NCBI RefSeq assembly: GCF_009905605.1
Contig: NZ_JAAAKZ010000002.1
Span: 682,001-746,000 of the forward strand
DNA length: 64,000 nt
DNA from: Runella sp. CRIBMP
Lineage (GTDB): Bacteria > Bacteroidota > Bacteroidia > Cytophagales > Spirosomataceae
Direction of reading: 5' to 3'
Part shown: positions 1-64,000 of the stretch, piece after piece
Layout: every line of letters starts with the position of its first letter
How positions within the stretch are numbered: position 1 is the stretch's first letter
The notes under the pieces: generated by a model
What the model was told of the DNA's origin: nothing
Databases searched by the model: none
Seen by the model: only the letters and a program-made list of their open reading frames with translations
Position numbers and translations under genes: made by a program

Positions 1-267
1 CTTATCCGACAATAAATCATTAATTCTTAACGCTTTAATCGTTTTTTTTGCCAATAATATTCCCACCAGTGGAAGTATAACCGCCGCACAAGGCACCAAA
101 TAACCAAATAATTGCCCGAGTGTCACTTCATTGGGCATTGACTTCGATTGGGTACTGCGTAAAAAGAAAAAAACGGTTCCTGTCCCTACCTGCGCCACCA
201 ACATAACACCATACACAAGCAATAAAAGTTTAAAGTATTGCTTACTCGTCAGGATTTTTTGATCCAT
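1..267 (-). CDS. Partial membrane protein, N-terminal 89 residues
   Basis: This gene runs off the left edge of the window, so only the N-terminus is visible. The reading frame opens with ATG at 267-265 and stays open to base 1. Two hydrophobic segments are seen, roughly residues 13-36 (LLLLVYGVMLVAQVG) and 49-71 (FGYLVPCAAVILPLVGILL), followed by a basic stretch (AKKTIKALR). This is the pattern of a small integral inner-membrane protein. I do not recognise the family and give no function. The downstream (left) end and any operon partner lie outside the window. Confidence 0.6.
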   Translation of the reverse strand, partial: MDQKILTSKQYFKLLLLVYGVMLVAQVGTGTVFFFLRSTQSKSMPNEVTLGQLFGYLVPCAAVILPLVGILLAKKTIKALRINDLLSDK

Positions 268-337
268 AAAAAAACAATTTTGGGCCGCAAAATAATGATT
301 TTTACGCAAAAACAGGTTTTCAATTTTTTAAATGGGG

Positions 338-940
338 CTAGCCCTCGGGCTTCCAACGCCATAAATAACGGCAAGCCATGGTTCGATATGGGCGCCAGTT
401 TTCAGCAATTGCATGAAGTTGCTTATGCAATACACGGCCCGTTTCGGTCAAATTATACGCCCGCACCATCTTCTGCCGAATCACCAAATCATCGACGGGG
501 AATACATCGGGGCGGTCCATTACAAACATCAACAACATTTCCACTGTCCAACGCCCAACACCCTTAATCGGCGTGAGATAAGCCACGATTTCATCGTCGT
601 TTAGGAGGTTAAGATGCTGGTAATCAACACCTTTTTCAGTAGCAAAAACTGCGACATTTTGCAGATAGTTGATTTTTTGAAACGAAAGGCCCGCGCTGCG
701 CAGCTCTTCGTTTGATTTTTGCAGTAGCAATTCGGGATGCGGATACAAATCCTCAAACAGCGCCCTAAAACGGGCAAAGATAGAGTCTGCGGCCTTGACC
801 GAAATTTGTTGCGAGACAATGCTTTCCAGCAACGCTAGGTAAACATCGTTGTTCCAATCCGTTTTTTTGAACGTAGGTGTAGATTCAATAATGGTGGCCA
901 ATGTGGCATCTTTTGATGCGAGGTAAGATTCAGGAAGCAT
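338..940 (-). CDS. DNA-3-methyladenine glycosylase II-like (HhH-GPD)
   Basis: Base-excision repair glycosylase that removes alkylated purines from DNA in the cytoplasm. About 200 residues, the length of short AlkA-type enzymes that lack the extra N-terminal domain. A SQQISVKAA segment (about 43-51) is typical of the helical core. The helix-hairpin-helix is at about 122-138 (LTPIKGVGRWTVEMLL), followed by FPVDD (147-151), where the second Asp fits the catalytic Asp of AlkA. The frame is open further upstream to 1000, but that extension would cross the hairpin at 971-998, so the ATG at 940 is preferred. The gene stands alone, with the molybdenum-hydroxylase operon ending upstream of it. Family assignment is secure; substrate range is inferred. 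Confidence 0.88.
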   Translation of the reverse strand: MLPESYLASKDATLATIIESTPTFKKTDWNNDVYLALLESIVSQQISVKAADSIFARFRALFEDLYPHPELLLQKSNEELRSAGLSFQKINYLQNVAVFATEKGVDYQHLNLLNDDEIVAYLTPIKGVGRWTVEMLLMFVMDRPDVFPVDDLVIRQKMVRAYNLTETGRVLHKQLHAIAENWRPYRTMACRYLWRWKPEG

Positions 941-970
941 TGAAAAGGCTGTTTTTTTTGCGAAAGTTAC

Positions 971-998
971 AAAAAAACGGGCAGCCTTTCGGCCGCCC
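971..998 (-). terminator. Rho-independent terminator of the molybdenum-hydroxylase operon
   Basis: On the minus strand the sequence reads GGGCGGCC-GAAA-GGCTGCCC followed by a run of T. This is an 8-bp GC-rich stem with one mismatch, a four-base loop and a U-tract. It lies just after the stop codon of the FAD subunit gene (1034) and before the glycosylase start (940), so it should end the leftward operon. Confidence 0.75.
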
Positions 999-1033
999 AT
1001 TGTACAGGTAATAAAAAAACAAACAGGGAATGA

Positions 1034-1888
1034 CTATAAACCGCACGCCCCCGCCAATGCACGTTTGGCGTATACCTTCGCCAAATGTTTACGATAGGCC
1101 TGCGAAGCAAAATGGTCTTCATTGATGTGCATATCTCCTTCGGCAGCGGCTGACGCCGCCACTTCGATGTTTTCGAGCGTCGCTGGTTTTCCAACCAACG
1201 CCGAGGCAACACCTTCGTCCAAAAAGGCCGCATCAGAAACCCCCGTAAAGGCAACGTTGGCAGCAGAAATGACACCCCCTTTTACCGTTACCGACGCAGC
1301 ACAACCCACAATGGCAAACCGCGAGGCTGGTTGCATAAATTTACGATAGGCCGAAGCGCTTTCCGCCGTAGGCTTCGGCAGATGAATCTCCGTCACAATC
1401 TCGCCCGTATCGAGTGCAGTGCTAAAAAATCCAGTAAAAAACTCAACGGCGGGAATAATACGCTCACCGTCAGGGCCCTGCACTTTGATTTGGGCCTCTA
1501 AAGCCAGCAAAACAGCGGGCCAATCTGCCGAAGGGTCGGCATGAGCAATGCTGCCACCGAGCGTACCCATGTTGCGAACTTGCGTATCTCCAATCAATTC
1601 TCCTGCTTCAATCATGGCCGTCAAGGCCCTGAGGAGCGGGTTGGTGATAATGTCGGCGTGGGTACTTGCGGCCCCGATGACGATGGCATTTCCTGTATCT
1701 TCAATAAATCGTAGCTCGGCAATGCGGGCAATGTCAATGAGCAAAGCGGGGCTATTGAGGCGCAATTTCATGGCAGGAATCAGGCTGTGGCCGCCTGCCA
1801 ATAACTTAGCGTCAGGGTTTTCAGCAAGGAGGCGAATAGCCTCCCCTACTGAACTGGCGCGTGTATAGTCAACAGATGATGGAATCAT
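1034..1888 (-). CDS. Molybdenum hydroxylase FAD subunit (CoxM/XdhB-like)
   Basis: Medium subunit of a xanthine dehydrogenase/aerobic CO dehydrogenase-type molybdenum hydroxylase. It carries electrons from the iron-sulfur subunit to FAD and on to an external acceptor. 284 residues is the usual size. The two FAD-binding signatures are visible: AGGHSLIP at residues 31-38 and TLGGSIAHADP at about 109-119. The C-terminal part (about 175-280) matches the CO dehydrogenase flavoprotein C-terminal domain in length and position. It is the last gene of the operon, 31 bp after the large subunit. Family is certain; the physiological substrate cannot be read from this subunit. Confidence 0.93.
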   Translation of the reverse strand: MIPSSVDYTRASSVGEAIRLLAENPDAKLLAGGHSLIPAMKLRLNSPALLIDIARIAELRFIEDTGNAIVIGAASTHADIITNPLLRALTAMIEAGELIGDTQVRNMGTLGGSIAHADPSADWPAVLLALEAQIKVQGPDGERIIPAVEFFTGFFSTALDTGEIVTEIHLPKPTAESASAYRKFMQPASRFAIVGCAASVTVKGGVISAANVAFTGVSDAAFLDEGVASALVGKPATLENIEVAASAAAEGDMHINEDHFASQAYRKHLAKVYAKRALAGACGL

Positions 1889-1919
1889 TTTTAAAAGAGT
1901 GAATTAGTGAAACAAAAAA

Positions 1920-4289
1920 TTAGGCCGGTTGCATTGCTTTCCAAACACGCTCGGGGGTCATGGGCATCCGCACATCTTTGACTTTATGGCCAGCAGACCA
2001 CAACGCGTCAATCACGGCATTCACTACGGCGGGTGTAGACCCGATGCAGCCCGCTTCGCCCGCCCCTTTCACTCCCAACGGGTTATGCGGGCAAGGCGTC
2101 ACCTGACGGTCCAACTCAAACATCGGAAGGTCGTCGGCACGTGGCATGGTATAATCCATGTAGCTACCGTTGGTAATTTGCCCATTTTCGTCAAACTCTA
2201 CACCTTCAAACAAAGCCTGACCAATTCCCTGCGCCAATCCACCGTGAATTTGCCCGTCTACAATCATAGGGTTAATTACGTTACCTACGTCATCGACGGC
2301 AATAAAGCGTTTCACTCTGGTAAAGCCCGTTTCTTTGTCGATTTCAACCACCGCAATGTGGCATCCAAACGGATACGTAAAGTTGGTAGGGTCGTAGAAA
2401 CTGCTAAAATCCAAGCCCGGTTCTAAATTGGCAGGATATACGTGTGGAACGTACGCCGTCAGGGCAATATCGCCGAAACTCAACGACTTATCGGTTCCTT
2501 TTACGGTAAACTTCCCATCTTTAAACTCAATATCATCGGCCGAACATTCCAATTTATGGGCGGCGATTTTGGCACCTTTCTCAATGATTTTATCCAAGCT
2601 TTTTACAATGGCGCTTCCTCCTACGGCCAATGAGCGCGAGCCGTAGGTTCCCATTCCGAAAGCCACCGTATCGGAATCTCCGTGGATAATATCAACATCT
2701 TCCATCGGAATCCCCAGGCGGTCGGCCACCACTTGCGCGAAAGTAGTTTCGTGCCCCTGTCCATGGGAATGCGCCCCCGTAAACACGCTGATTTTTCCCG
2801 TAGGTTGAACCCTTACTTGCCCCACTTCGTACAAACCAGCGCGAGCTCCCAATGACCCAACCACTGCCGACGGCGCAATACCGCAGGCCTCGATGTAGGT
2901 AGAGAAGCCTACCCCCAGAATTTTATTGGTCTTGGCCGCCTCGGCCTGTTCCTTTCTAAAATTCTCATAACCAAGCATTTCTAAGCCTCTTTCCAATACA
3001 CTATGGTAATTGCCACTGTCGTATTGCAACGCAACATTAGTCTGATATCCCGGTTGAGTTACCCCGTCAAAGGCGGGAATAAAGTTTTTGAGGCGCAGTT
3101 CGGCGGGGTCTACTCCCATTTCCAACGCCGCTAAATCGACCAAACGCTCCAGTAAGAAAGTAGCTTCTGGACGCCCCGCTCCCCTATATGCATCCACGGC
3201 CGTGGTATGGGTAAAAACGCAGGTCATGTCCAAGTGAATCTTGGGCGTGGTGTACAAGCCTTGCAGCAGCGTTCCGTGCAAATACGTAGGAACCGCCGTA
3301 CCAAAGGTCGAAAGATAAGCTCCGAGGTTGGCAAACGTCTTAATGCGTAGTCCCACGATATTTCCTTGGGCATCAAACCCCATTTCGGCGTGTGTTACGT
3401 GGTCGCGTCCATGGGCGTCGGTCTGAAATGCTTCCGAGCGTGTTTCGGTCCATTTTACGGGGCGACCAATTTTTTTTGAAGCCAACGTCACCAAGGCTTC
3501 TTCGGTATAATGGTATATTTTACTGCCAAAACCACCGCCCACGTCAGGGCCCACCACGCGCACCTTATGCTCAGGCAAGCCCAGCACAAACGCGCACATC
3601 AGCAGACGAATCAAATGGGGGTTTTGGGTAGAGGTATAAAGGGTGTATTTGTCGTAAACGTTGTCGTATTGACCTATATAGCTGCGCGGCTCCATGGCAT
3701 TGGGCGAAAGGCGCTGGTTGACAAAGTCCAACGATGTAATGTGGTGCGCGCTCGCCATTGCTTCATCTACTTCCGCTTTTGGATTTCCGATTTCCCAGTC
3801 AAAACAAATATTATTCGGAACATCGTCATGCACCAACGGTGCCCCGGGCAGTACTGCTTTGGAAGCATCGGTAACGGCTGGCAAAACTTCGTAATCAATG
3901 ATGATGGCTTCGGCCGCATCCTGCGCCAATTCGCGGGTTTCGGCTACCACCATCGCTACAGCATCGCCCACGTGGCGCACTTTATCTTTTACCAACAACG
4001 GATGCGGCGGCTCCTTCATAATGTCGCCGTTTTTGAAATTTACCTGCCACCCACAAGGCACACCATAGTGGCCTACTTCCTCGCCCGTCATGATGGTCAC
4101 CACGCCTTGCATGGCCTCGGCGGCTGAATAATCAATGCTTCTGATGCGGGCGTGGGCGTAAGGACTTCGCAGAATGTACGCGTAAGTCATACCTGGCAAA
4201 ACGATGTCGTCGGTATAACGACCTTTTCCCGTAATAAAACGCTTGTCTTCAACGCGTTTTACGGATTTACCAATGAATTTATTGCTCAT
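1920..4289 (-). CDS. Molybdenum hydroxylase large subunit (form II CoxL-like)
   Basis: Catalytic subunit holding the molybdenum-pterin cytosine dinucleotide cofactor. 789 residues, typical for the family. GGGFGSK at about 250-256 is a cofactor-binding loop and GVKGAGEAG near 739-747 carries the conserved catalytic Glu (about E745). The active-site loop reads AYRGAGR (367-373). True form I CO dehydrogenases have AYXCSFR with the Cys that binds copper, so this enzyme belongs to the form II group, whose substrates are mostly unknown aldehydes, purines or other heterocycles. The neighbouring FAD and 2Fe-2S genes complete the three-subunit enzyme. No cofactor insertion factor (XdhC/MocA type) is found in the cluster, so maturation must be encoded elsewhere. 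Confidence 0.94.
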   Translation of the reverse strand: MSNKFIGKSVKRVEDKRFITGKGRYTDDIVLPGMTYAYILRSPYAHARIRSIDYSAAEAMQGVVTIMTGEEVGHYGVPCGWQVNFKNGDIMKEPPHPLLVKDKVRHVGDAVAMVVAETRELAQDAAEAIIIDYEVLPAVTDASKAVLPGAPLVHDDVPNNICFDWEIGNPKAEVDEAMASAHHITSLDFVNQRLSPNAMEPRSYIGQYDNVYDKYTLYTSTQNPHLIRLLMCAFVLGLPEHKVRVVGPDVGGGFGSKIYHYTEEALVTLASKKIGRPVKWTETRSEAFQTDAHGRDHVTHAEMGFDAQGNIVGLRIKTFANLGAYLSTFGTAVPTYLHGTLLQGLYTTPKIHLDMTCVFTHTTAVDAYRGAGRPEATFLLERLVDLAALEMGVDPAELRLKNFIPAFDGVTQPGYQTNVALQYDSGNYHSVLERGLEMLGYENFRKEQAEAAKTNKILGVGFSTYIEACGIAPSAVVGSLGARAGLYEVGQVRVQPTGKISVFTGAHSHGQGHETTFAQVVADRLGIPMEDVDIIHGDSDTVAFGMGTYGSRSLAVGGSAIVKSLDKIIEKGAKIAAHKLECSADDIEFKDGKFTVKGTDKSLSFGDIALTAYVPHVYPANLEPGLDFSSFYDPTNFTYPFGCHIAVVEIDKETGFTRVKRFIAVDDVGNVINPMIVDGQIHGGLAQGIGQALFEGVEFDENGQITNGSYMDYTMPRADDLPMFELDRQVTPCPHNPLGVKGAGEAGCIGSTPAVVNAVIDALWSAGHKVKDVRMPMTPERVWKAMQPA

Positions 4290-4344
4290 TTTCTTTTTTC
4301 TGGAGAGTGATGGAAATGTTTTAAATCGGATTTAGTTAGTTACT

Positions 4345-4818
4345 TTAAACCGCAACCGCCGATTTTTGCGCCGCGTACTGTATGGCCCGTACGATGTTGT
4401 GATAACCCGTGCAACGACAGATATTTCCTTCTAGTCCTTCGCGGATTTCTTGCTCTGAGGGGTCTGGATTGTGGCTGAGTAAGTCGGCCGCGCACATAAT
4501 CATTCCAGGGGTGCAGAAGCCGCACTGCAATCCATGCTCTTCCTTGAATCCTTCTTGCAACGGATGAAGTTCACCCTCAGGCGCGAGTCCTTCAATCGTG
4601 GTGATGCTACTGCCATCGGCTTGGGCTGCCAAAAGCGAGCATGATTTGATGGCTTTGCCATCAAAATGAATGGTGCAAGCGCCGCAGCTACTTGTATCAC
4701 AGCCTACGTGGGTCCCCGTCAAGCCGAGGGTATCACGCAGGTAATGCACCAGCAACAAACGCCCCTCAACCTCGTGGGTGTGCGTTTTTCCGTTTACGGT
4801 TAATGTGATTTTTGGCAT
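4345..4818 (-). CDS. Molybdenum hydroxylase 2Fe-2S subunit (CoxS/XdhC-like small subunit)
   Basis: Small subunit with two [2Fe-2S] clusters that passes electrons from the molybdenum site to the flavin. 157 residues. The plant-ferredoxin-type cluster is held by C40, C45, C48 and C60 ([11 protein letters not shown]), and the second helical-domain cluster by C99, C102, C134 and C136 (CGFCTPGM and CRCTGYHN). All eight ligands are present, so the protein should be functional. It sits 55 bp upstream of the large subunit gene and 122 bp after the CoxG-like gene, in the order G-S-L-M. Confidence 0.95.
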
Positions 4819-4940
4819 AATGTAGGTAAGGTAAAAGTTAGGTGCTTACGCACAGATTCAATTGTTTTTTAGGGTATTATCAAATAAGGATTTAAAATTA
4901 TGAACAAAACAAAGTCAAAAACACAGGAGAAAAAGCCAGT

Positions 4941-5393
4941 TTATACTTCTGCTTTTGCCGCCAATTCATCTTCAAAATTCTGAAAGAATTGCTTTGTAAG
5001 GGTGTTGGCCACGCCGCTCATCACGCGGTTGCCAGTGCGGGCCAACAGTCCCGACATGTGTGCTTTTCCCGCAAAAGAAAGCTCGGTCTCATGTTCTGAA
5101 ACCGCTTTCAGGTGCATTTTAATGTGGGCTGATACGTTTCCAATTTTACTGTTTTGATGGACATTTAGGGTAAAGCTTTCGGCGGCCACGGGGTGAAGCA
5201 CTTCTGCCTTTCCTTCAAATTTTCCAGAAACAGGGCCAATTTTAACTTCGGCAATGGCCTTGTACACATTTTCACTTTCCAATTCTAACCGCGATATACC
5301 AGGCGTCACTTTTGCCAGCGTATCGGGATTCATGAGCATCTCCCAGATTTTCTGCGTTGAAGCAGGAAGAATATAACTACCGTTTAATTCCAT
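4941..5393 (-). CDS. CoxG-like SRPBCC protein
   Basis: 150-residue protein of the SRPBCC/START-like fold, the family of CO dehydrogenase subunit G. It opens with MELNGSYILPAS and has WEMLMNPDTLAKVTPG, typical of the family start where a helix follows the first strand. CoxG-type proteins accompany molybdenum hydroxylases and are thought to help membrane docking or assembly. It is the first gene of the leftward operon, so the operon promoter should lie in 5394-5590. A TACATTTG box (minus strand, 5480-5473) fits the -7 element, but no good -33 partner is seen. The C-terminal membrane anchor found in some CoxG proteins is absent here. Confidence 0.85.
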   Translation of the reverse strand: MELNGSYILPASTQKIWEMLMNPDTLAKVTPGISRLELESENVYKAIAEVKIGPVSGKFEGKAEVLHPVAAESFTLNVHQNSKIGNVSAHIKMHLKAVSEHETELSFAGKAHMSGLLARTGNRVMSGVANTLTKQFFQNFEDELAAKAEV

Positions 5394-5590
5394 TTAATAT
5401 AAGATTTAAATTTAGGGTAATGTTGTTTAACCTGCTCAATAAATTTATAAAATTTATTGATAAAATAATATTCAAATGTAAAAAACACCCCTTGTATGAC
5501 CTTAAACAATCATCTTAAAAAATAGAACTATTCTATCAACTAAAGACTAAAGACAGGGTGAGATGGGTTTAACGAAGCGTTGAGCAAGAA

Positions 5591-6508
5591 TCAGAAGACA
5601 ATAAACTGGCGGCGGTAGTTAGCGGGAGTTGTTCCAACCGCTTTTTTGAATACTTTCAGAAAATAGTTAAGGTTGTTGTATCCACACGCAAAACAAATAT
5701 CGGCAATGCTGTACTGAGTATTCCTTAACAGCTTGATTGACAGCTGTATACGCTGTTGATTGATGTATTCTACGGGCGTAATGCCATATTGCTGTTTGAA
5801 ACAACGGAAAAAATTAGGCTCGCTCATGCAGGCCTTGTCGGCCAATTCCCGGACGGTTAGATTTTTATGAATATTGTCTTGAACATATTTGACGGCAAAA
5901 GCCAAACGATTTGTATTGGCCAATTGCGGTAAGTGGTTGGTCAATACATTACGGGCTTTGGTCTGCATCAAACGCACGATAAGCTCTTGCAGCACCAGAT
6001 TAGCAAAAAAATCCTTTGCTTCGTTGTTTTCTGTAAAGATGTAAATCAAACGATGAATGAGCAAATGAATGGAATTCTCATTGGTGAAGTAAAAATTCTC
6101 GTTCGTAAATTGCCATCCTTGTTGATTATCCACCAAGGGAGCCTTTTCGTTAAGGGTCTCAACTATTTGTTTTATCTTAGAAGGAGAAATAGCCAGGGCT
6201 AAACACTGGGTTGGATTATCAAAATGGGCTTCGGGAAAATCAATGCGCATGGTTTGGTCGGCGGGCACAATGACGGATTCGCCGGGCAAAAAATCAAACG
6301 AGGGTGAATTATCGAGGTGCATCACTTTTTTGCCCCGAATCATACTTGCCAATACGGGATTACTGAAAGTCAGCTCCACATTTTTGGCAATTTGGTGCGT
6401 TTCATAAATGTTCAACTCGGCATTTTCGAGGGTATAGGCGGTGCGATTTTCAACAACAAGCTCTAACTTGCGCGACTGAAGATGATGGGATAAATTAAAA
6501 GAGTTCAT
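5591..6508 (-). CDS. AraC-family transcriptional regulator
   Basis: 305-residue regulator. The last 100 residues form the AraC/XylS DNA-binding domain with two helix-turn-helix units: about 218-240 (LTVRELADKACMSEPNFFRCF) and about 267-290 (YSIADICFACGYNNLNYFLK), followed by the usual GTTPANYRR end. The N-terminal 170 residues look like the cupin-type ligand domain of the AraC_N kind (LPGESVIVPADQTMRIDF). It is divergent from the TonB-dependent receptor gene with about 120 bp between them, and it is also upstream of the molybdenum-hydroxylase operon on the same strand. Either could be its target; the divergent receptor is the simpler guess. The ligand is unknown. Confidence 0.9.
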   Translation of the reverse strand: MNSFNLSHHLQSRKLELVVENRTAYTLENAELNIYETHQIAKNVELTFSNPVLASMIRGKKVMHLDNSPSFDFLPGESVIVPADQTMRIDFPEAHFDNPTQCLALAISPSKIKQIVETLNEKAPLVDNQQGWQFTNENFYFTNENSIHLLIHRLIYIFTENNEAKDFFANLVLQELIVRLMQTKARNVLTNHLPQLANTNRLAFAVKYVQDNIHKNLTVRELADKACMSEPNFFRCFKQQYGITPVEYINQQRIQLSIKLLRNTQYSIADICFACGYNNLNYFLKVFKKAVGTTPANYRRQFIVF

Positions 6509-6629
6509 AAAGAAAACATCCTATTTAAAACGCTTTTCGACTGCGCCGCCTGATTAATAGTACAAATCCTTACAATTTTATAATTATTTCCACAAATAAA
6601 CAACACCAACCTTTTTACAACAAATTCGT

Positions 6630-8735
6630 ATGTCCTTAAATCTATCGGTTTATACTTTACGCCAGTATTCATTTCCTGCTTACTTTTCAAAGCTGAGCGC
6701 AGGAGCCTGTATTTTATTTTCGTTTACCAGTATTGCCCAACAAAAAGATTCGCTAAAAACTTTGTCGCTCGCGCCCGTCACCGTCACCACGACGCGCTTG
6801 GAGACCAACGAAAAACGCCTGCCCGCTGCCCTCACGGTTTTGGATGGTAGCCGAATTCAGATTGGACAACCCCAACTTTCATTATTTGAATCATTGGGCG
6901 GTGTGGCTGGACTTTTTGCCCAAAATCCCGACAATTTCAACCAAGATTTACGGATTTCTATTCGTGGATTCGGTGCCCGGGCGGCTTTTGGGATTCGTGG
7001 CATTCGGTTGGTGGTAGATGGAATTCCTGAATCCACCCCCGACGGGCAAGCCGACGTCGACAACTTGGACATGGGTGCTATGCGTCGGTTGGAAGTAATG
7101 CGGGGACCTTCATCGGGATTGTTTGGAAACGCGGCCGGGGGAATCATCAGCCTACAAACCGATAACGCCGCCGATATGCCATTGGTGGAAGGACAAGCCA
7201 CCGTGGGTTCCTACGGCTTTAGGAGTTTTCGGATAAAAACGGGTGGGCAAAAAGGCAAGTTCCAATACGTTTTTATCGGAACACACAACCAATCAGATGG
7301 TTATCGGGGTAATAGTCGCATGGAGAGTAGTATTTTTAACTTAAAACTCCGTTATGATTTTGATTCGCTGACGCGCCTTTCCATATTGGCCAACTACGGC
7401 ACCAGCCCCGAAGCAGACGATCCGGGCGGGCTTACCTTAGCGCAGGTAAACGAAAATCGCCGTCAAGCGCACCCCAATAACCTTCGTTTTCTGGCGTCAG
7501 AATCCGTAAACCAGGGACGTATCGGCATTATTTTCGAAAAGCGGATGGGCAAGAGTTTGATTTTTGCGCGTGTTTTTGGCACAAAACGTGACTTTGCCAA
7601 CTACCTTGCGTTTCAGGCCGCAGGCGCAGGAACCATCAATCGCACGTTTGCGGGAGCAAGCTGGCAATACCAATACACCCAACAATTTGGGGAGCTGAAC
7701 TATCGTTTCCGACTAGGAACGGATTTTGAAACGCAGGCCGATACCCGCCGCCGTTTTGATAACCTAACGGGCACACGCGGAAAACTTACGTTTGACCAGG
7801 TCGAATCTTTCAAAAACATTGCCGCCTATATAACCCAAGAACTTTCTTTTCGCAAAGCTACCCTACTCACTGGCTTACGCTCGGATGCCATTCGGATGAA
7901 AGCCGAAGATGCCTTCTTGAGCGATGGCGACCAATCGGGTAAACGCCAATACAGCCGCCTCAATCCTACCCTAGGGGTTTCGTACGAACTGTCTTCGAAG
8001 GTGAATATATACACCAATTTGGGCACCAGCTTTGAAACACCCACGCTCAGCGAACTCTCCAACAATCCATCGGGAACGGGCGGTCTAAACCCTGAATTAA
8101 CGCCCCAACGCGCCACCAATTATGAAATCGGCGCCAAAACCTTTCTGAGCCCTCGCGTACGAGTGGATGTGGCCTTTTTTAACATAAATGTAAAAGACGA
8201 ATTGGTGCCGTATCAAATCACTGGGCAGCCGGGACGCGTTTTTTATCGCAATGCGGGAAGCTCACGCCGTCAGGGAATTGAGCTTAGTTTTAATACGGTT
8301 TTGACCAAAGGATTGTCTTTGTTTTCAAACTATACCTACTCTGATTTCAAGTACAAAACTTATAAAACCACGGCGGGTGAGTTTGACGGCAATATCCTAC
8401 CTGGCATTCCAAAACACGCCGCCCAAGCCGAATTAAGGTACTTCCGGCCCTCAGGTTTGTTTGCCATTGCGCAAGTACGCCATGCTTCTGACCTCTACGC
8501 CGACGACGCCAACGCCGTAACTGCCAATGGATATACCAACTTGAACCTAAGAATTGGGGGTACTTTTCGCGCTGGGCGTTTAGGAATTGAGCCTTTTGTA
8601 GGGGTAAACAACTTACTGAATACCATTTATTTTCAAAACGTTCAAATTAATGCCGCCAACGGACGCTATTTCGAACCCGCGCAGGGGCGCTTCTGGTTTG
8701 GGGGGGCAAAAGTAAATATCCAAAAAAAATCGTAA
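6630..8735 (+). CDS. TonB-dependent outer-membrane receptor (FecA/COG4772-like)
   Basis: 701-residue outer-membrane importer. A signal peptide ends near LSAGACILFSFTSIAQQ (about 22-38). The plug follows with the family marks PVTVTTTR (TonB-box area), RISIRGFGARAAFGIRG (about 107-123), LEVMRGPSSGLFGNAAGG (about 154-171), then a 22-strand barrel ending in FWFGGAKVNIQKKS. It lacks the CarboxypepD-like N-terminal domain of SusC proteins, so it resembles siderophore/ferric-citrate receptors rather than Sus transporters. The divergent AraC gene may control it. The substrate is not predictable from sequence alone. The start at 6630 is kept because it is the only one leaving a full signal peptide, though an N-region this long is unusual. 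Confidence 0.88.
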   Translation: MSLNLSVYTLRQYSFPAYFSKLSAGACILFSFTSIAQQKDSLKTLSLAPVTVTTTRLETNEKRLPAALTVLDGSRIQIGQPQLSLFESLGGVAGLFAQNPDNFNQDLRISIRGFGARAAFGIRGIRLVVDGIPESTPDGQADVDNLDMGAMRRLEVMRGPSSGLFGNAAGGIISLQTDNAADMPLVEGQATVGSYGFRSFRIKTGGQKGKFQYVFIGTHNQSDGYRGNSRMESSIFNLKLRYDFDSLTRLSILANYGTSPEADDPGGLTLAQVNENRRQAHPNNLRFLASESVNQGRIGIIFEKRMGKSLIFARVFGTKRDFANYLAFQAAGAGTINRTFAGASWQYQYTQQFGELNYRFRLGTDFETQADTRRRFDNLTGTRGKLTFDQVESFKNIAAYITQELSFRKATLLTGLRSDAIRMKAEDAFLSDGDQSGKRQYSRLNPTLGVSYELSSKVNIYTNLGTSFETPTLSELSNNPSGTGGLNPELTPQRATNYEIGAKTFLSPRVRVDVAFFNINVKDELVPYQITGQPGRVFYRNAGSSRRQGIELSFNTVLTKGLSLFSNYTYSDFKYKTYKTTAGEFDGNILPGIPKHAAQAELRYFRPSGLFAIAQVRHASDLYADDANAVTANGYTNLNLRIGGTFRAGRLGIEPFVGVNNLLNTIYFQNVQINAANGRYFEPAQGRFWFGGAKVNIQKKS

Positions 8736-8857
8736 CAAAATCGTTAAACTTTTACGACAATAAACTGTCTAACTTTCGAAATTAAGATTCCAATTTTCGA
8801 CGCTTTTTTGGGCGAGTTTGTCGCATCAGAGGCTAAAAAAATTACGATTAATGTACA

Positions 8858-8888
8858 TTTGTTGAATTCAACTATTTTGCTACCTTGC
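8858..8888 (+). promoter_or_regulatory. Bacteroidetes-type promoter
   Basis: TTTG at 8858-8861, a 19-base spacer, then TACCTTGC at 8881-8888. This fits the Bacteroidetes sigma-factor consensus TTTG-N19..21-TAnnTTTG with one change at the end of the -7 box. No protein gene follows for 1.5 kb on this strand; the transcript would begin near 8893 and reach the terminator at 9064-9099. Confidence 0.5.
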
Positions 8889-8892
8889 AAAA

Positions 8893-9099
8893 GTTTTAAA
8901 CAAAATAGGTAAAATCCTGTTCTCTCTGTAAAGTATTACAAGTTGGAACTTTTTAGAGGGTAAGCTTTGTTATTTAATTGTTATGACAAATGAAGTTATA
9001 ACACAATTTCGAAACCGAAACTTACGTTAAGTAAAATATTTTTAAAATGGCTGTATGGGTTGGACAGGCCTCGACTTTTAGTTGAGGCCTGTTTTTTTT
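8893..9099 (+). ncRNA. Candidate small RNA, about 200 nt
   Basis: The 579-bp gap between the TonB receptor (8735) and the next lipoprotein gene (9315) contains a promoter-like pair at 8858-8888 and a strong intrinsic terminator at 9064-9099, which together bound a transcript of about 205 nt. No convincing protein lies inside. Only very short frames are present: a 15-codon one at 8983-9030 (MTNEVITQFRNRNLR) and a 12-codon one at about 9048-9086. I could not fold it into tmRNA, RNase P or SRP RNA. It may be a regulatory RNA, a 6S-type RNA, or a tiny-peptide mRNA. The rest of the gap (8736-8857) shows nothing recognisable. Confidence 0.35.
9064..9099 (+). terminator. Strong intrinsic terminator
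   Basis: ACAGGCCTC (9064-9072) pairs with GAGGCCTGT (9084-9092) across an eleven-base interval in which gAC/AGtt adds partial pairing, and eight T residues follow. The nearest plus-strand gene ends 330 bp upstream, so it more likely ends a separate short transcript than the receptor mRNA. Confidence 0.85.
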
Positions 9100-9229
9100 G
9101 CAAACACTCAACCCTACTTACCACCTAATCTATTCATAATTAATATTTTACCCTGACGTACTGGGCCAAAAAAAACTAATCTATTTACTATTTTTAATTA
9201 AGTAGTTACGCAAAATTAATTTATACTTC

Positions 9230-9305
9230 ACGTTGTGGTGCTAAGGCGATAAGTTTTTGATTATCAACTTTTTATACTCTTTGCACCACTGCGACTTTGC
9301 GTGAA
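9230..9305. repeat. Degenerate intergenic inverted repeat (CTTTGCGTGA type)
   Basis: GTGGTGC (9235-9241) is inverted as GCACCAC (9283-9289), and the element ends with GCGACTTTGCGTGAA. The same CTTTGCGTGA tail closes the inverted repeat at 36934-36979. Such GCAAAGACGC-type intergenic repeats are scattered in many Bacteroidetes genomes. Both copies here lie directly beyond the 3' end of a gene. Confidence 0.5.
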
Positions 9306-9314
9306 TAAATTTGC

Positions 9315-9896
9315 TTAATTTTTTAACTGCTTGATTTTAAAATCTTTTTCGAAAGTATACTTCTCGGTATATTTTCCTTCGCTGACATCCTCCATAAAAA
9401 GCGTCAGCGTATCATTTTTTAGGTTGGCTTCTACCTGATAGTTTCCCTCGGCGTTGTCGTAATACACCTCTTTGGCATTCAGAATTTTATGATTTTTGTC
9501 ATACAAACACAGCCAAACGGTGTTTTCATTGTCGTATTCCCGAGCTATAAGCAACATTTTTCCGTTGGTCGCCCTAACGATTTCATCCACAAGATGATAC
9601 TTGTACTCTTCGGTAAAGTTTTCATCAATGGCTTCCACGAAATAAGTAGCGGTTTCTTTTTGGGTCAATGTTGGTAATTTATTCAACCGACCTTTTTCAA
9701 TCAAATCATTGAAAGTCAAAGCGAAAGGCTTCATCCTCGGTTGTACCTCCGCCCTCTTTTCTACGGCCGAAGTTTGTGTTATCATCGGGGTCGTAGCATT
9801 TTTTTTATTGGTTTGTTCAGCCTCGGTTTTACACCCCAATGCAATAAAAAGCAGAAAAATCAACGGCAAATAAAGGTAGGTCGTTTTTAAATTCAT
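9315..9896 (-). CDS. Hypothetical lipoprotein
   Basis: 193-residue predicted lipoprotein. A hydrophobic signal (TTYLYLPLIFLLFIALG) ends in a lipobox with Cys22, followed by a Lys/Thr/Glu-rich linker and a single mixed alpha/beta region. I do not recognise the family. The stretch LCLYDKNHKILNAKEVYYDN and the following strands look like a small beta-rich periplasmic domain. It is followed, in transcription order, by nothing until the repeat at 9230-9305; the upstream gene on the same strand (9945-10697) also encodes a lipoprotein, 48 bp away, so the two may be co-transcribed. Confidence 0.75.
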   Translation of the reverse strand: MNLKTTYLYLPLIFLLFIALGCKTEAEQTNKKNATTPMITQTSAVEKRAEVQPRMKPFALTFNDLIEKGRLNKLPTLTQKETATYFVEAIDENFTEEYKYHLVDEIVRATNGKMLLIAREYDNENTVWLCLYDKNHKILNAKEVYYDNAEGNYQVEANLKNDTLTLFMEDVSEGKYTEKYTFEKDFKIKQLKN

Positions 9897-9944
9897 GGCT
9901 GTACTAAATGGGATAATAAAATAAGAAGGTTAAACACCTCAGTT

Positions 9945-10697
9945 CTAACTGATTTTTCCAGCTTCCAGCAGCGTTGATTGAATCGCTCTTTCGCCTTTGA
10001 TGTCAGGCTGCGGCTCCGCCAGTTTTGAAATAGTCAGGCGTTTCGTCGACTTATCAAACCGCCAAACAGCAAATTCGACCTCCTTTTGGGCGTTTTCTAG
10101 CATGATTACGTTGGATGCTTCCAAAGGCTCCGAAACACAATCTCCTGTATAACATACCGAAAATTTTTGGTATGCTGGTAATCCTTCAATTCGACCATCT
10201 GCGGTAAACGTGACCACTATTTCTTTTTGGGTAGCGGCATCAACGATGGCATACTTTCCAGCCACGGTTGCCTTATTCAAGCCATATTCAAATCCCTTAA
10301 AAACGGAGGTTTTTCGAAAAGACGCAGGTTGACTTTGGCCCGTAAACTCCTGTTCTAAAGCTACAAACGAAGTATCTGACGACAAAATCAACACTAAATC
10401 CCGCAGTTTACCCTGGTGTTGATACGCATTTTTCACAAAGCAAGTATCCTGTTTGATTTCGTATTTTAACGGATACTCTTCCACGCCATTTCGAACCAAA
10501 ACACTATCAGGACGGTCGAAGACCAATTCGGTACAATAAAAGGGAATCGCGCTCAAGAGCGTAGCGGAAGCTTGGGTGAGGTACGATTCGTTCAAAAATG
10601 TACCTTTCAACGCAATTTGACTGTCGTTTTTAACCCAACAGGCTTTCAATCCAATGGCAATCGCCAACGAAATTAAGGTGTACTTTATCTTTTTCAT
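9945..10697 (-). CDS. Hypothetical lipoprotein
   Basis: 250-residue predicted lipoprotein with a short signal sequence (YTLISLAIAIGLKAC) placing the lipid-modified Cys at residue 20. The body is rich in beta-strand patterns and contains two further Cys in SVCYTGDCV, which could form a disulfide. No domain is recognised. It is upstream of the other lipoprotein gene on the same strand with 48 bp between them. The 216-bp gap on its 5' side shows only a weak hairpin (TCGGTA/TACCGA near 10762-10782) and no clear promoter. Confidence 0.7.
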   Translation of the reverse strand: MKKIKYTLISLAIAIGLKACWVKNDSQIALKGTFLNESYLTQASATLLSAIPFYCTELVFDRPDSVLVRNGVEEYPLKYEIKQDTCFVKNAYQHQGKLRDLVLILSSDTSFVALEQEFTGQSQPASFRKTSVFKGFEYGLNKATVAGKYAIVDAATQKEIVVTFTADGRIEGLPAYQKFSVCYTGDCVSEPLEASNVIMLENAQKEVEFAVWRFDKSTKRLTISKLAEPQPDIKGERAIQSTLLEAGKIS

Positions 10698-10913
10698 AGC
10701 TGTTAAATTGTAATCAAGGGTAAAGATATACTTCTCTGAGGCATAGAGACTTATAATCTTAGTTATCGGTAATACAACGATACCGACCGCCTTTTTGACA
10801 CATCAAAAGTCAGAAAAAAATAAAAGGAACTCAATTTATCGTAGCTCAGGCGTAGAAAAAACAGGCTGAATGGAAGCAGAAAAGCCCTAAACCGTTTGGG
10901 ATACCAAGCCCTC

Positions 10914-11321
10914 TTATGCTTTTTTAAGCTTTAGAGTCTCTAATAAGCCATTTCCAAAAATCAATAGTAAGATAATCGGCATCAGGATGGCTCCTGTTTT
11001 AAAGCCCGCTCCCGTCATGGCATAAGAGCCCGAAGAAAATTTCATTATCGTATTGATTAACAACCCAATCGAGCCAACCGTAAGGATTCCTAAAACAATC
11101 AGGGCCGTTTGTTTACCCGCCTTAGGCATAAACGCAACAATGAGTATGCTAATCAAAGCGGAGATTCCAACCGTTGCCAAGGCCCGGGGGAACGTTCTGA
11201 TCATATCGTATTTAAAAACCAAAACCCCCAATTTCCCCAGTAGGTTGGGATGTGCCAAAAGCCACGCGTCAACGACCACTAAAACAATTAAAATAAGGTA
11301 AAAAGAAAGATTCCGGTTCAT
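10914..11321 (-). CDS. Small four-helix integral membrane protein
   Basis: 135 residues with four hydrophobic segments: about 5-23, 42-64, 70-92 and 108-128. It begins MNRNLSFYLILIVLVVVDAWLL. The frame continues upstream to 11381, but that extension is poorly composed and would overlap the promoter space of the divergent esterase, so the ATG at 11321 is preferred. I do not recognise the family; no catalytic motif is visible. It is divergent from the esterase gene (start 11396) across 74 bp. Confidence 0.7.
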   Translation of the reverse strand: MNRNLSFYLILIVLVVVDAWLLAHPNLLGKLGVLVFKYDMIRTFPRALATVGISALISILIVAFMPKAGKQTALIVLGILTVGSIGLLINTIMKFSSGSYAMTGAGFKTGAILMPIILLLIFGNGLLETLKLKKA

Positions 11322-11395
11322 AAAAAACAACAATTTGTAAATAACGAATAACTTGCGCAGGCACCCATTTAGGTGCGGCAAATATACTTCAAATT

Positions 11396-12040
11396 ATGCA
11401 AGAACACCACCTGCAAGTCAAACGAACTGCCCGGTATTTCTCGTTGGGGACGCTCAATACGCACACAAAACAAATTTGGTTTGTCCTTCATGGCTATGGC
11501 CAATTAGCCCAATTCTTTATCAAAAAATTTGATGTTCTAAACGATAGCCAAACCGTCATCGTTGCACCAGAAGCACTCTCTCGTTTTTATTTACAAGGTG
11601 TCAGTGGGCGCGTTGGCGCTACTTGGATGACGAAAGAAGAGCGCGCTTACGAAATCGACGATTACATTTTTTATCTCAATCAATTGTACGACACCTTGCT
11701 CGAAGAACGAAATCTTGATGACATTCAAATCAATATGTTAGGATTTTCGCAAGGGAATGCCACCCTACTTCGATGGCTCAACAATGATCACGTTAGGTAC
11801 GACAGGGTGGTGATTTGGGCGGGTTTCTTTGGCAACGGCGTAGCCGATGTAATCGACCCCGCTAAATTGTCCAATGTTCCGACGACGTTGGTCTACGGCA
11901 CGCAAGATGAATATTTGGTTCAGGTTGATTTAGCCAAGTACGAAGCCGACATAAAGGCGAGCATCCCTCATTTGGAGGTGGTTACTTTTGAAGGAAAACA
12001 TACTATTGACCCAGAAGTATTGAAAAACCTAAAGCTTTGA
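11396..12040 (+). CDS. Alpha/beta-hydrolase, predicted esterase
   Basis: 214-residue cytoplasmic serine hydrolase of the phospholipase/carboxylesterase (YpfH/EstB-like) group. The oxyanion-side motif LHGYGQ is at 31-36 and the nucleophile elbow GFSQG at 116-120 makes Ser118 the nucleophile. Asp171 (YGTQDEYL) and His202 (EGKHTID) complete the triad in the right order and spacing. No signal peptide. The gene stands alone and ends in a shared convergent terminator. The natural ester substrate is unknown. Confidence 0.87.
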   Translation: MQEHHLQVKRTARYFSLGTLNTHTKQIWFVLHGYGQLAQFFIKKFDVLNDSQTVIVAPEALSRFYLQGVSGRVGATWMTKEERAYEIDDYIFYLNQLYDTLLEERNLDDIQINMLGFSQGNATLLRWLNNDHVRYDRVVIWAGFFGNGVADVIDPAKLSNVPTTLVYGTQDEYLVQVDLAKYEADIKASIPHLEVVTFEGKHTIDPEVLKNLKL

Positions 12041-12046
12041 TACACT

Positions 12047-12088
12047 AGAACGCTGATTTTCAGGGCAATTCCCTCCAATCAGCGTTCT
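12047..12088. terminator. Bidirectional terminator between esterase and phosphonate-type operon
   Basis: AGAACGCTGATT (12047-12058) is perfectly inverted as AATCAGCGTTCT (12077-12088), with an inner AGGG/CCCT stem in the loop. It lies between the convergent esterase and FAD oxidoreductase genes and can serve both. The T-tract is short on either side. Confidence 0.75.
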
Positions 12089-12099
12089 GTATTTTAGGA

Positions 12100-13248
12100 T
12101 TAAGAAAACAGGCGGGTAATGCTTTCCTCGGCGTATCCACCGCTGGAAGTCATTCCTTTTCCGCCAATGCCCGTAATGATGCGAATATGATCATCAATGT
12201 CGTGTTCGTAAATTTCGTCGGAGGTTTGGCTATAAAACCCTGCCCAACTCATTTGCATTTTTTCAACGGGGAAACTTACAATGCGCTTGGCTTCATCAAT
12301 AATCAACTGATTGATGTAATCGTTGATATGATAGCCCAAATCATCCACGTTTTGCGCACCTGCGTATTCGTGTGAGTCGCCCACCACCACCGAGCCATCC
12401 AACGCCTGCTTGAACAACACGTGAATCCCCCACTTTTTAAGTTCCTCATAATGGGCGGGCGTTGTGAGGTTGGTGTACGAAGGAAGTTGCTGAAAAGACT
12501 CATAACGCCGAATGGTCAATCCCGTCAGAATATTCCCCTTCATGTCCAACTCTGGAAAAGCAATGGTCTGAAGCATCTGCAATTTGCTGACTATCAATCC
12601 ACTATGGGCAAACAGTTCGGGATAAAGCATACGAAACTCGTGTCCGTTACAGATGAGCACTTTGCTGGCTTCAAACGTCTTTTGATTCGTAAGCCGCACG
12701 GTGGCTTTTCCGTTTGAGGATTGGCACTCCACTACGGTGGCATTGTTAATGTACGTAACTCCCTCTTGTTCTGAACAATATGCCAAAAACTGCTTCATCA
12801 GTCTTGGAGAGTCAACCGTTAATTCACCTGGGAAAAACACAGCGCCTACGGGATATTCCTTTTGTAAGTAAGGATACTTCTCTAGGCAACTCTCCCGGCT
12901 CAACAGCTCGCAAGGGTAGTTGATTTTCTGATAATAATCGTACAATTCATTGGCCAATTGCCACTCATCGGCATCAGAAGCGATGTAGACCGAGCCGTTT
13001 TTGCGAACGGTTAAATCGGTTTTAGTTTGAAGTTCTTGGTACAATTCCAAGCTGCGTCGGCCGTAATGAAACCATCTTCCAGCCAACCCGGAGGGAACCG
13101 CTTGTCCAAAATTTCGGACGGTTGCACCCACCGGAAAATTATCCTTTTCTAAGAGTAATACTGATTTATTTTGACGGGCGGCATGATATGCATGGAAAGT
13201 TCCCATGATTCCGCCCCCAACCACAATTAGATCAAAATGAGTACGCAT
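12100..13248 (-). CDS. FAD-dependent oxidoreductase of the phosphonate-associated family (TIGR03364-like)
   Basis: 382-residue flavoprotein of the D-amino-acid oxidase/glycine oxidase superfamily. The dinucleotide-binding GGGIMG is at 11-16 and a conserved acidic end (LLLEKD) follows. The marker VRNFGQ at 44-49 is characteristic of the TIGR03364 group, found beside phosphonate-degradation genes. Members of this group have been reported to oxidise aminoethylphosphonate-type substrates to phosphonoacetaldehyde. Its start overlaps the end of the PhnX-like hydrolase gene by 17 bases, so the two are translated together, which fits sequential action: amine oxidation then C-P cleavage. Family is confident; the exact substrate (aminoethylphosphonate, N-methyl form, or other) is inference. 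Confidence 0.86.
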   Translation of the reverse strand: MRTHFDLIVVGGGIMGTFHAYHAARQNKSVLLLEKDNFPVGATVRNFGQAVPSGLAGRWFHYGRRSLELYQELQTKTDLTVRKNGSVYIASDADEWQLANELYDYYQKINYPCELLSRESCLEKYPYLQKEYPVGAVFFPGELTVDSPRLMKQFLAYCSEQEGVTYINNATVVECQSSNGKATVRLTNQKTFEASKVLICNGHEFRMLYPELFAHSGLIVSKLQMLQTIAFPELDMKGNILTGLTIRRYESFQQLPSYTNLTTPAHYEELKKWGIHVLFKQALDGSVVVGDSHEYAGAQNVDDLGYHINDYINQLIIDEAKRIVSFPVEKMQMSWAGFYSQTSDEIYEHDIDDHIRIITGIGGKGMTSSGGYAEESITRLFS

Positions 13249-14002
13249 CCGCTTTTTTGCCGCTTGGGCGGCCCTCTTTAATTCCTTCTATTAGATTAAT
13301 AATTTCGTCAATCGAGCCAATCAAGGCATCGTGTGGATGGCCTATGAGCTGTTCGACGGTGTGCGTACCGTTCGTTACACCTAAGTTCAACAAAACGCCT
13401 GCGGCATGACCCGATTGCAAATCAGAAGGCGTATCACCGGCATTAATCACCTGTTTAGGGTCGGAGACTCCTAAAAGGCGCATGGCTTTTTGAATCATCA
13501 ACGGCGCTGGGCGGCCATGCTCCACTTCATCACTGGCAATGGAAGCTTGAATTATGGTGGATTCATTGCCGAGGCGATTTTCATCCAAGCCTTCGAGCCA
13601 GCCCAAACGACCCAAGATAATATCGGTCACGACCCGATAAAAGCCCGTCGTTAAGGCAATTTTAATGTTATTTTGTTTAAGGTAGCTAAACAGCTTCAGA
13701 CAGCCGTCGGTTGGAAAAACGGGCTGAGTCTGGTAGTGTGCTTCCAGTACATCTTTAAATATTGCGTACGACTTATCCACCTGGATTTCTACATCTGGAT
13801 GAGACTCCCCGAGCTGGGCTCTCCAAAACAACTGAAATACATACCGCTTCGATAATCCCTGTGCTGCCAAAATGGCTTCGTCAGAAGCTTCGAGTCCCGA
13901 CATACGCGCTGCTTTTGCAAAGCACGCCTCCACCTCATGCTGGTCGGCTACGGTGGTTCCAGCCATGTCCAAAACGACCAATTTTATCTGTTGTTGCTCC
14001 AT
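13232..14002 (-). CDS. PhnX-like HAD hydrolase (phosphonatase-like)
   Basis: 256-residue HAD-superfamily enzyme close to phosphonoacetaldehyde hydrolase (PhnX). Motif I is DMAGTT (12-17), the phosphonatase form of the HAD nucleophile loop, with Asp12 as nucleophile. The cap region has GLSK at 49-52; this aligns by position with the GLLK of Bacillus PhnX, whose Lys53 forms the Schiff base with the aldehyde. Thr118/Thr119 fit motif II, the basic HGRP segment (162-165) the next loop, and GDTPSD (189-194) is the acidic Mg-binding motif. First gene of a two-gene operon with the FAD oxidoreductase. Expected reaction: phosphonoacetaldehyde to acetaldehyde plus phosphate, in the cytoplasm. Not certain, since TIGR03351 'PhnX-like' enzymes can differ in substrate. 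Confidence 0.87.
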   Translation of the reverse strand: MEQQQIKLVVLDMAGTTVADQHEVEACFAKAARMSGLEASDEAILAAQGLSKRYVFQLFWRAQLGESHPDVEIQVDKSYAIFKDVLEAHYQTQPVFPTDGCLKLFSYLKQNNIKIALTTGFYRVVTDIILGRLGWLEGLDENRLGNESTIIQASIASDEVEHGRPAPLMIQKAMRLLGVSDPKQVINAGDTPSDLQSGHAAGVLLNLGVTNGTHTVEQLIGHPHDALIGSIDEIINLIEGIKEGRPSGKKADAYSF

Positions 14003-14338
14003 TTATTTATATGCATTAGAAAAATACAAAAGTAATACTTCGTAAACAAAGTTAATAAATTTCGAATTAAAGTTTAGTTTAAGTATACAATTTATTTAAT
14101 ATTAATTCCATAATAATTTGGTAATAATTAGATAACATATACGAATTGAACCGCAAATTTCACTCAATATGTATAAATAATACTGGAATATGGAACTTCA
14201 ACCGAATGTTATGATTAAAAAAATATATTAATAATTACTTTACTATTAGTTAACTATTTATTAATTTCACTAAACTTACTTTGCAACGGGTTTAGTAAGT
14301 CCTACACTCCTTCATTTTCCACTTAACAAATTAACATT
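14003..14338. other. Divergent regulatory gap before SusC
   Basis: 336 bp, very AT-rich, with no coding sequence. It must contain the promoters of both the leftward PhnX-like/FAD operon and the rightward SusCD cluster. For the rightward side, TTACTTTG at 14276-14283 resembles the -7 box, with TSS about 50 bp before the SusC ATG. For the leftward side, a TACTTTTG box (minus strand, 14034-14027) is present without a matching -33. No operator palindrome or Pho-box-like direct repeat stood out. Confidence 0.4.
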
Positions 14339-17300
14339 ATGCGGTACTTTTTACCCCAAAATCTAGGGAAATCCTTTTGGGTGTCATTATTTATACTGAC
14401 ACTCAGTGTAGCCTCCAGTCTACTTGCACAAGAAATAACGGTGCAGGGTAGAATCACAGACGCCGAAAACAACGCACCTCTCCCCGGGGTGAGTGTGGTT
14501 GTAAAAGGCACAAATCGCGGAACAAACACTGACGGCGAAGGTAGATATCGCCTTAGTGTAGCCCCCAATTCTACGTTAGTATTCTCCTTTGTAGGCTACA
14601 ATGCCCAAGAAATATCGGTGGGCAATCGTAGCACGCTTGACCTCAAAATGGCACAAGACCTTAAACAACTACAAGAAGTAGTAGTGACGGCATTAGGGAT
14701 TCAAAAAGATAAGAAGACATTGGCTTTTGCAACGCAAAGCGTAAAAGGCTCAGACCTTATCAAAGCCCGCGAGCCCAACCCTATTAACTCATTGATAGGT
14801 AAAGTAGCAGGCTTAAACGTGGGAGCAAGCGCCGAACTTTTGCGTGCGCCACAGGTGTCGTTGCGTGGTGGTCGCCCACTGTATGTAGTAGATGGTATTC
14901 CAATCAACTCCGATACTTGGAACATCAGCCCCGACGATATAGAGTCAATGGACGTATTAAAAGGACCTTCGGGAACGGCTCTGTACGGTTTTCGGGCTCA
15001 GAATGGGGTGATTATGATTACAACTAAGAAAGGGTCGAAAGATAAAAGAGGCTTTGCGGTTGATGTTAACTCATCTACGATGTTTGACAATGGATTTATT
15101 TCCATGCCTAGAGTACAAGACCAATACGGTCCAGGTGACCACGGCAAATATGCGTTTGTGGACGGTCGTGGGGGTGGTGTGAACGATGGAGACTACGACA
15201 TTTGGGGACCGCCATTGGATGGCCGTTTGCTTACTCAGTACGATAGCCCTATTGACCCTGCCACGGGTAAGCGAATTCCTACTCCTTGGTTGCCGCGTGG
15301 GGCCAACAATTTACAGCGTTTTGTTCGTACGGGGATTTTGTCTAATAACAACGTATCGGTTTCTGCTAGTAACGACAAAGCCGACCTTCGGGTGTCGTTG
15401 TCGCACCAATACCAACGGGGTATCATTCCTAATACGCAACTGAACATTACTAACCTCAATACCTCGTTTGGATATAGTTTTTCCAAAAAATTGCGTTTTG
15501 AAAGTACCATCAACTACAGCCGTCAATATACGCCTAATATCCCTGACGTAGACTATGGCCCTAACTCACTCATTTACAACTCAATCATTTGGGGTGGGGC
15601 TGACTGGAACGTTGATGATATGAAACAATTGTGGCAGCCTGGCAAAGAAGGTGTCCAGCAAATATATGCTGAGTACCAACGCTACAACAATCCTTGGTTT
15701 GTAGTTAAAGAATGGCTGCGTGGGCATTACAAAAATGACATCTACGCTTATGCACTTGGTAAATACCAAATTACGGATTACCTAAATGCCCAAATTCGTA
15801 CGCAAGTAACCACTTATGACATTCTTCGTACCGAGAAAATGCCTTACTCAGCAACTTCTTATGGACGTGAAGAAGCCCGGGGTGACTACCGCGAAGACCG
15901 TCGTAGCCTTTGGGAAAACAATACTGACGCCTTGGTTAATTTTGACAAAGAAGTCGCTAAAAACATCACCGTGAGAGCCTCAGTCGGTGCAAGTATGCGT
16001 TTGTTCCGCTACAACTCCAACTTTGCTTCTACCGACTATCTCAACGTACCAGGCGTATATAGTTTCTCCAATTCACGCAACCCCGTACAAGCTTACAACT
16101 TTGCGGCTTACATGAAAGTATTGAGTGGCTATTATTCCGCCGACGTTTCTTTGAGCAAATATGCTAACCTTTCAGTAACGGGACGTTGGGACAAAACCTC
16201 TACGTTACCGTCGGGTCGTAACGTAGGTTTTTATCCTTCTGTGGGTCTAACAACGGTCATTTCGGACTACGTAAAGTTGCCAGATGCGATTACATTCCTC
16301 AAACTTCGGGCTTCGTTTGCCCGGGTGAAAGAGGCCTTTACGCAAGCTACGATTGGGGTTCCGCCAAATACGCCAGTCCCTTACGGTGCCAACTATACTT
16401 CATCTTACGACGGTCCAAGTTATGGTACAACCGTTGCTTACAGCATATCGCGTCCTTACAACAACGAAGCCGCGGCTTATTATTCAACACGCCTTGTTGA
16501 CCCCAACATCCAGCCTTCAACACGTACCAACTATGAGGGAGGATTGGAAATGAAGTTTATGAACAACCGTTTGGGGTTAGATGTTACTTACTTCAACTAC
16601 TTAGATGGCCCCCAAATTTTTGGATTAACTCTACCAGAATCAACGGGTTATGGGGCACTCACCACCAACGGTATCAAAACCCAACGTAAAGGATTAGAGA
16701 TTGCGGTTAGTGGTAATGTTCTCAAAAGCAGCACTGGCCTTAACTGGGACATCTTGGCCAACTGGTCCACTTGGCAAGAAACCCTCAAGGAGATTTACGG
16801 TTCACAAACCCGCCTAAATCAGTTTTATAAAATCGGCGATCGTATGGATGCTTATTATGGACGCGCCTTTGTTCGTACCCAAGATGGCCAAATCGTCAAT
16901 GATGCCAGCGGGCGTCCAATTTACAATCCCGTCAATCAATTCTTAGGCTACACTAACCCTGACTGGACGTTTGGTTTCCAAAACAAATTTAGCTACAAGA
17001 ACTTTAACTTTAGCTTCCAATTTGACGGACGTGTAGGTGGGGTTATCGAGAATTACATCCAAAAACAAACATTCCGCGGTGGTCGCCACCAAGCTACGGT
17101 CGAGGGTGCCATGGGCATTGCTCGTTTGGCCGACACGCAAGGACAGAAAACTTGGGTAGGAGAAGGAGTAGTTTTGACGGGTGGTACGATTAAATACGAT
17201 CCCGATGGTTTAGTAACAAACTATGGTGAATTGAATTTTACCCCGATGTCTTCTGCGAATGCTACGTTTTTGCAAGATTGGATTAGCCGCTACTACAACT

Positions 17301-17554
17301 CAAATGAGGGCAACATGATAAACCGTACGTTTGTAAAATTACGTGAATTACAGGTAGGTTATTCACTCCCAGCGGGTCTGCTAGGTAAGAATATTAAGCA
17401 GGCTACTATTTCACTGGTTGGACGTAACTTATTGTATTTTGCCCATTCCAAAGATTTGGATGTAGAGCAATTTGTTAACTACACAGACCGTGGGTCGTCG
17501 TTACAGACACCTACCATGCGTCGTTACGGTATCAATATCAATTTCACTTTCTAA
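14339..17554 (+). CDS. SusC/RagA-family TonB-linked outer-membrane transporter
   Basis: 1071-residue outer-membrane importer. Signal peptide to about residue 31 (ending SSLLAQE), then a CarboxypepD-regulatory-like domain (about 33-110: VQGRITDAENNAPLPGVSV). The TonB box/plug follows (QEVVVTALG, then VSLRGGRPLYVVDGIPI and DVLKGPSGTALYGFRAQ), and then a long barrel ending in an aromatic NFTF. This is the full SusC architecture; 1071 residues is normal. It forms a pair with the SusD gene 60 bp downstream. SusC proteins import oligomers captured by the SusD lid. Unlike classic polysaccharide loci there is no glycoside hydrolase near; the neighbours are phosphonate- and phosphoester-type enzymes, suggesting a phosphorus-containing substrate. 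Confidence 0.95.
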   Translation: MRYFLPQNLGKSFWVSLFILTLSVASSLLAQEITVQGRITDAENNAPLPGVSVVVKGTNRGTNTDGEGRYRLSVAPNSTLVFSFVGYNAQEISVGNRSTLDLKMAQDLKQLQEVVVTALGIQKDKKTLAFATQSVKGSDLIKAREPNPINSLIGKVAGLNVGASAELLRAPQVSLRGGRPLYVVDGIPINSDTWNISPDDIESMDVLKGPSGTALYGFRAQNGVIMITTKKGSKDKRGFAVDVNSSTMFDNGFISMPRVQDQYGPGDHGKYAFVDGRGGGVNDGDYDIWGPPLDGRLLTQYDSPIDPATGKRIPTPWLPRGANNLQRFVRTGILSNNNVSVSASNDKADLRVSLSHQYQRGIIPNTQLNITNLNTSFGYSFSKKLRFESTINYSRQYTPNIPDVDYGPNSLIYNSIIWGGADWNVDDMKQLWQPGKEGVQQIYAEYQRYNNPWFVVKEWLRGHYKNDIYAYALGKYQITDYLNAQIRTQVTTYDILRTEKMPYSATSYGREEARGDYREDRRSLWENNTDALVNFDKEVAKNITVRASVGASMRLFRYNSNFASTDYLNVPGVYSFSNSRNPVQAYNFAAYMKVLSGYYSADVSLSKYANLSVTGRWDKTSTLPSGRNVGFYPSVGLTTVISDYVKLPDAITFLKLRASFARVKEAFTQATIGVPPNTPVPYGANYTSSYDGPSYGTTVAYSISRPYNNEAAAYYSTRLVDPNIQPSTRTNYEGGLEMKFMNNRLGLDVTYFNYLDGPQIFGLTLPESTGYGALTTNGIKTQRKGLEIAVSGNVLKSSTGLNWDILANWSTWQETLKEIYGSQTRLNQFYKIGDRMDAYYGRAFVRTQDGQIVNDASGRPIYNPVNQFLGYTNPDWTFGFQNKFSYKNFNFSFQFDGRVGGVIENYIQKQTFRGGRHQATVEGAMGIARLADTQGQKTWVGEGVVLTGGTIKYDPDGLVTNYGELNFTPMSSANATFLQDWISRYYNSNEGNMINRTFVKLRELQVGYSLPAGLLGKNIKQATISLVGRNLLYFAHSKDLDVEQFVNYTDRGSSLQTPTMRRYGININFTF

Positions 17555-17613
17555 GAGATTGTTGTTGGCAAACTGTAAATGAAAACCAATCCTTCGTACA
17601 AAACTTTAAGACG

Positions 17614-19179
17614 ATGAAAATCAATAAAATATATTTCATTTTTGCCATTGCCGCTCTGTCCATGAGTAGCTGCCAAACCTTCCAAGAGTTGGAAACCAAC
17701 CCCAACGTTCCTGCAAGCTCACCTGCAAACTTGGTATTCAATGGTATCCTTAATAGCATGACCGAACGTCCTTGGGGCAAAGACACCCGTTGGAATCAGT
17801 TTTATACCATCAATTATAACTATTACGGCAACAACGAATACGACTGGACTACGTCGGGCACTTATTTTGACGCGCTTAAAAACGTGGTAAAAATGGAGGA
17901 AGAAGCCAAAAAATCGACGGGAAAAGACTTAAATCCGTACGCGGCACTGGGTAAATTTTTTAAGGCTTACTTCTTCGTGTGGATGACGCAACGCCTCGGC
18001 GACCTCCCCATGAATGAAGCACTGAAAGGCACCGAAAATACCAGCCCTAAATACAATACGCAAAAGGAAATCTACGCGCAAGCGCTCAAATGGCTCGATG
18101 AATCAAACGATGACTTGACCAAATTGATTGCCGCAGGAGATATTTCATTGCAAGGCGATATTTACTTGAGCAACAATCTTCGGGCTTGGCAAAAAGTGGT
18201 AAATACCTTCAAACTACGCGTGCTGGTTTCGTTGAGCAAGAAAGAAAGCGACGCAGAGCTAAACATCAAAGGTAAATTTGCCGAAGTAATCAACAATCCT
18301 GCTAAATACCCAATCATGACGGGAATGGCCGACAATATGGCCTACAAGTACAATGCTACGTACAACAAATACCCCATCAACCCCGACAATTTCGGGTTTG
18401 ATGCCACGCGCCAGCAAATGTCAACGACCAACATAGACCTCCTTAAAGCGACCCAAGACCCGCGTCTTTTCTACATTGCTGAGCCCGCAGAAGCCCAGTT
18501 GAAAAAAGGCCTCGCCCAAACTGACTTCGCCGCATTTGTGGGTGCGAATCCCGCCGAAAGCTTGGATGATATGTCAACAAAAGCACTGGCTGGACAGTAT
18601 TCGTACATCAACCGTAACCGTTATTACAAAAACTATTCTCCCGAAGCAACCATCCAAATCGGCTACATCGAAATGTGTTTCAACATTGCCGAAGCCGCCA
18701 ACCGGGGCTGGGTTACGGCAAACGCCGAAGATTGGTACACAAAGGGAATTCAGGCTTCTCAAGGATTTTTTGAGATCAAGAACGGGGAAAATAGTGTCGT
18801 ATTGGAAACCCGCAACGGAGCCAATGCTTCGTTGGCATCTTATACCATCAAATTTAATTTCGCCGACTTTTACGCCCAACCTTCGGTAAAATACGCTGGC
18901 AACAACGCAAAAGGATTGGAACAAATCAACAATCAAAAATACCTTGGCTTTTTTATGAACTCAGGGATGGAGGCCTTCTACAACTGGCGTCGTACTGGTT
19001 TCCCAGCCAATTTTGCCAAGGGCGGGCCAGGAACCGGCAATTCTGGCGTCATTCCGCGCCGTTGGTTATATCCAAACTCAGAGCGTATCTACAACGAAGC
19101 CAACTATAAAACTGCGGTACAAGCTCAATTCGGCAAAGCTACTGAGAGCATCAATGATGAGCTTTGGCTTTTGAAATAA
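17614..19179 (+). CDS. SusD/RagB-family surface lipoprotein
   Basis: 521-residue substrate-capturing lipoprotein that caps the SusC barrel. Signal peptide with lipobox ending in Cys20 (ALSMSSC). The TPR-rich SusD fold is recognised from QELETNPN near the start, the AYFFVWMTQRLGDLP segment (about 116-130), which is the classic SusD 'xxWGDLP' site, and the conserved C-terminal end (NSGMEAFYNWRRTGFP and the RRWLYPNSE segment) of the SusD-like_2 group. Located 60 bp after SusC and followed by a terminator hairpin (19205-19245), so SusCD may be made in excess over the downstream phosphoesterase. Confidence 0.94.
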   Translation: MKINKIYFIFAIAALSMSSCQTFQELETNPNVPASSPANLVFNGILNSMTERPWGKDTRWNQFYTINYNYYGNNEYDWTTSGTYFDALKNVVKMEEEAKKSTGKDLNPYAALGKFFKAYFFVWMTQRLGDLPMNEALKGTENTSPKYNTQKEIYAQALKWLDESNDDLTKLIAAGDISLQGDIYLSNNLRAWQKVVNTFKLRVLVSLSKKESDAELNIKGKFAEVINNPAKYPIMTGMADNMAYKYNATYNKYPINPDNFGFDATRQQMSTTNIDLLKATQDPRLFYIAEPAEAQLKKGLAQTDFAAFVGANPAESLDDMSTKALAGQYSYINRNRYYKNYSPEATIQIGYIEMCFNIAEAANRGWVTANAEDWYTKGIQASQGFFEIKNGENSVVLETRNGANASLASYTIKFNFADFYAQPSVKYAGNNAKGLEQINNQKYLGFFMNSGMEAFYNWRRTGFPANFAKGGPGTGNSGVIPRRWLYPNSERIYNEANYKTAVQAQFGKATESINDELWLLK

Positions 19180-19204
19180 TTTTTTTAATAGGTTAAGAAT
19201 GCAC

Positions 19205-19245
19205 AATAAAGTGGGAGATTGTTTATCTCCTGCTTTATTTTTTTT
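19205..19245 (+). terminator. Terminator/attenuator after SusD
   Basis: AATAAAG-GGGAGAT pairs with ATCTCC-GCTTTATT around a short loop, followed by a run of T. It lies 26 bp after the SusD stop and just upstream of the phosphoesterase start (19268), so read-through rather than a new promoter probably feeds the next gene. Confidence 0.75.
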
Positions 19246-19267
19246 GTTAATAAACTCCTGACCATAT

Positions 19268-21982
19268 ATGCGTTTCTTTTTTTCCTTTTCCCTTATACTT
19301 TCCCCCCTTTTGCTAACGGCTCAACTCCGTACAATCAAAACCCTTCAAGTACCGAGCCGAGCTGAGTATTGCAAAATTGACACCACAGGGGGCTACTCAG
19401 TACTGCCCAGTGGGCGGCGGGTTACGCCCGTAGGCATTACCCTCCGCATCACCAACGACCCTTTTGGACTGGCTGTCAGTCCTGATGGGCGGCGGGTCGT
19501 GGCACTACACAGCGGCGCGGTTTCACTCATTGATGCCGAACACCCACGCCACGCCCTTCGCATTCCCGATTATGCCAAAACGTTGGCCGACCCTTTTAAA
19601 GGTGCCACGTTTTTGGGCGCTGCCTTTGCGCCCGATTCCAGAATTGTGTATTTGAGCGGCGGAGACAAGGGGAATGTCGTCATTTTTGACACCGAAAAAA
19701 AGGAGAAAATTGACGATATTTCACTCAACCAACCCGTTAACGGTCAGCAATTTGAAGAAAGTTTTACATCTGACTTAGTAATAAATTCCGCTAAAAATGA
19801 GCTATTGGTACTTGACCGGGCGCATTTCAGAATGGTGCGGATTGATTTGGCCACCAAAAAAATCACGGCTTCCATTCCCGTAGGGCGGCAGCCGTTTGGA
19901 CTTTCGTTAAGTCCCGACAAAAAATACGCATTTGTGGCCAACGTCGGCTTATATGAATATCCACTTGTGCCGGGCGTAACGCCCAAAAACAAAGACACCA
20001 TGATGCTGAAGTTTCCGCCTTACGGCACCTTCACCAAAGAATCTATCGAGGGCCTAGAAGTGGAAGGGCGGAAAATCCCAGGCTTAGGCAGCCCACTCGT
20101 ACCCGAAGCCATGAGCGTTTGGATGGTAAACTTAGCCACCAACAAAGTCACGGGAAAATTTAAAACTGGACATCAGATCGGAGAAATGATTGAGGAAGCC
20201 GAAATAGTGGGCGGAGCAAGCCCCAATTCCGTTGCCGTCGGAAAACGCTTTGCCTACGTTTCCAACGCCACCAATGATAATATTTCAATTATTGACTGCC
20301 AAACGCGCAAAATCGCGGGACATATCGCGCTGAAAGTACACCCAAGCATTGACAAGTACCGAGGATTGATGCCCTTTGGGATAGCCCTTACCCAAGATGA
20401 AAAAACGCTATACGTGGCCCTTTTGGGCTTCAATGCCGTAGCGGTGGTTGATTTGACCACCCGTCGCGTAAAGGGATTGATTCCTACGGGTTGGGGACCA
20501 ACCAAAGTAAAACTATCGCCCGATGAGAAAAACCTTTATGTGGTCTCTGCCCGGGGTTTGGGCGCAGGTCAAAACGGTGGTAGCGACTTTGTAAAACCAG
20601 ACCGGGGAACCTACATCGGCGACATTCAACTCGGGACATTCCAAAAAGTTACGCTCCCAGCACCCACCGAATTGAAAAAATGGACACAACAAGCCATCGA
20701 CAATACCTTTGAGACCGTATCAGTCACCGACGACGGCAAAAACCCCCTCCCTCCTCTGCCCGGCTCACGGACAAGTCCCATCAAATACATTGTGTACATC
20801 ACCAAAGAGAACCGCACGTACGATGAAGTCTTGGGGCAGCTTTCCAAAGGTGACCCAACGCTCGCTCGCTACGGAAAAAATGTGACAGTAACGACAAAGA
20901 CGGACACTTTGCGTCAGGTAGATGTGATGCCCAATCACCTGCGTATTGCCCAACAATTTGCGTATTCTGATAATTTTTACTGCGATTCGGATGCATCCAT
21001 TCACGGCCACCATTGGATGATGGGCGTCATCCCCAACGAATGGGTCGAAGCCAATTCCAATCACTCTTCGAGCTTCAATGCATTCTCTAAAGCACCCGGA
21101 CGGCGCTTTCCAAAAGCAACGGGCGGAATTGACCCCGAAGACTACAACGAAACTGGCGGACTATGGGAAGCCTTAGAACGCAAAAAAATCCCATTTTATA
21201 ATTTTGGGGAAGGAAATGAGTTTGCCGCCGTTGCGGAAGAATGGAACCATTTTGAATACGGCGCACGACAGCCCGTAGTGTTTCCTCTGCAAAAAGCTGT
21301 TTTTGAACATACCTCGCGCAACTACGCGGGTTTTGACATGAACATTCCAGATTGGCTCCGAATGGACCAGTTTGAGAAAGAGTTTACCGAAAAATGGCTG
21401 AGTCCGCAAAAGGGCAAAAAAGTAGATTTGCCCCGACTGATTGTCCTCCAACTTCCCAATGACCACGGCGCGGGCGTCCGTCCAGAAGCAGGCTTCCCGT
21501 ACCCCCATTCTTTTATGGCCGATAATGACATTTCATTGGGCCGAATTTTACAATTCCTTTCGCATACGCCGTATTGGAAAAATATGCTCGTTGTTATCAC
21601 CGAAGACGACCCGCAGGGAGGTGTTGATCACATCGACGCGCACCGCTCGGTATTGATGCTGGCGGGCCCCTACGTAAAGCGTGGGCACGTATCGCATACC
21701 CACGCCAATTTTGGGTCCATTTTGAAAGTAGTTTATAATACACTGGGCGTGCCCTACGTCAACCAATACGACGCCACGGCCTCCTTACTTCAGGATTTTT
21801 TTACGGACAAACCCGATTTTACGCCGTATCAAATGCTGATTCCTGACAAACGCATTTATGATGTAGACAAAGCGATGGAGATTTACAAAAAAACGTACGA
21901 CTGGAAAACCGCCAAGCCTGGCCCTAAAATGGATGACCCCAATGAGCAGCGCAAGGAGCATTATCGGCAGCAGAATAACTAA
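19268..21982 (+). CDS. Secreted beta-propeller/phosphoesterase fusion
   Basis: 904 residues with a cleavable signal peptide (LILSPLLLTAQ). Residues about 45-455 are YVTN/lactonase-type seven-bladed propeller repeats (for example LAVSPDGRRVVAL, LSLSPDKKYAFVANVG, VAVVDLTTRRVKGLIPTGWG). Residues about 505-880 are a phosphoesterase of the alkaline-phosphatase superfamily: ENRTYDEVLG (E514-N515) matches the ENRS/T-FD metal motif of phospholipase C/AcpA enzymes; NDHGAG at about 732 and EDDPQGGVDHIDAH (779-792) supply further Asp/His ligands. It should release phosphate or a phospho-alcohol in the periplasm or on the surface. Directly downstream of SusD, with a PhnZ-like gene after it. Substrate unknown; a phospholipid, phosphonolipid or phosphodiester would suit the neighbours. 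Confidence 0.9.
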   Translation: MRFFFSFSLILSPLLLTAQLRTIKTLQVPSRAEYCKIDTTGGYSVLPSGRRVTPVGITLRITNDPFGLAVSPDGRRVVALHSGAVSLIDAEHPRHALRIPDYAKTLADPFKGATFLGAAFAPDSRIVYLSGGDKGNVVIFDTEKKEKIDDISLNQPVNGQQFEESFTSDLVINSAKNELLVLDRAHFRMVRIDLATKKITASIPVGRQPFGLSLSPDKKYAFVANVGLYEYPLVPGVTPKNKDTMMLKFPPYGTFTKESIEGLEVEGRKIPGLGSPLVPEAMSVWMVNLATNKVTGKFKTGHQIGEMIEEAEIVGGASPNSVAVGKRFAYVSNATNDNISIIDCQTRKIAGHIALKVHPSIDKYRGLMPFGIALTQDEKTLYVALLGFNAVAVVDLTTRRVKGLIPTGWGPTKVKLSPDEKNLYVVSARGLGAGQNGGSDFVKPDRGTYIGDIQLGTFQKVTLPAPTELKKWTQQAIDNTFETVSVTDDGKNPLPPLPGSRTSPIKYIVYITKENRTYDEVLGQLSKGDPTLARYGKNVTVTTKTDTLRQVDVMPNHLRIAQQFAYSDNFYCDSDASIHGHHWMMGVIPNEWVEANSNHSSSFNAFSKAPGRRFPKATGGIDPEDYNETGGLWEALERKKIPFYNFGEGNEFAAVAEEWNHFEYGARQPVVFPLQKAVFEHTSRNYAGFDMNIPDWLRMDQFEKEFTEKWLSPQKGKKVDLPRLIVLQLPNDHGAGVRPEAGFPYPHSFMADNDISLGRILQFLSHTPYWKNMLVVITEDDPQGGVDHIDAHRSVLMLAGPYVKRGHVSHTHANFGSILKVVYNTLGVPYVNQYDATASLLQDFFTDKPDFTPYQMLIPDKRIYDVDKAMEIYKKTYDWKTAKPGPKMDDPNEQRKEHYRQQNN

Positions 21983-21986
21983 GGCC

Positions 21987-22012
21987 GCAGTGGGTGAAAT
22001 AACACCCACTGC
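21987..22012 (+). terminator. Hairpin after the phosphoesterase gene
   Basis: GCAGTGGGTG (21987-21996) pairs perfectly with CACCCACTGC (22003-22012) over a six-base loop. The T-rich tail is weak (CTCTCAATTTT), so it may only slow transcription before the PhnZ-like gene 52 bp downstream. Confidence 0.55.
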
Positions 22013-22064
22013 CTCTCAATTTTGACATAAATAACTACTTTTACTTCTCTAAATAAACACCAAT

Positions 22065-22616
22065 ATGCCTTCATCCATCACCGAAATTCGTCAATTATTT
22101 GAGTCACAAGGCGATGAACAATACTATGGCGAAGACGTAAGTCAACTCGAACACGCCGCACAGGGGGCTGATTTGGCCCGCAAAGGCGGCTTTGACAAAG
22201 AAGTACAGGCAGCGGCTTTTTTGCACGACATTGGCCATTTGATGCCTGCCGAAAAAGAAGAAGAACTCATGGAAATGTATGGCCGCAAAGACCATGAAGA
22301 AGTGGCCGCCGATTGGCTGCGCGACCAGGGCTTTCCCGAAAAAGTATGCATTCTTGTCGCCAATCACGTCAATGCCAAGCGTTATTTGACCTACAAAAAC
22401 CCCAAATACTTCGCGGGGTTGTCCGACGCGAGCCGCAAGACGCTCGAATTTCAGGGTGGCCCCATGCAAGCCGAAGAAGCCAAAGCCTTTGAACAAAACC
22501 CTTATTTTGAGCTTATTATCCAAATGCGCCGCTGGGATGAGGCCGCCAAAGTAACGGGATTGCCCAAACCTGATTTAGAAAAATACTTAAAATTGTGCGA
22601 GGAGGTGTTGGGGTGA
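22065..22616 (+). CDS. PhnZ-like HD-domain mixed-valent diiron oxygenase
   Basis: 183-residue HD-domain protein of the phosphonate-operon HDIG group (TIGR03276-like), which includes PhnZ. PhnZ cleaves the C-P bond of 1-hydroxy-2-aminoethylphosphonate with O2, giving glycine and phosphate. Metal ligands are all present in the right order: H30, H54-D55 (LHDIGH), H77 (KDHEE), H101 (NHVNAK) and D158 (RRWDEAAK). Tyr20 and Glu23 in the YYGEDVSQLEH segment match the Tyr/Glu lid pair that marks true oxygenases versus phosphohydrolases. Lys105 and QGGPM (130-134) also fit the PhnZ substrate pocket. No PhnY hydroxylase is in the window, so the substrate source must be another gene. It follows the SusCD-phosphoesterase genes on the same strand, 82 bp after the last stop. 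Confidence 0.9.
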   Translation: MPSSITEIRQLFESQGDEQYYGEDVSQLEHAAQGADLARKGGFDKEVQAAAFLHDIGHLMPAEKEEELMEMYGRKDHEEVAADWLRDQGFPEKVCILVANHVNAKRYLTYKNPKYFAGLSDASRKTLEFQGGPMQAEEAKAFEQNPYFELIIQMRRWDEAAKVTGLPKPDLEKYLKLCEEVLG

Positions 22617-22660
22617 GGAGATATTCTCCCCCACATTTTATCTCCAAATCTTTTTCCATT

Positions 22661-25600
22661 TCATCGTATTACCACCAGTTTATGGGTAATCCTTTTGCCT
22701 AAACCTGCGTCTATTATCACTAAATACATTCCCGTAACTATGTTTTCTAGGCCTATTTCCACTTGGGATGCGTTATTCGACAAGAGATACTGTCCGATTA
22801 TTTGGCCTATTGAATTGTATATTAACAACCGAGAAGCTGGTTCGAACGGAACTTTCGAAATGACCGTAAAATGGGTTGAAGCAGGATTGGGATAGAGGTA
22901 GGATTGATTGTTAACAAACGAAGGCGCTATCGCCAAAAGGGGCGAACGCAACGCCCACAGTTGTTTTCCCATGCTCCCTGCCTCCGCAATACATAAAAGA
23001 CGCTTACCGTCAATGACAAAATAACGAGAAGGAAAAGAGCTCTCGACTGAGGGTTGTAAGTCGTCGAGTACGCGGCTGTTTTCGGGAGTCCCGTCGGTGG
23101 TCCAGGGCTCTACGCCTCCCTGCATATCAAAGCTACTGACAATTAAATTGTTATTAAAAACGCCCCAACCTTCTTCGCCGTTATTTTCAACATCTCGCAC
23201 GTAGGCCAATTGGGTTGCTAATGAATCGGCGGTATAAAGCATGATGGGAGGATATCCAGTTTTGGAAGCCATCAATGCCTTACGCCCGTTAAAGGTTAAC
23301 GGGCGCTGGTTTAAAACAAAATCGCCCAGTTTACGTACTTCTGTCTGACGAATCAACCATGTCTGAGGGATTCTGCCATCCCATGACAAATAAAGGTCTC
23401 GACCATCCTGAAAAAATGAAAACACCCGAGTGTATCGATCATCTTGCGGCAGCAAGAGACTCGTTTCTAAGGTTTTAAGGTTTATTCTTTTACAATTTTG
23501 CCCTACAATGTAAAGCTCTCCTTCGTGTACAATCACCTTATCAGAATATGCCAATGTCGGTAATTCAGTAACCGAGGCCGCACGTGGGTTAAGCGCAAAA
23601 AAACGGCCATTGTCCAACTGAAAGGCGGCCATCTCATCTACCATAAATATCTCCACTATCTGCCGGGCACCACCCGCCATCACCTTCCTCAAAGTGAGTG
23701 AATTTTCATTTACAATGGCGGCATCTAATATCCGCGTTGGAGTGGCCGCGGATGTATAGGTAACGAGAACATCCGTTTTGAGCGCCTGTACACTAAACCC
23801 ACCGAACAACGAGCGGCTTACCTCTTTGGTCCCATCTAAAGTCCCATCGGTAGCCATTAGGGCAATGGTAGGTTCTCCGATACTGAAATCAAAACGAATA
23901 AAGCGATTGTAAAATACTTTGTTTGAGGTGGCCGCCCACGTTTGCTGAGGTATTACCCCTCCCCCTTCCAGCACCGTTAATTTTCCCTCAAAATCAACAC
24001 AATACAACGTTGAGCTCACCTTAATCAGCACTTTGTTAGATAATTGCCTGAAATCAATCCCCCAATTGTCATTGCTTCCAACCTTAAAATCAATGACATT
24101 ATTGCTGTTGCTATCATAAATAAACGAAACGTGAGGATGAAGAAACATTCGACGTTTTTCGCGAATAATCACTTTCATAGGTTCCATTCGCGGCCCCATA
24201 AAACGTTTTAATTCCCTCGTTCCCACGGGCGTTCCGTCACTTACCCAAATGGCACTTTCATTTGAACCAACCTGAGTTTGTAGGTATAAAAACGTGCCAT
24301 CTTGATACGTTGAAAGCACTTTTGATACTGAAAGACTCGGTATATCTTTTACTTTGGTGGTTCCGCCGATGGTTCCATCGGTTATCCACAGGGACGTTGA
24401 TGCAGTGGCGGTGGCTTCATCACGCGTCAGGAAAAAAACTTTTTTACCTACCCGTATTATTTCAAAATTATCATTCCCGACGGTTTTGATGTTTTTGACA
24501 ATGTAAGACTTGAGCGTCGCAATATCGGTTTTGTACAACTCTGTATCGCCACTCACATCCAAACGTCCTGAATGAACGATCGCATCTGGCAGTAGTTCGT
24601 AATAGGACAGCGCGACGGATACCTCTGCCAATTTCTCATCCTTTAAATTATACCATTTCGGAACATCAACGGCGGTGCTTCCGCCCACTAAAAGAGAATT
24701 CCCCACCTTTTTGAGCGTTGTAATAACATCAGGAATCACTTTCCAAGCATCGGCCACCTCAGTAGTTCCTGCTTTTTCAAAGTCGCGGATGACCAGCGCT
24801 CCCTTCTTTGAAATACCGTAGAATTTGGCATCAATCCACAAAAAGTTGCTTACTAAAGCTGGCAGAGCGGTTTTATCAATTGTTCGAAAGTTATACCCAT
24901 CGGTACTTTCTAACAACCGCACCGAAGGGCTATCGAAGTTGATGTGTTCTACAATCTGAATCTTATCCTCCTTTACCCGCATTTCTATCACGCCGCTAAG
25001 GCTAAGAGAAGTATTAGGATTGGCAAATCCCCTGGCGTAGACCACTTCGGCAGTAGCAGGGTTATTATTTTTAATCCGAACTATATGCCCATCATTGAAT
25101 GCATTGCAGTAATAATACAAATAATCACGCCAAACAAACATTTTCGGTTCTGAGGAAAAACTGCCAAAATACCCCACCCGTATCGTCCCTGTGGTCGTAC
25201 CGTCCGTTTGGAACACCGCCGAGCGTCCTCTGTTATTGAAGTACATTTTGCCATTATGAGGAAAAAAGCCAGCCCCACTTTTTCCCAATCCTAGGTCGGC
25301 GAGTTGGGTACTGCCTGAGGTGGAAGGATTAAGAACCCATATCTTTTGGGCCTGATCGGCAATGTAAAGTTGACCATTAAGCGGCATCAATTCTGTGATG
25401 GCAACACCCCACTGCGCCAGACGCGCGGTGCCGTTTGGCGTTCCGTCACTTTGCCACACAGCACATTGGCCATCGGCTTGTAAAGACGTAAAATAAAATT
25501 TCCCATCCGCCACCACCGTTGGATTGATGGTGAGGTCGTTGGCATAGTAAAGACCCGAACCAGCGCCAGGCACCACGTCTTTTAAGAGCTGAGTGCCCGT

Positions 25601-25801
25601 TTCGGTTCCGTCGGTCACCCACCATTCATCTCCCTGCTGATTTGTATTGGCAATAAAAAATATCTTATTTTCGAGCCGCACGAATTTGCGCGGATTGGAA
25701 GATGCATTGGCCAGATGTTTTACCGCAGTTAATTGATTTTGAGCGTATAACGCCCCCCCAACCAACCATAAAAAAGAGAGCAAAAAAAAGCGGTATTTCA
25801 T
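22661..25801 (-). CDS. T9SS-secreted ELWxxDGT-repeat protein (copy A)
   Basis: 1046-residue secreted protein. A signal peptide (FLLSFLWLVGGALYAQ) is followed by about 950 residues of beta-propeller-like sequence with at least seven ELWxxDGT-type repeats (EWWVTDGTETGT, AVWQSDGTPNGT, AVFQTDGTTTGT, SLWITDGTIGGT, AIWVSDGTPVGT, ALMATDGTLDGT, EPWTTDGTPENS). The last 80 residues (from LYPNPAST) form a type IX secretion sorting domain (type A), so it should be exported through T9SS and left on the surface or released. Its paralogue begins 3 bp away (upstream in transcription) and the two read as a tandem duplication. Function unknown; adhesion or a surface matrix role is speculative. Confidence 0.9.
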   Translation of the reverse strand: MKYRFFLLSFLWLVGGALYAQNQLTAVKHLANASSNPRKFVRLENKIFFIANTNQQGDEWWVTDGTETGTQLLKDVVPGAGSGLYYANDLTINPTVVADGKFYFTSLQADGQCAVWQSDGTPNGTARLAQWGVAITELMPLNGQLYIADQAQKIWVLNPSTSGSTQLADLGLGKSGAGFFPHNGKMYFNNRGRSAVFQTDGTTTGTIRVGYFGSFSSEPKMFVWRDYLYYYCNAFNDGHIVRIKNNNPATAEVVYARGFANPNTSLSLSGVIEMRVKEDKIQIVEHINFDSPSVRLLESTDGYNFRTIDKTALPALVSNFLWIDAKFYGISKKGALVIRDFEKAGTTEVADAWKVIPDVITTLKKVGNSLLVGGSTAVDVPKWYNLKDEKLAEVSVALSYYELLPDAIVHSGRLDVSGDTELYKTDIATLKSYIVKNIKTVGNDNFEIIRVGKKVFFLTRDEATATASTSLWITDGTIGGTTKVKDIPSLSVSKVLSTYQDGTFLYLQTQVGSNESAIWVSDGTPVGTRELKRFMGPRMEPMKVIIREKRRMFLHPHVSFIYDSNSNNVIDFKVGSNDNWGIDFRQLSNKVLIKVSSTLYCVDFEGKLTVLEGGGVIPQQTWAATSNKVFYNRFIRFDFSIGEPTIALMATDGTLDGTKEVSRSLFGGFSVQALKTDVLVTYTSAATPTRILDAAIVNENSLTLRKVMAGGARQIVEIFMVDEMAAFQLDNGRFFALNPRAASVTELPTLAYSDKVIVHEGELYIVGQNCKRINLKTLETSLLLPQDDRYTRVFSFFQDGRDLYLSWDGRIPQTWLIRQTEVRKLGDFVLNQRPLTFNGRKALMASKTGYPPIMLYTADSLATQLAYVRDVENNGEEGWGVFNNNLIVSSFDMQGGVEPWTTDGTPENSRVLDDLQPSVESSFPSRYFVIDGKRLLCIAEAGSMGKQLWALRSPLLAIAPSFVNNQSYLYPNPASTHFTVISKVPFEPASRLLIYNSIGQIIGQYLLSNNASQVEIGLENIVTGMYLVIIDAGLGKRITHKLVVIR

Positions 25802-25804
25802 GGC

Positions 25805-28800
25805 TCAATACTTATTTATTTTTTTAGAAGCCCACCGCTTCCCATCCGTCACCCAAACAATGTACATTCCTGTGGGCAGGTGCGAAACATCAATTCCATC
25901 CACTTGCTCAGTTGAAGGCAATGACTTTTCCATAATCAACCGTCCATTTATATCAAAGATTTTAAGGTACATAGATGCTCTTTTAGCGTCTGTGATACGA
26001 ATTGATACAATTTTACTAACCGGATTCGGAAATACATTTAATGAAAATATCGGTTCGGGCGTTTTTATCGCCAGCACTGGAGGGGTTACATTCCAAAGTT
26101 GCCGACCTTGGTCACCACTGAATGCCGAACACACTACTATATTTCCCATCACCCTCAAGTCTTTAGGGTTTGAACTAAGTGCCCCCGTTCTTAAATCCGC
26201 CCATTGTCTGGTTCTTTCGGGGGTTCCTTCGGTGAGCCAAAGTTCATTGCCTCCAGCTTCATTTTCGGCGGCAAAAATTAACATTCCAGCAAAAGCCTGT
26301 TCGGGAACCACCTGATTGGTGGGTAATGATTTCAGCAATGTCGTCTGCGTAGGAGATTCTACCAGAAATATTCCATTTTGTCGGCCGCTGCTGTTTTGTG
26401 TATAACCCTGAAATCCTCTCTTTTCAATCAAGTCCGTGAATCGGGTTGTAACAAAGAAACTTCCTAATTGTTGGGCTTTAAGACTGTCTATTTCCCAAGT
26501 TTCAGGGGTTGGGTCGGCAAATGAAACGTACATTTTTGGGGCCTGCAAAAACGTGCGCCCATTCTGATAAAATTTTGCTGGCAATAACCTACTGAGTGAA
26601 TCTTTGGCTGGAAGAACTTTCCAGACATTGCTTCCCACAACGTACAACGCTGACCCACTGGTAACAAACTTAGGGTTTTGCGAGTCGGCAGCGTCGCCTT
26701 TCAGGAAACGAATGGTTTTGGCAGTAACATCCAAGAGCGCCACATTGAGGCGATTGGGGGCCGTCACAACAGCTAGGGTGTAGGTATTCCCCGTTTTTTG
26801 CACGCCCCGTACCGTTGTAAAATCAAACGGCCCCATTTCTTGCGCACGTTGGCCGTTAGCATCCACAAAAGTCAGAAAGCTGTTGATTTTTCCACCAGAA
26901 GTTACTTCTGTACGGTGGATAAAAATTCCATCGGAGACTTTAAACATAGCCGTTGCCGAAGGAATTTCCATTAACTCACGCGGGGCTTCAGACGCAGAGG
27001 CTCCAGTCATGACGCCCAGCTTTCCCGACGTTTTCAGCCGTAAGTAGAAAAAACGCGCCCCCATCCCCAAGGGTGCCACCATTGAGTCAACCGTGAAAAG
27101 GGTACGATTTTCAAGCGTGGTAAGCGACAGATTTGCATCTACCACGGTCACTGACTTTTCATCAAACAACAACACTTTATTGTCGAGCGCCAACGTCTTT
27201 CTATTTCCCGATACAGTATTGATGGTAGAAGAACGTATAAGTCTCAATCCACTAAAGTCCACTTTATAATACGACAGAGAACCAAACCAAAGTAATAGTT
27301 GATTATCAACCGAATAAACGTAAGGTCGATCTTGCGCATTGGTAATACTTCCCAGCAAATTTGTACCAGCGGCGGTTCCATCGGTCACCCATATATAACG
27401 ATTATTGCTTTGGTCGACGTACGAAAACAACGCCCGCTGCCCATCCGAATAGATCAATCCTGAAGCGGCGGCGTTGAGAAGAAGGGTCGGTGAGTTATTT
27501 AGAACTTTTATGGTCTGACCAGCAGTCAGGCCATCGGTTTTGTTGAGCGTAATTCCTGGCCCAGCATCATCGCCAATATAGTATAATTGCGTACCCAACA
27601 TAAACTGCGGGATTTCATTATCTTCTACCTGTTGTAGATTCCCCCTCACTTTAAAATTCAGTCCGTTCAAATCTGCCCCATATAAGTTAACATTCCCTTT
27701 GGCCGTAGTCCCTCCTGAAAGAACCAACGAATTGTTAAATTCGAGGATTTGAGACACGAAAACGTTACGCGGAGTAATTTTTCGGGTGGCCCCATCAAAC
27801 AGGTAAAGTTGACCACGAAAATCAGCTGACTTGACAAAATAAGCCACTGAATTATTGCTCAACTTTTTGGCACGGGCAACATCTAGTCCCGATAAAGTCC
27901 AGTTAATGTAGGTCTTTGTGGTGTCTCCCGAGGTCAAATCCATCGCGGTGAGGAATGTTTGCGACGCGTAGTAAAGGGTATTTCCCGATACCTCTACACC
28001 CGAAATAGAGCCTAAAGGAGCCGTTTTTGTCAATACTCTGCGAAACGTACGACCGTCAGTGGTATTCTGAACGATAAACTGATTTAAAACGGAGCTACTG
28101 GGATTGGGAAACTCGATAAGTTGAAACTCATTGTCAATGATTCGAGAAGTCATTCCGCGAAAACGTTCTTGTAACGACACAGGAAAAAGGTTCACGGGTG
28201 GAATCAAGACTTCAGTAGTTGCGGTGGTTCCACGGGTCTTGATTAGCACTTTATCATTTTGGCTATTGTATACGTAGACATCCCCTTTATACACGTTATA
28301 GAGTGGCTGCCCAAGGCGAATACGTTGTGCAAAAAGGCGCTGATTGCCAGTAGTAGTTCCATCAGCACGCCATAGCTCATATTCTCCAAGCTCGTTGTAG
28401 GTGAAGTATAATTGATAGTCTAATACGGGGGGGACATTGGTATCTAAGTAATAATCAGGCAGTACAAAAGTGATTGACCCACCAGGATTGCTTACTCTCC
28501 TTTTGGTTTTAGTCGTAATATCAAGGTAATACAGCGCGAAGTTTTCAATTACGTAAAACTTATCCTTTTGCGGTGTGGGCCTGAATTGCTCTATGATGCC
28601 CTCGTAAGTATATATCTTTAGAGTACCGTCGGTAGTACCGTCCGTTTGCCAAAGCTCTGACTGGTTAAGGGCATTCTTTGTCAGAAAATATAAAATTCCA
28701 TTGGCAACCACTATACTCCGCTCCACTTCAAGCAAAGAAGTAGTAAGATTTCTAACCAACGTGGTTGCCACGCCCGGAGCAATATCCTTCAGTAATTTTG

Positions 28801-29008
28801 TACCCGTATCTGTTCCGTCAGTCACCCACCACTCGGCACCATATTCTTTTGTATCGGCAATAAACAACAATTTATCCCCCAATCTATGAAAAGCGCGGGG
28901 GTTGGAAGAGGATCCTGTTCGGTGCTGAATGGCTGAAAGTTGTTGTTGAGACTGCGAAGTAAACCAACAACCTAATAAAAGGAGGCTGAAAATAGTGTGT
29001 TTAATCAT
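25805..29008 (-). CDS. T9SS-secreted ELWxxDGT-repeat protein (copy B)
   Basis: 1067-residue paralogue of the next gene. Signal peptide (FSLLLLGCWFTSQSQ), then repeats such as EWWVTDGTDTGT, ELWQTDGTTDGT, ELWRADGTTTGN, YIWVTDGTAAGT and ELWLTEGTPERT, and a C-terminal T9SS type A sorting domain starting at VFPNPVSK and ending SKKINKY. The N-terminal 70 residues are nearly the same in both copies (ALxHRTGSSSNPRAF-like against VKHLANASSNPRKF), whereas the middle has diverged. The stop codon is 3 bp from the start of copy A, so they form one transcription unit. No enzymatic motif is visible. Confidence 0.9.
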   Translation of the reverse strand: MIKHTIFSLLLLGCWFTSQSQQQLSAIQHRTGSSSNPRAFHRLGDKLLFIADTKEYGAEWWVTDGTDTGTKLLKDIAPGVATTLVRNLTTSLLEVERSIVVANGILYFLTKNALNQSELWQTDGTTDGTLKIYTYEGIIEQFRPTPQKDKFYVIENFALYYLDITTKTKRRVSNPGGSITFVLPDYYLDTNVPPVLDYQLYFTYNELGEYELWRADGTTTGNQRLFAQRIRLGQPLYNVYKGDVYVYNSQNDKVLIKTRGTTATTEVLIPPVNLFPVSLQERFRGMTSRIIDNEFQLIEFPNPSSSVLNQFIVQNTTDGRTFRRVLTKTAPLGSISGVEVSGNTLYYASQTFLTAMDLTSGDTTKTYINWTLSGLDVARAKKLSNNSVAYFVKSADFRGQLYLFDGATRKITPRNVFVSQILEFNNSLVLSGGTTAKGNVNLYGADLNGLNFKVRGNLQQVEDNEIPQFMLGTQLYYIGDDAGPGITLNKTDGLTAGQTIKVLNNSPTLLLNAAASGLIYSDGQRALFSYVDQSNNRYIWVTDGTAAGTNLLGSITNAQDRPYVYSVDNQLLLWFGSLSYYKVDFSGLRLIRSSTINTVSGNRKTLALDNKVLLFDEKSVTVVDANLSLTTLENRTLFTVDSMVAPLGMGARFFYLRLKTSGKLGVMTGASASEAPRELMEIPSATAMFKVSDGIFIHRTEVTSGGKINSFLTFVDANGQRAQEMGPFDFTTVRGVQKTGNTYTLAVVTAPNRLNVALLDVTAKTIRFLKGDAADSQNPKFVTSGSALYVVGSNVWKVLPAKDSLSRLLPAKFYQNGRTFLQAPKMYVSFADPTPETWEIDSLKAQQLGSFFVTTRFTDLIEKRGFQGYTQNSSGRQNGIFLVESPTQTTLLKSLPTNQVVPEQAFAGMLIFAAENEAGGNELWLTEGTPERTRQWADLRTGALSSNPKDLRVMGNIVVCSAFSGDQGRQLWNVTPPVLAIKTPEPIFSLNVFPNPVSKIVSIRITDAKRASMYLKIFDINGRLIMEKSLPSTEQVDGIDVSHLPTGMYIVWVTDGKRWASKKINKY

Positions 29009-29046
29009 GGCTAAAATAAATTACGCTGCAATCAGCGTAATTTATT

Positions 29047-29991
29047 TTATTTCTCCAATAGCATTGCCCCAAAAGAATACCCTCCACCAAAAACGGTAAT
29101 GACGATTCGTTCTCCTTTTTTAAAGCGTTCCCAATTTTCGGAAAGACCGATGGCGCAACCCGCGCAACCCGTGTTTCCTAAATACTGAATATTAGAGATA
29201 AGTTTGTCTTCAGAAAGGCCCAACGTATTCATGACGTTCATACTGATACGTAAATTGGCTTGGTGAGGCAATACATAATCGACGTCCTGCACCGTAAGTC
29301 CGCACCGCTCCAACACCTGTAAACTTGCCTTAGGCATGTACGTACAGGCATTGATGAACACATCCCGCCCAAAAGGCATAATCACCCCACGCTCGTTGGG
29401 ACGAAGCACCACGGCTTCGGTGGCTTTTCCGCTGGTAGCCGCGCCACCGGTGAGCAAGGCGCGTATTTCCAAATCTTCTTCGCTGCTGCGCTCTTTGGTG
29501 ATTAATAACGCCGCCGCGCCATCACCCCACAAATGCCCCGAAACGGTGTCGGTTTCGTTGTAATAACCCGTGTTGTGTTCCGACGTGATGACCAGCGCTT
29601 TGGTGGCTTTGTTCATGGCAAAGTACCCTTCCACTACTTCAATCGCATTGAGCAACGACGAACAAGCCGACGAAATCGTGACGACGGGGATATCAGGAAT
29701 TTCCAGAAAATGCTGGGCCGCGTGTGCTAATGTTACAATTGTATCGTATGAAGTATAAGTAGCGCCTACAATTAAATCTATTTCACTCGCAGGAATTTCA
29801 ATTTTATCAAGTAATGCCTTCACCGCTTCTACTCCCATGGTGTGAGAGTTTTCGGCAGAGGCAGCTTTACGACGGAGTTGAATTCCGGTACGCTGTACAA
29901 TCCATTCGTCCGAGAGGCCGTTCAGCTTGGTAAAATGTTCGTTGTCAACAACTTGCTCGGGCAGGTAGTGACCAACTTGGTGAAGAAACAT
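29047..29991 (-). CDS. 3-oxoacyl-ACP synthase III family protein (FabH-like)
   Basis: 314-residue condensing enzyme of the FabH/thiolase fold. Catalytic Cys110 lies in TISSACSSLL, and LPHQANLRI supplies the His and GNTGCAGCAIG the Asn of the Cys-His-Asn triad. FabH normally condenses acetyl-CoA with malonyl-ACP to start fatty-acid synthesis, but the GNTGCAG loop differs from the GNTSAAS loop of housekeeping FabH, so it could be one of the paralogues used for secondary or branched-chain lipids. Single gene; the ELWxxDGT pair lies downstream on the same strand. No ACP or other fatty-acid gene adjoins it. Confidence 0.88.
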   Translation of the reverse strand: MFLHQVGHYLPEQVVDNEHFTKLNGLSDEWIVQRTGIQLRRKAASAENSHTMGVEAVKALLDKIEIPASEIDLIVGATYTSYDTIVTLAHAAQHFLEIPDIPVVTISSACSSLLNAIEVVEGYFAMNKATKALVITSEHNTGYYNETDTVSGHLWGDGAAALLITKERSSEEDLEIRALLTGGAATSGKATEAVVLRPNERGVIMPFGRDVFINACTYMPKASLQVLERCGLTVQDVDYVLPHQANLRISMNVMNTLGLSEDKLISNIQYLGNTGCAGCAIGLSENWERFKKGERIVITVFGGGYSFGAMLLEK

Positions 29992-30233
29992 ACTGTGGTT
30001 GGTTTAAACCGAAACTTTTAAAGCCGAAAGTTAAACATTTCCTAGAAATCATATCACACTATATTGAAATCTTACAACAAAGTCATCATAATTTACCATT
30101 TTACTCCATACCTTTTTCCCAACTACCCTCAAAAAATAGCCTTATTTTCTACCAATAAATAAAATCTATTCACAGAATGACGCTTCGTTCCGGAATGTAC
30201 CGTATTTTTGCCCGATACTGAAAACCGAGGTCA

Positions 30234-31205
30234 ATGCTTCCAACCAAGTTATTACTTGTTGTTCCCTGTTACAACGAAGAAGAAATTTTACTGAAAACCC
30301 ACCGTACTCTTCAAGAATATTATACGCATCTGGAAGCAGAACGGCTCATTGCGCCAGAAAGTAAGATATGTTTTGTAAACGACGGCAGTCGCGACCGCAC
30401 ATGGCAACTCATCGAAACTATTTGCCAGAATGATCCAAAAAGTATCGGCATAAAACTTTCCCGTAATTTTGGTCACCAAAGCGCTATTTTGGCAGGTTTG
30501 ACACACTATACCAACGATTACGATTGTTTTATTACCATCGACGCAGATTTGCAGGACGACATCGCCGCCATTGGCAAGATGCTCGAACAACATCGCGACG
30601 GGGCGATGGTGGTCTACGGAGTCCGCGATGACCGCAGCAATGACAGTTGGTTTAAACGCACCACTGCCGAGTCATTTTATACCATGATGCGCTGGATGGG
30701 CGTGCCCGTCGTGTTTAATCACGCCGATTTTCGGTTGATGGACCGCCGTATACTGGAAGAATTTGCGCATTTCAAAGAAGTAAACCTTTTTTTAAGGGGC
30801 ATTATTCCGCTGATTGGCTTTAGGTCGGAAAAAGTTTTTTACAAACGATTGGAACGAGAAGCGGGAGAAACCAAATATCCACTCAAAAAGATGTTACTTT
30901 TTGCCTGGAACGGGGTCACTTCTTTTAGTACGTTTCCTATGCGGCTTGTGCTTTATTTCGGTCTTTTCAACTTTTTTATCGCTATGGCAGTCAGTGTATA
31001 CATCGGTATTTCGTACTTGTACGGGAGTACTGTGGCGGGCTGGACCTCAATAGTATTACCCATGACCTTTTTTAGCGGTGCCAACATGATTGCCATTGGA
31101 TTGATTGGCGAATACGTTGGCAAGATTTATGAGGAAGTCAAAGGAAGGCCCCGGTACATTATTGAAAAGGTTGTGGAAGTGTCAGAAGTAAGAAGTGAGA
31201 AGTGA
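30234..31205 (+). CDS. Family 2 glycosyltransferase, polyprenyl-phosphate type (GtrB/DPM1-like)
   Basis: 323-residue membrane-anchored GT2. The N-terminal GT-A domain shows VVPCYNEEE (10-18), VNDGSRDRT, and ITIDADLQDD (the DXD-type site with the DLQ(D/H)P signature of dolichol/undecaprenyl-phosphate glycosyltransferases). EREAGETKYPLKKML precedes two C-terminal membrane helices (about 235-260 and 270-295). It likely loads a sugar on undecaprenyl phosphate at the inner membrane. First of a five-gene rightward cluster with polytopic membrane proteins, a second GT2 and an MBOAT acyltransferase. Confidence 0.92.
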   Translation: MLPTKLLLVVPCYNEEEILLKTHRTLQEYYTHLEAERLIAPESKICFVNDGSRDRTWQLIETICQNDPKSIGIKLSRNFGHQSAILAGLTHYTNDYDCFITIDADLQDDIAAIGKMLEQHRDGAMVVYGVRDDRSNDSWFKRTTAESFYTMMRWMGVPVVFNHADFRLMDRRILEEFAHFKEVNLFLRGIIPLIGFRSEKVFYKRLEREAGETKYPLKKMLLFAWNGVTSFSTFPMRLVLYFGLFNFFIAMAVSVYIGISYLYGSTVAGWTSIVLPMTFFSGANMIAIGLIGEYVGKIYEEVKGRPRYIIEKVVEVSEVRSEK

Positions 31206-31278
31206 GAAGAACAAATTGCTTTGGAGGTTTTTTGTGGCCCTTTGGGTTTATTTACAAATGATATTATCAAATTAACCA

Positions 31279-32697
31279 ATGCTGAAAACATTACAAAAGC
31301 CTTTATTTCAGAATCTTTTTAACATCGGATTACTGATTTTGGTGTTAATTCCGTTGTTGGCATTGGCTTGCTACAATCATCCCTCGCCCGTTGATGATTA
31401 TTGTTATATTGATACCGTTTTCAAATACGGTTATTTTGAAGCCATGAATTTTTACTATACTGGCTGGACAGGGCGCTATTTTGGGATTCTGATGAATCAC
31501 TCCAACCCGCTCATTTTCAAATGGCCGGGTGGATTCAAACTCCTCTCTTTCCTTTTAATTTTGGGACTAACGAGCAGCCTTTTCGCCTTAGCGAAAGAGG
31601 TATTTCCTAAGTGGAGCCGACTTGGGTCGTTTGGTTTGGTGGGTGGATTGTTGTTCTTATTTATTCTTAAAATTGCCAGCATTGCCGAAGCCTTTTATTG
31701 GATGGCCGCCTTCGTAACGTATACCGTTCCCAATGCCCTCACCATTTATTGGCTCGTGGTAATGCTGCGCTGGTATCAATTGCCCAAAGGTGGTCTCAAA
31801 AATTTCACCTCCGTTTTAGCAGGCTTTTTGGTGTTTGCGGTTATCGGATGCAGCGAAACCAATCTGACCATCATGGTGCTATTGGTGGCAGGATGGTGGG
31901 GCTATCAATTGGTTATCAACCGTACTTGGGATTGGTTTGCAGTCTTTTTGGTGGCAGTAGCTGCTTTTTCTTGCTATATTTTCTTTACCTCACCCGGCAA
32001 CCTCCTCCGCATGAGCGGCAATCCAGAGGGTAGAAATATCCCCTTTTCTGCCATGCAATCCATCAAATTATTGGCCCGACTAAGCCTAGAGTGGATGACC
32101 CGAACACCTTTATTGGTATTTACAATTTTATGGATTGCAGTACTGCCAAAAATATTTGTCAATCAGCAAACGATGCGCTATTTTTCGGTACCGCTGTGGG
32201 TGGCGGTGTTGGCTTATTTTGGCATTTTATTCGTCCAGATTTTCCCGTCTTACTATGGTATTGGTATTGAACCAGCCCCCCGCGTTATCAATTCTATTTA
32301 TCTTTATTTCCTGATTGGCTGGTTTTATTGCCTTGCCGTGTTGGTTCGATATTTTTATCAACAGGACTTTTTGGGGGCAAAAAATTGGTATTTACCCCCT
32401 TCCATCAAATTGGTGCTTGCCATACTTATTGTGGTAAGTGCGCTCTTTAGCCAAAACTTCCGCATGGTGTATGGTGATTGGCTACGCGGAAGGGCAGCCG
32501 CTTATGATTCAGAATTGAAACAACGTTACGCATACATCGAAAATACACCCGGCGACCGTGTGTATGTGGAGCCTCTCAAAGCCCGGCCCCAGTCGTTGTT
32601 TTTGGACGATGCCAACCCCGACCCCAAACACTGGTGGGCTAGATGCATGGGTGGCTATTTTGGTAAAAAAGAAGTTGTACTTAAAACAAATCCTTGA
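31279..32697 (+). CDS. Polytopic membrane protein, GT-C-like (DUF6056-type)
   Basis: 472 residues with about 10 membrane helices. The first periplasmic loop has PSPVDDYCYIDTVF, where the DD pair sits where GT-C glycosyltransferases keep their acidic catalytic motif, and the tail has a soluble segment ending KHWWARCMGGYFGKKEV. These features resemble the DUF6056 group, though I am not sure of the family. Placed between two GT2 genes, it could move a sugar from a lipid carrier to a surface glycan. Its stop overlaps the next start (TGATG), so translation is coupled. Confidence 0.78.
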   Translation: MLKTLQKPLFQNLFNIGLLILVLIPLLALACYNHPSPVDDYCYIDTVFKYGYFEAMNFYYTGWTGRYFGILMNHSNPLIFKWPGGFKLLSFLLILGLTSSLFALAKEVFPKWSRLGSFGLVGGLLFLFILKIASIAEAFYWMAAFVTYTVPNALTIYWLVVMLRWYQLPKGGLKNFTSVLAGFLVFAVIGCSETNLTIMVLLVAGWWGYQLVINRTWDWFAVFLVAVAAFSCYIFFTSPGNLLRMSGNPEGRNIPFSAMQSIKLLARLSLEWMTRTPLLVFTILWIAVLPKIFVNQQTMRYFSVPLWVAVLAYFGILFVQIFPSYYGIGIEPAPRVINSIYLYFLIGWFYCLAVLVRYFYQQDFLGAKNWYLPPSIKLVLAILIVVSALFSQNFRMVYGDWLRGRAAAYDSELKQRYAYIENTPGDRVYVEPLKARPQSLFLDDANPDPKHWWARCMGGYFGKKEVVLKTNP

Positions 32698-34325
32698 TGC
32701 GTCGGATTATTTTTTGGCTTATTGCTTCTTTCCCGATTGGTCTATTTCTTTTGATTATAGCCCGGTATTCACTCAATGTGCCATGGTTTGATGACTTTGA
32801 CCCATTCCCAGATTTTTTACGCGAATGGCAACAAACCACTGATTTTGCTTCCTATATTAAATTACTTTTCAAGCCCAACAACGAGCACCGAATGGTATTC
32901 GGAAAACTGGCGGCTTTGGGGTATTTTTGGTTGTTTGGAACGCTAAATTTTACGTTTTTGCATTGGGCAGGCACATTTTTTACGCTCGGTACCTTCGCCA
33001 TTTTTATCAGAGCTATTCGGCAAGACAATATTCCTTGGGCTTATTTATTGCCCTTCCCATTCTTGTTATTTCAGTTGCAATACCACATGACTTCGCTGTG
33101 GGCCATTACGGGTCTACAGCACCAACCTGTTATCTTTTTTGTTTGTTTAACGTCCTATCTCTTGGCTCAAAAACGCTTTGCGTGGGCCCTACTCACGGGA
33201 CTTTGTGCCAATTTTGCGATGAGCAACGGCATCTTTGTCTGGCCAGCGGGATTTGTTATTTTGTTCTTACAGGGAAATTATCGGTGGTTGGGTAGTTGGT
33301 TGTTGGCAGGAATTGTGGCGGTCTTTTTGTACTTCTACGGAATGCAAACCCTTAACAACGAGTCTAGTTTTGGGTATTTTCTTCAACATCCACACGAAAC
33401 TTTCTTTGGTTTTTTTACATTTGTTGGCGGGCTTTTTGACTTCTTTCCCGACCGCAGCACGTTCGAGCGCTCCGTTCTGCCCACTATTTTTGGTATGATA
33501 ATGACCAGTTGGCTCGGTATCGTGTTGGTAAGGTTGTGGCGGTTATATAAAAAACACGCTCTAGCCCCCAATACACTGCTGCTTTTTTTGATTGGAGTAT
33601 CCACTTATTTGCTCGCCAATGCCACCATTATTGCCTTTTTACGGCCTCGTTTTGGGTATTTTGTGATGCTGGTCAGTAACTACAAAATTTATCCTGCGCT
33701 GTTTATGATGGTCAGCTATGGGTTTTATCTGGGACTTTTTCCGCTCAAAAGAAAATGGCTAAAGGCCGCGCTTGGGTTCAGTATTTTGGTCTGGGGGCTA
33801 AGTTTTTTACATTATTGGCCTACCATCATTGAGCGCCGAAAGACTTTGCTTGCTTTTGCCTATAATCAACAATACAACGGATTTGGACTGGGCCTTACCC
33901 CCAATTCATCCGCCGCCCTTTACGTCGACACGTTGATGAAGTACCACGTCAACAATATGACGTACCATTATCCAACCGATTTGGCTCCCGCTTTAAAGGC
34001 AATCCAAGCCGATACAAGCCTGAAAATCAAGCCAGTCATTACAAAGCAAGAGGAGGGATTGTCTATATTTACCGACGATTTTTCTTACGATTCTGGTTTT
34101 GACGTTGCTTTGTACGCCTTTTTGCGTTCCGACAGCCACAACTATTTATTTAAATTAGAACCCAATCTTTACAAAGGGAGAAATTGGTTTCGTCGGTGCG
34201 ATGGAGGTAGTTTGGTATTGATACCCAAAGAGGCCATTGCAGCAGGCAAATATTCGTTAGGTTTTGTATATGTAAAGCACGGCCAAGCCAAAGCCATGAT
34301 TTATCAGCCCATTGAATGGCCCTAA
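32697..34325 (+). CDS. Polytopic membrane protein, GT-C-like
   Basis: 542 residues with about 11 membrane helices and a C-terminal extracytoplasmic part (about 400-540). After the first helix, NVPWFDDFDPFPDFL provides an acidic motif like that of GT-C transferases. The ATG at 32697 overlaps the stop of the upstream gene by one base (TGATG); a TTG three bases before is also possible but less likely. No family name is recognised. Sequence and context point to the same kind of job as its neighbour, so the two may be paralogous, although identity is low. Confidence 0.75.
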   Translation: MRRIIFWLIASFPIGLFLLIIARYSLNVPWFDDFDPFPDFLREWQQTTDFASYIKLLFKPNNEHRMVFGKLAALGYFWLFGTLNFTFLHWAGTFFTLGTFAIFIRAIRQDNIPWAYLLPFPFLLFQLQYHMTSLWAITGLQHQPVIFFVCLTSYLLAQKRFAWALLTGLCANFAMSNGIFVWPAGFVILFLQGNYRWLGSWLLAGIVAVFLYFYGMQTLNNESSFGYFLQHPHETFFGFFTFVGGLFDFFPDRSTFERSVLPTIFGMIMTSWLGIVLVRLWRLYKKHALAPNTLLLFLIGVSTYLLANATIIAFLRPRFGYFVMLVSNYKIYPALFMMVSYGFYLGLFPLKRKWLKAALGFSILVWGLSFLHYWPTIIERRKTLLAFAYNQQYNGFGLGLTPNSSAALYVDTLMKYHVNNMTYHYPTDLAPALKAIQADTSLKIKPVITKQEEGLSIFTDDFSYDSGFDVALYAFLRSDSHNYLFKLEPNLYKGRNWFRRCDGGSLVLIPKEAIAAGKYSLGFVYVKHGQAKAMIYQPIEWP

Positions 34326-34374
34326 ACAACCGCTTTGATTACTGTTGAACACACATTGTTAAAAACATTTCGTT

Positions 34375-35355
34375 TTGGAAAAACCTCAAATTTCAATAAT
34401 TGCCCCGTTATACAACGAAACTGAATCCTTTCCACATTTGGTAGCTCGCCTCAACAAATTGATGGATAGTCTTTCGCTTTCTATCGAGGTTGTATTGGTG
34501 GATGACGGTAGCCGCGACAACACCGCGACGCTCATGCGACAACTTGCGCTGCTTGATAAACGCTACCACTGCGTTTTTTTGTCGCGCAATCACGGACACC
34601 AATTGGCCCTTACGGCGGGATTGGCCGCCGCGAGAGGGACCGAAGCGGTGTTTGTCATTGATGGCGACCTTCAAGACCCACCCGAATTACTACCCGATTT
34701 TTACAAACTGTACCAAGAAGGTTACGATGTGGTGTATGCCATTCGGCGCAAACGGAAAGAGAATTTTATCAAACGAACGGGATATTATTTGTTTTATCGC
34801 CTGTTGAAATCCATTTCATACGTAGAAATCCCGCTCGACAGCGGAGATTTTTCGCTCATTAGCAGGCGCGTGGTGGACGTGATGAATCAAATGCCCGAAG
34901 AGAGCCGTTTTTTACGGGGAATGCGCACTTGGGTAGGCTTCAAACAAACGGGATTTGAATACGAGCGCAGCGAGCGAATCGCGGGCGAATCAAAATATTC
35001 GTTTAAGCAACTTTTCAACTTGGCTTACAACGGCATTTTTAATTTCAGTGAATTCCCCATCAAATTTATGACGCGGGCGGGCGGCACAGCCATTGGAATT
35101 GCCTTGGTATATTTCATCATTGTTATCATCAAAAAATTGCTTTTTGGGGGAGTTATTCAGGGTTTTACGGCATTATTGTTCGTCATTATTCTGTTCAGTG
35201 GCGTTCAACTCATTTCATTGGGTATCATCGGCGAGTATGTGTTGCGCATTTTTTTCCAATCCAAAGGCCGCCCGCTGTATATCATCAAAGAAAAGATTGT
35301 GGAAGGAAAAGTGGAACAACCGCAAAACCAAACAACCGCAAAACCGCAAAACTGA
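34375..35355 (+). CDS. Second family 2 glycosyltransferase, polyprenyl-phosphate type
   Basis: 326 residues, similar in design to the GT2 at the start of this cluster: IIAPLYNETES near the N-terminus, VDDGSRDNT, FVIDGDLQDPPE, then ERSERIAGESKYSFKQL and two C-terminal helices (about 235-255 and 265-285). It starts at TTG (34375). No ATG is available: an in-frame stop lies at 34360-34362 and the next ATG comes after the conserved GT-A start, so TTG is decided by the sequence. The C-terminal tail (QPQNQTTAKPQN) is low-complexity. Predicted to glycosylate undecaprenyl phosphate. Confidence 0.9.
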   Translation: MEKPQISIIAPLYNETESFPHLVARLNKLMDSLSLSIEVVLVDDGSRDNTATLMRQLALLDKRYHCVFLSRNHGHQLALTAGLAAARGTEAVFVIDGDLQDPPELLPDFYKLYQEGYDVVYAIRRKRKENFIKRTGYYLFYRLLKSISYVEIPLDSGDFSLISRRVVDVMNQMPEESRFLRGMRTWVGFKQTGFEYERSERIAGESKYSFKQLFNLAYNGIFNFSEFPIKFMTRAGGTAIGIALVYFIIVIIKKLLFGGVIQGFTALLFVIILFSGVQLISLGIIGEYVLRIFFQSKGRPLYIIKEKIVEGKVEQPQNQTTAKPQN

Positions 35356-35454
35356 AAAAGGGGTGTTTGTGCCAATTTTACATTTAAGAAGGTGTATAAT
35401 TATCCTTTTACTTTTTTCAGTTTAATATTTTACATTTTTCGGTTTTAAAAAATC

Positions 35455-36906
35455 ATGCTGTTTAATTCTGTCCAGTTTCTGCTATTTTTCATTGTTATTA
35501 CCCTTGCTTATTTCAGTCTGCGCTGGAATCTGCGATGGTTTTTACTGTTGTTGGCGAGTTGTTATTTTTATCTGGTGTTCAAACCGATTTATATCCTTAT
35601 TCTGTTTGCCACCATTGTCATCGACTACTTTGCGGGGATTTGGATTGCCTCGGCGGCGGGCCCACGTCGAAAATGGCTTTTGGTAATGAGTATTGTGACC
35701 AACGTGGGGATTCTAGCCGTTTTTAAATACTTTGATTTTTTTGCCGAAACGTTCAATTCTTTCAGTTGGAAAATGGGAATTGCGTGGAGTATGCCCATTT
35801 TAAAACACCTAAATCCCGATTTAATCCTGCCCATTGGTTTGTCGTTTCATACGTTTCAGGCCATGAGTTATACGATTGAAGTGTATCGCGGCAATCAAAA
35901 AGCGGAAAAACACTTCGGAATCTATGCCTTGTATGTCATGTTTTATCCCCAATTGGTGGCAGGGCCCATTGAGCGACCGCAAAATGTGCTGCATCAATTC
36001 CACGAAAACCATCCCTACGATTGGGAAAATGTAAAAGCAGGACTGACTCGAATGGCGTTTGGTTTCTTTAAAAAAGTCGTCATTGCCGACCGACTCGCCC
36101 TGATGCAAGGCCCCGTTTACCTCGACCCTGCCCATTACAACGGGCTAACGCTTTTGGTTGCAACGTTTTTCTATACGTTCCGAATTTATTGCGACTTCTC
36201 GGGATATTCTGACATCGCTTTGGGGGCTTCGCAAGTGATGGGGTTTAAGCTTATGGAAAACTTCAAAACGCCTTATATCTCCAAATCCATCTCAGAGTTT
36301 TGGGGACGCTGGCACATTTCCCTTTCTACTTGGTTTCGGGATTACCTCTACATTCCGTTGGGCGGGAATCGGGTCAGCGAAGGGCGCGCTTATTTCAACC
36401 GATTCACGGTTTTTCTCGTCAGCGGGCTATGGCACGGAGCTAGTTGGAACTTCATCATTTGGGGCGGATTGCACGGCTTTTATCTCGTGTTTGCCTCCCT
36501 TAGGGACAAATACCTGAAACGTTGGAACATCACATTGCCCACTGGTGCTTGGTATGGTTATCTACAAACGCTCATCACATTTGTCTTGGTGATGCTTACG
36601 TGGGTATTTTTTGCGGTAGGCGACAACCCCAAAATGACCATTGGTGAAGAAGTAAGGAGTTCTTTCTTGATTCTGAAGAAGATTGCCACGCTGTCGATTC
36701 ACTCCCCTATCCAATCCGCACTCAACTCCGTCGAAATGATTTTTTGTGTTTTACTGATTGGTATTTTACTGATTAAAGAGCACTTTGTATTGCATATTCC
36801 AACCCGCCGAGATGTCACATTTTGGAGTATATTCATCACGTTGTCCATCCTTTGTTATTTCTTCGGCGTTTTTGAATCCAATCAGTTTATCTATTTTCAG
36901 TTTTAA
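35455..36906 (+). CDS. MBOAT family O-acyltransferase (AlgI/DltB-like)
   Basis: 483-residue polytopic membrane-bound O-acyltransferase. Characteristic segments are WGRWHISLSTWFRDYLYIPLGG (quoted in part: FRDYLYIPLGG), GLWHGASWNFIIWGGLHG with the catalytic His, and the NQFIYFQF end. Such enzymes O-acetylate alginate, peptidoglycan or other surface glycans using a membrane-crossing acyl donor. Usually an AlgJ/SGNH-type partner follows; none is found here, since the next sequence is a short repeat and then a convergent gene. It closes the glycan cluster that begins at 30234. Confidence 0.92.
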   Translation: MLFNSVQFLLFFIVITLAYFSLRWNLRWFLLLLASCYFYLVFKPIYILILFATIVIDYFAGIWIASAAGPRRKWLLVMSIVTNVGILAVFKYFDFFAETFNSFSWKMGIAWSMPILKHLNPDLILPIGLSFHTFQAMSYTIEVYRGNQKAEKHFGIYALYVMFYPQLVAGPIERPQNVLHQFHENHPYDWENVKAGLTRMAFGFFKKVVIADRLALMQGPVYLDPAHYNGLTLLVATFFYTFRIYCDFSGYSDIALGASQVMGFKLMENFKTPYISKSISEFWGRWHISLSTWFRDYLYIPLGGNRVSEGRAYFNRFTVFLVSGLWHGASWNFIIWGGLHGFYLVFASLRDKYLKRWNITLPTGAWYGYLQTLITFVLVMLTWVFFAVGDNPKMTIGEEVRSSFLILKKIATLSIHSPIQSALNSVEMIFCVLLIGILLIKEHFVLHIPTRRDVTFWSIFITLSILCYFFGVFESNQFIYFQF

Positions 36907-36933
36907 TGATTGAAGCACTATCATTTATGAAGG

Positions 36934-36979
36934 GCAAAGACACTGAGGCGTATTATTCTCTGCTCCTTAGCGTCTTTGC
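36934..36979. repeat. Intergenic inverted repeat (GCAAAGACxCTxAGG)
   Basis: GCAAAGACACTGAGG (36934-36948) is inverted as CCTTAGCGTCTTTGC (36965-36979), with two mismatches. It carries the same CTTTGCGTGA end (36974-36983) as the copy near 9295. It lies between the convergent MBOAT and reductase genes and may act as a terminator, although a run of T is lacking. Confidence 0.55.
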
Positions 36980-37002
36980 GTGATTCAAAAAAAACAGTCA
37001 GG

Positions 37003-37899
37003 TTACAGTTGTGTGGCTAGTATCGCAATGCCTTCCGAAAAGCTACGGGGCTCATATCCCAAAACGCGACGCGCTTTATCTAGCACAAAACCCGTACGGG
37101 CGGGGCGTTTGGCGGGTTGCGAAAACGTAGAAGAGTCGGCTTGAGCAATCAATGATTTGTCTAAGCCAAAATAATCGGCCGTCAGGATAGCCATTTCGTA
37201 GGGAGTAAGGAAATCTTTTCCTGAAATATTGAAAATACCTTCTGCTTCTTGGTCGGCAATCAAAAAACAACCCACGGCCAAATCTTCCGCCAACGTTGGC
37301 GTGCGCCATTGGTCGGTGACCACTTTGATGTTTTTCTTCTCTTCCAATGATTTTTTTACCCACAAAATAATGTTGGAACGCGACATATCGTAGGCAATTC
37401 CGTATACCAAAACGGTTCTGGCAATAGCCCAACGAATACCCGAATGTTGCACAATCTTTTCGGCAGCATACTTACTCCAACCGTAAAAACTCAGCGGATT
37501 GGCCTCCCCTTCTTCCGTGTAGGGGCCCGCAGCACCGTCAAAAATAAAGTCGGTAGAAACGTGGCAGAGAAAAATGTCGTGGGTACGGCAGGCATCCACA
37601 ATGTACTGAACCGCGTGTACGTTTTGCGCCCAACAATTGTCTTTTTCCGATTCGCACTGATCCACGTTGGTCATGGCCGCTCCGTGAATTACGACATCAG
37701 GCTTGGTCTTTCCGATGATGTCTTCCACTTCGTCCCGCTTGGTGATATCCATGGAATAATACTCATAACCTTCCGTGAATGGCAAACGGTTGGCGCCCCG
37801 AGCGGTGGCAATACATTGAATGTGAGGCTGTTTTAAAAGAAGTTCGACCAGTTTTTGGCCCAGCAGTCCGTTAGAACCTGTAATAAGAATTTTTTTCAT
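37003..37899 (-). CDS. dTDP-4-dehydrorhamnose reductase-like SDR (RmlD family)
   Basis: About 298 residues of an extended SDR. The cofactor loop is GSNGLLGQ near residues 7-14, and STDFIFDG with YGWSKYAAEK supplies the Ser/Thr-Tyr-Lys catalytic set (YxxxK). The family reduces dTDP-4-keto-rhamnose for surface polysaccharide. The frame is open 13 codons further upstream to 37938, but the ATG at 37899 (MKKILITGSNG) gives the normal N-terminus. RmlA, B and C are not here, so the sugar nucleotide made is uncertain. It lies next to the glycan cluster but on the opposite strand. Confidence 0.88.
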   Translation of the reverse strand: MKKILITGSNGLLGQKLVELLLKQPHIQCIATARGANRLPFTEGYEYYSMDITKRDEVEDIIGKTKPDVVIHGAAMTNVDQCESEKDNCWAQNVHAVQYIVDACRTHDIFLCHVSTDFIFDGAAGPYTEEGEANPLSFYGWSKYAAEKIVQHSGIRWAIARTVLVYGIAYDMSRSNIILWVKKSLEEKKNIKVVTDQWRTPTLAEDLAVGCFLIADQEAEGIFNISGKDFLTPYEMAILTADYFGLDKSLIAQADSSTFSQPAKRPARTGFVLDKARRVLGYEPRSFSEGIAILATQL

Positions 37900-37995
37900 A
37901 AACGTAAAAGTAGTAACCGCACGAATACAAGCGCACATAGTTAGTAAAAAATTACTATGCGGTCTGCGTACCTAGGCGGTTACGTTAACAATAAA

Positions 37996-40830
37996 TTATC
38001 TAAAATTACGGAGTGTATACGTGAAGGTCAGCATGTAGTATCGCTGCAATACCCGGGTTTGCAGGTCTTCAATGTAGGTTTCGGTAACGGTTCGGCTGAT
38101 GCTGTTGTTTTGACCCAAGACATCAAAGGTGCTCAATTTCAATTCTCCCGCCTGCTTTTTCAGGAATTTATAGCCGACGGCCGCGTTCCAAAGGGTAAAA
38201 TTGAGGTTGAAATCCTGCCCCAATCCCGTATAAAACGTATGGTTGAGGTTGGTATTGACAAAGAATCCTGCTTTTGTCAGCCAGTTTAACTTAAAATTGC
38301 TGTTTTGATAATAATACGTACCATCCAAAGAAGGCTGTAGCGAATTGCTAACGGTGTTGTAATTTCCATTGACCGACACCGTAAAATCAAGCTGCTCGCT
38401 GATGTTGCTACTAAGCACCAGACCTCCATTGATGGAGTGTGTATTGGATGTATTTTGGATGTTGTTAATCAATCCAATGGTGCGGGTATAGCCCGTTCCG
38501 ATGTTAAAGTTCAGGTTGCTTTTGAGCGAAGTCACTGGCAATCCGTACGTGATAAACGAACGAACGTTCCAGTTCCCATTTACGTTGACCGGCTGCGTAA
38601 ACTGTGAGCCACGGTTGAGCGGGAATCCTCCCACCACCGTATCACGCGCCGCAATGTACGTTGCCGTACTGATGTTGTTCTGCGTAAATGAGCCATTCAA
38701 ATTAATAAAGAAGCTGCGGGCCGTTTTGGGATTGGTGACCCCATAACGGAGCGACGTATTGTGGTTGTATTCCTGCTTTAAGTTGGGATTACCCGTTCTT
38801 AAAAACAGCGGATTTGAGTTATCCACTACGTTTTGTAATTGACTGATGGATGGCGCATTGGTGCCCGTACGGTAATTGAACCGAAAGCTCTTTCCATCTG
38901 CGCCTCGGTAGTTGATCATTGCCGAAGGCAAGATGTTATTAAACGATCGGTTGATTGAAAATTCCAGCGGATAATTCTGTTTGCCGCTCAATTGCGCATT
39001 TTGGTAGTTTACTTCTGCCGTAACCATCGTTTTTTTGATGCGCAACCGGTAACTTCCTCCAATTCGATTGGTGATGTAGGTATTGTCAAATTCGTTCGAC
39101 AACCGCAAATCGGGCGTACTGTATTCGCTCGTGCTTTGGTTATAATTATAGGTTTTGCGGTCTGAATAGTTTTTGGTGAAGGAAGGTGTATAATTAAGCT
39201 GCAACTGTCCGCCCCGACCAACGTTTTCTGTCAATGAAATGTTGCTCGAAATCGTGTAGCCATCTGATTTGGTATCGGTGCGCTGGTCGGTTATCTGCAA
39301 TGAATCGGAGGTTTTGCGGGTATAATAATTTACTACCGAATTCAAAAGCGATTCGCCACTCCGGTCATTGGCCGATGTCGTTAGTCCTACCGTCAGCGTA
39401 CGCCCTATTTTACCAAAGCGGTGCCGCCACAAAATACTATTTCCGAAATTATATCCATTGTTTTTTGATTCTTTCTCGGTTTGGGTTTGACTGATACGCA
39501 GCGCGTTGATGCTGTTGGCTCCTAACAGACTGCTGTAAGCGGTATTGCCCTGAAAACTGATTCGGGGCGTGATGATGAGCGAGTTTTTGGAATTGATGGT
39601 GTATTCCAAGCGGGCGTTTAAACGATGGTTTTTGTTATTGTTAGACGAAAAATAATCTTCGTTGTACAACTGCCCGGGCCCTTCGGTCGAGAAGAAAGTT
39701 CTTGCCAATTGGCTCAGGTTATTATTGCTCGCATCGTTGAAAAAATAACTACCCGACACTTTCCACTTTTTACCCCAATTGTCGGAGTAGTTCAGTCCAA
39801 TGGCATTTGTTTTATTGATACCTCCCTGCTGCCCCGACAGAAAATTGCCCGCCGAATTTCCACCGCCAAAGTTACCACCGCCGCCATTGTTTCCGCCACC
39901 ACCTCGATTTCCACCGCCGCCTCGATTGCCTCCACCTGGTGCACCGCCACCACCTGAACCTCCCAAAACACCTAATAAATCTTCACTGGCAAAATTCTGC
40001 TGATTGACGTTATTAGACATTCCAATGACAGAAATACGGGTATCTTTTTTAAAATAATTGGTACTTCCTCCCACCATGTAGCGGTCGTCGGTGCCGTAGC
40101 CAGCGTATATTTTCCCAAACTGCCCATTGTTACGATCTGAACGAGTGACGACATTTATTGTTTTTACGGTTTGACCATCATCAAAACCCGTGAATTGCGA
40201 CTGGTCGCTGAGGCGGTCAAACACTTGAATCTTATCAACCACTTCGGCTGGCAAATTTTTCAGGGCCAGCGTGGCATCATCGCCAAAAAACTCGCGCCCG
40301 TCGACCGTCACCTTCTGAACATTTTCTCCCTGTGCTTTTACCTGTCCGTTTTCGATGGTAATGTTGGGCATTTTTTCAATCAAGTCCTGCGCAGTGGCGT
40401 CGCGGTTTGTTTTGAAAGCACTGGCGTTATAGACCGTCGTATCTCCTTTTTGGGCCACCCGTTCGGCTACTCCTTTGACCACCACATCTTTCAGAAGCTG
40501 GGCATCAGGTTTCAACGAAATAATTCCCAAATCGGGAGCAGTACGCCGCAGATTCAAGCGTTGGTCGTAGGCAGTATAACCCACAAAACTGATGAATAAG
40601 CGGTAGGTTGCCAGCGGCACCGATTTTATGGTAAATGCCCCAGCCGTATCGGCCACGACGCCAAACCGAAGGGTAGAATCAGCGGCATTTATGAGCAGAA
40701 TATTGGCCCCGATCAAGGGGGATTTGTCTCCTTGGTCAGCCACACGGCCCTTCACTTCTACTTGCTGAGCAAGCAGTTGGCCGGTGACTAAAAAAAACAA
40801 CGAAACGAGAGTAAAGCGAATGTATTGCAT
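37996..40830 (-). CDS. TonB-dependent-receptor-like outer-membrane protein with Gly-rich insert
   Basis: 944 residues. Signal peptide (LVSLFFLVTGQLLAQQ), CarboxypepD-regulatory-like domain (about 24-105: VEVKGRVADQGDKSPLIGANI), a plug domain (DVVVKGVAERVAQKGDTTVYNASAF, quoted in part as DVVVKGVAERV) and a C-terminal barrel of the outer-membrane-receptor OMP_b-brl_3 type. A 40-residue Gly/Asn/Arg-rich stretch (about 291-335, e.g. GGGNRGGGGNRGGGG) interrupts the early barrel and looks like a flexible surface loop. No SusD partner is next to it, so it is probably not a Sus-type importer. Role unknown. Confidence 0.87.
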   Translation of the reverse strand: MQYIRFTLVSLFFLVTGQLLAQQVEVKGRVADQGDKSPLIGANILLINAADSTLRFGVVADTAGAFTIKSVPLATYRLFISFVGYTAYDQRLNLRRTAPDLGIISLKPDAQLLKDVVVKGVAERVAQKGDTTVYNASAFKTNRDATAQDLIEKMPNITIENGQVKAQGENVQKVTVDGREFFGDDATLALKNLPAEVVDKIQVFDRLSDQSQFTGFDDGQTVKTINVVTRSDRNNGQFGKIYAGYGTDDRYMVGGSTNYFKKDTRISVIGMSNNVNQQNFASEDLLGVLGGSGGGGAPGGGNRGGGGNRGGGGNNGGGGNFGGGNSAGNFLSGQQGGINKTNAIGLNYSDNWGKKWKVSGSYFFNDASNNNLSQLARTFFSTEGPGQLYNEDYFSSNNNKNHRLNARLEYTINSKNSLIITPRISFQGNTAYSSLLGANSINALRISQTQTEKESKNNGYNFGNSILWRHRFGKIGRTLTVGLTTSANDRSGESLLNSVVNYYTRKTSDSLQITDQRTDTKSDGYTISSNISLTENVGRGGQLQLNYTPSFTKNYSDRKTYNYNQSTSEYSTPDLRLSNEFDNTYITNRIGGSYRLRIKKTMVTAEVNYQNAQLSGKQNYPLEFSINRSFNNILPSAMINYRGADGKSFRFNYRTGTNAPSISQLQNVVDNSNPLFLRTGNPNLKQEYNHNTSLRYGVTNPKTARSFFINLNGSFTQNNISTATYIAARDTVVGGFPLNRGSQFTQPVNVNGNWNVRSFITYGLPVTSLKSNLNFNIGTGYTRTIGLINNIQNTSNTHSINGGLVLSSNISEQLDFTVSVNGNYNTVSNSLQPSLDGTYYYQNSNFKLNWLTKAGFFVNTNLNHTFYTGLGQDFNLNFTLWNAAVGYKFLKKQAGELKLSTFDVLGQNNSISRTVTETYIEDLQTRVLQRYYMLTFTYTLRNFR

Positions 40831-41034
40831 GGTGTGCTGTGTTGGGTTTGCCCGTTAGACAGATAAAATAGCATAAAGTTTAGCGATGCTTTTGGCAAAA
40901 GCGATGAAAAGACAAAGAATACCGACGATTTGGGCCGTATTTACCGATAAAGTTCAATTTTATATTCAACAGTACGTCCCAATACTTTATGGATAATTCC
41001 TTATATTGAGGCACTATTTAACCCCTTTTTATCC

Positions 41035-41958
41035 ATGAACCGTCGCCATTTTTTTCAACAAGCCACCCTCGGAAGTGCGGCTTTAGCTTCTCCTGAAAGC
41101 TCGCTTTTAACATCCCCAAAAGACCTTAATCCGTTCAAGCTCGGCCTTTCGACCTATTCGTATTGGCATTTCAAAACACCCAAAGTTGCCATCGAAACGG
41201 TCATTGACGAAGCCGCCCGCATGGAGATTGAAGGCGTGGATATCTTGCACCGCCAAATGGACAATGAAGACAACGCCTATCTTCAAAAACTCAAACGACA
41301 CGCGTTTGTCAACGGGGTAGATTTGATTTGTCTTTCCATCCATCAAAGTTTTGTGTCGCCTGATCCGGCCGAGCGCCAGAAAAACATCGACCACACCCTG
41401 CACTGCATCGAGCTGGCCTACAAAATGGGGATTCCGAGCATTCGGCTCAACTCGGGACGCTGGAATACCATCAAATCATTTGACGAACTCATGGCCAAAC
41501 GCGGCGTTGAGCCTATCCTGCCCGGCTATACTGAAGATGACGGCTTCAAATGGTGCATCGACAGCATCGAAAAATGCCTTGCTAAAGCCGCTGAATGTGG
41601 CGTAATGCTTGCCTTGGAAAATCACTGGGGCCTTACTTCCACGCCCGAAGGCCTCCTGCGCATCCGCAAAGCCATTGATTCGCCATGGTTGGGCGTGCTA
41701 TTGGATACTGGAAATTTTCTGGAAGACCCTTACACCAAACTCGAAAAAGTAGCTCCCCTGGCCAACTTTGTACAAGCCAAGACCTACTACGGCGGTGGCG
41801 AGTGGTATTCGCTGGATTTGAATTATAAACGCATCATCAACATCCTACGCCAAGCCAACTACAAAGGGTACATTGCGCTGGAATTTGAAGGAAAAGAAGC
41901 CCCAGAAACGGGCGTTCGTAAAAGCGTGGCGATGTTGCGAGAGGCCATGAAAGCTTAA
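41035..41958 (+). CDS. Sugar phosphate isomerase/epimerase-like TIM barrel (AP-endonuclease 2 family)
   Basis: 307-residue protein of the xylose-isomerase-like TIM-barrel family. The N-terminus MNRRHFFQQATLGSAALAS has a twin-arginine and hydrophobic stretch, so it may be exported by the Tat pathway. Conserved metal-type residues are visible: EIEGVDIL, LALENHWG (Glu near 200), LLDTGNF (Asp near 226) and ALEFEGKEAPE (Glu near 282). Such proteins act on sugar or inositol-type substrates, and many Bacteroidetes carry periplasmic copies. The C-terminus overlaps the convergent acetyltransferase stop by 4 bp. Confidence 0.85.
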   Translation: MNRRHFFQQATLGSAALASPESSLLTSPKDLNPFKLGLSTYSYWHFKTPKVAIETVIDEAARMEIEGVDILHRQMDNEDNAYLQKLKRHAFVNGVDLICLSIHQSFVSPDPAERQKNIDHTLHCIELAYKMGIPSIRLNSGRWNTIKSFDELMAKRGVEPILPGYTEDDGFKWCIDSIEKCLAKAAECGVMLALENHWGLTSTPEGLLRIRKAIDSPWLGVLLDTGNFLEDPYTKLEKVAPLANFVQAKTYYGGGEWYSLDLNYKRIINILRQANYKGYIALEFEGKEAPETGVRKSVAMLREAMKA

Positions 41959-42509
41959 CTCCAATCCCACACCACTACGTTCCATACGTCGGTGTAGTCT
42001 TCGTAGGTATAAATCGTGCGGAATCCTACGCGTTCATGCGCCCGCTGTGAACGCGTGTTCCGTACGGCTACTTCCGTAACGCAGAGCTCGAAATCGGGGG
42101 AGAACTGTTCTTTATGTGCAGCATATAACCCATCAAAAATCCCCTGCCCACGGTGCGACTCGGCAACGCAAATCTGACCCATAACGTAAAAACGATAGTC
42201 GCCAATGCGCTTGCCCTGCCATTGCAGCTCGGCCACAATGTCAAACATTGGCACCAATTCTGGCACCAACTGCCCCAACGTGCGCGGCATGACCAAGGCA
42301 TAACCCACTAAAGTGTCACCGTCTTTGGCAATGATTTGAGGTAGCGCATCATTCATTTGCTTCAGCACCTCCAACGAGTGCTCAACGGTCGTAAACCCTT
42401 GGTCCTGCTGGTAAGTAGCGGGGGTGTTTTTATATAAATTTTGGCGCTGAAGGGCCATGATTTGGCGGAGCTCTTCGTCCGATTGTGCAGTCGTATAAGT
42501 GATGGGCAT
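41955..42509 (-). CDS. GNAT-family N-acetyltransferase
   Basis: About 184 residues. The acetyl-CoA-binding region is CVAESHRGQGIFDGLYAAH (with the R/Q-x-x-G-x-G/A pattern), and the last part RSQRAHERVGFRTIYTY is the classic GNAT C-terminal motif (xxRAxxxxxxxGF). The frame is open upstream to 42629, but the ATG at 42509 is preferred because the promoter boxes at 42550-42581 place the transcript start close to 42543. Substrate unknown. Confidence 0.85.
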   Translation of the reverse strand: MPITYTTAQSDEELRQIMALQRQNLYKNTPATYQQDQGFTTVEHSLEVLKQMNDALPQIIAKDGDTLVGYALVMPRTLGQLVPELVPMFDIVAELQWQGKRIGDYRFYVMGQICVAESHRGQGIFDGLYAAHKEQFSPDFELCVTEVAVRNTRSQRAHERVGFRTIYTYEDYTDVWNVVVWDWS

Positions 42510-42549
42510 CCTGTAATTTATAACCCCGAAAGGGGCTGTAGTTCGCTCA

Positions 42550-42581
42550 CAAAAGTAATAATTGGCTTTCAACAAGCCAAA
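42550..42581 (-). promoter_or_regulatory. Promoter of the acetyltransferase gene
   Basis: Read on the minus strand: TTTG (42581-42578), 20-base spacer, TACTTTTG (42557-42550). It matches the Bacteroidetes consensus at every fixed base. The predicted transcript starts near 42543 and the ATG is at 42509. Its -33 box lies in the spacer of the opposing promoter. Confidence 0.7.
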
Positions 42582-42598
42582 TAAAGCTTTTATCTTTG
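42567..42598 (+). promoter_or_regulatory. Promoter of the M24 peptidase gene
   Basis: TTTC (42567-42570, one mismatch to TTTG), 20-base spacer, TATCTTTG (42591-42598), a perfect -7 box. The predicted start is near 42605, so the upstream start at 42600 would lie outside the mRNA. This supports the ATG at 42630. Confidence 0.65.
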
Positions 42599-42629
42599 CT
42601 TGGCACGATTCAAACAAACAAATCAACAA

Positions 42630-43976
42630 ATGAGAAAATCATTATACTATCTCTTCTTAACCCTTTTCACTTCCACAACACTTTATGCCCAATATCCAAT
42701 CCTACCTGAGCGCGAACGCGCCCGCGTGATTGATGAGATTTTGGAAGACCGACTTACCAACCTCCTACCCAAACTCATGCGGCGCGAAGGGATAGATATG
42801 TGGGTTATCATCTCACGCGAATACAACGAAGACCCCGTCATGAAAACCATGCTGCCGAGCACGTGGCTGTCGGCTCGCCGCCGTACCATCATGGTATTTT
42901 TTGATGCGGGGGGAGATAAACCACTGGAAAAACTGGCCATTGCTCGCTACGACGTAGGCAACTTGCTAAAAGGCGAATGGGACATCAACGTGCAGCCCAA
43001 TCAATGGTTGGCATTAGGCAAAGTGATTGAAGAGCGCAATCCCAAAAAAATCGCCCTCAATTATTCCAAAGATTACGGACACGCCGACGGTTTAACTTAT
43101 ACCGAACAGAAGGAATTGATGGCGAATTTATCGGAAAAACAAAAAGCTAAAATCGTGTCTGCCGACCGTTTGGCGGTGGCTTGGCTCGAAACTCGCTCCG
43201 AAAAAGAAGCCGCCCTTTACCCCTTGATTTGCCGTATTTCACACGAAATTATTCAGGAAGCTTTTTCCGAAAAAGTCATTCATCCGGGCATTACCACCAC
43301 CGACGATGTGGTGTGGTGGATGCGCCAGAAAGTAACTGATTTGGGGCTTGAAACGTGGTTTCATCCTACGGTCGACATTCAGCGTCACGATCCCGCCAAT
43401 TTTGACCATTTACGCACGTTTTCCAAGCGCCCTGATAAGCAGGTGATTATGCCCGGCGATTTGATTCACTGTGATTTTGGCATTACCTATTTGCGACTCA
43501 ATACCGATCAACAACAACACGCATACATTCTGCGGCCGGGTGAATCGGAAGTACCAGAATTTATCAAAAAGGCATTTGCGCAGGGAAATCGCCTGCAAGA
43601 CCTTTTGACCGAACGCTTTAAGGCAGGCGTAACGGGCAATCAAATGCTCTTGGGGGCGCTCGAACAAGCAAAAAAAGAAGGAATTACGGCCAGTATCTAT
43701 TCCCACCCCATCGGCGTGCACGGCCACGCGGCTGGGCCTACGATTGGCATGTGGGACCAGCAGAAAGGCGTTCCCGGCCCTGGCGATTATCCTTTGTTTC
43801 CCAATACGGGTTATTCCATTGAACTCAACGCCGCGGTGGAAATTGCCGAATGGAAAAAAATCATCCGAATCATGCTCGAAGAAGACGGCTACTACACCGC
43901 CGATGGTTTCCGGTACCTAGACGGACGCCAGACCGAAGTGTTTACCATCCCAAGAAAACTGACGAATGTGAAGTAA
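42630..43976 (+). CDS. M24-family metallopeptidase (Xaa-Pro aminopeptidase-like), secreted
   Basis: 448 residues. The signal peptide MRKSLYYLFLTLFTSTTLYAQ implies export; the N-terminal third is the creatinase-N-type domain and the last two thirds the pita-bread M24 domain. Likely metal residues are the Asp pair in HCDFG and LNTDQQ, His in VHGHAAGP, Glu in SIELNAAVEI and Glu in MLEEDGYY, so all five ligands appear to be present. It would trim X-Pro from periplasmic peptides. Starts after the promoter at 42567-42598, and a strong bidirectional terminator follows. Confidence 0.88.
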   Translation: MRKSLYYLFLTLFTSTTLYAQYPILPERERARVIDEILEDRLTNLLPKLMRREGIDMWVIISREYNEDPVMKTMLPSTWLSARRRTIMVFFDAGGDKPLEKLAIARYDVGNLLKGEWDINVQPNQWLALGKVIEERNPKKIALNYSKDYGHADGLTYTEQKELMANLSEKQKAKIVSADRLAVAWLETRSEKEAALYPLICRISHEIIQEAFSEKVIHPGITTTDDVVWWMRQKVTDLGLETWFHPTVDIQRHDPANFDHLRTFSKRPDKQVIMPGDLIHCDFGITYLRLNTDQQQHAYILRPGESEVPEFIKKAFAQGNRLQDLLTERFKAGVTGNQMLLGALEQAKKEGITASIYSHPIGVHGHAAGPTIGMWDQQKGVPGPGDYPLFPNTGYSIELNAAVEIAEWKKIIRIMLEEDGYYTADGFRYLDGRQTEVFTIPRKLTNVK

Positions 43977-43978
43977 TA

Positions 43979-44028
43979 AAAACCCCGACAATTCTGCAGA
44001 CCGTATTGTCCTGAATTGTCGGGGTTTT
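43979..44028. terminator. Bidirectional terminator
   Basis: AAAACCCCGACAATT (43979-43993) is perfectly inverted as AATTGTCGGGGTTTT (44014-44028). A-tract and T-tract flank the GC-rich stem on both strands, so it serves the M24 gene and the convergent exporter gene. Confidence 0.92.
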
Positions 44029-44073
44029 CATACGCCTTTCGGAGAAGATAAATGCTTAAAAGTACTTCTGATG

Positions 44074-46389
44074 CTACGACGGGCGCTCTTTCTGCCTTTT
44101 TGCAATTGACAACAACAAGGCTGGCAGCAGAATCAGGTTGGTACACATGGCCACCAGTAAAGTGATTGACACCATCACTCCCATGGCCGCCGTACCCCCA
44201 AAACTAGAAGCAGCAAAAATAGAAAAGCCACAGAATAAAATGATTGCCGTATAAATCATGCTCAATCCAGTTCCGAAAATAGCCTGCGATACTGCTTCCG
44301 AGGCTGTGCGTCCGCGTTGGTAGAGTTCCTGACGATAACGTGTTAAGAAATAAACCGTACCATCAGAAGCAATACCAAAAGTAATACTGAAAACCAGAAT
44401 CGTAGTCGGCTTAAAATGGATATTAAAGTACCCCATAATCCCCGCCGTTAAGGCCAAAGGAATAAGACACGGAAGTTTGGACAACAAAATAATGGGGATC
44501 GAACGGAAAAGTACCATCCCAACAATGGCAATCAAAACGATGGCAATCAACAGACTTTCGTACAAATTGCCCAACAAATAATCGTTGCTTTTCAAAAACA
44601 CAAGACTGTGCCCCGTCAGGCTGACTTTATACTGAGACGGGTTAAAGATAGAATCAACTTTGGGGCGTATTTGATTGATTAGGTCTTTGATTCGCTCCGA
44701 GCCCACATCCGCCATTTGAAAACTCACCCGCGTAATACTGCGGTCTTCGTTCATAAATGAGTTTAATTGTTTTACGCCGCGGTTGTCTCCCTGTACATAA
44801 TCAGTCAATTTTGATAACTCTAATGCCCCCGGCAACACGTAATATTTGGCTTCGCCTCCCCGATACGCCTGATACAAAAACCGTGAAGCCTCAACCACCG
44901 AAACAGGCTTAGAAAACTCTTTAAAATCAGCCATTTCGTTTTGTAATGCCTTGATTTTGTACAACACCTGTGCCTGATTGCCAAACACTCCATTGGGTTG
45001 TTTGGTATCAATCATTACTTCAAAAGGCAAAACTCCGTTGAAGTTAGACTCAAAAAAGCGGAGGTCAACGTAAACGGGGTCATTTTGCGGAAGGTCATCC
45101 ACGATGTACCCCACGGCCTTAATTTTGGTCATCCCATACGCCGAGACCAGAATCACCACCACCATTGCGCCATAAATAGCCCGACGGTGATTGTGTACTA
45201 GATAATCAACTTTGGTCAGGAAGCCTTTGGCCCATTTTCCTTCTAAATGCTTTAAATGCCGCGCTTTGGGTAGATTCATATAATGCAACGTGATGGGCAA
45301 AAGCACCAAACAAAGTACGTACGTAACCATCACACAAATGGAAGCCACAATGCCAAACTCAACCAGCAAGGCACTGTTGGTAAAATAAAATACCCCAAAA
45401 CCTATAGCGGTCGTAATATTGGCCAGAAAAATAGAAAGTCCAATCTGACAAATCATCTCCTTAATCGCTTCGTCTTTGTTGCCGTGCGTTTTGAGTTCCA
45501 GCTGGTATTTATTCAACAGAAAAACACAGTTTGGTACTCCAATCACAATCAAGAGCGGCGGGATAAGGCCCGTCAATGCCGTAATTTTATACCCAAACAA
45601 CTGAAGCAAACCAACGGAGAAAATTACTCCCATCAATACCACGCCAATCGACAAGAGCGTAAGCCGAAGCGACCTAAAAAACAGCCAAAGGATAAATGCC
45701 GTCACCAATACCGCTAAGGCCATAAAAAGCTTAAGCTCGCCCGATATTTTTTTCATGATGACCGTCCGAATAAACGGCATTCCTGAATAATGAAGGTCGG
45801 TTTTGTTTTTTATCGAAAACTCATCGGCCATGACCTTGATTTCTTCCACAATCGTAATCCGTCGCGAAGAGTTTAGGTCTTTGTCATTAAAAGTAATAAC
45901 AATAAGCGTCGAATTGGTTTTGGAATTGATGGCCAATCCTTCGTAAAAAGGAAGTTTTTGGACCTGATTTTTCAGGCTGTCCATCTCTGTTTGAGTAGAC
46001 GGCAGTTGCGTAAAAAGCGGTTTAAATTCAAATTTACTCAGGCTGTCATTTCGTTCTACTTTGTATAAATGACCAAGCGAAAGCACATTTTTGATGCCTT
46101 TCATGGCCTTGATACGCTCTGCAAGCCCGTACCAGTTCCGAAACTTAGTGAGTTCAAACAAGTTGGGGTCCTGCCAGCCTATCACCATGATAGCGCCATC
46201 TTCCCCAAACACCTTCCTAAACTCCTGATATTCTTTTTCGATGGGGTCATTGGGGGGTAAAATACGGGCCATTTGATAAGAAAGTTCGATTTTACTTCCT
46301 TCATAACCCATATATGCTACTGTTACAAAGATCAATACAATCCACGCAAACCGAAAACGAATAATGCCTGCCGCAATTTTATTCCACAT
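44074..46389 (-). CDS. RND/MMPL-family exporter
   Basis: 771 residues with the two-half arrangement of MMPL/RND proteins: an N-terminal helix (about 13-33), a large soluble loop, a five-helix block (about 215-375), a second helix near 410, a second loop and a final five-helix block (about 620-760). VPNCVFLLNKY and SDGTVYFLTRYRQEL match the acidic/tyrosine segments of helix 4 in MMPL proteins. Such exporters move hydrophobic compounds such as lipids or hopanoids. It is a single gene with its own promoter (46414-46446). Cargo unknown. Confidence 0.88.
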   Translation of the reverse strand: MWNKIAAGIIRFRFAWIVLIFVTVAYMGYEGSKIELSYQMARILPPNDPIEKEYQEFRKVFGEDGAIMVIGWQDPNLFELTKFRNWYGLAERIKAMKGIKNVLSLGHLYKVERNDSLSKFEFKPLFTQLPSTQTEMDSLKNQVQKLPFYEGLAINSKTNSTLIVITFNDKDLNSSRRITIVEEIKVMADEFSIKNKTDLHYSGMPFIRTVIMKKISGELKLFMALAVLVTAFILWLFFRSLRLTLLSIGVVLMGVIFSVGLLQLFGYKITALTGLIPPLLIVIGVPNCVFLLNKYQLELKTHGNKDEAIKEMICQIGLSIFLANITTAIGFGVFYFTNSALLVEFGIVASICVMVTYVLCLVLLPITLHYMNLPKARHLKHLEGKWAKGFLTKVDYLVHNHRRAIYGAMVVVILVSAYGMTKIKAVGYIVDDLPQNDPVYVDLRFFESNFNGVLPFEVMIDTKQPNGVFGNQAQVLYKIKALQNEMADFKEFSKPVSVVEASRFLYQAYRGGEAKYYVLPGALELSKLTDYVQGDNRGVKQLNSFMNEDRSITRVSFQMADVGSERIKDLINQIRPKVDSIFNPSQYKVSLTGHSLVFLKSNDYLLGNLYESLLIAIVLIAIVGMVLFRSIPIILLSKLPCLIPLALTAGIMGYFNIHFKPTTILVFSITFGIASDGTVYFLTRYRQELYQRGRTASEAVSQAIFGTGLSMIYTAIILFCGFSIFAASSFGGTAAMGVMVSITLLVAMCTNLILLPALLLSIAKRQKERPS

Positions 46390-46413
46390 AGGTAGGATAA
46401 CTTTTTAGAGGTG

Positions 46414-46446
46414 CAAAGATAGCCCACACAACGAAGAATAGACAAA
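46414..46446 (-). promoter_or_regulatory. Promoter of the MMPL exporter gene
   Basis: On the minus strand: TTTG (46446-46443), 21-base spacer, TATCTTTG (46421-46414). All fixed bases of the Bacteroidetes consensus are met. The predicted start is about 15-20 bases before the ATG at 46389, so the 5' leader is very short. Confidence 0.75.
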
Positions 46447-46732
46447 AATAAACGGGATATATCATATCAATTAAAATAAAACAAAAACAAAGTTCTCATT
46501 TTCAATACTTTACAAAACAACTGATACAAATTTTAAAATCTAAGTCCAAGAAGCCTTCACCAAAAATTATCTTTTGTATCCAAAAACACATTGACTCATA
46601 GATTCTAATTTCTCTTGTAGTGACTATTGTCTAAAGAATTTAACCGAATAATAACAAATTGAATCGCCCTTACAAACGGATACTTGTTTTGCCTATTTTA
46701 GTTTTTCTATTCCCCTACCAACCCTTTTTTCT
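46447..46732. other. AT-rich intergenic stretch
   Basis: Together with the promoter this is the rest of a 343-bp gap between the exporter and the small membrane protein gene. No hairpin, coding frame or clear promoter for the rightward genes was found. Confidence 0.4.
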
Positions 46733-46903
46733 ATGAAAAATATCCTATTACGCACATTCATTTTTCTGGTGGTCAATATAGTGCTTTTCTGGTTACATTT
46801 TTGGATATTCAGAGGGCCTTACCCTTTTGCAGGCTGGGCCACAGGCCTACTTCATATCATCTTTTTAATCCTTTTCCCTTACGCTAACTATTTTAAAAAA
46901 TGA
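46733..46903 (+). CDS. Small two-helix membrane protein (56 residues)
   Basis: ATG at 46733 opens a 56-codon frame ending TGA at 46901-46903. It encodes two hydrophobic helices (about 5-26 and 37-52), a Gly-Pro-Tyr-Pro turn between them and a short Lys end. Its TGA overlaps the ATG of the SPFH lipoprotein (ATGA), the usual sign of translational coupling, which is the best evidence that it is real. No family recognised. It may help localise or assemble the SPFH protein. Confidence 0.65.
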   Translation: MKNILLRTFIFLVVNIVLFWLHFWIFRGPYPFAGWATGLLHIIFLILFPYANYFKK

Positions 46904-47688
46904 AAAACCAACTAATCTATCCATTCTTGTCTATCGTGGTTCTGACGGGTTGTACCCGCGTACAGCCCAATTATGAAGGGGTACTTATGAAAAATTACGG
47001 ACGTGAAGGCCGGGGCGATTTCTCCGTCGTGACTGGCTCCCAAGGGCTGCTGGGCCCTGGAACAGAGCTTTATCAAGTTCCTATGTTTGAACAAAAAGCA
47101 GACCCTGCAGAAGTGGTCATTACCGCCAAAGATGCGGGCGTTTTCACCGTCGACCCTTCTCTTACCTATCAGGCGATTCGTACCAAAGGCGCCGATATTA
47201 TCTTCAACTACAAACACGTAGGAATTGATGATGAAAATACCATCATGGACAACATCGAAGGGGCCGTTCTAAATGCACTGGTGGTAAATGCCTATCGCGA
47301 AGAAGCTCGCAATTTCAGCACCGATAGTTTAATGAACAACTTGAATCACTTTGAACAGTCGGTTGAGATACGTTTAAAAAAAGATTTTGAGGGGAAATTT
47401 TTCACCCTGACCTCCCTGACCAGTGGTCTTAAGCCCCCAACCTCGATGGCCGAAGCCATAGAACGCCGAAACAACGCCAAACAACAGGCCGAGCAGGTAA
47501 AAAACGAGTTGGAAGTAGCGCGCATGAACTTGGAAAAAGCCAAAATTGAGGCCGAAGCCAATCGCGTAAAAGCAAGCGGTCTGGAACCAAGGGTATTGCA
47601 AGAACAATGGATTGAGGCCATTCGGAATACCCAAAACAAAGTAATCATCACGGATGGACGCACCCCTATTATCCTAGGCCAACAATAA
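46900..47688 (+). CDS. SPFH/prohibitin-like lipoprotein
   Basis: 262 residues. The signal LIYPFLSIVVLTGC gives lipid-modified Cys18. The body is a band 7/SPFH domain (about 22-195: NYEGVLMKNYGREG at its start, then PSLTYQAIRTKGADIIFNY), followed by a charged coiled coil (about 185-230, EQVKNELEVARMNLEKAKIE) rich in Ala, Glu and Lys. SPFH proteins form membrane-bound ring or scaffold assemblies. A lipoprotein anchor instead of an N-terminal helix is common in Bacteroidetes. Overlaps the small membrane protein gene by 4 bases. Confidence 0.85.
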   Translation: MKNQLIYPFLSIVVLTGCTRVQPNYEGVLMKNYGREGRGDFSVVTGSQGLLGPGTELYQVPMFEQKADPAEVVITAKDAGVFTVDPSLTYQAIRTKGADIIFNYKHVGIDDENTIMDNIEGAVLNALVVNAYREEARNFSTDSLMNNLNHFEQSVEIRLKKDFEGKFFTLTSLTSGLKPPTSMAEAIERRNNAKQQAEQVKNELEVARMNLEKAKIEAEANRVKASGLEPRVLQEQWIEAIRNTQNKVIITDGRTPIILGQQ

Positions 47689-47933
47689 ATCGAAGCAGAA
47701 TATGAACAGTTTCGTTAAAAAGTTACTAAAAAGAAATTGAATGCAAAAAAAACAAAAACCTTTTTAAATGCCGTTTTAAGAGAATAAAGGCTCTTTTTAT
47801 CACTTTTTTCAGTTTGAAGTACAACCTTGCAACCTTACTTCAAAAGTATTTGCTAAAGATAATCAATAAGATAGCACGTTTATTGTCATACGAGTGTTAG
47901 GTATAATATAGTACTAATTATATAAATGCACCT

Positions 47934-48143
47934 ATGGCTTCAAACAACAGAAACGGCTCCTCTTCGATGAAAGGCAATAAGCGGGACGTGAATGAAATCA
48001 AACAAGATCCGTCTTGGTTTATCACTTGTCTGGTCAAAGACCCCGTTAAAAGTTTTACCATCACATTTGACCCTAAGTCACTATCTCTAAAACGGGAAAA
48101 GTATGGGGATCGGTTAATTGTGCCGCAAGGTCTGGAGCAATAA
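47934..48143 (+). CDS. Small hypothetical protein
   Basis: 69 residues with a polar, Ser/Asn-rich start (ASNNRNGSSS) and a compact end (SWFITCLVKDPVKSFTITFD). No signal peptide or helix. The composition is coherent and the frame uses an ATG, but no family, RBS or promoter is clear. It may be real; evidence is weak. The 216 bp after it hold nothing recognisable until the palindrome at 48360. Confidence 0.4.
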   Translation: MASNNRNGSSSMKGNKRDVNEIKQDPSWFITCLVKDPVKSFTITFDPKSLSLKREKYGDRLIVPQGLEQ

Positions 48144-48359
48144 TCGTTATTAATTGAAGCAATCTTTGGTATACTTCTGCAATTGAGTGTAATGAGTTAA
48201 AATCCTAACGCCAGTTTTAGAATATAACACACCAAGATTTGAGTCGCATGTAAGTGAAGGGCACACAAAACATTAAGACCTTTGTTTAGCTTAATGATTT
48301 TGTATGGGCTGATAGAAAGCGGAGAACTGTTTTTCTGTTAAAGTCATTGTCTATTAAGG

Positions 48360-48418
48360 TATTTCAATAATAAAAAAAGGCCAAGCAAATTGCTTGGCCT
48401 TTTTTTATTATTGAAATA
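48360..48418. terminator. 59-bp near-perfect palindrome, bidirectional terminator
   Basis: The left arm (48360-48388) is the exact inverse of the right arm (48390-48418), with only one central base. The GC core GGCCAAGCAA/TTGCTTGGCC is flanked by A7 and T7, so the RNA of either strand gives a stem with a U-tract. A 29-bp perfect arm is much longer than usual for a terminator; cruciform formation is possible. It lies between the 69-residue gene and the tRNA-Val debris. Confidence 0.9.
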
Positions 48419-48421
48419 TCC

Positions 48422-48451
48422 AAAGTGTGGTAAAGTGTGGTAAAGTGTGGT
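48422..48451. repeat. Three tandem copies of a 10-bp unit
   Basis: AAAGTGTGGT repeated exactly three times right after the palindrome. No gene in it. Possibly a slippage product or iteron-like site; no protein partner is apparent. Confidence 0.8.
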
Positions 48452-48472
48452 GGTATGGAATGCGTCGCCGCA

Positions 48473-48634
48473 CCGACCCTCTCCTCGTAAGGCAGAAAAT
48501 AAAAAAAGCCAAGCTTCGGGCTTGACTTTTCTGTGTGGGAGTTGAGGGATTCGAACGGCAGCGGCCGACCGTCCCCGACCCTCTCCTCGTAAGGCAGAAA
48601 ATAAAAAAGCCAAGCTTCGGGCTTGACTTTTCTG
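48473..48634 (-). pseudogene. Degenerate duplicated tRNA-Val fragments with terminators
   Basis: Two units of anticodon-arm fragment (CGACCCTCTCCTCGTAAGGC type), terminator (GCCAAGCTTCGGGCTTGAC with A/T tracts), and 3' half of tRNA-Val (GGGAGTTGAGGGATTCGAA). The first unit begins at about 48473, the second at about 48575 (102 bp apart), and the intact tRNA's matching stretch follows 85 bp later. The 17-bp difference is a GC-rich insert (about 48557-48573). None can fold as a complete tRNA: the D arm and 5' acceptor strand are missing. This is debris from tandem recombination at the tRNA locus. Confidence 0.75.
48603..48631 (-). terminator. Terminator of the tRNA-Val operon
   Basis: On the minus strand AGTCAAGC-CCGAA-GCTTGGCT plus six T, just 5 bp after the 3' end of the first tRNA-Val gene. 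A second almost identical copy sits at 48491-48520 within the debris. Confidence 0.8.
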
Positions 48635-48636
48635 TG

Positions 48637-48711
48637 TGGGAGTTGAGGGATTCGAACCCCCGACCCTCTGCTTGTAAGGCAGATGCTCTGAACCAGCTGA
48701 GCTAAACTCCC
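48637..48711 (-). tRNA. tRNA-Val (TAC)
   Basis: 75-nt cloverleaf: acceptor GGGAGTT/AACTCCC, D arm GCTC...GAGC, anticodon arm TCTGC-CTTACAA-GCAGA with anticodon TAC (reads GTA), T arm GGGGGTTCGAATCCC. CCA is not encoded. Identical in sequence to the copy at 48750-48824, upstream in transcription by 38 bp. Confidence 0.95.
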
Positions 48712-48749
48712 TTCGTGTAATTGAAGGATTACTAATATTATTTTTTGTG

Positions 48750-48824
48750 TGGGAGTTGAGGGATTCGAACCCCCGACCCTCTGCTTGTAAGGCAGATGCT
48801 CTGAACCAGCTGAGCTAAACTCCC
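48750..48824 (-). tRNA. tRNA-Val (TAC), first copy of the pair
   Basis: Same 75-nt tRNA as the neighbour: acceptor GGGAGTT/AACTCCC and anticodon TAC. Transcribed first, from the likely promoter at 48866-48897. CCA not encoded. Confidence 0.95.
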
Positions 48825-48865
48825 CTTTTAAACGCTTTTTGACTCGTTGTCCGCGTTTGGGAGTG

Positions 48866-48897
48866 CAAATATGGTGGCTTCAAAACACAATTCCAAC
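48866..48897 (-). promoter_or_regulatory. Possible promoter of the tRNA-Val pair
   Basis: On the minus strand GTTG (48897-48894), 20-base spacer and CATATTTG (48873-48866). Each box differs from the consensus by one base. Located about 40 bp before the first tRNA. Confidence 0.4.
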
Positions 48898-49011
48898 TAT
48901 TTTTTTCAGTTTTTTTAAGCTTATTTTCAATCTCACTGAGACTCAGTGCAGTTATGAAACATAAAAAGTAAGCCCACCTTCAATTAACTACGGATTCATT
49001 CTGGCAAATGA

Positions 49012-49764
49012 TTATTTTCGGTAAACGGTTGTGGGCGCAGCTTGGGCTGCGGCATAAATAGTTATGTCAGCAATGGTAACGTGTGCTGGTGCCATGACGG
49101 CGTACAAAATAGTATCGGCAATATCTTCCGCACGCAAAGGCTCAAATCCTTCATAGACTTTAGCCGCCCGACTTTCATCTCCCTTGAAACGAACAAGCGA
49201 AAACTCTGTTTCAACCGCCCCAGGTGCGATGTTGGTTATTTTAATTCCGTGTTGGGTCAAATCAAGGCGCATACCTTCGCTAATGGCTTCTACTGCTTTT
49301 TTGGAAGCACAGTAGACAGCTCCGTTGGCGTAGGTTTGCTTACCCGCTACCGAGCTGATATTTACAATGTGACCCTTGCCACGTTCAATCATTCCTGCAA
49401 TCACCGCCTTTGATACGTACAAAAGCCCTTTTACATTCCCATCCATCATCGCATCCCAATCACGTAGATCACCGTCTTGTATCGGCGACATCCCATGGGC
49501 ATTCCCAGCATTATTGACCAAAATATCAATAGACTTAAAATCAGTAGGAAGGGAGGCAATGGCCTTCGCTACTTCAGCACTATCACGGACATCAAACAGG
49601 AGTGTGGTAGTTTTCACCTGCTTACCTAATACATCTGCTAGTTCTGTTAATCGTTCCTGACGGCGACCACACAAAATCAAGTTAATACCCGCATTCGCAA
49701 AAGCGACGGCGGTGGCTTTTCCGATGCCCGAGGTGGCACCCGTAATAAGAGCTATACGTGACAT
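49012..49764 (-). CDS. Short-chain dehydrogenase/reductase (YdfG-like)
   Basis: About 250 residues of a classical SDR. TGATSGIG at about 8-15 is the NADP loop, NNAGNAHG follows, and ISSVAGKQTYANGAVYCASKK supplies Ser and the YxxxK Tyr-Lys (quoted as AVYCASKK). The group resembles YdfG, which oxidises hydroxy acids or serine. The frame extends upstream to 49824 as a hydrophobic leader (FGFYQLLLFIF), but the ATG at 49764 (MSRIALITGATSG) is the family start, so the upstream part is not counted. Confidence 0.88.
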   Translation of the reverse strand: MSRIALITGATSGIGKATAVAFANAGINLILCGRRQERLTELADVLGKQVKTTTLLFDVRDSAEVAKAIASLPTDFKSIDILVNNAGNAHGMSPIQDGDLRDWDAMMDGNVKGLLYVSKAVIAGMIERGKGHIVNISSVAGKQTYANGAVYCASKKAVEAISEGMRLDLTQHGIKITNIAPGAVETEFSLVRFKGDESRAAKVYEGFEPLRAEDIADTILYAVMAPAHVTIADITIYAAAQAAPTTVYRK

Positions 49765-49847
49765 GAATATAAAAAGTAGAAGTTGATAAAAGCCAAAAAT
49801 GGCCACAAACCATTTAAAATACAAATAGAAGATTCTTTTAGGGCACC

Positions 49848-50204
49848 TTAATCTTCAGTGGTGAGAAGCAAATCAATAACAGCATTTAAAATAGCCTTCG
49901 AAAAAGGCCGATGCAAGTAGGCAATTTTGTATGAGGATGGGGACGAAAGAATCATTCTTTCATTTGCATCAGCAATTAAAATAATGGGTAAGTGTGTACC
50001 TTTTGTCTCTGTAAAAAAATCTTTTTGGGAGTAATGGCATACAATTAAATTAGGTCCTTCATTAAGTTTCTGAGCTAAACCCTTTGAATCAACATCAGAA
50101 GTAAATAAAACCTCGAATCCTAATTCCTTGACCATTCCCTCAATGGTATCAATATCTTTCAGCATCTCCTTTGCTAAAAGGATTCTAGCATTCAAGCTCC
50201 TCAT
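49848..50204 (-). CDS. Degenerate receiver-like domain protein
   Basis: 118 residues with the CheY-like beta-alpha pattern but without the phosphorylation site. The strand that should end in the phosphoacceptor Asp reads NLIVCHYSQKD, the Thr/Ser switch position reads LIADANER, and the Lys-Pro motif reads YLHRPFSKA. It is therefore a pseudo-receiver that cannot be phosphorylated in the normal way. It is followed by a short gap and the SDR gene on the same strand. Role unknown; a protein-binding role is the simplest guess. Family assignment is structural pattern only. Confidence 0.5.
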   Translation of the reverse strand: MRSLNARILLAKEMLKDIDTIEGMVKELGFEVLFTSDVDSKGLAQKLNEGPNLIVCHYSQKDFFTETKGTHLPIILIADANERMILSSPSSYKIAYLHRPFSKAILNAVIDLLLTTED

Positions 50205-50321
50205 TTTTCGGGTAAAGGGTAAAGTGGTCGCTTTTGATTACTCTGTATCAGGCGTAAAGATAAGTCATTCTTTGGATTAATTATATGTTGCTACATTTGA
50301 TTATAACGTAAAGGATAAGAA

Positions 50322-50353
50322 AAAGCCCCTATCATACAGAAGACAGGGGCTTT
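50322..50353 (-). terminator. Terminator of the peroxiredoxin gene
   Basis: AAAGCCCCT (50322-50330) pairs with AGGGGCTTT (50345-50353), and on the minus strand a T-rich tail follows (TTTTTCTT). It lies about 40 bp after the peroxiredoxin stop. Confidence 0.8.
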
Positions 50354-50389
50354 CAATAAAAGGGCAATAAACTAATATACTACCAACCT

Positions 50390-51025
50390 TTATTTATTGG
50401 GCTGAGGCGTATAACGCAGATAGGGCTTCACAATATTCAGCCCTTTGGTAAATTTCTTTTGCGCATCTTCGGTCGAAACCGCAGGCACAACGATTACATC
50501 TTCGCCATCTTTCCAGTCAGCGGGCGTAGCTACCTGATAATTGGCGGTTAATTGGAGCGAATCAATTACCCGAAGTATTTCATTAAAATTACGTCCCGTT
50601 GAGGCAGGGTACGTGAGCGTCAATTTGATTTTTTTATCAGGCCCAATCACAAAGACTGAGCGTACAGTAGCCTTTTCACTGGCATTGGGGTGAATCATAT
50701 CATACAACGTTGCCACATTGCGGTCGCTGTCGGCTATGATTGGAAAGTTTACAACGGTGGAGTTTACTTCGTTGATATCGGGTACCCAACGATTGTGAGA
50801 TTCTAAATCATCCACACTTACCGCTATAACTTTAACATTGCGCTTTTCGAATTCTCCTTTCAGAAGAGCCGTTCTACCTAATTCTGTGGTACAAACGGGC
50901 GTAAAATCTGCTGGGTGCGAAAAAAGAAGCCCCCAAGAATCACCAAGCCATTGGTGAAAACTAACGTGACCTTGTGTTGTGTCTGCTTCAAAATCTGGAG
51001 CTACATCGCCTAATCTTAGTGACAT
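50390..51025 (-). CDS. 1-Cys peroxiredoxin (Prx6/AhpC-TSA family)
   Basis: 211 residues. Peroxidatic Cys in SHPADFTPVCTTE (Cys46 or so), the Prx6 signature; the C-terminal peroxiredoxin domain follows (PASTGRNFNEILRVID and a tail ending LRYTPQPNK). It reduces peroxides in the cytoplasm. An upstream extension to 51052 exists, but MSLRLGDVAPDF is the normal start, so the ATG at 51025 is used. Single gene with its own terminator. Confidence 0.92.
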   Translation of the reverse strand: MSLRLGDVAPDFEADTTQGHVSFHQWLGDSWGLLFSHPADFTPVCTTELGRTALLKGEFEKRNVKVIAVSVDDLESHNRWVPDINEVNSTVVNFPIIADSDRNVATLYDMIHPNASEKATVRSVFVIGPDKKIKLTLTYPASTGRNFNEILRVIDSLQLTANYQVATPADWKDGEDVIVVPAVSTEDAQKKFTKGLNIVKPYLRYTPQPNK

Positions 51026-51247
51026 ATTCTTGAATGATTTTTGGTTAAACAATTATTTTTACTTAATATCTATGGATTTAATATGTTAATTCACACTATT
51101 GGCTAGCCTTTAAGGCATCTACATATTTTATTCCGTACAAAAGGAATACAACGAGTAAATCGAATTTGTTCCACGTTTTAGCTTTTTAAACTAAACTTTA
51201 GATATAAAGCGTTTTTATGACAAGTTTTACGGATATTTTTTAGAAAA

Positions 51248-52027
51248 ATGCATTACACCAGGCTACATTGCTCTTTTTTATGCCTTTTAACACTCATTCA
51301 AACCTACTTATCGTTTGGTTCAGAGCATCATTTTATCGTGCCAGAAGATACATTAAAACAGCACTCAAGCATATTTTCTAGAATCTTTGACGTGCAAAAA
51401 GACTCAATAAAGCACAGGCCAAAACTTACATATACGCTAAATTGGGACGCAAGAAGTTCGTTTGTTGACAAAAAACTGGTCAATATTTGGGGGGTAAATA
51501 CGGGGATTTCTTTTGGAAGAAATCGAAATGAGCTTACATTTGGGTATTACTGGCTCACATTTAATTCTTTTTTAAGATTGATTGATTTACGAAAAAATGC
51601 CTCCCAACTCATCAACTTGGGATATTATACTAAAACAGATTTATACTATTTTAATCTGATGTATTGGCCCAATATCATTGAAAACAACCGATGGCGTTTT
51701 AGTATTCCCGTAGAGCTGGGCATTGGAGCCACCCAAAGCACCGCCAACAAACTATTCAGCGACCTGTTTATCTGGCGTAGAAAAGACTTCTTTATGCCTG
51801 CCCAAATCGGCCTTTATGCCAAATGGAAAGCCACCCGCTGGGTTGGGTTAAGTGTACAAGGAGGGTATCGCTACGCGATTTATCAACAGAATTTACCCAC
51901 CAACTATAACGGTGCCTATTATAGTTTTGGATTTACGCTGGAAAGTGCCCTCTTTAAAGACACCTTTCATTTGGCAAATCAATCGTTAAAAAAACGTAAA
52001 GCCCAAAAAGACAAAGCCAAAGAATAA
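51248..52027 (+). CDS. Hypothetical secreted, probable outer-membrane protein
   Basis: 259 residues. The signal peptide ends near TLIQTYLSFGSE. The rest shows alternating strands with aromatic ends (LTYTLNWDARSSFV, LGYYTKTDLYYFNLMYW, GLSVQGGYRYAIYQ, YSFGFTLESALF), the pattern of a small beta-barrel. A basic C-terminal tail follows (KKRKAQKDKAKE). No family recognised. It precedes KdgK by 11 bp, so the two are likely in one transcription unit. Confidence 0.7.
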   Translation: MHYTRLHCSFLCLLTLIQTYLSFGSEHHFIVPEDTLKQHSSIFSRIFDVQKDSIKHRPKLTYTLNWDARSSFVDKKLVNIWGVNTGISFGRNRNELTFGYYWLTFNSFLRLIDLRKNASQLINLGYYTKTDLYYFNLMYWPNIIENNRWRFSIPVELGIGATQSTANKLFSDLFIWRRKDFFMPAQIGLYAKWKATRWVGLSVQGGYRYAIYQQNLPTNYNGAYYSFGFTLESALFKDTFHLANQSLKKRKAQKDKAKE

Positions 52028-52038
52028 TCAAAATAATT

Positions 52039-53052
52039 ATGAAAAAAATTGTTACGTTCGGTCAAATCATGATGCGGTTGTCGCCACCAGGATTCACACG
52101 CTTTGTACAAGCTCATCAGTTTGATATAACGTATGCCGGTGGCGAAGCCAATGTAGGGATTGCAACCGCCCAGTGGGGCGTGGAAGCGGTGCATGTAACG
52201 CGTTTTCCTGACAACGATATGGGGCGCGCGGCCATTATGTACCTTCGAAAATATGGACTCAATACTTCCGAAATTCATTTGGGAGGCGACCGGCTGCCTG
52301 TCTATTTCGTCGAAAACGGGGCCAATGCCCGGGCAAGTCAGGTAATCTACGACCGCATGAACGACTCTTTTTGTACGCTTGATGAGCGAGAGTTTGACTG
52401 GGAGCGTATTCTTAAAGGAGCTGATTGGTTTCATTTTACGGGCATTACGCCCGCTTTGTCTAAAAGCGCGGCTCACGCATGCCAACAAGCCGTTCAAACC
52501 GCGCGTAAGTTGGGGGTAAAAGTGTCGGCAGATGTAAACTACCGCAAAGGGCTCTGGCAATGGGGCAAAACGCCCAAAGAAGTAATGCCCGAATTGGTCG
52601 AGCATTGCGACCTTATTGTATGTGGAAATTCTAACGCAGACGAATTGTTTGATATTTATCCTAAAGCGGGCGAAAAAAACAGCTGGGTCTCAACGATGAA
52701 ACAAGTCATGGAGCGTTTTCCAAACCTAAAATTGGCATTGGATACCAAACGACAATCCATCAGCGCCTCGCACAATGAACTGAAAGGAAAAGCTTTTGAC
52801 GGCCACACCTATTTCAAAACCATCACCCACGACCTGCACCACATTGTAGACCGAATCGGAAGCGGGGATGCCTTCATTGCTGGTTTTTTGTTTGGTTACG
52901 ATTATTTCAAACGAGACGTGCAACGCACTCTTGATTTTGCCACCGCCTCCGCCGCACTCAAGCACACCGTAGAAGGCGACTTCAATTTGGTAAGCATAGA
53001 AGAGATACAACGATTGGCCACGGGAGATACGTCAGGGAAGTTGTCGAGGTAA
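52039..53052 (+). CDS. kdgK: 2-dehydro-3-deoxygluconokinase (KdgK, PfkB family)
   Basis: 337-residue PfkB sugar kinase that phosphorylates KDG to KDPG for the Entner-Doudoroff route. The N-terminus MKKIVTFGQIMMRLSPPGF is the usual KdgK start, AGGEANVGIATAQWG the substrate-binding loop, and RIGSGDAFIAGF near 270-285 carries the catalytic Asp of the GxGD motif. Some ribokinase relatives look alike, but the LSPPG start and the WGVEAVHVTRFPDND motif favour KDG kinase. No aldolase or dehydratase is next to it in this window. Confidence 0.85.
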   Translation: MKKIVTFGQIMMRLSPPGFTRFVQAHQFDITYAGGEANVGIATAQWGVEAVHVTRFPDNDMGRAAIMYLRKYGLNTSEIHLGGDRLPVYFVENGANARASQVIYDRMNDSFCTLDEREFDWERILKGADWFHFTGITPALSKSAAHACQQAVQTARKLGVKVSADVNYRKGLWQWGKTPKEVMPELVEHCDLIVCGNSNADELFDIYPKAGEKNSWVSTMKQVMERFPNLKLALDTKRQSISASHNELKGKAFDGHTYFKTITHDLHHIVDRIGSGDAFIAGFLFGYDYFKRDVQRTLDFATASAALKHTVEGDFNLVSIEEIQRLATGDTSGKLSR

Positions 53053-53159
53053 ATGAAAGCTGCAACTTGACTATATATAAGTTTTTTCCATAAAAAGGTT
53101 TGATGTATATAATATTAAAACTAATTTCGTAGTTAATTAGTAAATAACCCTAATTAGCC

Positions 53160-54548
53160 ATGAAACTCATTTACGGAGCACTGTTTTTTTTAAGCGTCAT
53201 TTCAGCTTCAGCCCAAATCAACATCATGCCCTTTGCCGAAGCGGCAAAGAAAGGTTTTACGTATCGGAAGTTGGATAGTTTATACCGGGGACAACGCACA
53301 TTTTATGAAGGCACACAAGAAGAATATGTAAAAGAAGAAAACGCGCTTCTGCGTCGAAAAAGCCAAATTGCCCGTAAAATTTTTGGTATTCGGACCGACC
53401 CTGCCGCTATTGCATATCACCTTTACACTGGCAAAACGGGTAAGTTTGAATATCTTTTGTACGAAATACGTGGTAGAATTTCTGCTGAATCAGAAAAACA
53501 GCTCATTGACTCTCTCAGGATATTACTTGACAATTACCGGTTTGGTGTAAAAATCGTTTCTTCGCACGTATCTTCCCATTTCATGAACCTGGGGCTTATT
53601 CGAACGATTCCGAAAAGCGACAGTGTCATCAGTAGCTTGGAAGCCGCTCATTCAACTACTCGCCCCGATACCGTCAAAATTCTGGCCCTGAATCAATTGG
53701 AACTCATGACGGTGCCTGATGTTATTTATCGATTCACCAATATGAAGGAGCTAAATCTGAGTTTTAATGAACTGAAAAACGTTTCTATTGATATAAGCCG
53801 CCTTCCAAAATTACAACAGATATGGCTTAACAACAATCAATTGACCGACAGCAATTTGCAACTCACTAAAAACAAAACGCTGCGGATTTTAAATATACAG
53901 GGGAATCAATTCACCAACATCCCCGCCGCCGTAAAAAACTGCCGACGACTCAAAAGCTTGTGGATGGGTTACAACAATCTCACAACGCTCAACCAAAGGA
54001 GTTTTACAAAAATGCGTCGATTACAAGACATTAATCTCTATTCTTGTGGACTAAAATTTATCCCCAAAGGAATTGTAAAACTGCGGCGGTTGGAAGTAAT
54101 AGATCTTTATTACAACCAACTCTCTACCCTCCCCTCTTCCCTGAGTCGGATGAGGAAATTACAGCAACTGGCCCTTTCCCACAACCAACTCACCCAACTT
54201 CCCAACAATCTGGGGAAGCTAAAAAAACTCCAAACCCTCTATCTGCACCATAACCGACTCGCCCAACTTCCCAAGAGCATTGGAAAACTTAAATCACTGC
54301 AAATTTTGGACATTGGTTACAATCAATTCAGTACCCTGCCCAACCAAATTGCGTATTTGCAACGTGTTGAAGAGATTGATATGAGTTATAATAATTTGAG
54401 TGAGGTACCTGCCCCCATTCCCCACCTGCGTCAGCTCAAAAAAGTTTATTTGCGTGAAAATCCTGTAGCTCAGGACCTACAGCTTCGCGAACGCTCCAAG
54501 CCTATCGTACAAGTATTGGAAGGCAATGCTATCCAAGTTTCTTATTGA
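53160..54548 (+). CDS. Secreted leucine-rich-repeat protein
   Basis: 462 residues. Signal peptide IYGALFFLSVISASAQ, then about 150 residues without a recognised domain and a C-terminal run of about ten LRRs (about 190-445, consensus LxxLxLxxNxLxxLPxxLxxL; e.g. LEVIDLYYNQLSTLPSSLSR, LQTLYLHHNRLAQLP). Such repeats form a curved binding surface. No catalytic domain, so a role in protein binding is likely. A strong terminator is not seen; the tRNA-Ala gene follows about 120 bp later. Confidence 0.88.
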   Translation: MKLIYGALFFLSVISASAQINIMPFAEAAKKGFTYRKLDSLYRGQRTFYEGTQEEYVKEENALLRRKSQIARKIFGIRTDPAAIAYHLYTGKTGKFEYLLYEIRGRISAESEKQLIDSLRILLDNYRFGVKIVSSHVSSHFMNLGLIRTIPKSDSVISSLEAAHSTTRPDTVKILALNQLELMTVPDVIYRFTNMKELNLSFNELKNVSIDISRLPKLQQIWLNNNQLTDSNLQLTKNKTLRILNIQGNQFTNIPAAVKNCRRLKSLWMGYNNLTTLNQRSFTKMRRLQDINLYSCGLKFIPKGIVKLRRLEVIDLYYNQLSTLPSSLSRMRKLQQLALSHNQLTQLPNNLGKLKKLQTLYLHHNRLAQLPKSIGKLKSLQILDIGYNQFSTLPNQIAYLQRVEEIDMSYNNLSEVPAPIPHLRQLKKVYLRENPVAQDLQLRERSKPIVQVLEGNAIQVSY

Positions 54549-54668
54549 AGATTTTTTTTAAATCCAACTTGCAAATGTCATATCAGACCTGCATCTTTGC
54601 AGTCCCGTTTGAGAGGTAAGGCACACAACAATGCTTTATACAATCAAAAAAACAAAATATTGACATAT

Positions 54669-54742
<74 letters not shown>

Positions 54743-54753
54743 CCCTGATTATC

Positions 54754-54790
54754 AACGACTTACAGACACTTCTGTAAGTCGTTTTTGTTT
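54754..54790 (+). terminator. Intrinsic terminator of tRNA-Ala
   Basis: AACGACTTACAG (54754-54765), loop ACACTT, CTGTAAGTCGTT (54772-54783), a perfect 12-bp stem, then a T-rich tail (TTTTTGTTTTT). Confidence 0.92.
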
Positions 54791-54792
54791 TT

Positions 54793-54830
54793 ACTAAAAC
54801 ATTACTAAAACATTTTTGATTTGTTTTAGT
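54793..54830. repeat. ACTAAAACA repeats, candidate integrase-type site
   Basis: ACTAAAACA occurs directly twice (54793-54801, 54804-54812) and once inverted (TGTTTTAGT, 54822-54830). Short inverted core repeats of this sort, just past a tRNA 3' end and terminator, resemble tyrosine-recombinase core sites. No integrase is in the window and no second copy is visible, so this remains a guess. Confidence 0.35.
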
Positions 54831-54910
54831 GGCTTAGGAAAGGTAAAAATTTGATTTTTGTGGCCGTGTATTTATAGTTCCATTGATTTCTGTTGTGTTT
54901 TTCACCAGCT

Positions 54911-55199
54911 TCACTTCAATTCAATAACATATTTTGCAAGGTATATATCCCATTCCTCTGGCTTCTGAGACACTAACTTCTCCTCTACTCGCCTTACATC
55001 TTTTAAAACCAGCACATATATAGGCATGATAAGCATACGCGTTTTTGCTATAACATACGTATACTCTCGCTTCTTGAACTCAGGTTCGGGTTTTCTCTAC
55101 TCTTTTATACGGAGTAGAGGGTTGTCTAGGAGAAACTTGCTGAAAAGCATCACAAAAGAAATAAACTGATACAAAAATCAGCGAAAGAACGTTTTTCAT
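54911..55199 (-). pseudogene. Frameshifted small secreted protein gene
   Basis: An ATG at 55199 starts a 39-codon frame with a signal-like N-terminus (MKNVLSLIFVSVYFFCDAF), stopped at 55082-55080. The frame one base further on continues without a stop for about 60 codons: it begins just after a TAG, shows KPEPEFKKREYTYVIAKTR and ends ...IYLAKYVIELK with a TGA at 54913-54911. Joining them at the AAAA run near 55094 gives one protein of about 96 residues. This looks like a one-base indel in a short A tract, or a sequencing error, or a programmed shift. The joined protein has no family that I recognise. Confidence 0.55.
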
Positions 55200-55289
55200 A
55201 ACAAATCAACTTAATTACAAAGAACCCCATCCATAATAGACAGGGCCCAATTCAACTCATTTTATACTTACCTCCGCTACGGATTTCTA

Positions 55290-57641
55290 TCACCAAACTC
55301 TAACACCAAGCCGTACACCTGCACGATGTATATTGGCGCTTATTGAACTATTTAGGGTAGCCGAAGGATTGGTGGCATTGGCGTTGTAAATACCAGTAAA
55401 ATTATAACTGCCAAACAATTCCAAAAAGCAGCCAAAGCGTTTGCGTTGAAGCTCGATGCCGATTCCTCCGATTCCAGAAAAAGATTGAGCGTTTAATTGC
55501 TCTTTATCATCAATGATTTTCCCCGATGTATAATGCACATAACGATAGGAAAGCGGGATCATTCCTTCTATGCCCAGTTTTACATAAGGTCTCCATCTGT
55601 TAGGGTCGGTTATTGCCTTATGAAGTTTCATAGTTGCAAATCCATTGACGCCTTTTAATGCAAAATCTTCCAGTACGTATTTTGTCTCTTTGATTGTTCC
55701 TAAAGATTGAAATTGGGTTTCAAAATATTCGGCACCAACGGAAAAGTCAACGGGAGAAGAATGGCTGATTAGGCTTAATTGAAGCCCACCACTTATAAGA
55801 TGCCAAATCGACATTTCTTGCGTTTTGTTTCCAACCCTATAATTAGGCTTTATTAAAGAATAGGCACCGATTACTTCTGGACGAAAATAAGTGGTCTCAC
55901 TCTTGCAGCGTTCAGGGAATGCTTCGCATTCGAGCTCACTCAACTTGGCATTGACAACTTCGATTTGACCAGGAGCTGCACATTTTAGGCTTTCTTCGTA
56001 AAGACGATATGCTTTTTTCCATTCCTTAGTACTTTCAGCTTTTTCAGCCCTTACTAACGTCTCTTTATAGCAAATACGGCTTTTACAAGCCTGTATACTT
56101 TCCAATAGAGTTTTATTATCTCTACTGCGTTTAGCATCATCACATATTTTTAAATCCTTTAGACGGTCATAGCTATTTTGAGCTTCATCACAGCGTTCAC
56201 GCTGCACTAAATCACGAATTTGGCTTTGTAGCTCTGAATATAAACTGTCATTTTTCGTAAGACTTAGAATACTGTCAGTAAGCGATGCGTAGTTGTTTAG
56301 TATACCTGAAGCGGCATCAGAACAAACATTCAGTTTTATGGAAGCTTCATCCCATTTAGCTTTTGCTTCCTGTAAACGACAATTATTGAGGGCCCTACGG
56401 ACATCTGTCACTGATTTTCTAAAATCCCTTATGACTGAATCACATCCCAGTTTTCCCACTACCCTACTTTTAGCTTCTTCAACTTCATTCAACTTTTGAG
56501 GCGCTACCAAATTTTGGGCTTTCGCTAAGTAGGTCAGTGCACGTTCTACCTGCCCCTTCTCTCCACTGTCGTCAAATGATTTCTCGGCAAAACCTGCCAA
56601 CTCAACCAATGCTGACACATATTCCTGTTTAGCGCAATCTAAAAGGGTATTTCCTACCAGTGGAGTATTAGCCGCATTTTTTAATAAATTTTCATAAGCA
56701 CTTATCAATAAGGTTTCTTTACTACGGTCCAATTTGGGATTGAGCTTACTAATTTCATTCTGAGTATTTTGAAACTCCTTAATACTTTCCAATAGTTTAT
56801 CAGAATTTTCAATTTTGTCTTTGTTTAACTTAATATAGCTTGCAAGTTGGTCAATTTTACAAGCTTTCGCCAGCGATTGTATGATAACCAACGGAGACTG
56901 ATTTATTGGAAAAGTCGTTGATACTTCCATTGACTCAATCTTTTCCCTTAATGGTTGTATTTTAAAAATTGAAATTTTCTCACCTTCCTTTAGCAAACTG
57001 ATTTCCTCTTCTTCTGTTATTCCCTTGGCTTTGGCCTCTCTCACCTTTTTTCCCCAAGCTTTTAGGTCTCGCACGGCTGTAATACCCTCTTCGTACTGTT
57101 TTTGAAGCGTTGTATTCAATGTACTGCCCCATTTCTTCGCCTTTTGAAAACTAAACTGAGCACCTGAAGTATCCATCTGAATAATTTGCCTTTGCCCTTT
57201 ATCAGACCACTCGAAACCTGTGACGATGCGCTCAAGGTCACGAACTTGACCAACAAGCCCCTTATCTATCTGAATCAGACATAGTTGTATCCTGTCTTCA
57301 AAAGCAGCTATTCTGTCGCTGTTTGGCATCAGTTTTCGGTATTCTCGGTATTGGGAAAGGGCTTGCAGGAAGCCCTTGGCTTTAAAGTTTTTTTCGGCTT
57401 GCTGATAGAGGTTCTTAAGCTGATTACATTTTTTGATCTGGTTTTCAAAGTAATCATTCGTGGCACCACTCATCAGCACTTTGTAGGATGCATAAATACC
57501 GCGTGCTTCATCAAATTTGCCCTCCTGTAGCTTTTGGTCACCGGTTCGTAAGATTTGATACAAATCAGGGTTGTCAAAAAGTCGTTGTGAATAGCCAACA
57601 TATGAAAAAAAAATAAATAGGATGTAAAGGTAATTTTTCAT
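55290..57641 (-). CDS. TPR-like protein with C-terminal beta-barrel
   Basis: 783 residues. Signal peptide (YILFIFFSYVGYSQ), then a long helical region (about 20-580) that starts with TPR-like units (GDQKLQEGKFDEARGIYASY) and is rich in Cys-containing helices (KKCNQLKNLYQQAEKNF), followed by a beta-rich C-terminus (about 585-783: HLISGGLQLSLISH, then GAEYFETQFQ, ending RAGVRLGVRVW), the pattern of an outer-membrane barrel. Overlaps the upstream gene by the ATGA coupling (start at 57641), so the two make one unit. No name; by position it is the outer-membrane partner of the small anchored protein. Confidence 0.75.
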   Translation of the reverse strand: MKNYLYILFIFFSYVGYSQRLFDNPDLYQILRTGDQKLQEGKFDEARGIYASYKVLMSGATNDYFENQIKKCNQLKNLYQQAEKNFKAKGFLQALSQYREYRKLMPNSDRIAAFEDRIQLCLIQIDKGLVGQVRDLERIVTGFEWSDKGQRQIIQMDTSGAQFSFQKAKKWGSTLNTTLQKQYEEGITAVRDLKAWGKKVREAKAKGITEEEEISLLKEGEKISIFKIQPLREKIESMEVSTTFPINQSPLVIIQSLAKACKIDQLASYIKLNKDKIENSDKLLESIKEFQNTQNEISKLNPKLDRSKETLLISAYENLLKNAANTPLVGNTLLDCAKQEYVSALVELAGFAEKSFDDSGEKGQVERALTYLAKAQNLVAPQKLNEVEEAKSRVVGKLGCDSVIRDFRKSVTDVRRALNNCRLQEAKAKWDEASIKLNVCSDAASGILNNYASLTDSILSLTKNDSLYSELQSQIRDLVQRERCDEAQNSYDRLKDLKICDDAKRSRDNKTLLESIQACKSRICYKETLVRAEKAESTKEWKKAYRLYEESLKCAAPGQIEVVNAKLSELECEAFPERCKSETTYFRPEVIGAYSLIKPNYRVGNKTQEMSIWHLISGGLQLSLISHSSPVDFSVGAEYFETQFQSLGTIKETKYVLEDFALKGVNGFATMKLHKAITDPNRWRPYVKLGIEGMIPLSYRYVHYTSGKIIDDKEQLNAQSFSGIGGIGIELQRKRFGCFLELFGSYNFTGIYNANATNPSATLNSSISANIHRAGVRLGVRVW

Positions 57642-58048
57642 TTGCATTTATCAGGAATGTGCGATTGCAGAATTGCGGCCATTTTATAGTAATTATTAGG
57701 TATGTACTTTAATGTAGGCTGATTTACATATAAGTTACACAGATATACAGCATTATTCTCATATTTTTTCACTAGCTTTTCAACATATAATTTTTCGAGG
57801 CAAGAGTGGTTTTTTAGTAATTTTTGAACTTCCCAAAATTTTATTTCAGCACTATCGTAGTCACCCTTCTTCAATAGGTCATCCCCAGACTGTAATAAGC
57901 TAATATAGAGCTCAGTAGGACAATGTATAGACCGCGCAGACTTTTTAGAAGGAATTAAAAAGATTATTAACCCCATTAGTAATACTACTAATCCACCAAT
58001 AATTACTATTTTTGAAGGAGATGCCCAAGACATTTTAACTTTACTCAT
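57638..58048 (-). CDS. Membrane-anchored small protein with TPR-like region
   Basis: 136 residues. One N-terminal helix (about 12-34: SKIVIIGGLVVLLMGLIIFL), then a region with Cys and TPR-like spacing (GDDLLKKGDYDSAEIKFWEVQKLL; a second NNYYKMAAIL). The ATG at 58048 is preferred over the upstream one (58072). It is coupled to the 783-residue barrel protein and is head-to-head with the nuclease-helicase gene, 80 bp apart. Function unknown. Confidence 0.7.
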   Translation of the reverse strand: MSKVKMSWASPSKIVIIGGLVVLLMGLIIFLIPSKKSARSIHCPTELYISLLQSGDDLLKKGDYDSAEIKFWEVQKLLKNHSCLEKLYVEKLVKKYENNAVYLCNLYVNQPTLKYIPNNYYKMAAILQSHIPDKCK

Positions 58049-58128
58049 GCTATAGTTTAAATTTGTGAGCAAGTAAATAAATATTGGGTAAAATTAATAC
58101 ATTTCACCCTTTTTATTGCCTTTTTCTA

Positions 58129-61100
58129 ATGCGAAACACTGTAGAAAGTACAAGATTTTATACAGCAAACTACTCTAATACTGAGCACAACTTTGTCATT
58201 CAAAATTTACCACAACAAAGCCAAGTATCGGAAGAATGGCTTTCAGTTTTCTACGTTTTGAAGAATTTATTTATGAGAGGTGCTCCTACAGAGATGTCAA
58301 GAAGGCTAAAAAATCAGCTAGTCCATCCCAAGGAGGAACTGAAAAGATGTTATTTTATCAGTGCACAGCCAAGTGAATGGAGAAACACTATAAAGGGGGA
58401 TTCTATCAATAATTACTATCCTGCACGAGAGTTCTATGAAAAAATCCCCGATTTATTTGAAGAATGGGGATTCATTCAACAATTATTTTTACCAGAAACA
58501 CCCTTTAACAAAATAATTAAAGATGAAGACAATCAGTTTGTAAATCAGAATGTTGACTTTTATCTTCCTCAAGCAAAGTTAGTTATCGAAATTGACGGCC
58601 AATCTCATGAAACTAACGAAAGCGAACTATATAATGACCGCCGAAGAGATGAGGCCCTCATTAAAAACAACATAAATATTATAAGAATTACCACAAAAGA
58701 ATTGAGGGACAATAATTACCATGATAAAATTTACAAAATTAAGGAAGTGCTACAAAAAAGCAGTAGTATATTAAATGGATATAAGGAATTTTATTTAAAC
58801 AAAAAAAACAAATATAAAGAACCAACAACTAAGTTTCAGCTTGACGCAAGTGCCATTTGCAGGTTTCAAATACTACTAATTGAATTATTAATTTATAAAA
58901 ACATACAAATTACAGGCAAACAATGGTCATTTAATATATTAATTCATGAACCGTATCTAGAAGGCTTCGCAGAACTAGCTATAGATGATTTTTTAGATTG
59001 GCTAGAGAATATTTTAAGACTTAATAATACACCATTTATAAGACCTAAATATGAAGTATTTTATATAAATAGCTGGGATACTCAAAAAAAAGAAAATGCA
59101 ATCGCCATTGATTTTAGCTTGTTAAAGCGATATACTGATGAACATTTATACAAATTAGACACTATTTACGTACGTACTGATTATTTTGACGCAACTGAAT
59201 GCAACTATTTCCGGGTAAGCACTACTAAACCAATCTCGTACCCAATCCACAATGACAACCCAACACAGCTAAATTCATTGAGGTATTTTATACAAAACAT
59301 ATTTAACAAAGAAGACTTTAGAGATGGCCAAATTCCAATTATTGCAAATGCACTACGAAGAGTTGACGCCGTTGGCTTATTACCAACTGGTGGAGGAAAG
59401 TCACTCTGTTACCAATTGGCAGTATTACTCCAACCCTCAATTAGTTTTGTTGTTTCTCCAATAAAATCATTGATGTATGACCAAAAAGAAAATTTAGACA
59501 GTGTTGGCATTACAAATATTAACTTCATAAGTAGTGATTTGGATGCAGAAGAGAAAAACCAAGTAATGAATGATTTTGGTATAGGGAAATACTTCTTTAT
59601 ACTTATATCTCCAGAAAGATTCCAAATACAAAAATTTAGAGCATCATTACAAGAAGTTCAAGCCAATAAATCTATTTCTTATGCTGTTATTGATGAAGTT
59701 CACTGTTTATCCGAGTGGGGTCATGACTTTCGTACGTCATATTTGATACTACCATCTACGATAAAAAAAATTTGCATTGATGCAAAATTTATTGGTTTAA
59801 CTGCAACTGCTTCTGCAAACGTTGCTAAAGATATCCGTTTGTCATTTGGCATTAAAGATGAACATGTAACTACTATTCAAGACTACAGTAGAAATGAATT
59901 AGATTTTGAAGTAATAAAGATAAACAATGATGACCCCAAAAAGGGCATACAAAAGAGAGAGATTTTAAAAAACACTATAAATAAATATTTAAATCCTCAA
60001 ATTAAAAACTTCGATAACAATGAAGCAGCATTGATATTTACTCCTTACGTCAACGGAGATTTTGGGTGCTACCAAGTTTCCAGGGATATCCAAAATTTAT
60101 TTTCAAGTAAAGTTGAATGGTATTCAGGAGAGTGTCCCACAACTAAGATTTATGAAGGAGGGAAAGTAAAAGGAAAGAAGCCTATAATGAGTGAAAAGGA
60201 GTTTGATAACTACAAAATTACTGTACAGAAAAATTTCAAGGATGATAAATTCCCCATAATGGTAGCTACAAAAGCTTTTGGGATGGGTATTGATAAACAA
60301 AACATTAGTTATACTTTTCATTATGGAATTCCTTCATCTATTGAAGCACTTTATCAAGAAGCTGGAAGGGCTGGGCGATGGAATAAACAAAAAAAGGAAA
60401 ATCAAGAAAAAAAAGCTTATTGCAAAGTATTATTTTCACCTGAGAATATTCCAACAAGTTTATTAACAGAAATATTTGGCTTAAAAACACCCATTGAACG
60501 TATTAATCAAATCAGGGCAGATGTATCTAAAACTGGCAAAGACTTATTTAGGATATTATTTCTTTTTTCATCGGGTGTAAAAGAGCTTAAAGAAGATTAT
60601 ATTATAACCAAATTTGTTATTGAAACATACGGAAAAAGAAACCAATGGGTAACAATTAACAAAAACGAAGCAGTTAAAAGTTATGATTTTTTTAAAATTA
60701 AGTACAACATTAATAGCCATATTGGGGATTTTGAAATTGAAAAAGCTTTATATCGTCTCTTTATATTAGGTTTTGTTAATGATTGGACAAAAGACTTCAT
60801 AAATAAATACAATGTAAACTTTTCAAATTGGGATGATACAACAGCTTTATCCGCTATTTCTAAGTACATATCAAAATATGGTTCAAGCATAAATGTGGAA
60901 AAAGAAATCACAAACCTAGAACACAACGCTATTGTTAATACTTTTCAAGATAAAATCATATGGTTTATATTAATTTGGACATATGAAAATATAACTTATG
61001 CTAGACGCCAGTCGTTAAAAAACTTATATGAATTATGTTTAAATTTCAAAGATAGTAGAAGTTTTAAGAATGTTCTTGATAATTATTTTAAAGTAACTGA

Positions 61101-61596
61101 GATTACATATACATTACAACATATTGGAGAGAATCCAAGACTGTACAAAAAGTGGTTTGAAGTCCTTTTACCAGAAATAAAAATCTTACCTAATCACAAA
61201 TTAGAAGAATTAAAAAACGGATTAAGTCGTTTTTTAGAGAGTTATCGGCAGAACATGGGCCTTAATTTTATTAGTGGTATCGTTAGATTATTACTTAACG
61301 ACTATGAAAATACTGATGGTAGACTACGTTTAGAAGACTCTTTTATCCAACTTAAATCTAATGAAAGCATTTACATTAATGACGTTTTTTCAGAGGTTTT
61401 TAATTTAATGAAATTATTTAACTCGAATCAAATTTACCAAATCAGCTTTACAATCCTAAAGATATTCCCAGAAAGAAAGTCAGAGTTAGTAGATCGCTTT
61501 AACTTAGTGTACCTACTAGAAGATGAAGTAAAAATTCGTATTGAACGTATACAGTCAATTAACAAAATAATTTATGAATCCTTTACAAAAATTTGA
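58129..61596 (+). CDS. PD-(D/E)XK-like nuclease fused to RecQ-type helicase
   Basis: 1155 residues. N-terminal: a helical region, then a nuclease-type core at about 143-190 where VDFYLPQAKLVIEIDGQSHE (D143, E154, D156) has the Vsr/DUF559 pattern, followed by RRDEALIKNNINIIRI. Middle: superfamily 2 helicase of RecQ type with Walker A LPTGGGKS (near 417), DEVH (near 520), TATAS (near 554), AFGMGIDK (near 714) and QEAGRAGR (near 744). The C-terminal 400 residues have no recognised domain; the RecQ zinc-binding four-Cys cluster is missing. The next gene overlaps it by 23 bases. AT-rich composition and tRNA-linked context suggest an acquired gene. An anti-phage or restriction role is plausible but unproven. 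The TTG at 58084 is a possible earlier start. Confidence 0.85.
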   Translation: MRNTVESTRFYTANYSNTEHNFVIQNLPQQSQVSEEWLSVFYVLKNLFMRGAPTEMSRRLKNQLVHPKEELKRCYFISAQPSEWRNTIKGDSINNYYPAREFYEKIPDLFEEWGFIQQLFLPETPFNKIIKDEDNQFVNQNVDFYLPQAKLVIEIDGQSHETNESELYNDRRRDEALIKNNINIIRITTKELRDNNYHDKIYKIKEVLQKSSSILNGYKEFYLNKKNKYKEPTTKFQLDASAICRFQILLIELLIYKNIQITGKQWSFNILIHEPYLEGFAELAIDDFLDWLENILRLNNTPFIRPKYEVFYINSWDTQKKENAIAIDFSLLKRYTDEHLYKLDTIYVRTDYFDATECNYFRVSTTKPISYPIHNDNPTQLNSLRYFIQNIFNKEDFRDGQIPIIANALRRVDAVGLLPTGGGKSLCYQLAVLLQPSISFVVSPIKSLMYDQKENLDSVGITNINFISSDLDAEEKNQVMNDFGIGKYFFILISPERFQIQKFRASLQEVQANKSISYAVIDEVHCLSEWGHDFRTSYLILPSTIKKICIDAKFIGLTATASANVAKDIRLSFGIKDEHVTTIQDYSRNELDFEVIKINNDDPKKGIQKREILKNTINKYLNPQIKNFDNNEAALIFTPYVNGDFGCYQVSRDIQNLFSSKVEWYSGECPTTKIYEGGKVKGKKPIMSEKEFDNYKITVQKNFKDDKFPIMVATKAFGMGIDKQNISYTFHYGIPSSIEALYQEAGRAGRWNKQKKENQEKKAYCKVLFSPENIPTSLLTEIFGLKTPIERINQIRADVSKTGKDLFRILFLFSSGVKELKEDYIITKFVIETYGKRNQWVTINKNEAVKSYDFFKIKYNINSHIGDFEIEKALYRLFILGFVNDWTKDFINKYNVNFSNWDDTTALSAISKYISKYGSSINVEKEITNLEHNAIVNTFQDKIIWFILIWTYENITYARRQSLKNLYELCLNFKDSRSFKNVLDNYFKVTEITYTLQHIGENPRLYKKWFEVLLPEIKILPNHKLEELKNGLSRFLESYRQNMGLNFISGIVRLLLNDYENTDGRLRLEDSFIQLKSNESIYINDVFSEVFNLMKLFNSNQIYQISFTILKIFPERKSELVDRFNLVYLLEDEVKIRIERIQSINKIIYESFTKI

Positions 61597-62161
61597 CGAA
61601 ACGTTGATGATTCTGGAGCAAGAAGCCCAGAATCTTTCCGGCTTAGGTGAACATATATCAAAAGTAGGTGAGCTTTTAGAAAAGTATCAAGATACGATAG
61701 ATAAACTTGAAGCAAGTCGCAGCCTAATAGAAGATACAAAAAAGAGTCAGGAAGACTTTAATAAAATACTCTTGAGCAAAATTGGTGACGGACCTGAAGT
61801 CATAAAGAAACAATTATCTTCCTTGGTTGATACTATTGAAGCTACCTTGCGTAATCTACGCTCTGATCAGACAGAACAAGCAAGAGATGTTCGTAAGTTG
61901 CTTGAAAGTACAAATGATGAAATGAAGCGATTTTCAAAGGATATTGAATATATTGTAAAATCAAAAATAGATGAAACACGAAATGATTTAAGGCGCTTAC
62001 TTGAAGAAGAGAGACAAAAGAATCAAAGAAATTTACAAGAAACCGAAAAAAACATTGAAACTGGAATAAAAAGTATTCAAACTACTGTAATTGCCACAGG
62101 AGCTATTATCACTGTAATAATGTTTTTCGTCCTATTAAAAGCAATTGGTTTAATAGGATAA
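61574..62161 (+). CDS. Coiled-coil protein with C-terminal membrane anchor
   Basis: 195 residues. Residues about 5-160 are charged heptad-like sequence rich in Glu, Lys, Leu and Ser (LEKYQDTIDKLEASRSLIE; LRRLLEEERQKNQRNLQE), expected to be a long coiled coil. A single hydrophobic helix (about 171-192: VIATGAIITVIMFFVLLKAIGLIG) ends the protein, so the coiled coil faces the cytoplasm. The start lies 23 bases inside the nuclease-helicase gene, so they are co-translated. No enzymatic motif. It could be the membrane sensor or effector part of the helicase module. Confidence 0.8.
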   Translation: MNPLQKFDETLMILEQEAQNLSGLGEHISKVGELLEKYQDTIDKLEASRSLIEDTKKSQEDFNKILLSKIGDGPEVIKKQLSSLVDTIEATLRNLRSDQTEQARDVRKLLESTNDEMKRFSKDIEYIVKSKIDETRNDLRRLLEEERQKNQRNLQETEKNIETGIKSIQTTVIATGAIITVIMFFVLLKAIGLIG

Positions 62162-62166
62162 CTAAC

Positions 62167-63996
62167 CTACAAATTATACTCCCACCAATCCCTCAAATTA
62201 GTTACAGCACCGCCTTGGGTGGTGCGTTGGCCACCTAGTATGTAAATTTTTTCACCTAAGGAGAATGAAATACAATTATGGCGGTTATCAATGGTTGAAC
62301 TTGGCAATTGAGTCCAAGCATTATTTATTTGAGAATATTGCCACCACTGCTTTGAGTAGGTGGGATTATTTGAATTATTTACAAATGCCGATAATCCAAA
62401 AAAACCAACATTATTGGCTCCTACGGCATCAGAAGTACCTGCTGTAATTGCAATTGGCTGGTTTTGGTTAATAATTATGTTAGTTGGTAAACTTGCTACA
62501 TTGCTCCATGAGACTGATTGTAAATCTATTCGCCAAAGTTCACGGTTGGTCAGCAACAAAAACCCACCTCCTTGCAGCCTAAAGCTGCCGATTGGAAGAG
62601 CCGAATTAATTGGGGAATCTCCCACATAGCTCCATGTATCACTAGCTGGGGTGTATCTGTAAGTAGTTTTATTATAAGAACCAAACAAACTATTTCCTCC
62701 GCCTGAGGTCCAAGTAATCCCTAAAGAAACGATTCCGCTGTTTTGATACGAAAATGCGCTTGAGGCAGAGCGTAAAGTCCCAGGATAGTCATTTTTCTGC
62801 GTCCATTGGTCAGTTGAAATATCGTATTCCCACCAATCACGCAATTGAAATGACAGTAAATTAGAAGCATTCCCTAATCCATAATAGAGCTTATTACCAA
62901 TAGCAAACCCTACTGCTCCACTTCTAATCGTTCCGGGAAATGATTTGCGAATTTGCCAACTGTTTGTCTGTGCTGAAAACTGCCACATTTCATTGGTTTT
63001 TTGTCCACCAGCCAACTCTCCACCAATGATGAAAGCACTTCCCCATAACTCAGAAGTAGTAATGACTGTACTTTCTTTTCGTTCGGTAAAGGGAAGACTT
63101 CCTAAATTATTCCAAGATCCTGCAATTGGAGTTCGAATTGTAAATTGGGGGCCATAAATTGTTTGGCATTCTGTTTGAGCATAAGTGCGACAAGTATAGG
63201 TACGATTCGGCTGTAATGAAAGAACTTGATAGGTTTGAGAAATAGATTCAGCAGTACTATTGAGCAAACGATATTCTGAGCCAACACTTCCAAATTCATC
63301 CGTCCAAGTGATACCAAAATTTTTTACCAGAAACCTCCTCGGATTTTGGAAACTAGCTGAAAATAACGTCCCTCTGGGACTAACAACGGCATTTCTGCCC
63401 GATAAGGTAATTGGAATCGTTGTAGGATATAATGATTTAAGGTTCGTTATGTCTCCATTGGTGAGAGAAATACTTGAAGTTGAAATCGGTGACATAATAC
63501 TTGAGCCATCTTGATCGTTGGGAGCCATTCCCAAAAACAAACCAAGGTGATACATAACTGCCTTGCGGATGGTAGCTTCGGTCCATGCAAAATCTCGGTT
63601 GAGAGTAAGCGTGTTGCCGTCTAGGACACCCAATGTATAGTTTCTGAATGCAAATACGCCTGGAGTAGTTGAATAGGGTAACGCATCCTGTTCTCTGAAT
63701 ACCACATTTAACAAAACACTTCCGCTGGTTCGCTCAATAAATTGCAAATAGGTTCCCGCTTGTGCAAAGCTGCTAAAGCCGCTTCGTATCCAGCCATTGA
63801 TGGCAGAAGCATTTTGCACCCCTGTCGTATTGATGCTATAACTTACCTGGCAGCCACTTATAGCTGGACGTATCGAAGTAGATTGGCTGATAACTACCGC
63901 ATCGCCTCGGTAAAGAGGATACTTTTCGACACAGCTTATGAAGCCAATCGTACAAAAAAAGAATAGGGATATATTGTTTTTAAAAATCCTAGCCAT
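62167..63996 (-). CDS. Lipoprotein with degenerate matrixin-like domain and Kelch repeats
   Basis: 609 residues. Signal peptide with lipobox ending in Cys22 (IGFISC). Residues about 48-170 resemble a matrixin-type metalloprotease, but the zinc motif is lost. The region of HExxHxxGxxH reads Y149-H150-L-G-L153-F-L-G-M-A-P159, so all three His and the catalytic Glu are replaced, while the spacing glycines and a Met-turn-like SIMSP (167-170) remain. Residues about 200-285 look like a fibronectin-type beta domain, and 290-609 are Kelch repeats (e.g. DWWEYDISTDQW, DWWEYNL at the end). It is probably a non-catalytic surface-binding lipoprotein. Convergent with the coiled-coil gene (stops 5 bp apart). 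Confidence 0.78.
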   Translation of the reverse strand: MARIFKNNISLFFFCTIGFISCVEKYPLYRGDAVVISQSTSIRPAISGCQVSYSINTTGVQNASAINGWIRSGFSSFAQAGTYLQFIERTSGSVLLNVVFREQDALPYSTTPGVFAFRNYTLGVLDGNTLTLNRDFAWTEATIRKAVMYHLGLFLGMAPNDQDGSSIMSPISTSSISLTNGDITNLKSLYPTTIPITLSGRNAVVSPRGTLFSASFQNPRRFLVKNFGITWTDEFGSVGSEYRLLNSTAESISQTYQVLSLQPNRTYTCRTYAQTECQTIYGPQFTIRTPIAGSWNNLGSLPFTERKESTVITTSELWGSAFIIGGELAGGQKTNEMWQFSAQTNSWQIRKSFPGTIRSGAVGFAIGNKLYYGLGNASNLLSFQLRDWWEYDISTDQWTQKNDYPGTLRSASSAFSYQNSGIVSLGITWTSGGGNSLFGSYNKTTYRYTPASDTWSYVGDSPINSALPIGSFRLQGGGFLLLTNRELWRIDLQSVSWSNVASLPTNIIINQNQPIAITAGTSDAVGANNVGFFGLSAFVNNSNNPTYSKQWWQYSQINNAWTQLPSSTIDNRHNCISFSLGEKIYILGGQRTTQGGAVTNLRDWWEYNL

Positions 63997-64000
63997 AAAG

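Follow-up and report, generated by a model that had tools for sequence, protein, structure and literature searches.

A conserved gene set of Bacteroidota that probably scavenges phosphonates through a SusC/SusD importer

What does a SusC/SusD pair import when the genes around it encode phosphonate-type enzymes? The question is raised by a locus within a 64,000-nucleotide stretch of Runella sp. CRIBMP, referred to below as the window. In better-studied bacteria, phosphonate breakdown is fed by other kinds of transporter, and the phosphonate transporters known to us are inner-membrane systems. In the passages cited from PMC8316502, AepXVW, AepP and AepSTU are such inner-membrane transporters and AepP is reported in one Bacteroidetes; Sus systems are known chiefly as glycan importers, as stated in the corresponding part of PMC8115612.

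Genes of the locus and their catalytic residues

The first-pass annotation had described six genes within 10.5 kb, with phosphonate-type enzymes flanking SusC/SusD and a phosphoesterase, and had seen no glycoside hydrolase. The open reading frames lie where it placed them (Table 1), and no glycoside hydrolase domain was reported among the eight window proteins scanned. By their ORF coordinates, the FAD and PhnX-like genes overlap by 17 bases. When the divergent intergenic region was aligned with seven same-genus regions, some blocks were common, and no regulator site was identified in this alignment of eight loci.

Table 1. Features of the locus in window coordinates
Feature	Position	Strand	Basis
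FAD-dependent oxidoreductase, TIGR03364 (HpnW/PbfD-like)	12100..13248	-	TIGR03364 score
PhnX-like HAD hydrolase, probable phosphonatase	13232..14002	-	TIGR03351 score below cut-off; aligned residues
Divergent intergenic region between both gene groups	14003..14338	.	ORF coordinates
SusC-type TonB-dependent importer, phosphonate-locus clade	14339..17554	+	TIGR04056, tree
SusD-like surface lipoprotein	17614..19179	+	PF12771; lipobox-like SSC by eye
Secreted beta-propeller plus phosphoesterase (PF04185)	19268..21982	+	PF04185, YVTN-type repeats; signal peptide by eye
PhnZ-like HD-domain diiron oxygenase	22065..22616	+	TIGR03276; PDB PhnZ 4mlm

SusC scored 492 bits against TIGR04056 (cut-off 368) and SusD 191.7 bits against PF12771 (cut-off 27). 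The phosphoesterase matched PF04185 over residues 505-607 with 30.6 bits (cut-off 23), and in other members of the genus its slot is occupied by a PF01663 protein. A fold search with the phosphoesterase was dropped, the model having a mean pLDDT of 61 and much of the catalytic domain below 50.

The HD protein passed the curated TIGR03276 cut-off (218.8 vs 214.6 bits) and matched PhnZ in the PDB (4mlm) with an E-value of 1.3e-41. Its residues Y20, E23, H30, H54, D55, H77, H101 and D158 all align with PhnZ, so that the diiron ligands and the Tyr20/Glu23 lid pair noted in the first pass are upheld. These residues are conserved: of 72 rows, 70 to 72 retain the diiron ligands (H..HD..H..H..D) and E23, 71 retain Y20, and 71 the YxxE lid of C-P oxygenases. 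The ligands and the lid are shared with the PhnY/PhnZ and TmpA/TmpB pathways as described in part of PMC8177086. Unlike in those pathways, no PhnY/TmpA-type 2-oxoglutarate hydroxylase was recognised here: none of the five PhyH proteins of the genome exceeded a PhnY-type cut-off (best score, 43.5 against 500 for NF052437), and the PhnY-type family was not among the recurrent neighbourhood clusters. This negative result concerns the two-step pathway, not the HD family, and a partner may exist that is divergent or belongs to another family. TIGR03276 proteins lacking a PhnY partner are termed a 'conundrum' in a passage of PMC11203657.

The PhnX-like protein fell below both curated cut-offs (TIGR03351, 166.8 vs 218.9 bits; TIGR01422 PhnX, 87 vs 220), while a same-genus relative (L076) passes TIGR03351 with 226.4 bits. 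In PhnX, the cap lysine serves C-P hydrolysis. D12 and K52, the two residues singled out by the first-pass annotation, align with D12 and K53 of PhnX. Following the residue list of PMC12632274 (motif 1 Asp and Thr, cap Lys, motif 2 Ser/Thr, motif 3 Lys/Arg, motif 4 two Asp), the catalytic residues are all present and conserved, with D12, T16 and T119 each kept in 69 of 70 rows and K52, R164, D190 and D194 in all 70. Judged by its residues, the protein is probably a phosphonatase.

The FAD enzyme passed the curated TIGR03364 cut-off (350 vs 285.1 bits), in agreement with its earlier assignment. PbfD1 of A. baumannii, also annotated as TIGR03364, was assayed on N-methyl-AEP; it converts N-methyl-AEP, and AEP less well, to phosphonoacetaldehyde for PhnX, and oxidation of N-methyl-AEP to phosphonoacetaldehyde was demonstrated for PbfC and PbfD enzymes in the passages cited from PMC10590968. 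That pathway shares the TIGR03364 enzyme with the locus, but the window PhnX-like protein is a divergent relative, and the strings 'Bacteroid' and 'TonB' are absent from the main text of that paper.

Recurrence of the gene set and linkage of SusC to the HD gene

In the neighbourhoods of the HD gene in 43 other genomes, SusD was found in 33, the FAD gene in 28, the PhnX-like gene in 25 and DUF5690 in 22; one of the 28 FAD counts is weak (G182, a 43-bit match that is not TIGR03364). SusD was missing from 10 neighbourhoods and the FAD gene from 15, or 16 without G182, some contigs being short; in 26 of the 43 genomes, coverage was one stretch of no more than 20 kb, usually reaching from 13 kb upstream to 7 kb downstream of the HD gene, and genes beyond these limits were missed. 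Open reading frames were six-frame calls of at least 90 aa, and gene names were given by phmmer to a few query proteins, not by curated annotation. HD matches of at most 23 bits, which concerned 15 genomes plus a second place in G444, were left out as other HD proteins, as were two fragment rows of G052. In one genome (L102/L103), PhnW, phosphonoacetaldehyde dehydrogenase and PhnA, all over cut-off, adjoin the HD and SusCD genes. In the window's own genome, neither PepM (phosphonate synthesis) nor PhnJ (C-P lyase) had a match, and no PhnW exceeded its cut-off.

As controls, 20 stretches of 20 kb were drawn from 13 of the 43 compared genomes and from the window's own. They contained one SusC/SusD pair and no FAD, PhnX-like, HD or DUF5690 gene; in two of them, the phosphonoacetaldehyde dehydrogenase query hit a generic aldehyde dehydrogenase with 162-165 bits. 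The gene set recurs across Bacteroidota far above these control stretches.

The linkage to SusC is also conserved. Counting the window's genome, 28 of 59 relatives carry an orthologue of the window SusC, according to a protein search of the best candidates (13 at most) per genome. Where the HD gene is present, 26 of 32 genomes have the orthologue, vs 2 of 27 lacking the HD gene (Fisher p 5.8e-9); the figures are 16/20 vs 2/26 when one genome per genus is taken (p 5.7e-7), and 15/17 vs 2/8 within the window's family (p 0.0036). In a whole-genome search, 24 of 29 orthologue places adjoin HD, FAD or PhnX-like genes; of the others, two (G017:C26 and G033) lack phosphonate genes in the stretch that was fetched, and for three the sequence runs to a contig end with none. 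SusC counts per genome were set aside as a measure of density, since that search scored about 17 places at most in each genome. In a quick tree without bootstrap, built from the fetched neighbourhoods and 19 chosen other places, the window SusC falls within a clade of 61 phosphonate or DUF5690 locus rows (SH-aLRT 100). This clade holds 61 of the 73 locus SusCs, with 12 outside, and is partly circular because the 'phosphonate locus' label was itself set by phmmer score to the window SusC (>400 bits, or >300 for named loci), more distant SusCs of the same neighbourhoods being labelled 'other'.

DUF5690 and the proposed route

DUF5690 recurs as the inner-membrane member of other loci, while the window's genome encodes its copy elsewhere, with no phosphonate neighbours. 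Neighbourhoods of DUF5690 contained phosphonate genes in 14 of 20 cases and, in a second set, in 53 of 80, two of the 53 (L211, L230) resting on weak matches only; among the remaining 27 are three from Chitinophaga whose SusCD belongs to the clade above. Among the 80, the 28 that hold the HD gene all hold the FAD gene, and 25 of them SusD. An XRE-cupin regulator is seen in many other loci; like DUF5690, it lay outside the view of the first-pass annotation. The name DUF5690 was not found in the literature searched.

The structure model of DUF5690 (pLDDT 91.6) has an MFS fold, and SLC37A4/G6PT accounts for all seven of its best PDB matches (E-values from 8.5e-9, TM near 0.6), with GlpT at rank 44 and other MFS families close behind (336 PDB matches at E <=0.001). 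By its model, DUF5690 would be an MFS transporter nearest to SLC37A4, and it resembles the OPA antiporters (GlpT, UhpT, SLC37A4) in fold and in having OPA members as best PDB matches. However, a sequence search of the PDB gave no match, and the profile match to GlpT/UhpT/UhpC was weak and not significant (hhalign E 0.023, probability 2.1%); R45-K46 of GlpT has an aligned RK pair in helix 1 of DUF5690.

We consider it probable that the locus is a conserved phosphonate-scavenging set of Bacteroidota, in which SusC/SusD import the substrate and the C-P bond is split for phosphate. What the analysis establishes is the gene content, its conserved linkage, the retained catalytic residues and the modelled DUF5690 fold; the substrates, order of steps, transport direction and place of the phosphoesterase given here are what we infer. 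SusC/SusD would bind a phosphonate or small phosphonate ester and import it across the outer membrane via TonB, and the secreted phosphoesterase would strip off the lipid or sugar to which the phosphonate is esterified, either on the cell surface or in the periplasm. The DUF5690 permease may then carry the free aminophosphonate over the inner membrane, plausibly in exchange against phosphate. On the cytoplasmic side, the TIGR03364 FAD enzyme would oxidise (N-methyl-)aminoethylphosphonate to phosphonoacetaldehyde, which the PhnX-like enzyme would split into acetaldehyde and phosphate; the PhnZ-like enzyme would cleave 1-hydroxy-2-aminoethylphosphonate to glycine and phosphate. This last substrate would be imported ready-made, since the PhnY partner was not recognised. 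A wider proposal, on which we are evenly balanced, is that Bacteroidota own a complete envelope route for phosphonates, with a dedicated SusC/SusD clade at the outer membrane, a secreted hydrolase of phosphonate esters that is interchangeable between loci, and, at the inner membrane, DUF5690 as a phosphonate permease resembling organophosphate antiporters; this would do what ABC or AepP transporters do elsewhere.

Alternative readings and known systems

The locus might instead be a general organic-phosphorus locus, in which SusCD and the phosphoesterase import ordinary phosphate esters and the phosphonate-like trio has phosphate esters or other small molecules as its substrates. PusCD of Flavobacterium has phosphomono- and diesterases beside it (cited part of PMC8115612), and a phosphoesterase of any of five kinds near the HD gene is as constant here as SusCD (34/43 genomes). 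However, the invariant cap lysine of PhnX-type C-P hydrolysis (70/70), the C-P oxygenase lid (71/72) and the variants with PhnW or PhnA make this unlikely. We regard it as very unlikely that a SusCD-phosphoesterase-HD operon and a divergent FAD/PhnX-like operon do separate jobs and are adjacent by history. Such a division would fit the divergent groups of the window and the HD-SusCD neighbourhoods of G015, G023, G027, G028 and G029, whose fetched stretches contain neither FAD nor PhnX-like genes; against it, the groups recur jointly in other families in differing gene orders, all in one direction at L108, L197 and L200, and across genera the SusC orthologue goes with the HD gene. Use of phosphonolipids or phosphonoglycans for carbon and nitrogen, with phosphate as a by-product, seems highly improbable: an HTH-cupin regulator, possibly a substrate sensor, occurs in 42 of 80 DUF5690 loci, but lipase and glycoside hydrolase are absent from the clusters found in at least four genomes.

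Returning to phosphonate scavenging, we read the locus as what may be the phosphonate form of the 'phosphate utilisation systems' (PUS) described in Flavobacterium. There, as here, a SusCD pair stands with phosphoesterases in place of glycan enzymes (PMC8115612, passages on PUS). The mark of a PUS is a SusCD pair located together with enzymes for phosphorus instead of glycans, and this is the arrangement in the window. In contrast, the PUS passages name neither the FAD/PhnX-like/HD trio nor DUF5690; they describe six polyphyletic PusD forms, whereas here a single clade takes in 61 of the 73 locus SusCs, and they describe induction upon phosphate depletion. One sentence of PMC8115612 mentions phosphonate-degrading enzymes beside PusCD, and the idea of a SusCD-linked phosphonate locus, which the first-pass annotation did not recall as established, is therefore not wholly new; what is supported of that reading is the recurrence of the SusCD pair with enzymes of two C-P-cleaving kinds, while capture of large phosphonolipids or glycans, release of a small phosphonate outside the cell and operation of both C-P routes are hypothetical. 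In the HpnW-PhnX-PhnHD operons of Achromobacter, TIGR03364 FAD, PhnX and TIGR03276 HD genes are likewise clustered with no PhnW, but with PhnSTU transport and LysR regulation; the passages concerned (PMC11203657) mention no SusCD, secreted phosphoesterase or DUF5690.

If true, Bacteroidota would gain, through a conserved Sus-type phosphonate locus, a defined place in the phosphorus redox cycle, DUF5690 would acquire a function, and phosphonate use would become readable in genomes that lack PhnW or C-P lyase. Such a locus would also bear on the role of TIGR03276 proteins where a PhnY partner is not seen.

Genes of the locus and their catalytic residues

Domains were assigned with Pfam and NCBIfam profiles at curated cut-offs, and the ORF calls give two divergent gene groups (see table). 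On the minus strand the PhnX-like gene comes first and is followed by the FAD gene with a 17-base overlap; the plus-strand order is SusC, SusD, phosphoesterase and HD gene, with intergenic gaps of 59, 88 and 82 bases. This gene set had been described in the first-pass annotation, and both ORFs and profile families bear it out. Because its score lies under the cut-off, the PhnX-like protein is not classed as a TIGR03351 member; it is a relative.

Genes of the locus, with profile matches
Gene product	Coordinates	Strand	Profile and score
FAD oxidoreductase	12100-13248	minus	TIGR03364, 350 bits, cut-off 285.1 (passed)
PhnX-like HAD hydrolase	13232-14002	minus	TIGR03351, 166.8 bits, cut-off 218.9 (not reached)
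SusC	14339-17554	plus	TIGR04056, 492 bits, cut-off 368
SusD	17614-19179	plus	SusD-like PF12771
Secreted propeller-phosphoesterase	19268-21982	plus	PF04185
PhnZ-like HD protein	22065-22616	plus	TIGR03276, 218.8 bits, cut-off 214.6 (passed)

The window's HD protein aligns with the PhnZ structure 4mlm (E 1.3e-41). All metal ligands and the YxxE lid, a feature described for PhnZ and TmpB (PMC8177086, in part), are present in it, as the first-pass annotation had read them, and are kept in 70 to 72 of the 72 aligned rows; the locus L081 (genome G032) deviates at several of the 14 counted positions and L232 at one ligand. Among the PhnX-like proteins, the cap Lys, the motif-3 Arg and both motif-4 Asp are kept in 70 of 70 rows, and the motif-1 Asp, motif-1 Thr and motif-2 Thr each in 69. 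The inactive PA2803 group is reported to lack conservation at residues of these kinds (PMC12632274, in part). His56 of PhnX is not kept in the PhnX-like set (His in 2/70 rows).

The slot between SusD and the HD gene is variable. Within the window's genus it holds a PF04185 protein in the window and in genomes G003, G007, G010 and G012, a PF01663 protein in G006, G008, G009 and G011, and a PF01663 protein plus two further genes in G001. In the window's family, another PF01663 protein is found in G015, G023, G027 and G029, and a metallophosphoesterase-like protein in G020 and G030; no phosphoesterase gene was seen in the slot of G016 and G028, where SusD directly adjoins the HD gene. That the same slot is filled by differing proteins points to a constant need for release from an ester, of what may be phosphonate or phosphate.

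A pair of neighbouring genes beside the locus (22661-25801 and 25805-29008) encodes secreted proteins of about 1050 amino acids each, alike by eye and with repeats such as 'ELWRADGT' and 'LWVSDGT'; among the same-genus stretches compared, G010 and G012 are the only ones in which both genes adjoin the locus. Elsewhere in the window, GC content is 0.30-0.31 at 58001-62000 versus 0.37-0.51 in the remaining 2-kb steps. This low-GC part, which includes a 1170-aa ORF (58084-61596), is possibly acquired DNA. At 48636-48824 stands a pair of tRNA-Val genes that share one anticodon and are separated by 37 bases.

Conservation of the neighbourhood and of its SusC

TIGR03276 was matched in 32 of 59 relatives and in 32 of 395 phylum genomes (17 strong, 15 weak); the 15 weak ones were dropped, and 5 of the 17 strong ones were already among the relatives. 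HD neighbourhoods were taken from 43 genomes, the window's excluded; two loci were small and some contigs measured 3 to 15 kb. SusD was present in 33/43, FAD in 28/43, PhnX-like in 25/43, DUF5690 in 22/43, an XRE-cupin regulator in 11/43 and any of five phosphoesterase kinds in 34/43; SusC was counted in 35/43, including some low-score or cut genes. The FAD hit of G182 (43 bits), one of the 28, belongs to a different FAD oxidoreductase, which scores 61 bits against TIGR03364. As controls, twenty 20-kb stretches from 13 of these genomes and the window's own were used. None of them held an FAD, PhnX-like, HD or DUF5690 gene; they contained one SusC/SusD pair and two aldehyde dehydrogenases of generic type. 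The co-occurrence of SusCD with the phosphonate families, which the first-pass annotation had put forward as a check, is observed.

The window's SusC was used as a whole-genome query in the 59 genomes, with at most 13 candidates scored per genome. Among the candidates scored, 29 places in 28 genomes reached at least 1063 bits, and the next stood at 551 bits. SusC of this type was found in 26 of 32 HD genomes versus 2 of 27 without HD (Fisher p 5.8e-9), in 16/20 versus 2/26 with one genome per genus (p 5.7e-7), and in 15/17 versus 2/8 inside the window's family (p 0.0036), p values that overstate the evidence because the genomes are kin. Twenty of the 29 places sit in HD neighbourhoods, the window counted, and four more adjoin FAD and PhnX-like genes (G002, G007, G018, G032). 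Of the other five, the stretches of G022 and G025 are cut off on one side where the contig stops, and that of G052 on both; no phosphonate gene was found in the stretches of G017:C26 and G033.

A quick tree was built from 101 SusCs, with labels that are partly circular. In it, 61 of the locus SusCs form one clade (SH-aLRT 100) with members from the window's family and from Cyclobacteriaceae, Sphingobacteriaceae and Chitinophagaceae. A further 12 SusCs of phosphonate loci sit in an adjacent group that also contains three others. The whole-genome search is a fairer test than the tree.

DUF5690, a recurrent membrane protein

DUF5690 (PF18943) is a recurrent membrane protein of a family of unknown function, and its name was not found in the literature searched. 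Among the relatives, 30 of the 32 that have HD also have DUF5690, versus 7 of the 27 that lack HD. In one comparison genome of the window's class, DUF5690 is identical to that of Pedobacter sp. Leaf170 (L125 and L229), which places the phylum as Bacteroidota. Of 20 further DUF5690 neighbourhoods, 14 contain FAD, PhnX-like or PhnW genes; 18 of the 20 come from genomes in which HD had no strong match. Among 80 named loci (the best 80 of 581 candidates, 35 of them named Mucilaginibacter or Pedobacter), a phosphonate gene was present in 53, two of these by weak hits only (L211, 68 bits; L230, 51 bits), SusD in 38 and the XRE-cupin regulator in 42; the 28 loci with HD have FAD in 28/28 and SusD in 25/28. 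The other 27 of these best 80 had no phosphonate gene in the stretch, which counts against the link. They include some of a 16-row clade holding Pedobacter and Rufibacter, and 6 of 7 Dyella/Rhodanobacter loci.

DUF5690 also occurs in these Rhodanobacteraceae (L213, L214, L216, L219, L224, L230, L234) with no strong phosphonate neighbours. Three Chitinophaga loci (L189, L190, L193), also among the 27, combine XRE-cupin, phosphonate-clade SusC/SusD and DUF5690, with no recognised phosphonate enzyme within the stretch; perhaps the C-P enzyme is of an unrecognised kind or has moved elsewhere. The copy at G014:C28:316636-317772 carries one in-frame TAG. The single DUF5690 found in the window's genome (L111, G000:C1:458438-459571) lies on another contig than the locus and has no phosphonate neighbours; it groups with its closest relatives L075 and L079 (support 100), which are from the same family and, unlike it, are locus-linked.

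An AlphaFold2 model of DUF5690 (35 rows, pLDDT 91.6) has an MFS fold. Its top seven PDB matches are all the glucose-6-phosphate transporter SLC37A4 (TM about 0.6); other MFS families follow closely, and E. coli GlpT ranks 44. The profile matches GlpT/UhpT/UhpC weakly (E 0.023, probability 2.1%), in an alignment that puts the invariant helix-1 RK pair on GlpT R45-K46. The model suggests that DUF5690 is MFS by fold and organophosphate-antiporter-like by best match; its substrate is assigned by association. DUF5690, previously without function, is likely to be the inner-membrane partner of the locus.

Other phosphonate genes and relation to known systems

In G182 (L102 and its flank L103), the neighbourhood of HD, SusCD and DUF5690 also holds genes for three further enzymes, each above its cut-off: PhnW (485 bits against 400.8), phosphonoacetaldehyde dehydrogenase (665 against 635.65) and PhnA (496 against 407.55). 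Their presence there gives independent support for phosphonates. In a Ferruginibacter MAG (L201), PhnA-, dehydrogenase- and PhnW-like genes adjoin two DUF5690 genes, with no SusCD within the stretch. The window's own genome has no PhnW over the cut-off; PhnJ and PepM were not found, and none of its five PhyH proteins exceeds a PhnY-type cut-off. Over the families searched in this genome, namely PhnW, PhnJ, PepM, PhyH and those of the trio, no C-P-cleaving set other than FAD/PhnX-like/HD was found.

SusCD pairs of Flavobacterium are induced by phosphate depletion, and a single sentence of the same source places PusCD with phosphonate-degrading enzymes that it does not name there (PMC8115612). 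A TIGR03364 enzyme converts N-methyl-AEP to phosphonoacetaldehyde (PMC10590968, in part). An FAD, PhnX and HD trio of the same kinds occurs in Achromobacter, but with other transporters, and the functions of its FAD and HD proteins are called a conundrum (PMC11203657, in part). Beyond PMC8115612, no description of this locus was found among the papers listed by the literature searches, which lay mostly outside subscription journals and were judged by titles and abstract starts.

The window locus is read here as belonging to a known kind of system, in a variant for phosphonates that has a SusC clade of its own. Its surface chemistry, true substrates and control are inferred. The earlier proposal of a phosphonate locus holds in its main line, and the trait is spread over several families of Bacteroidota.
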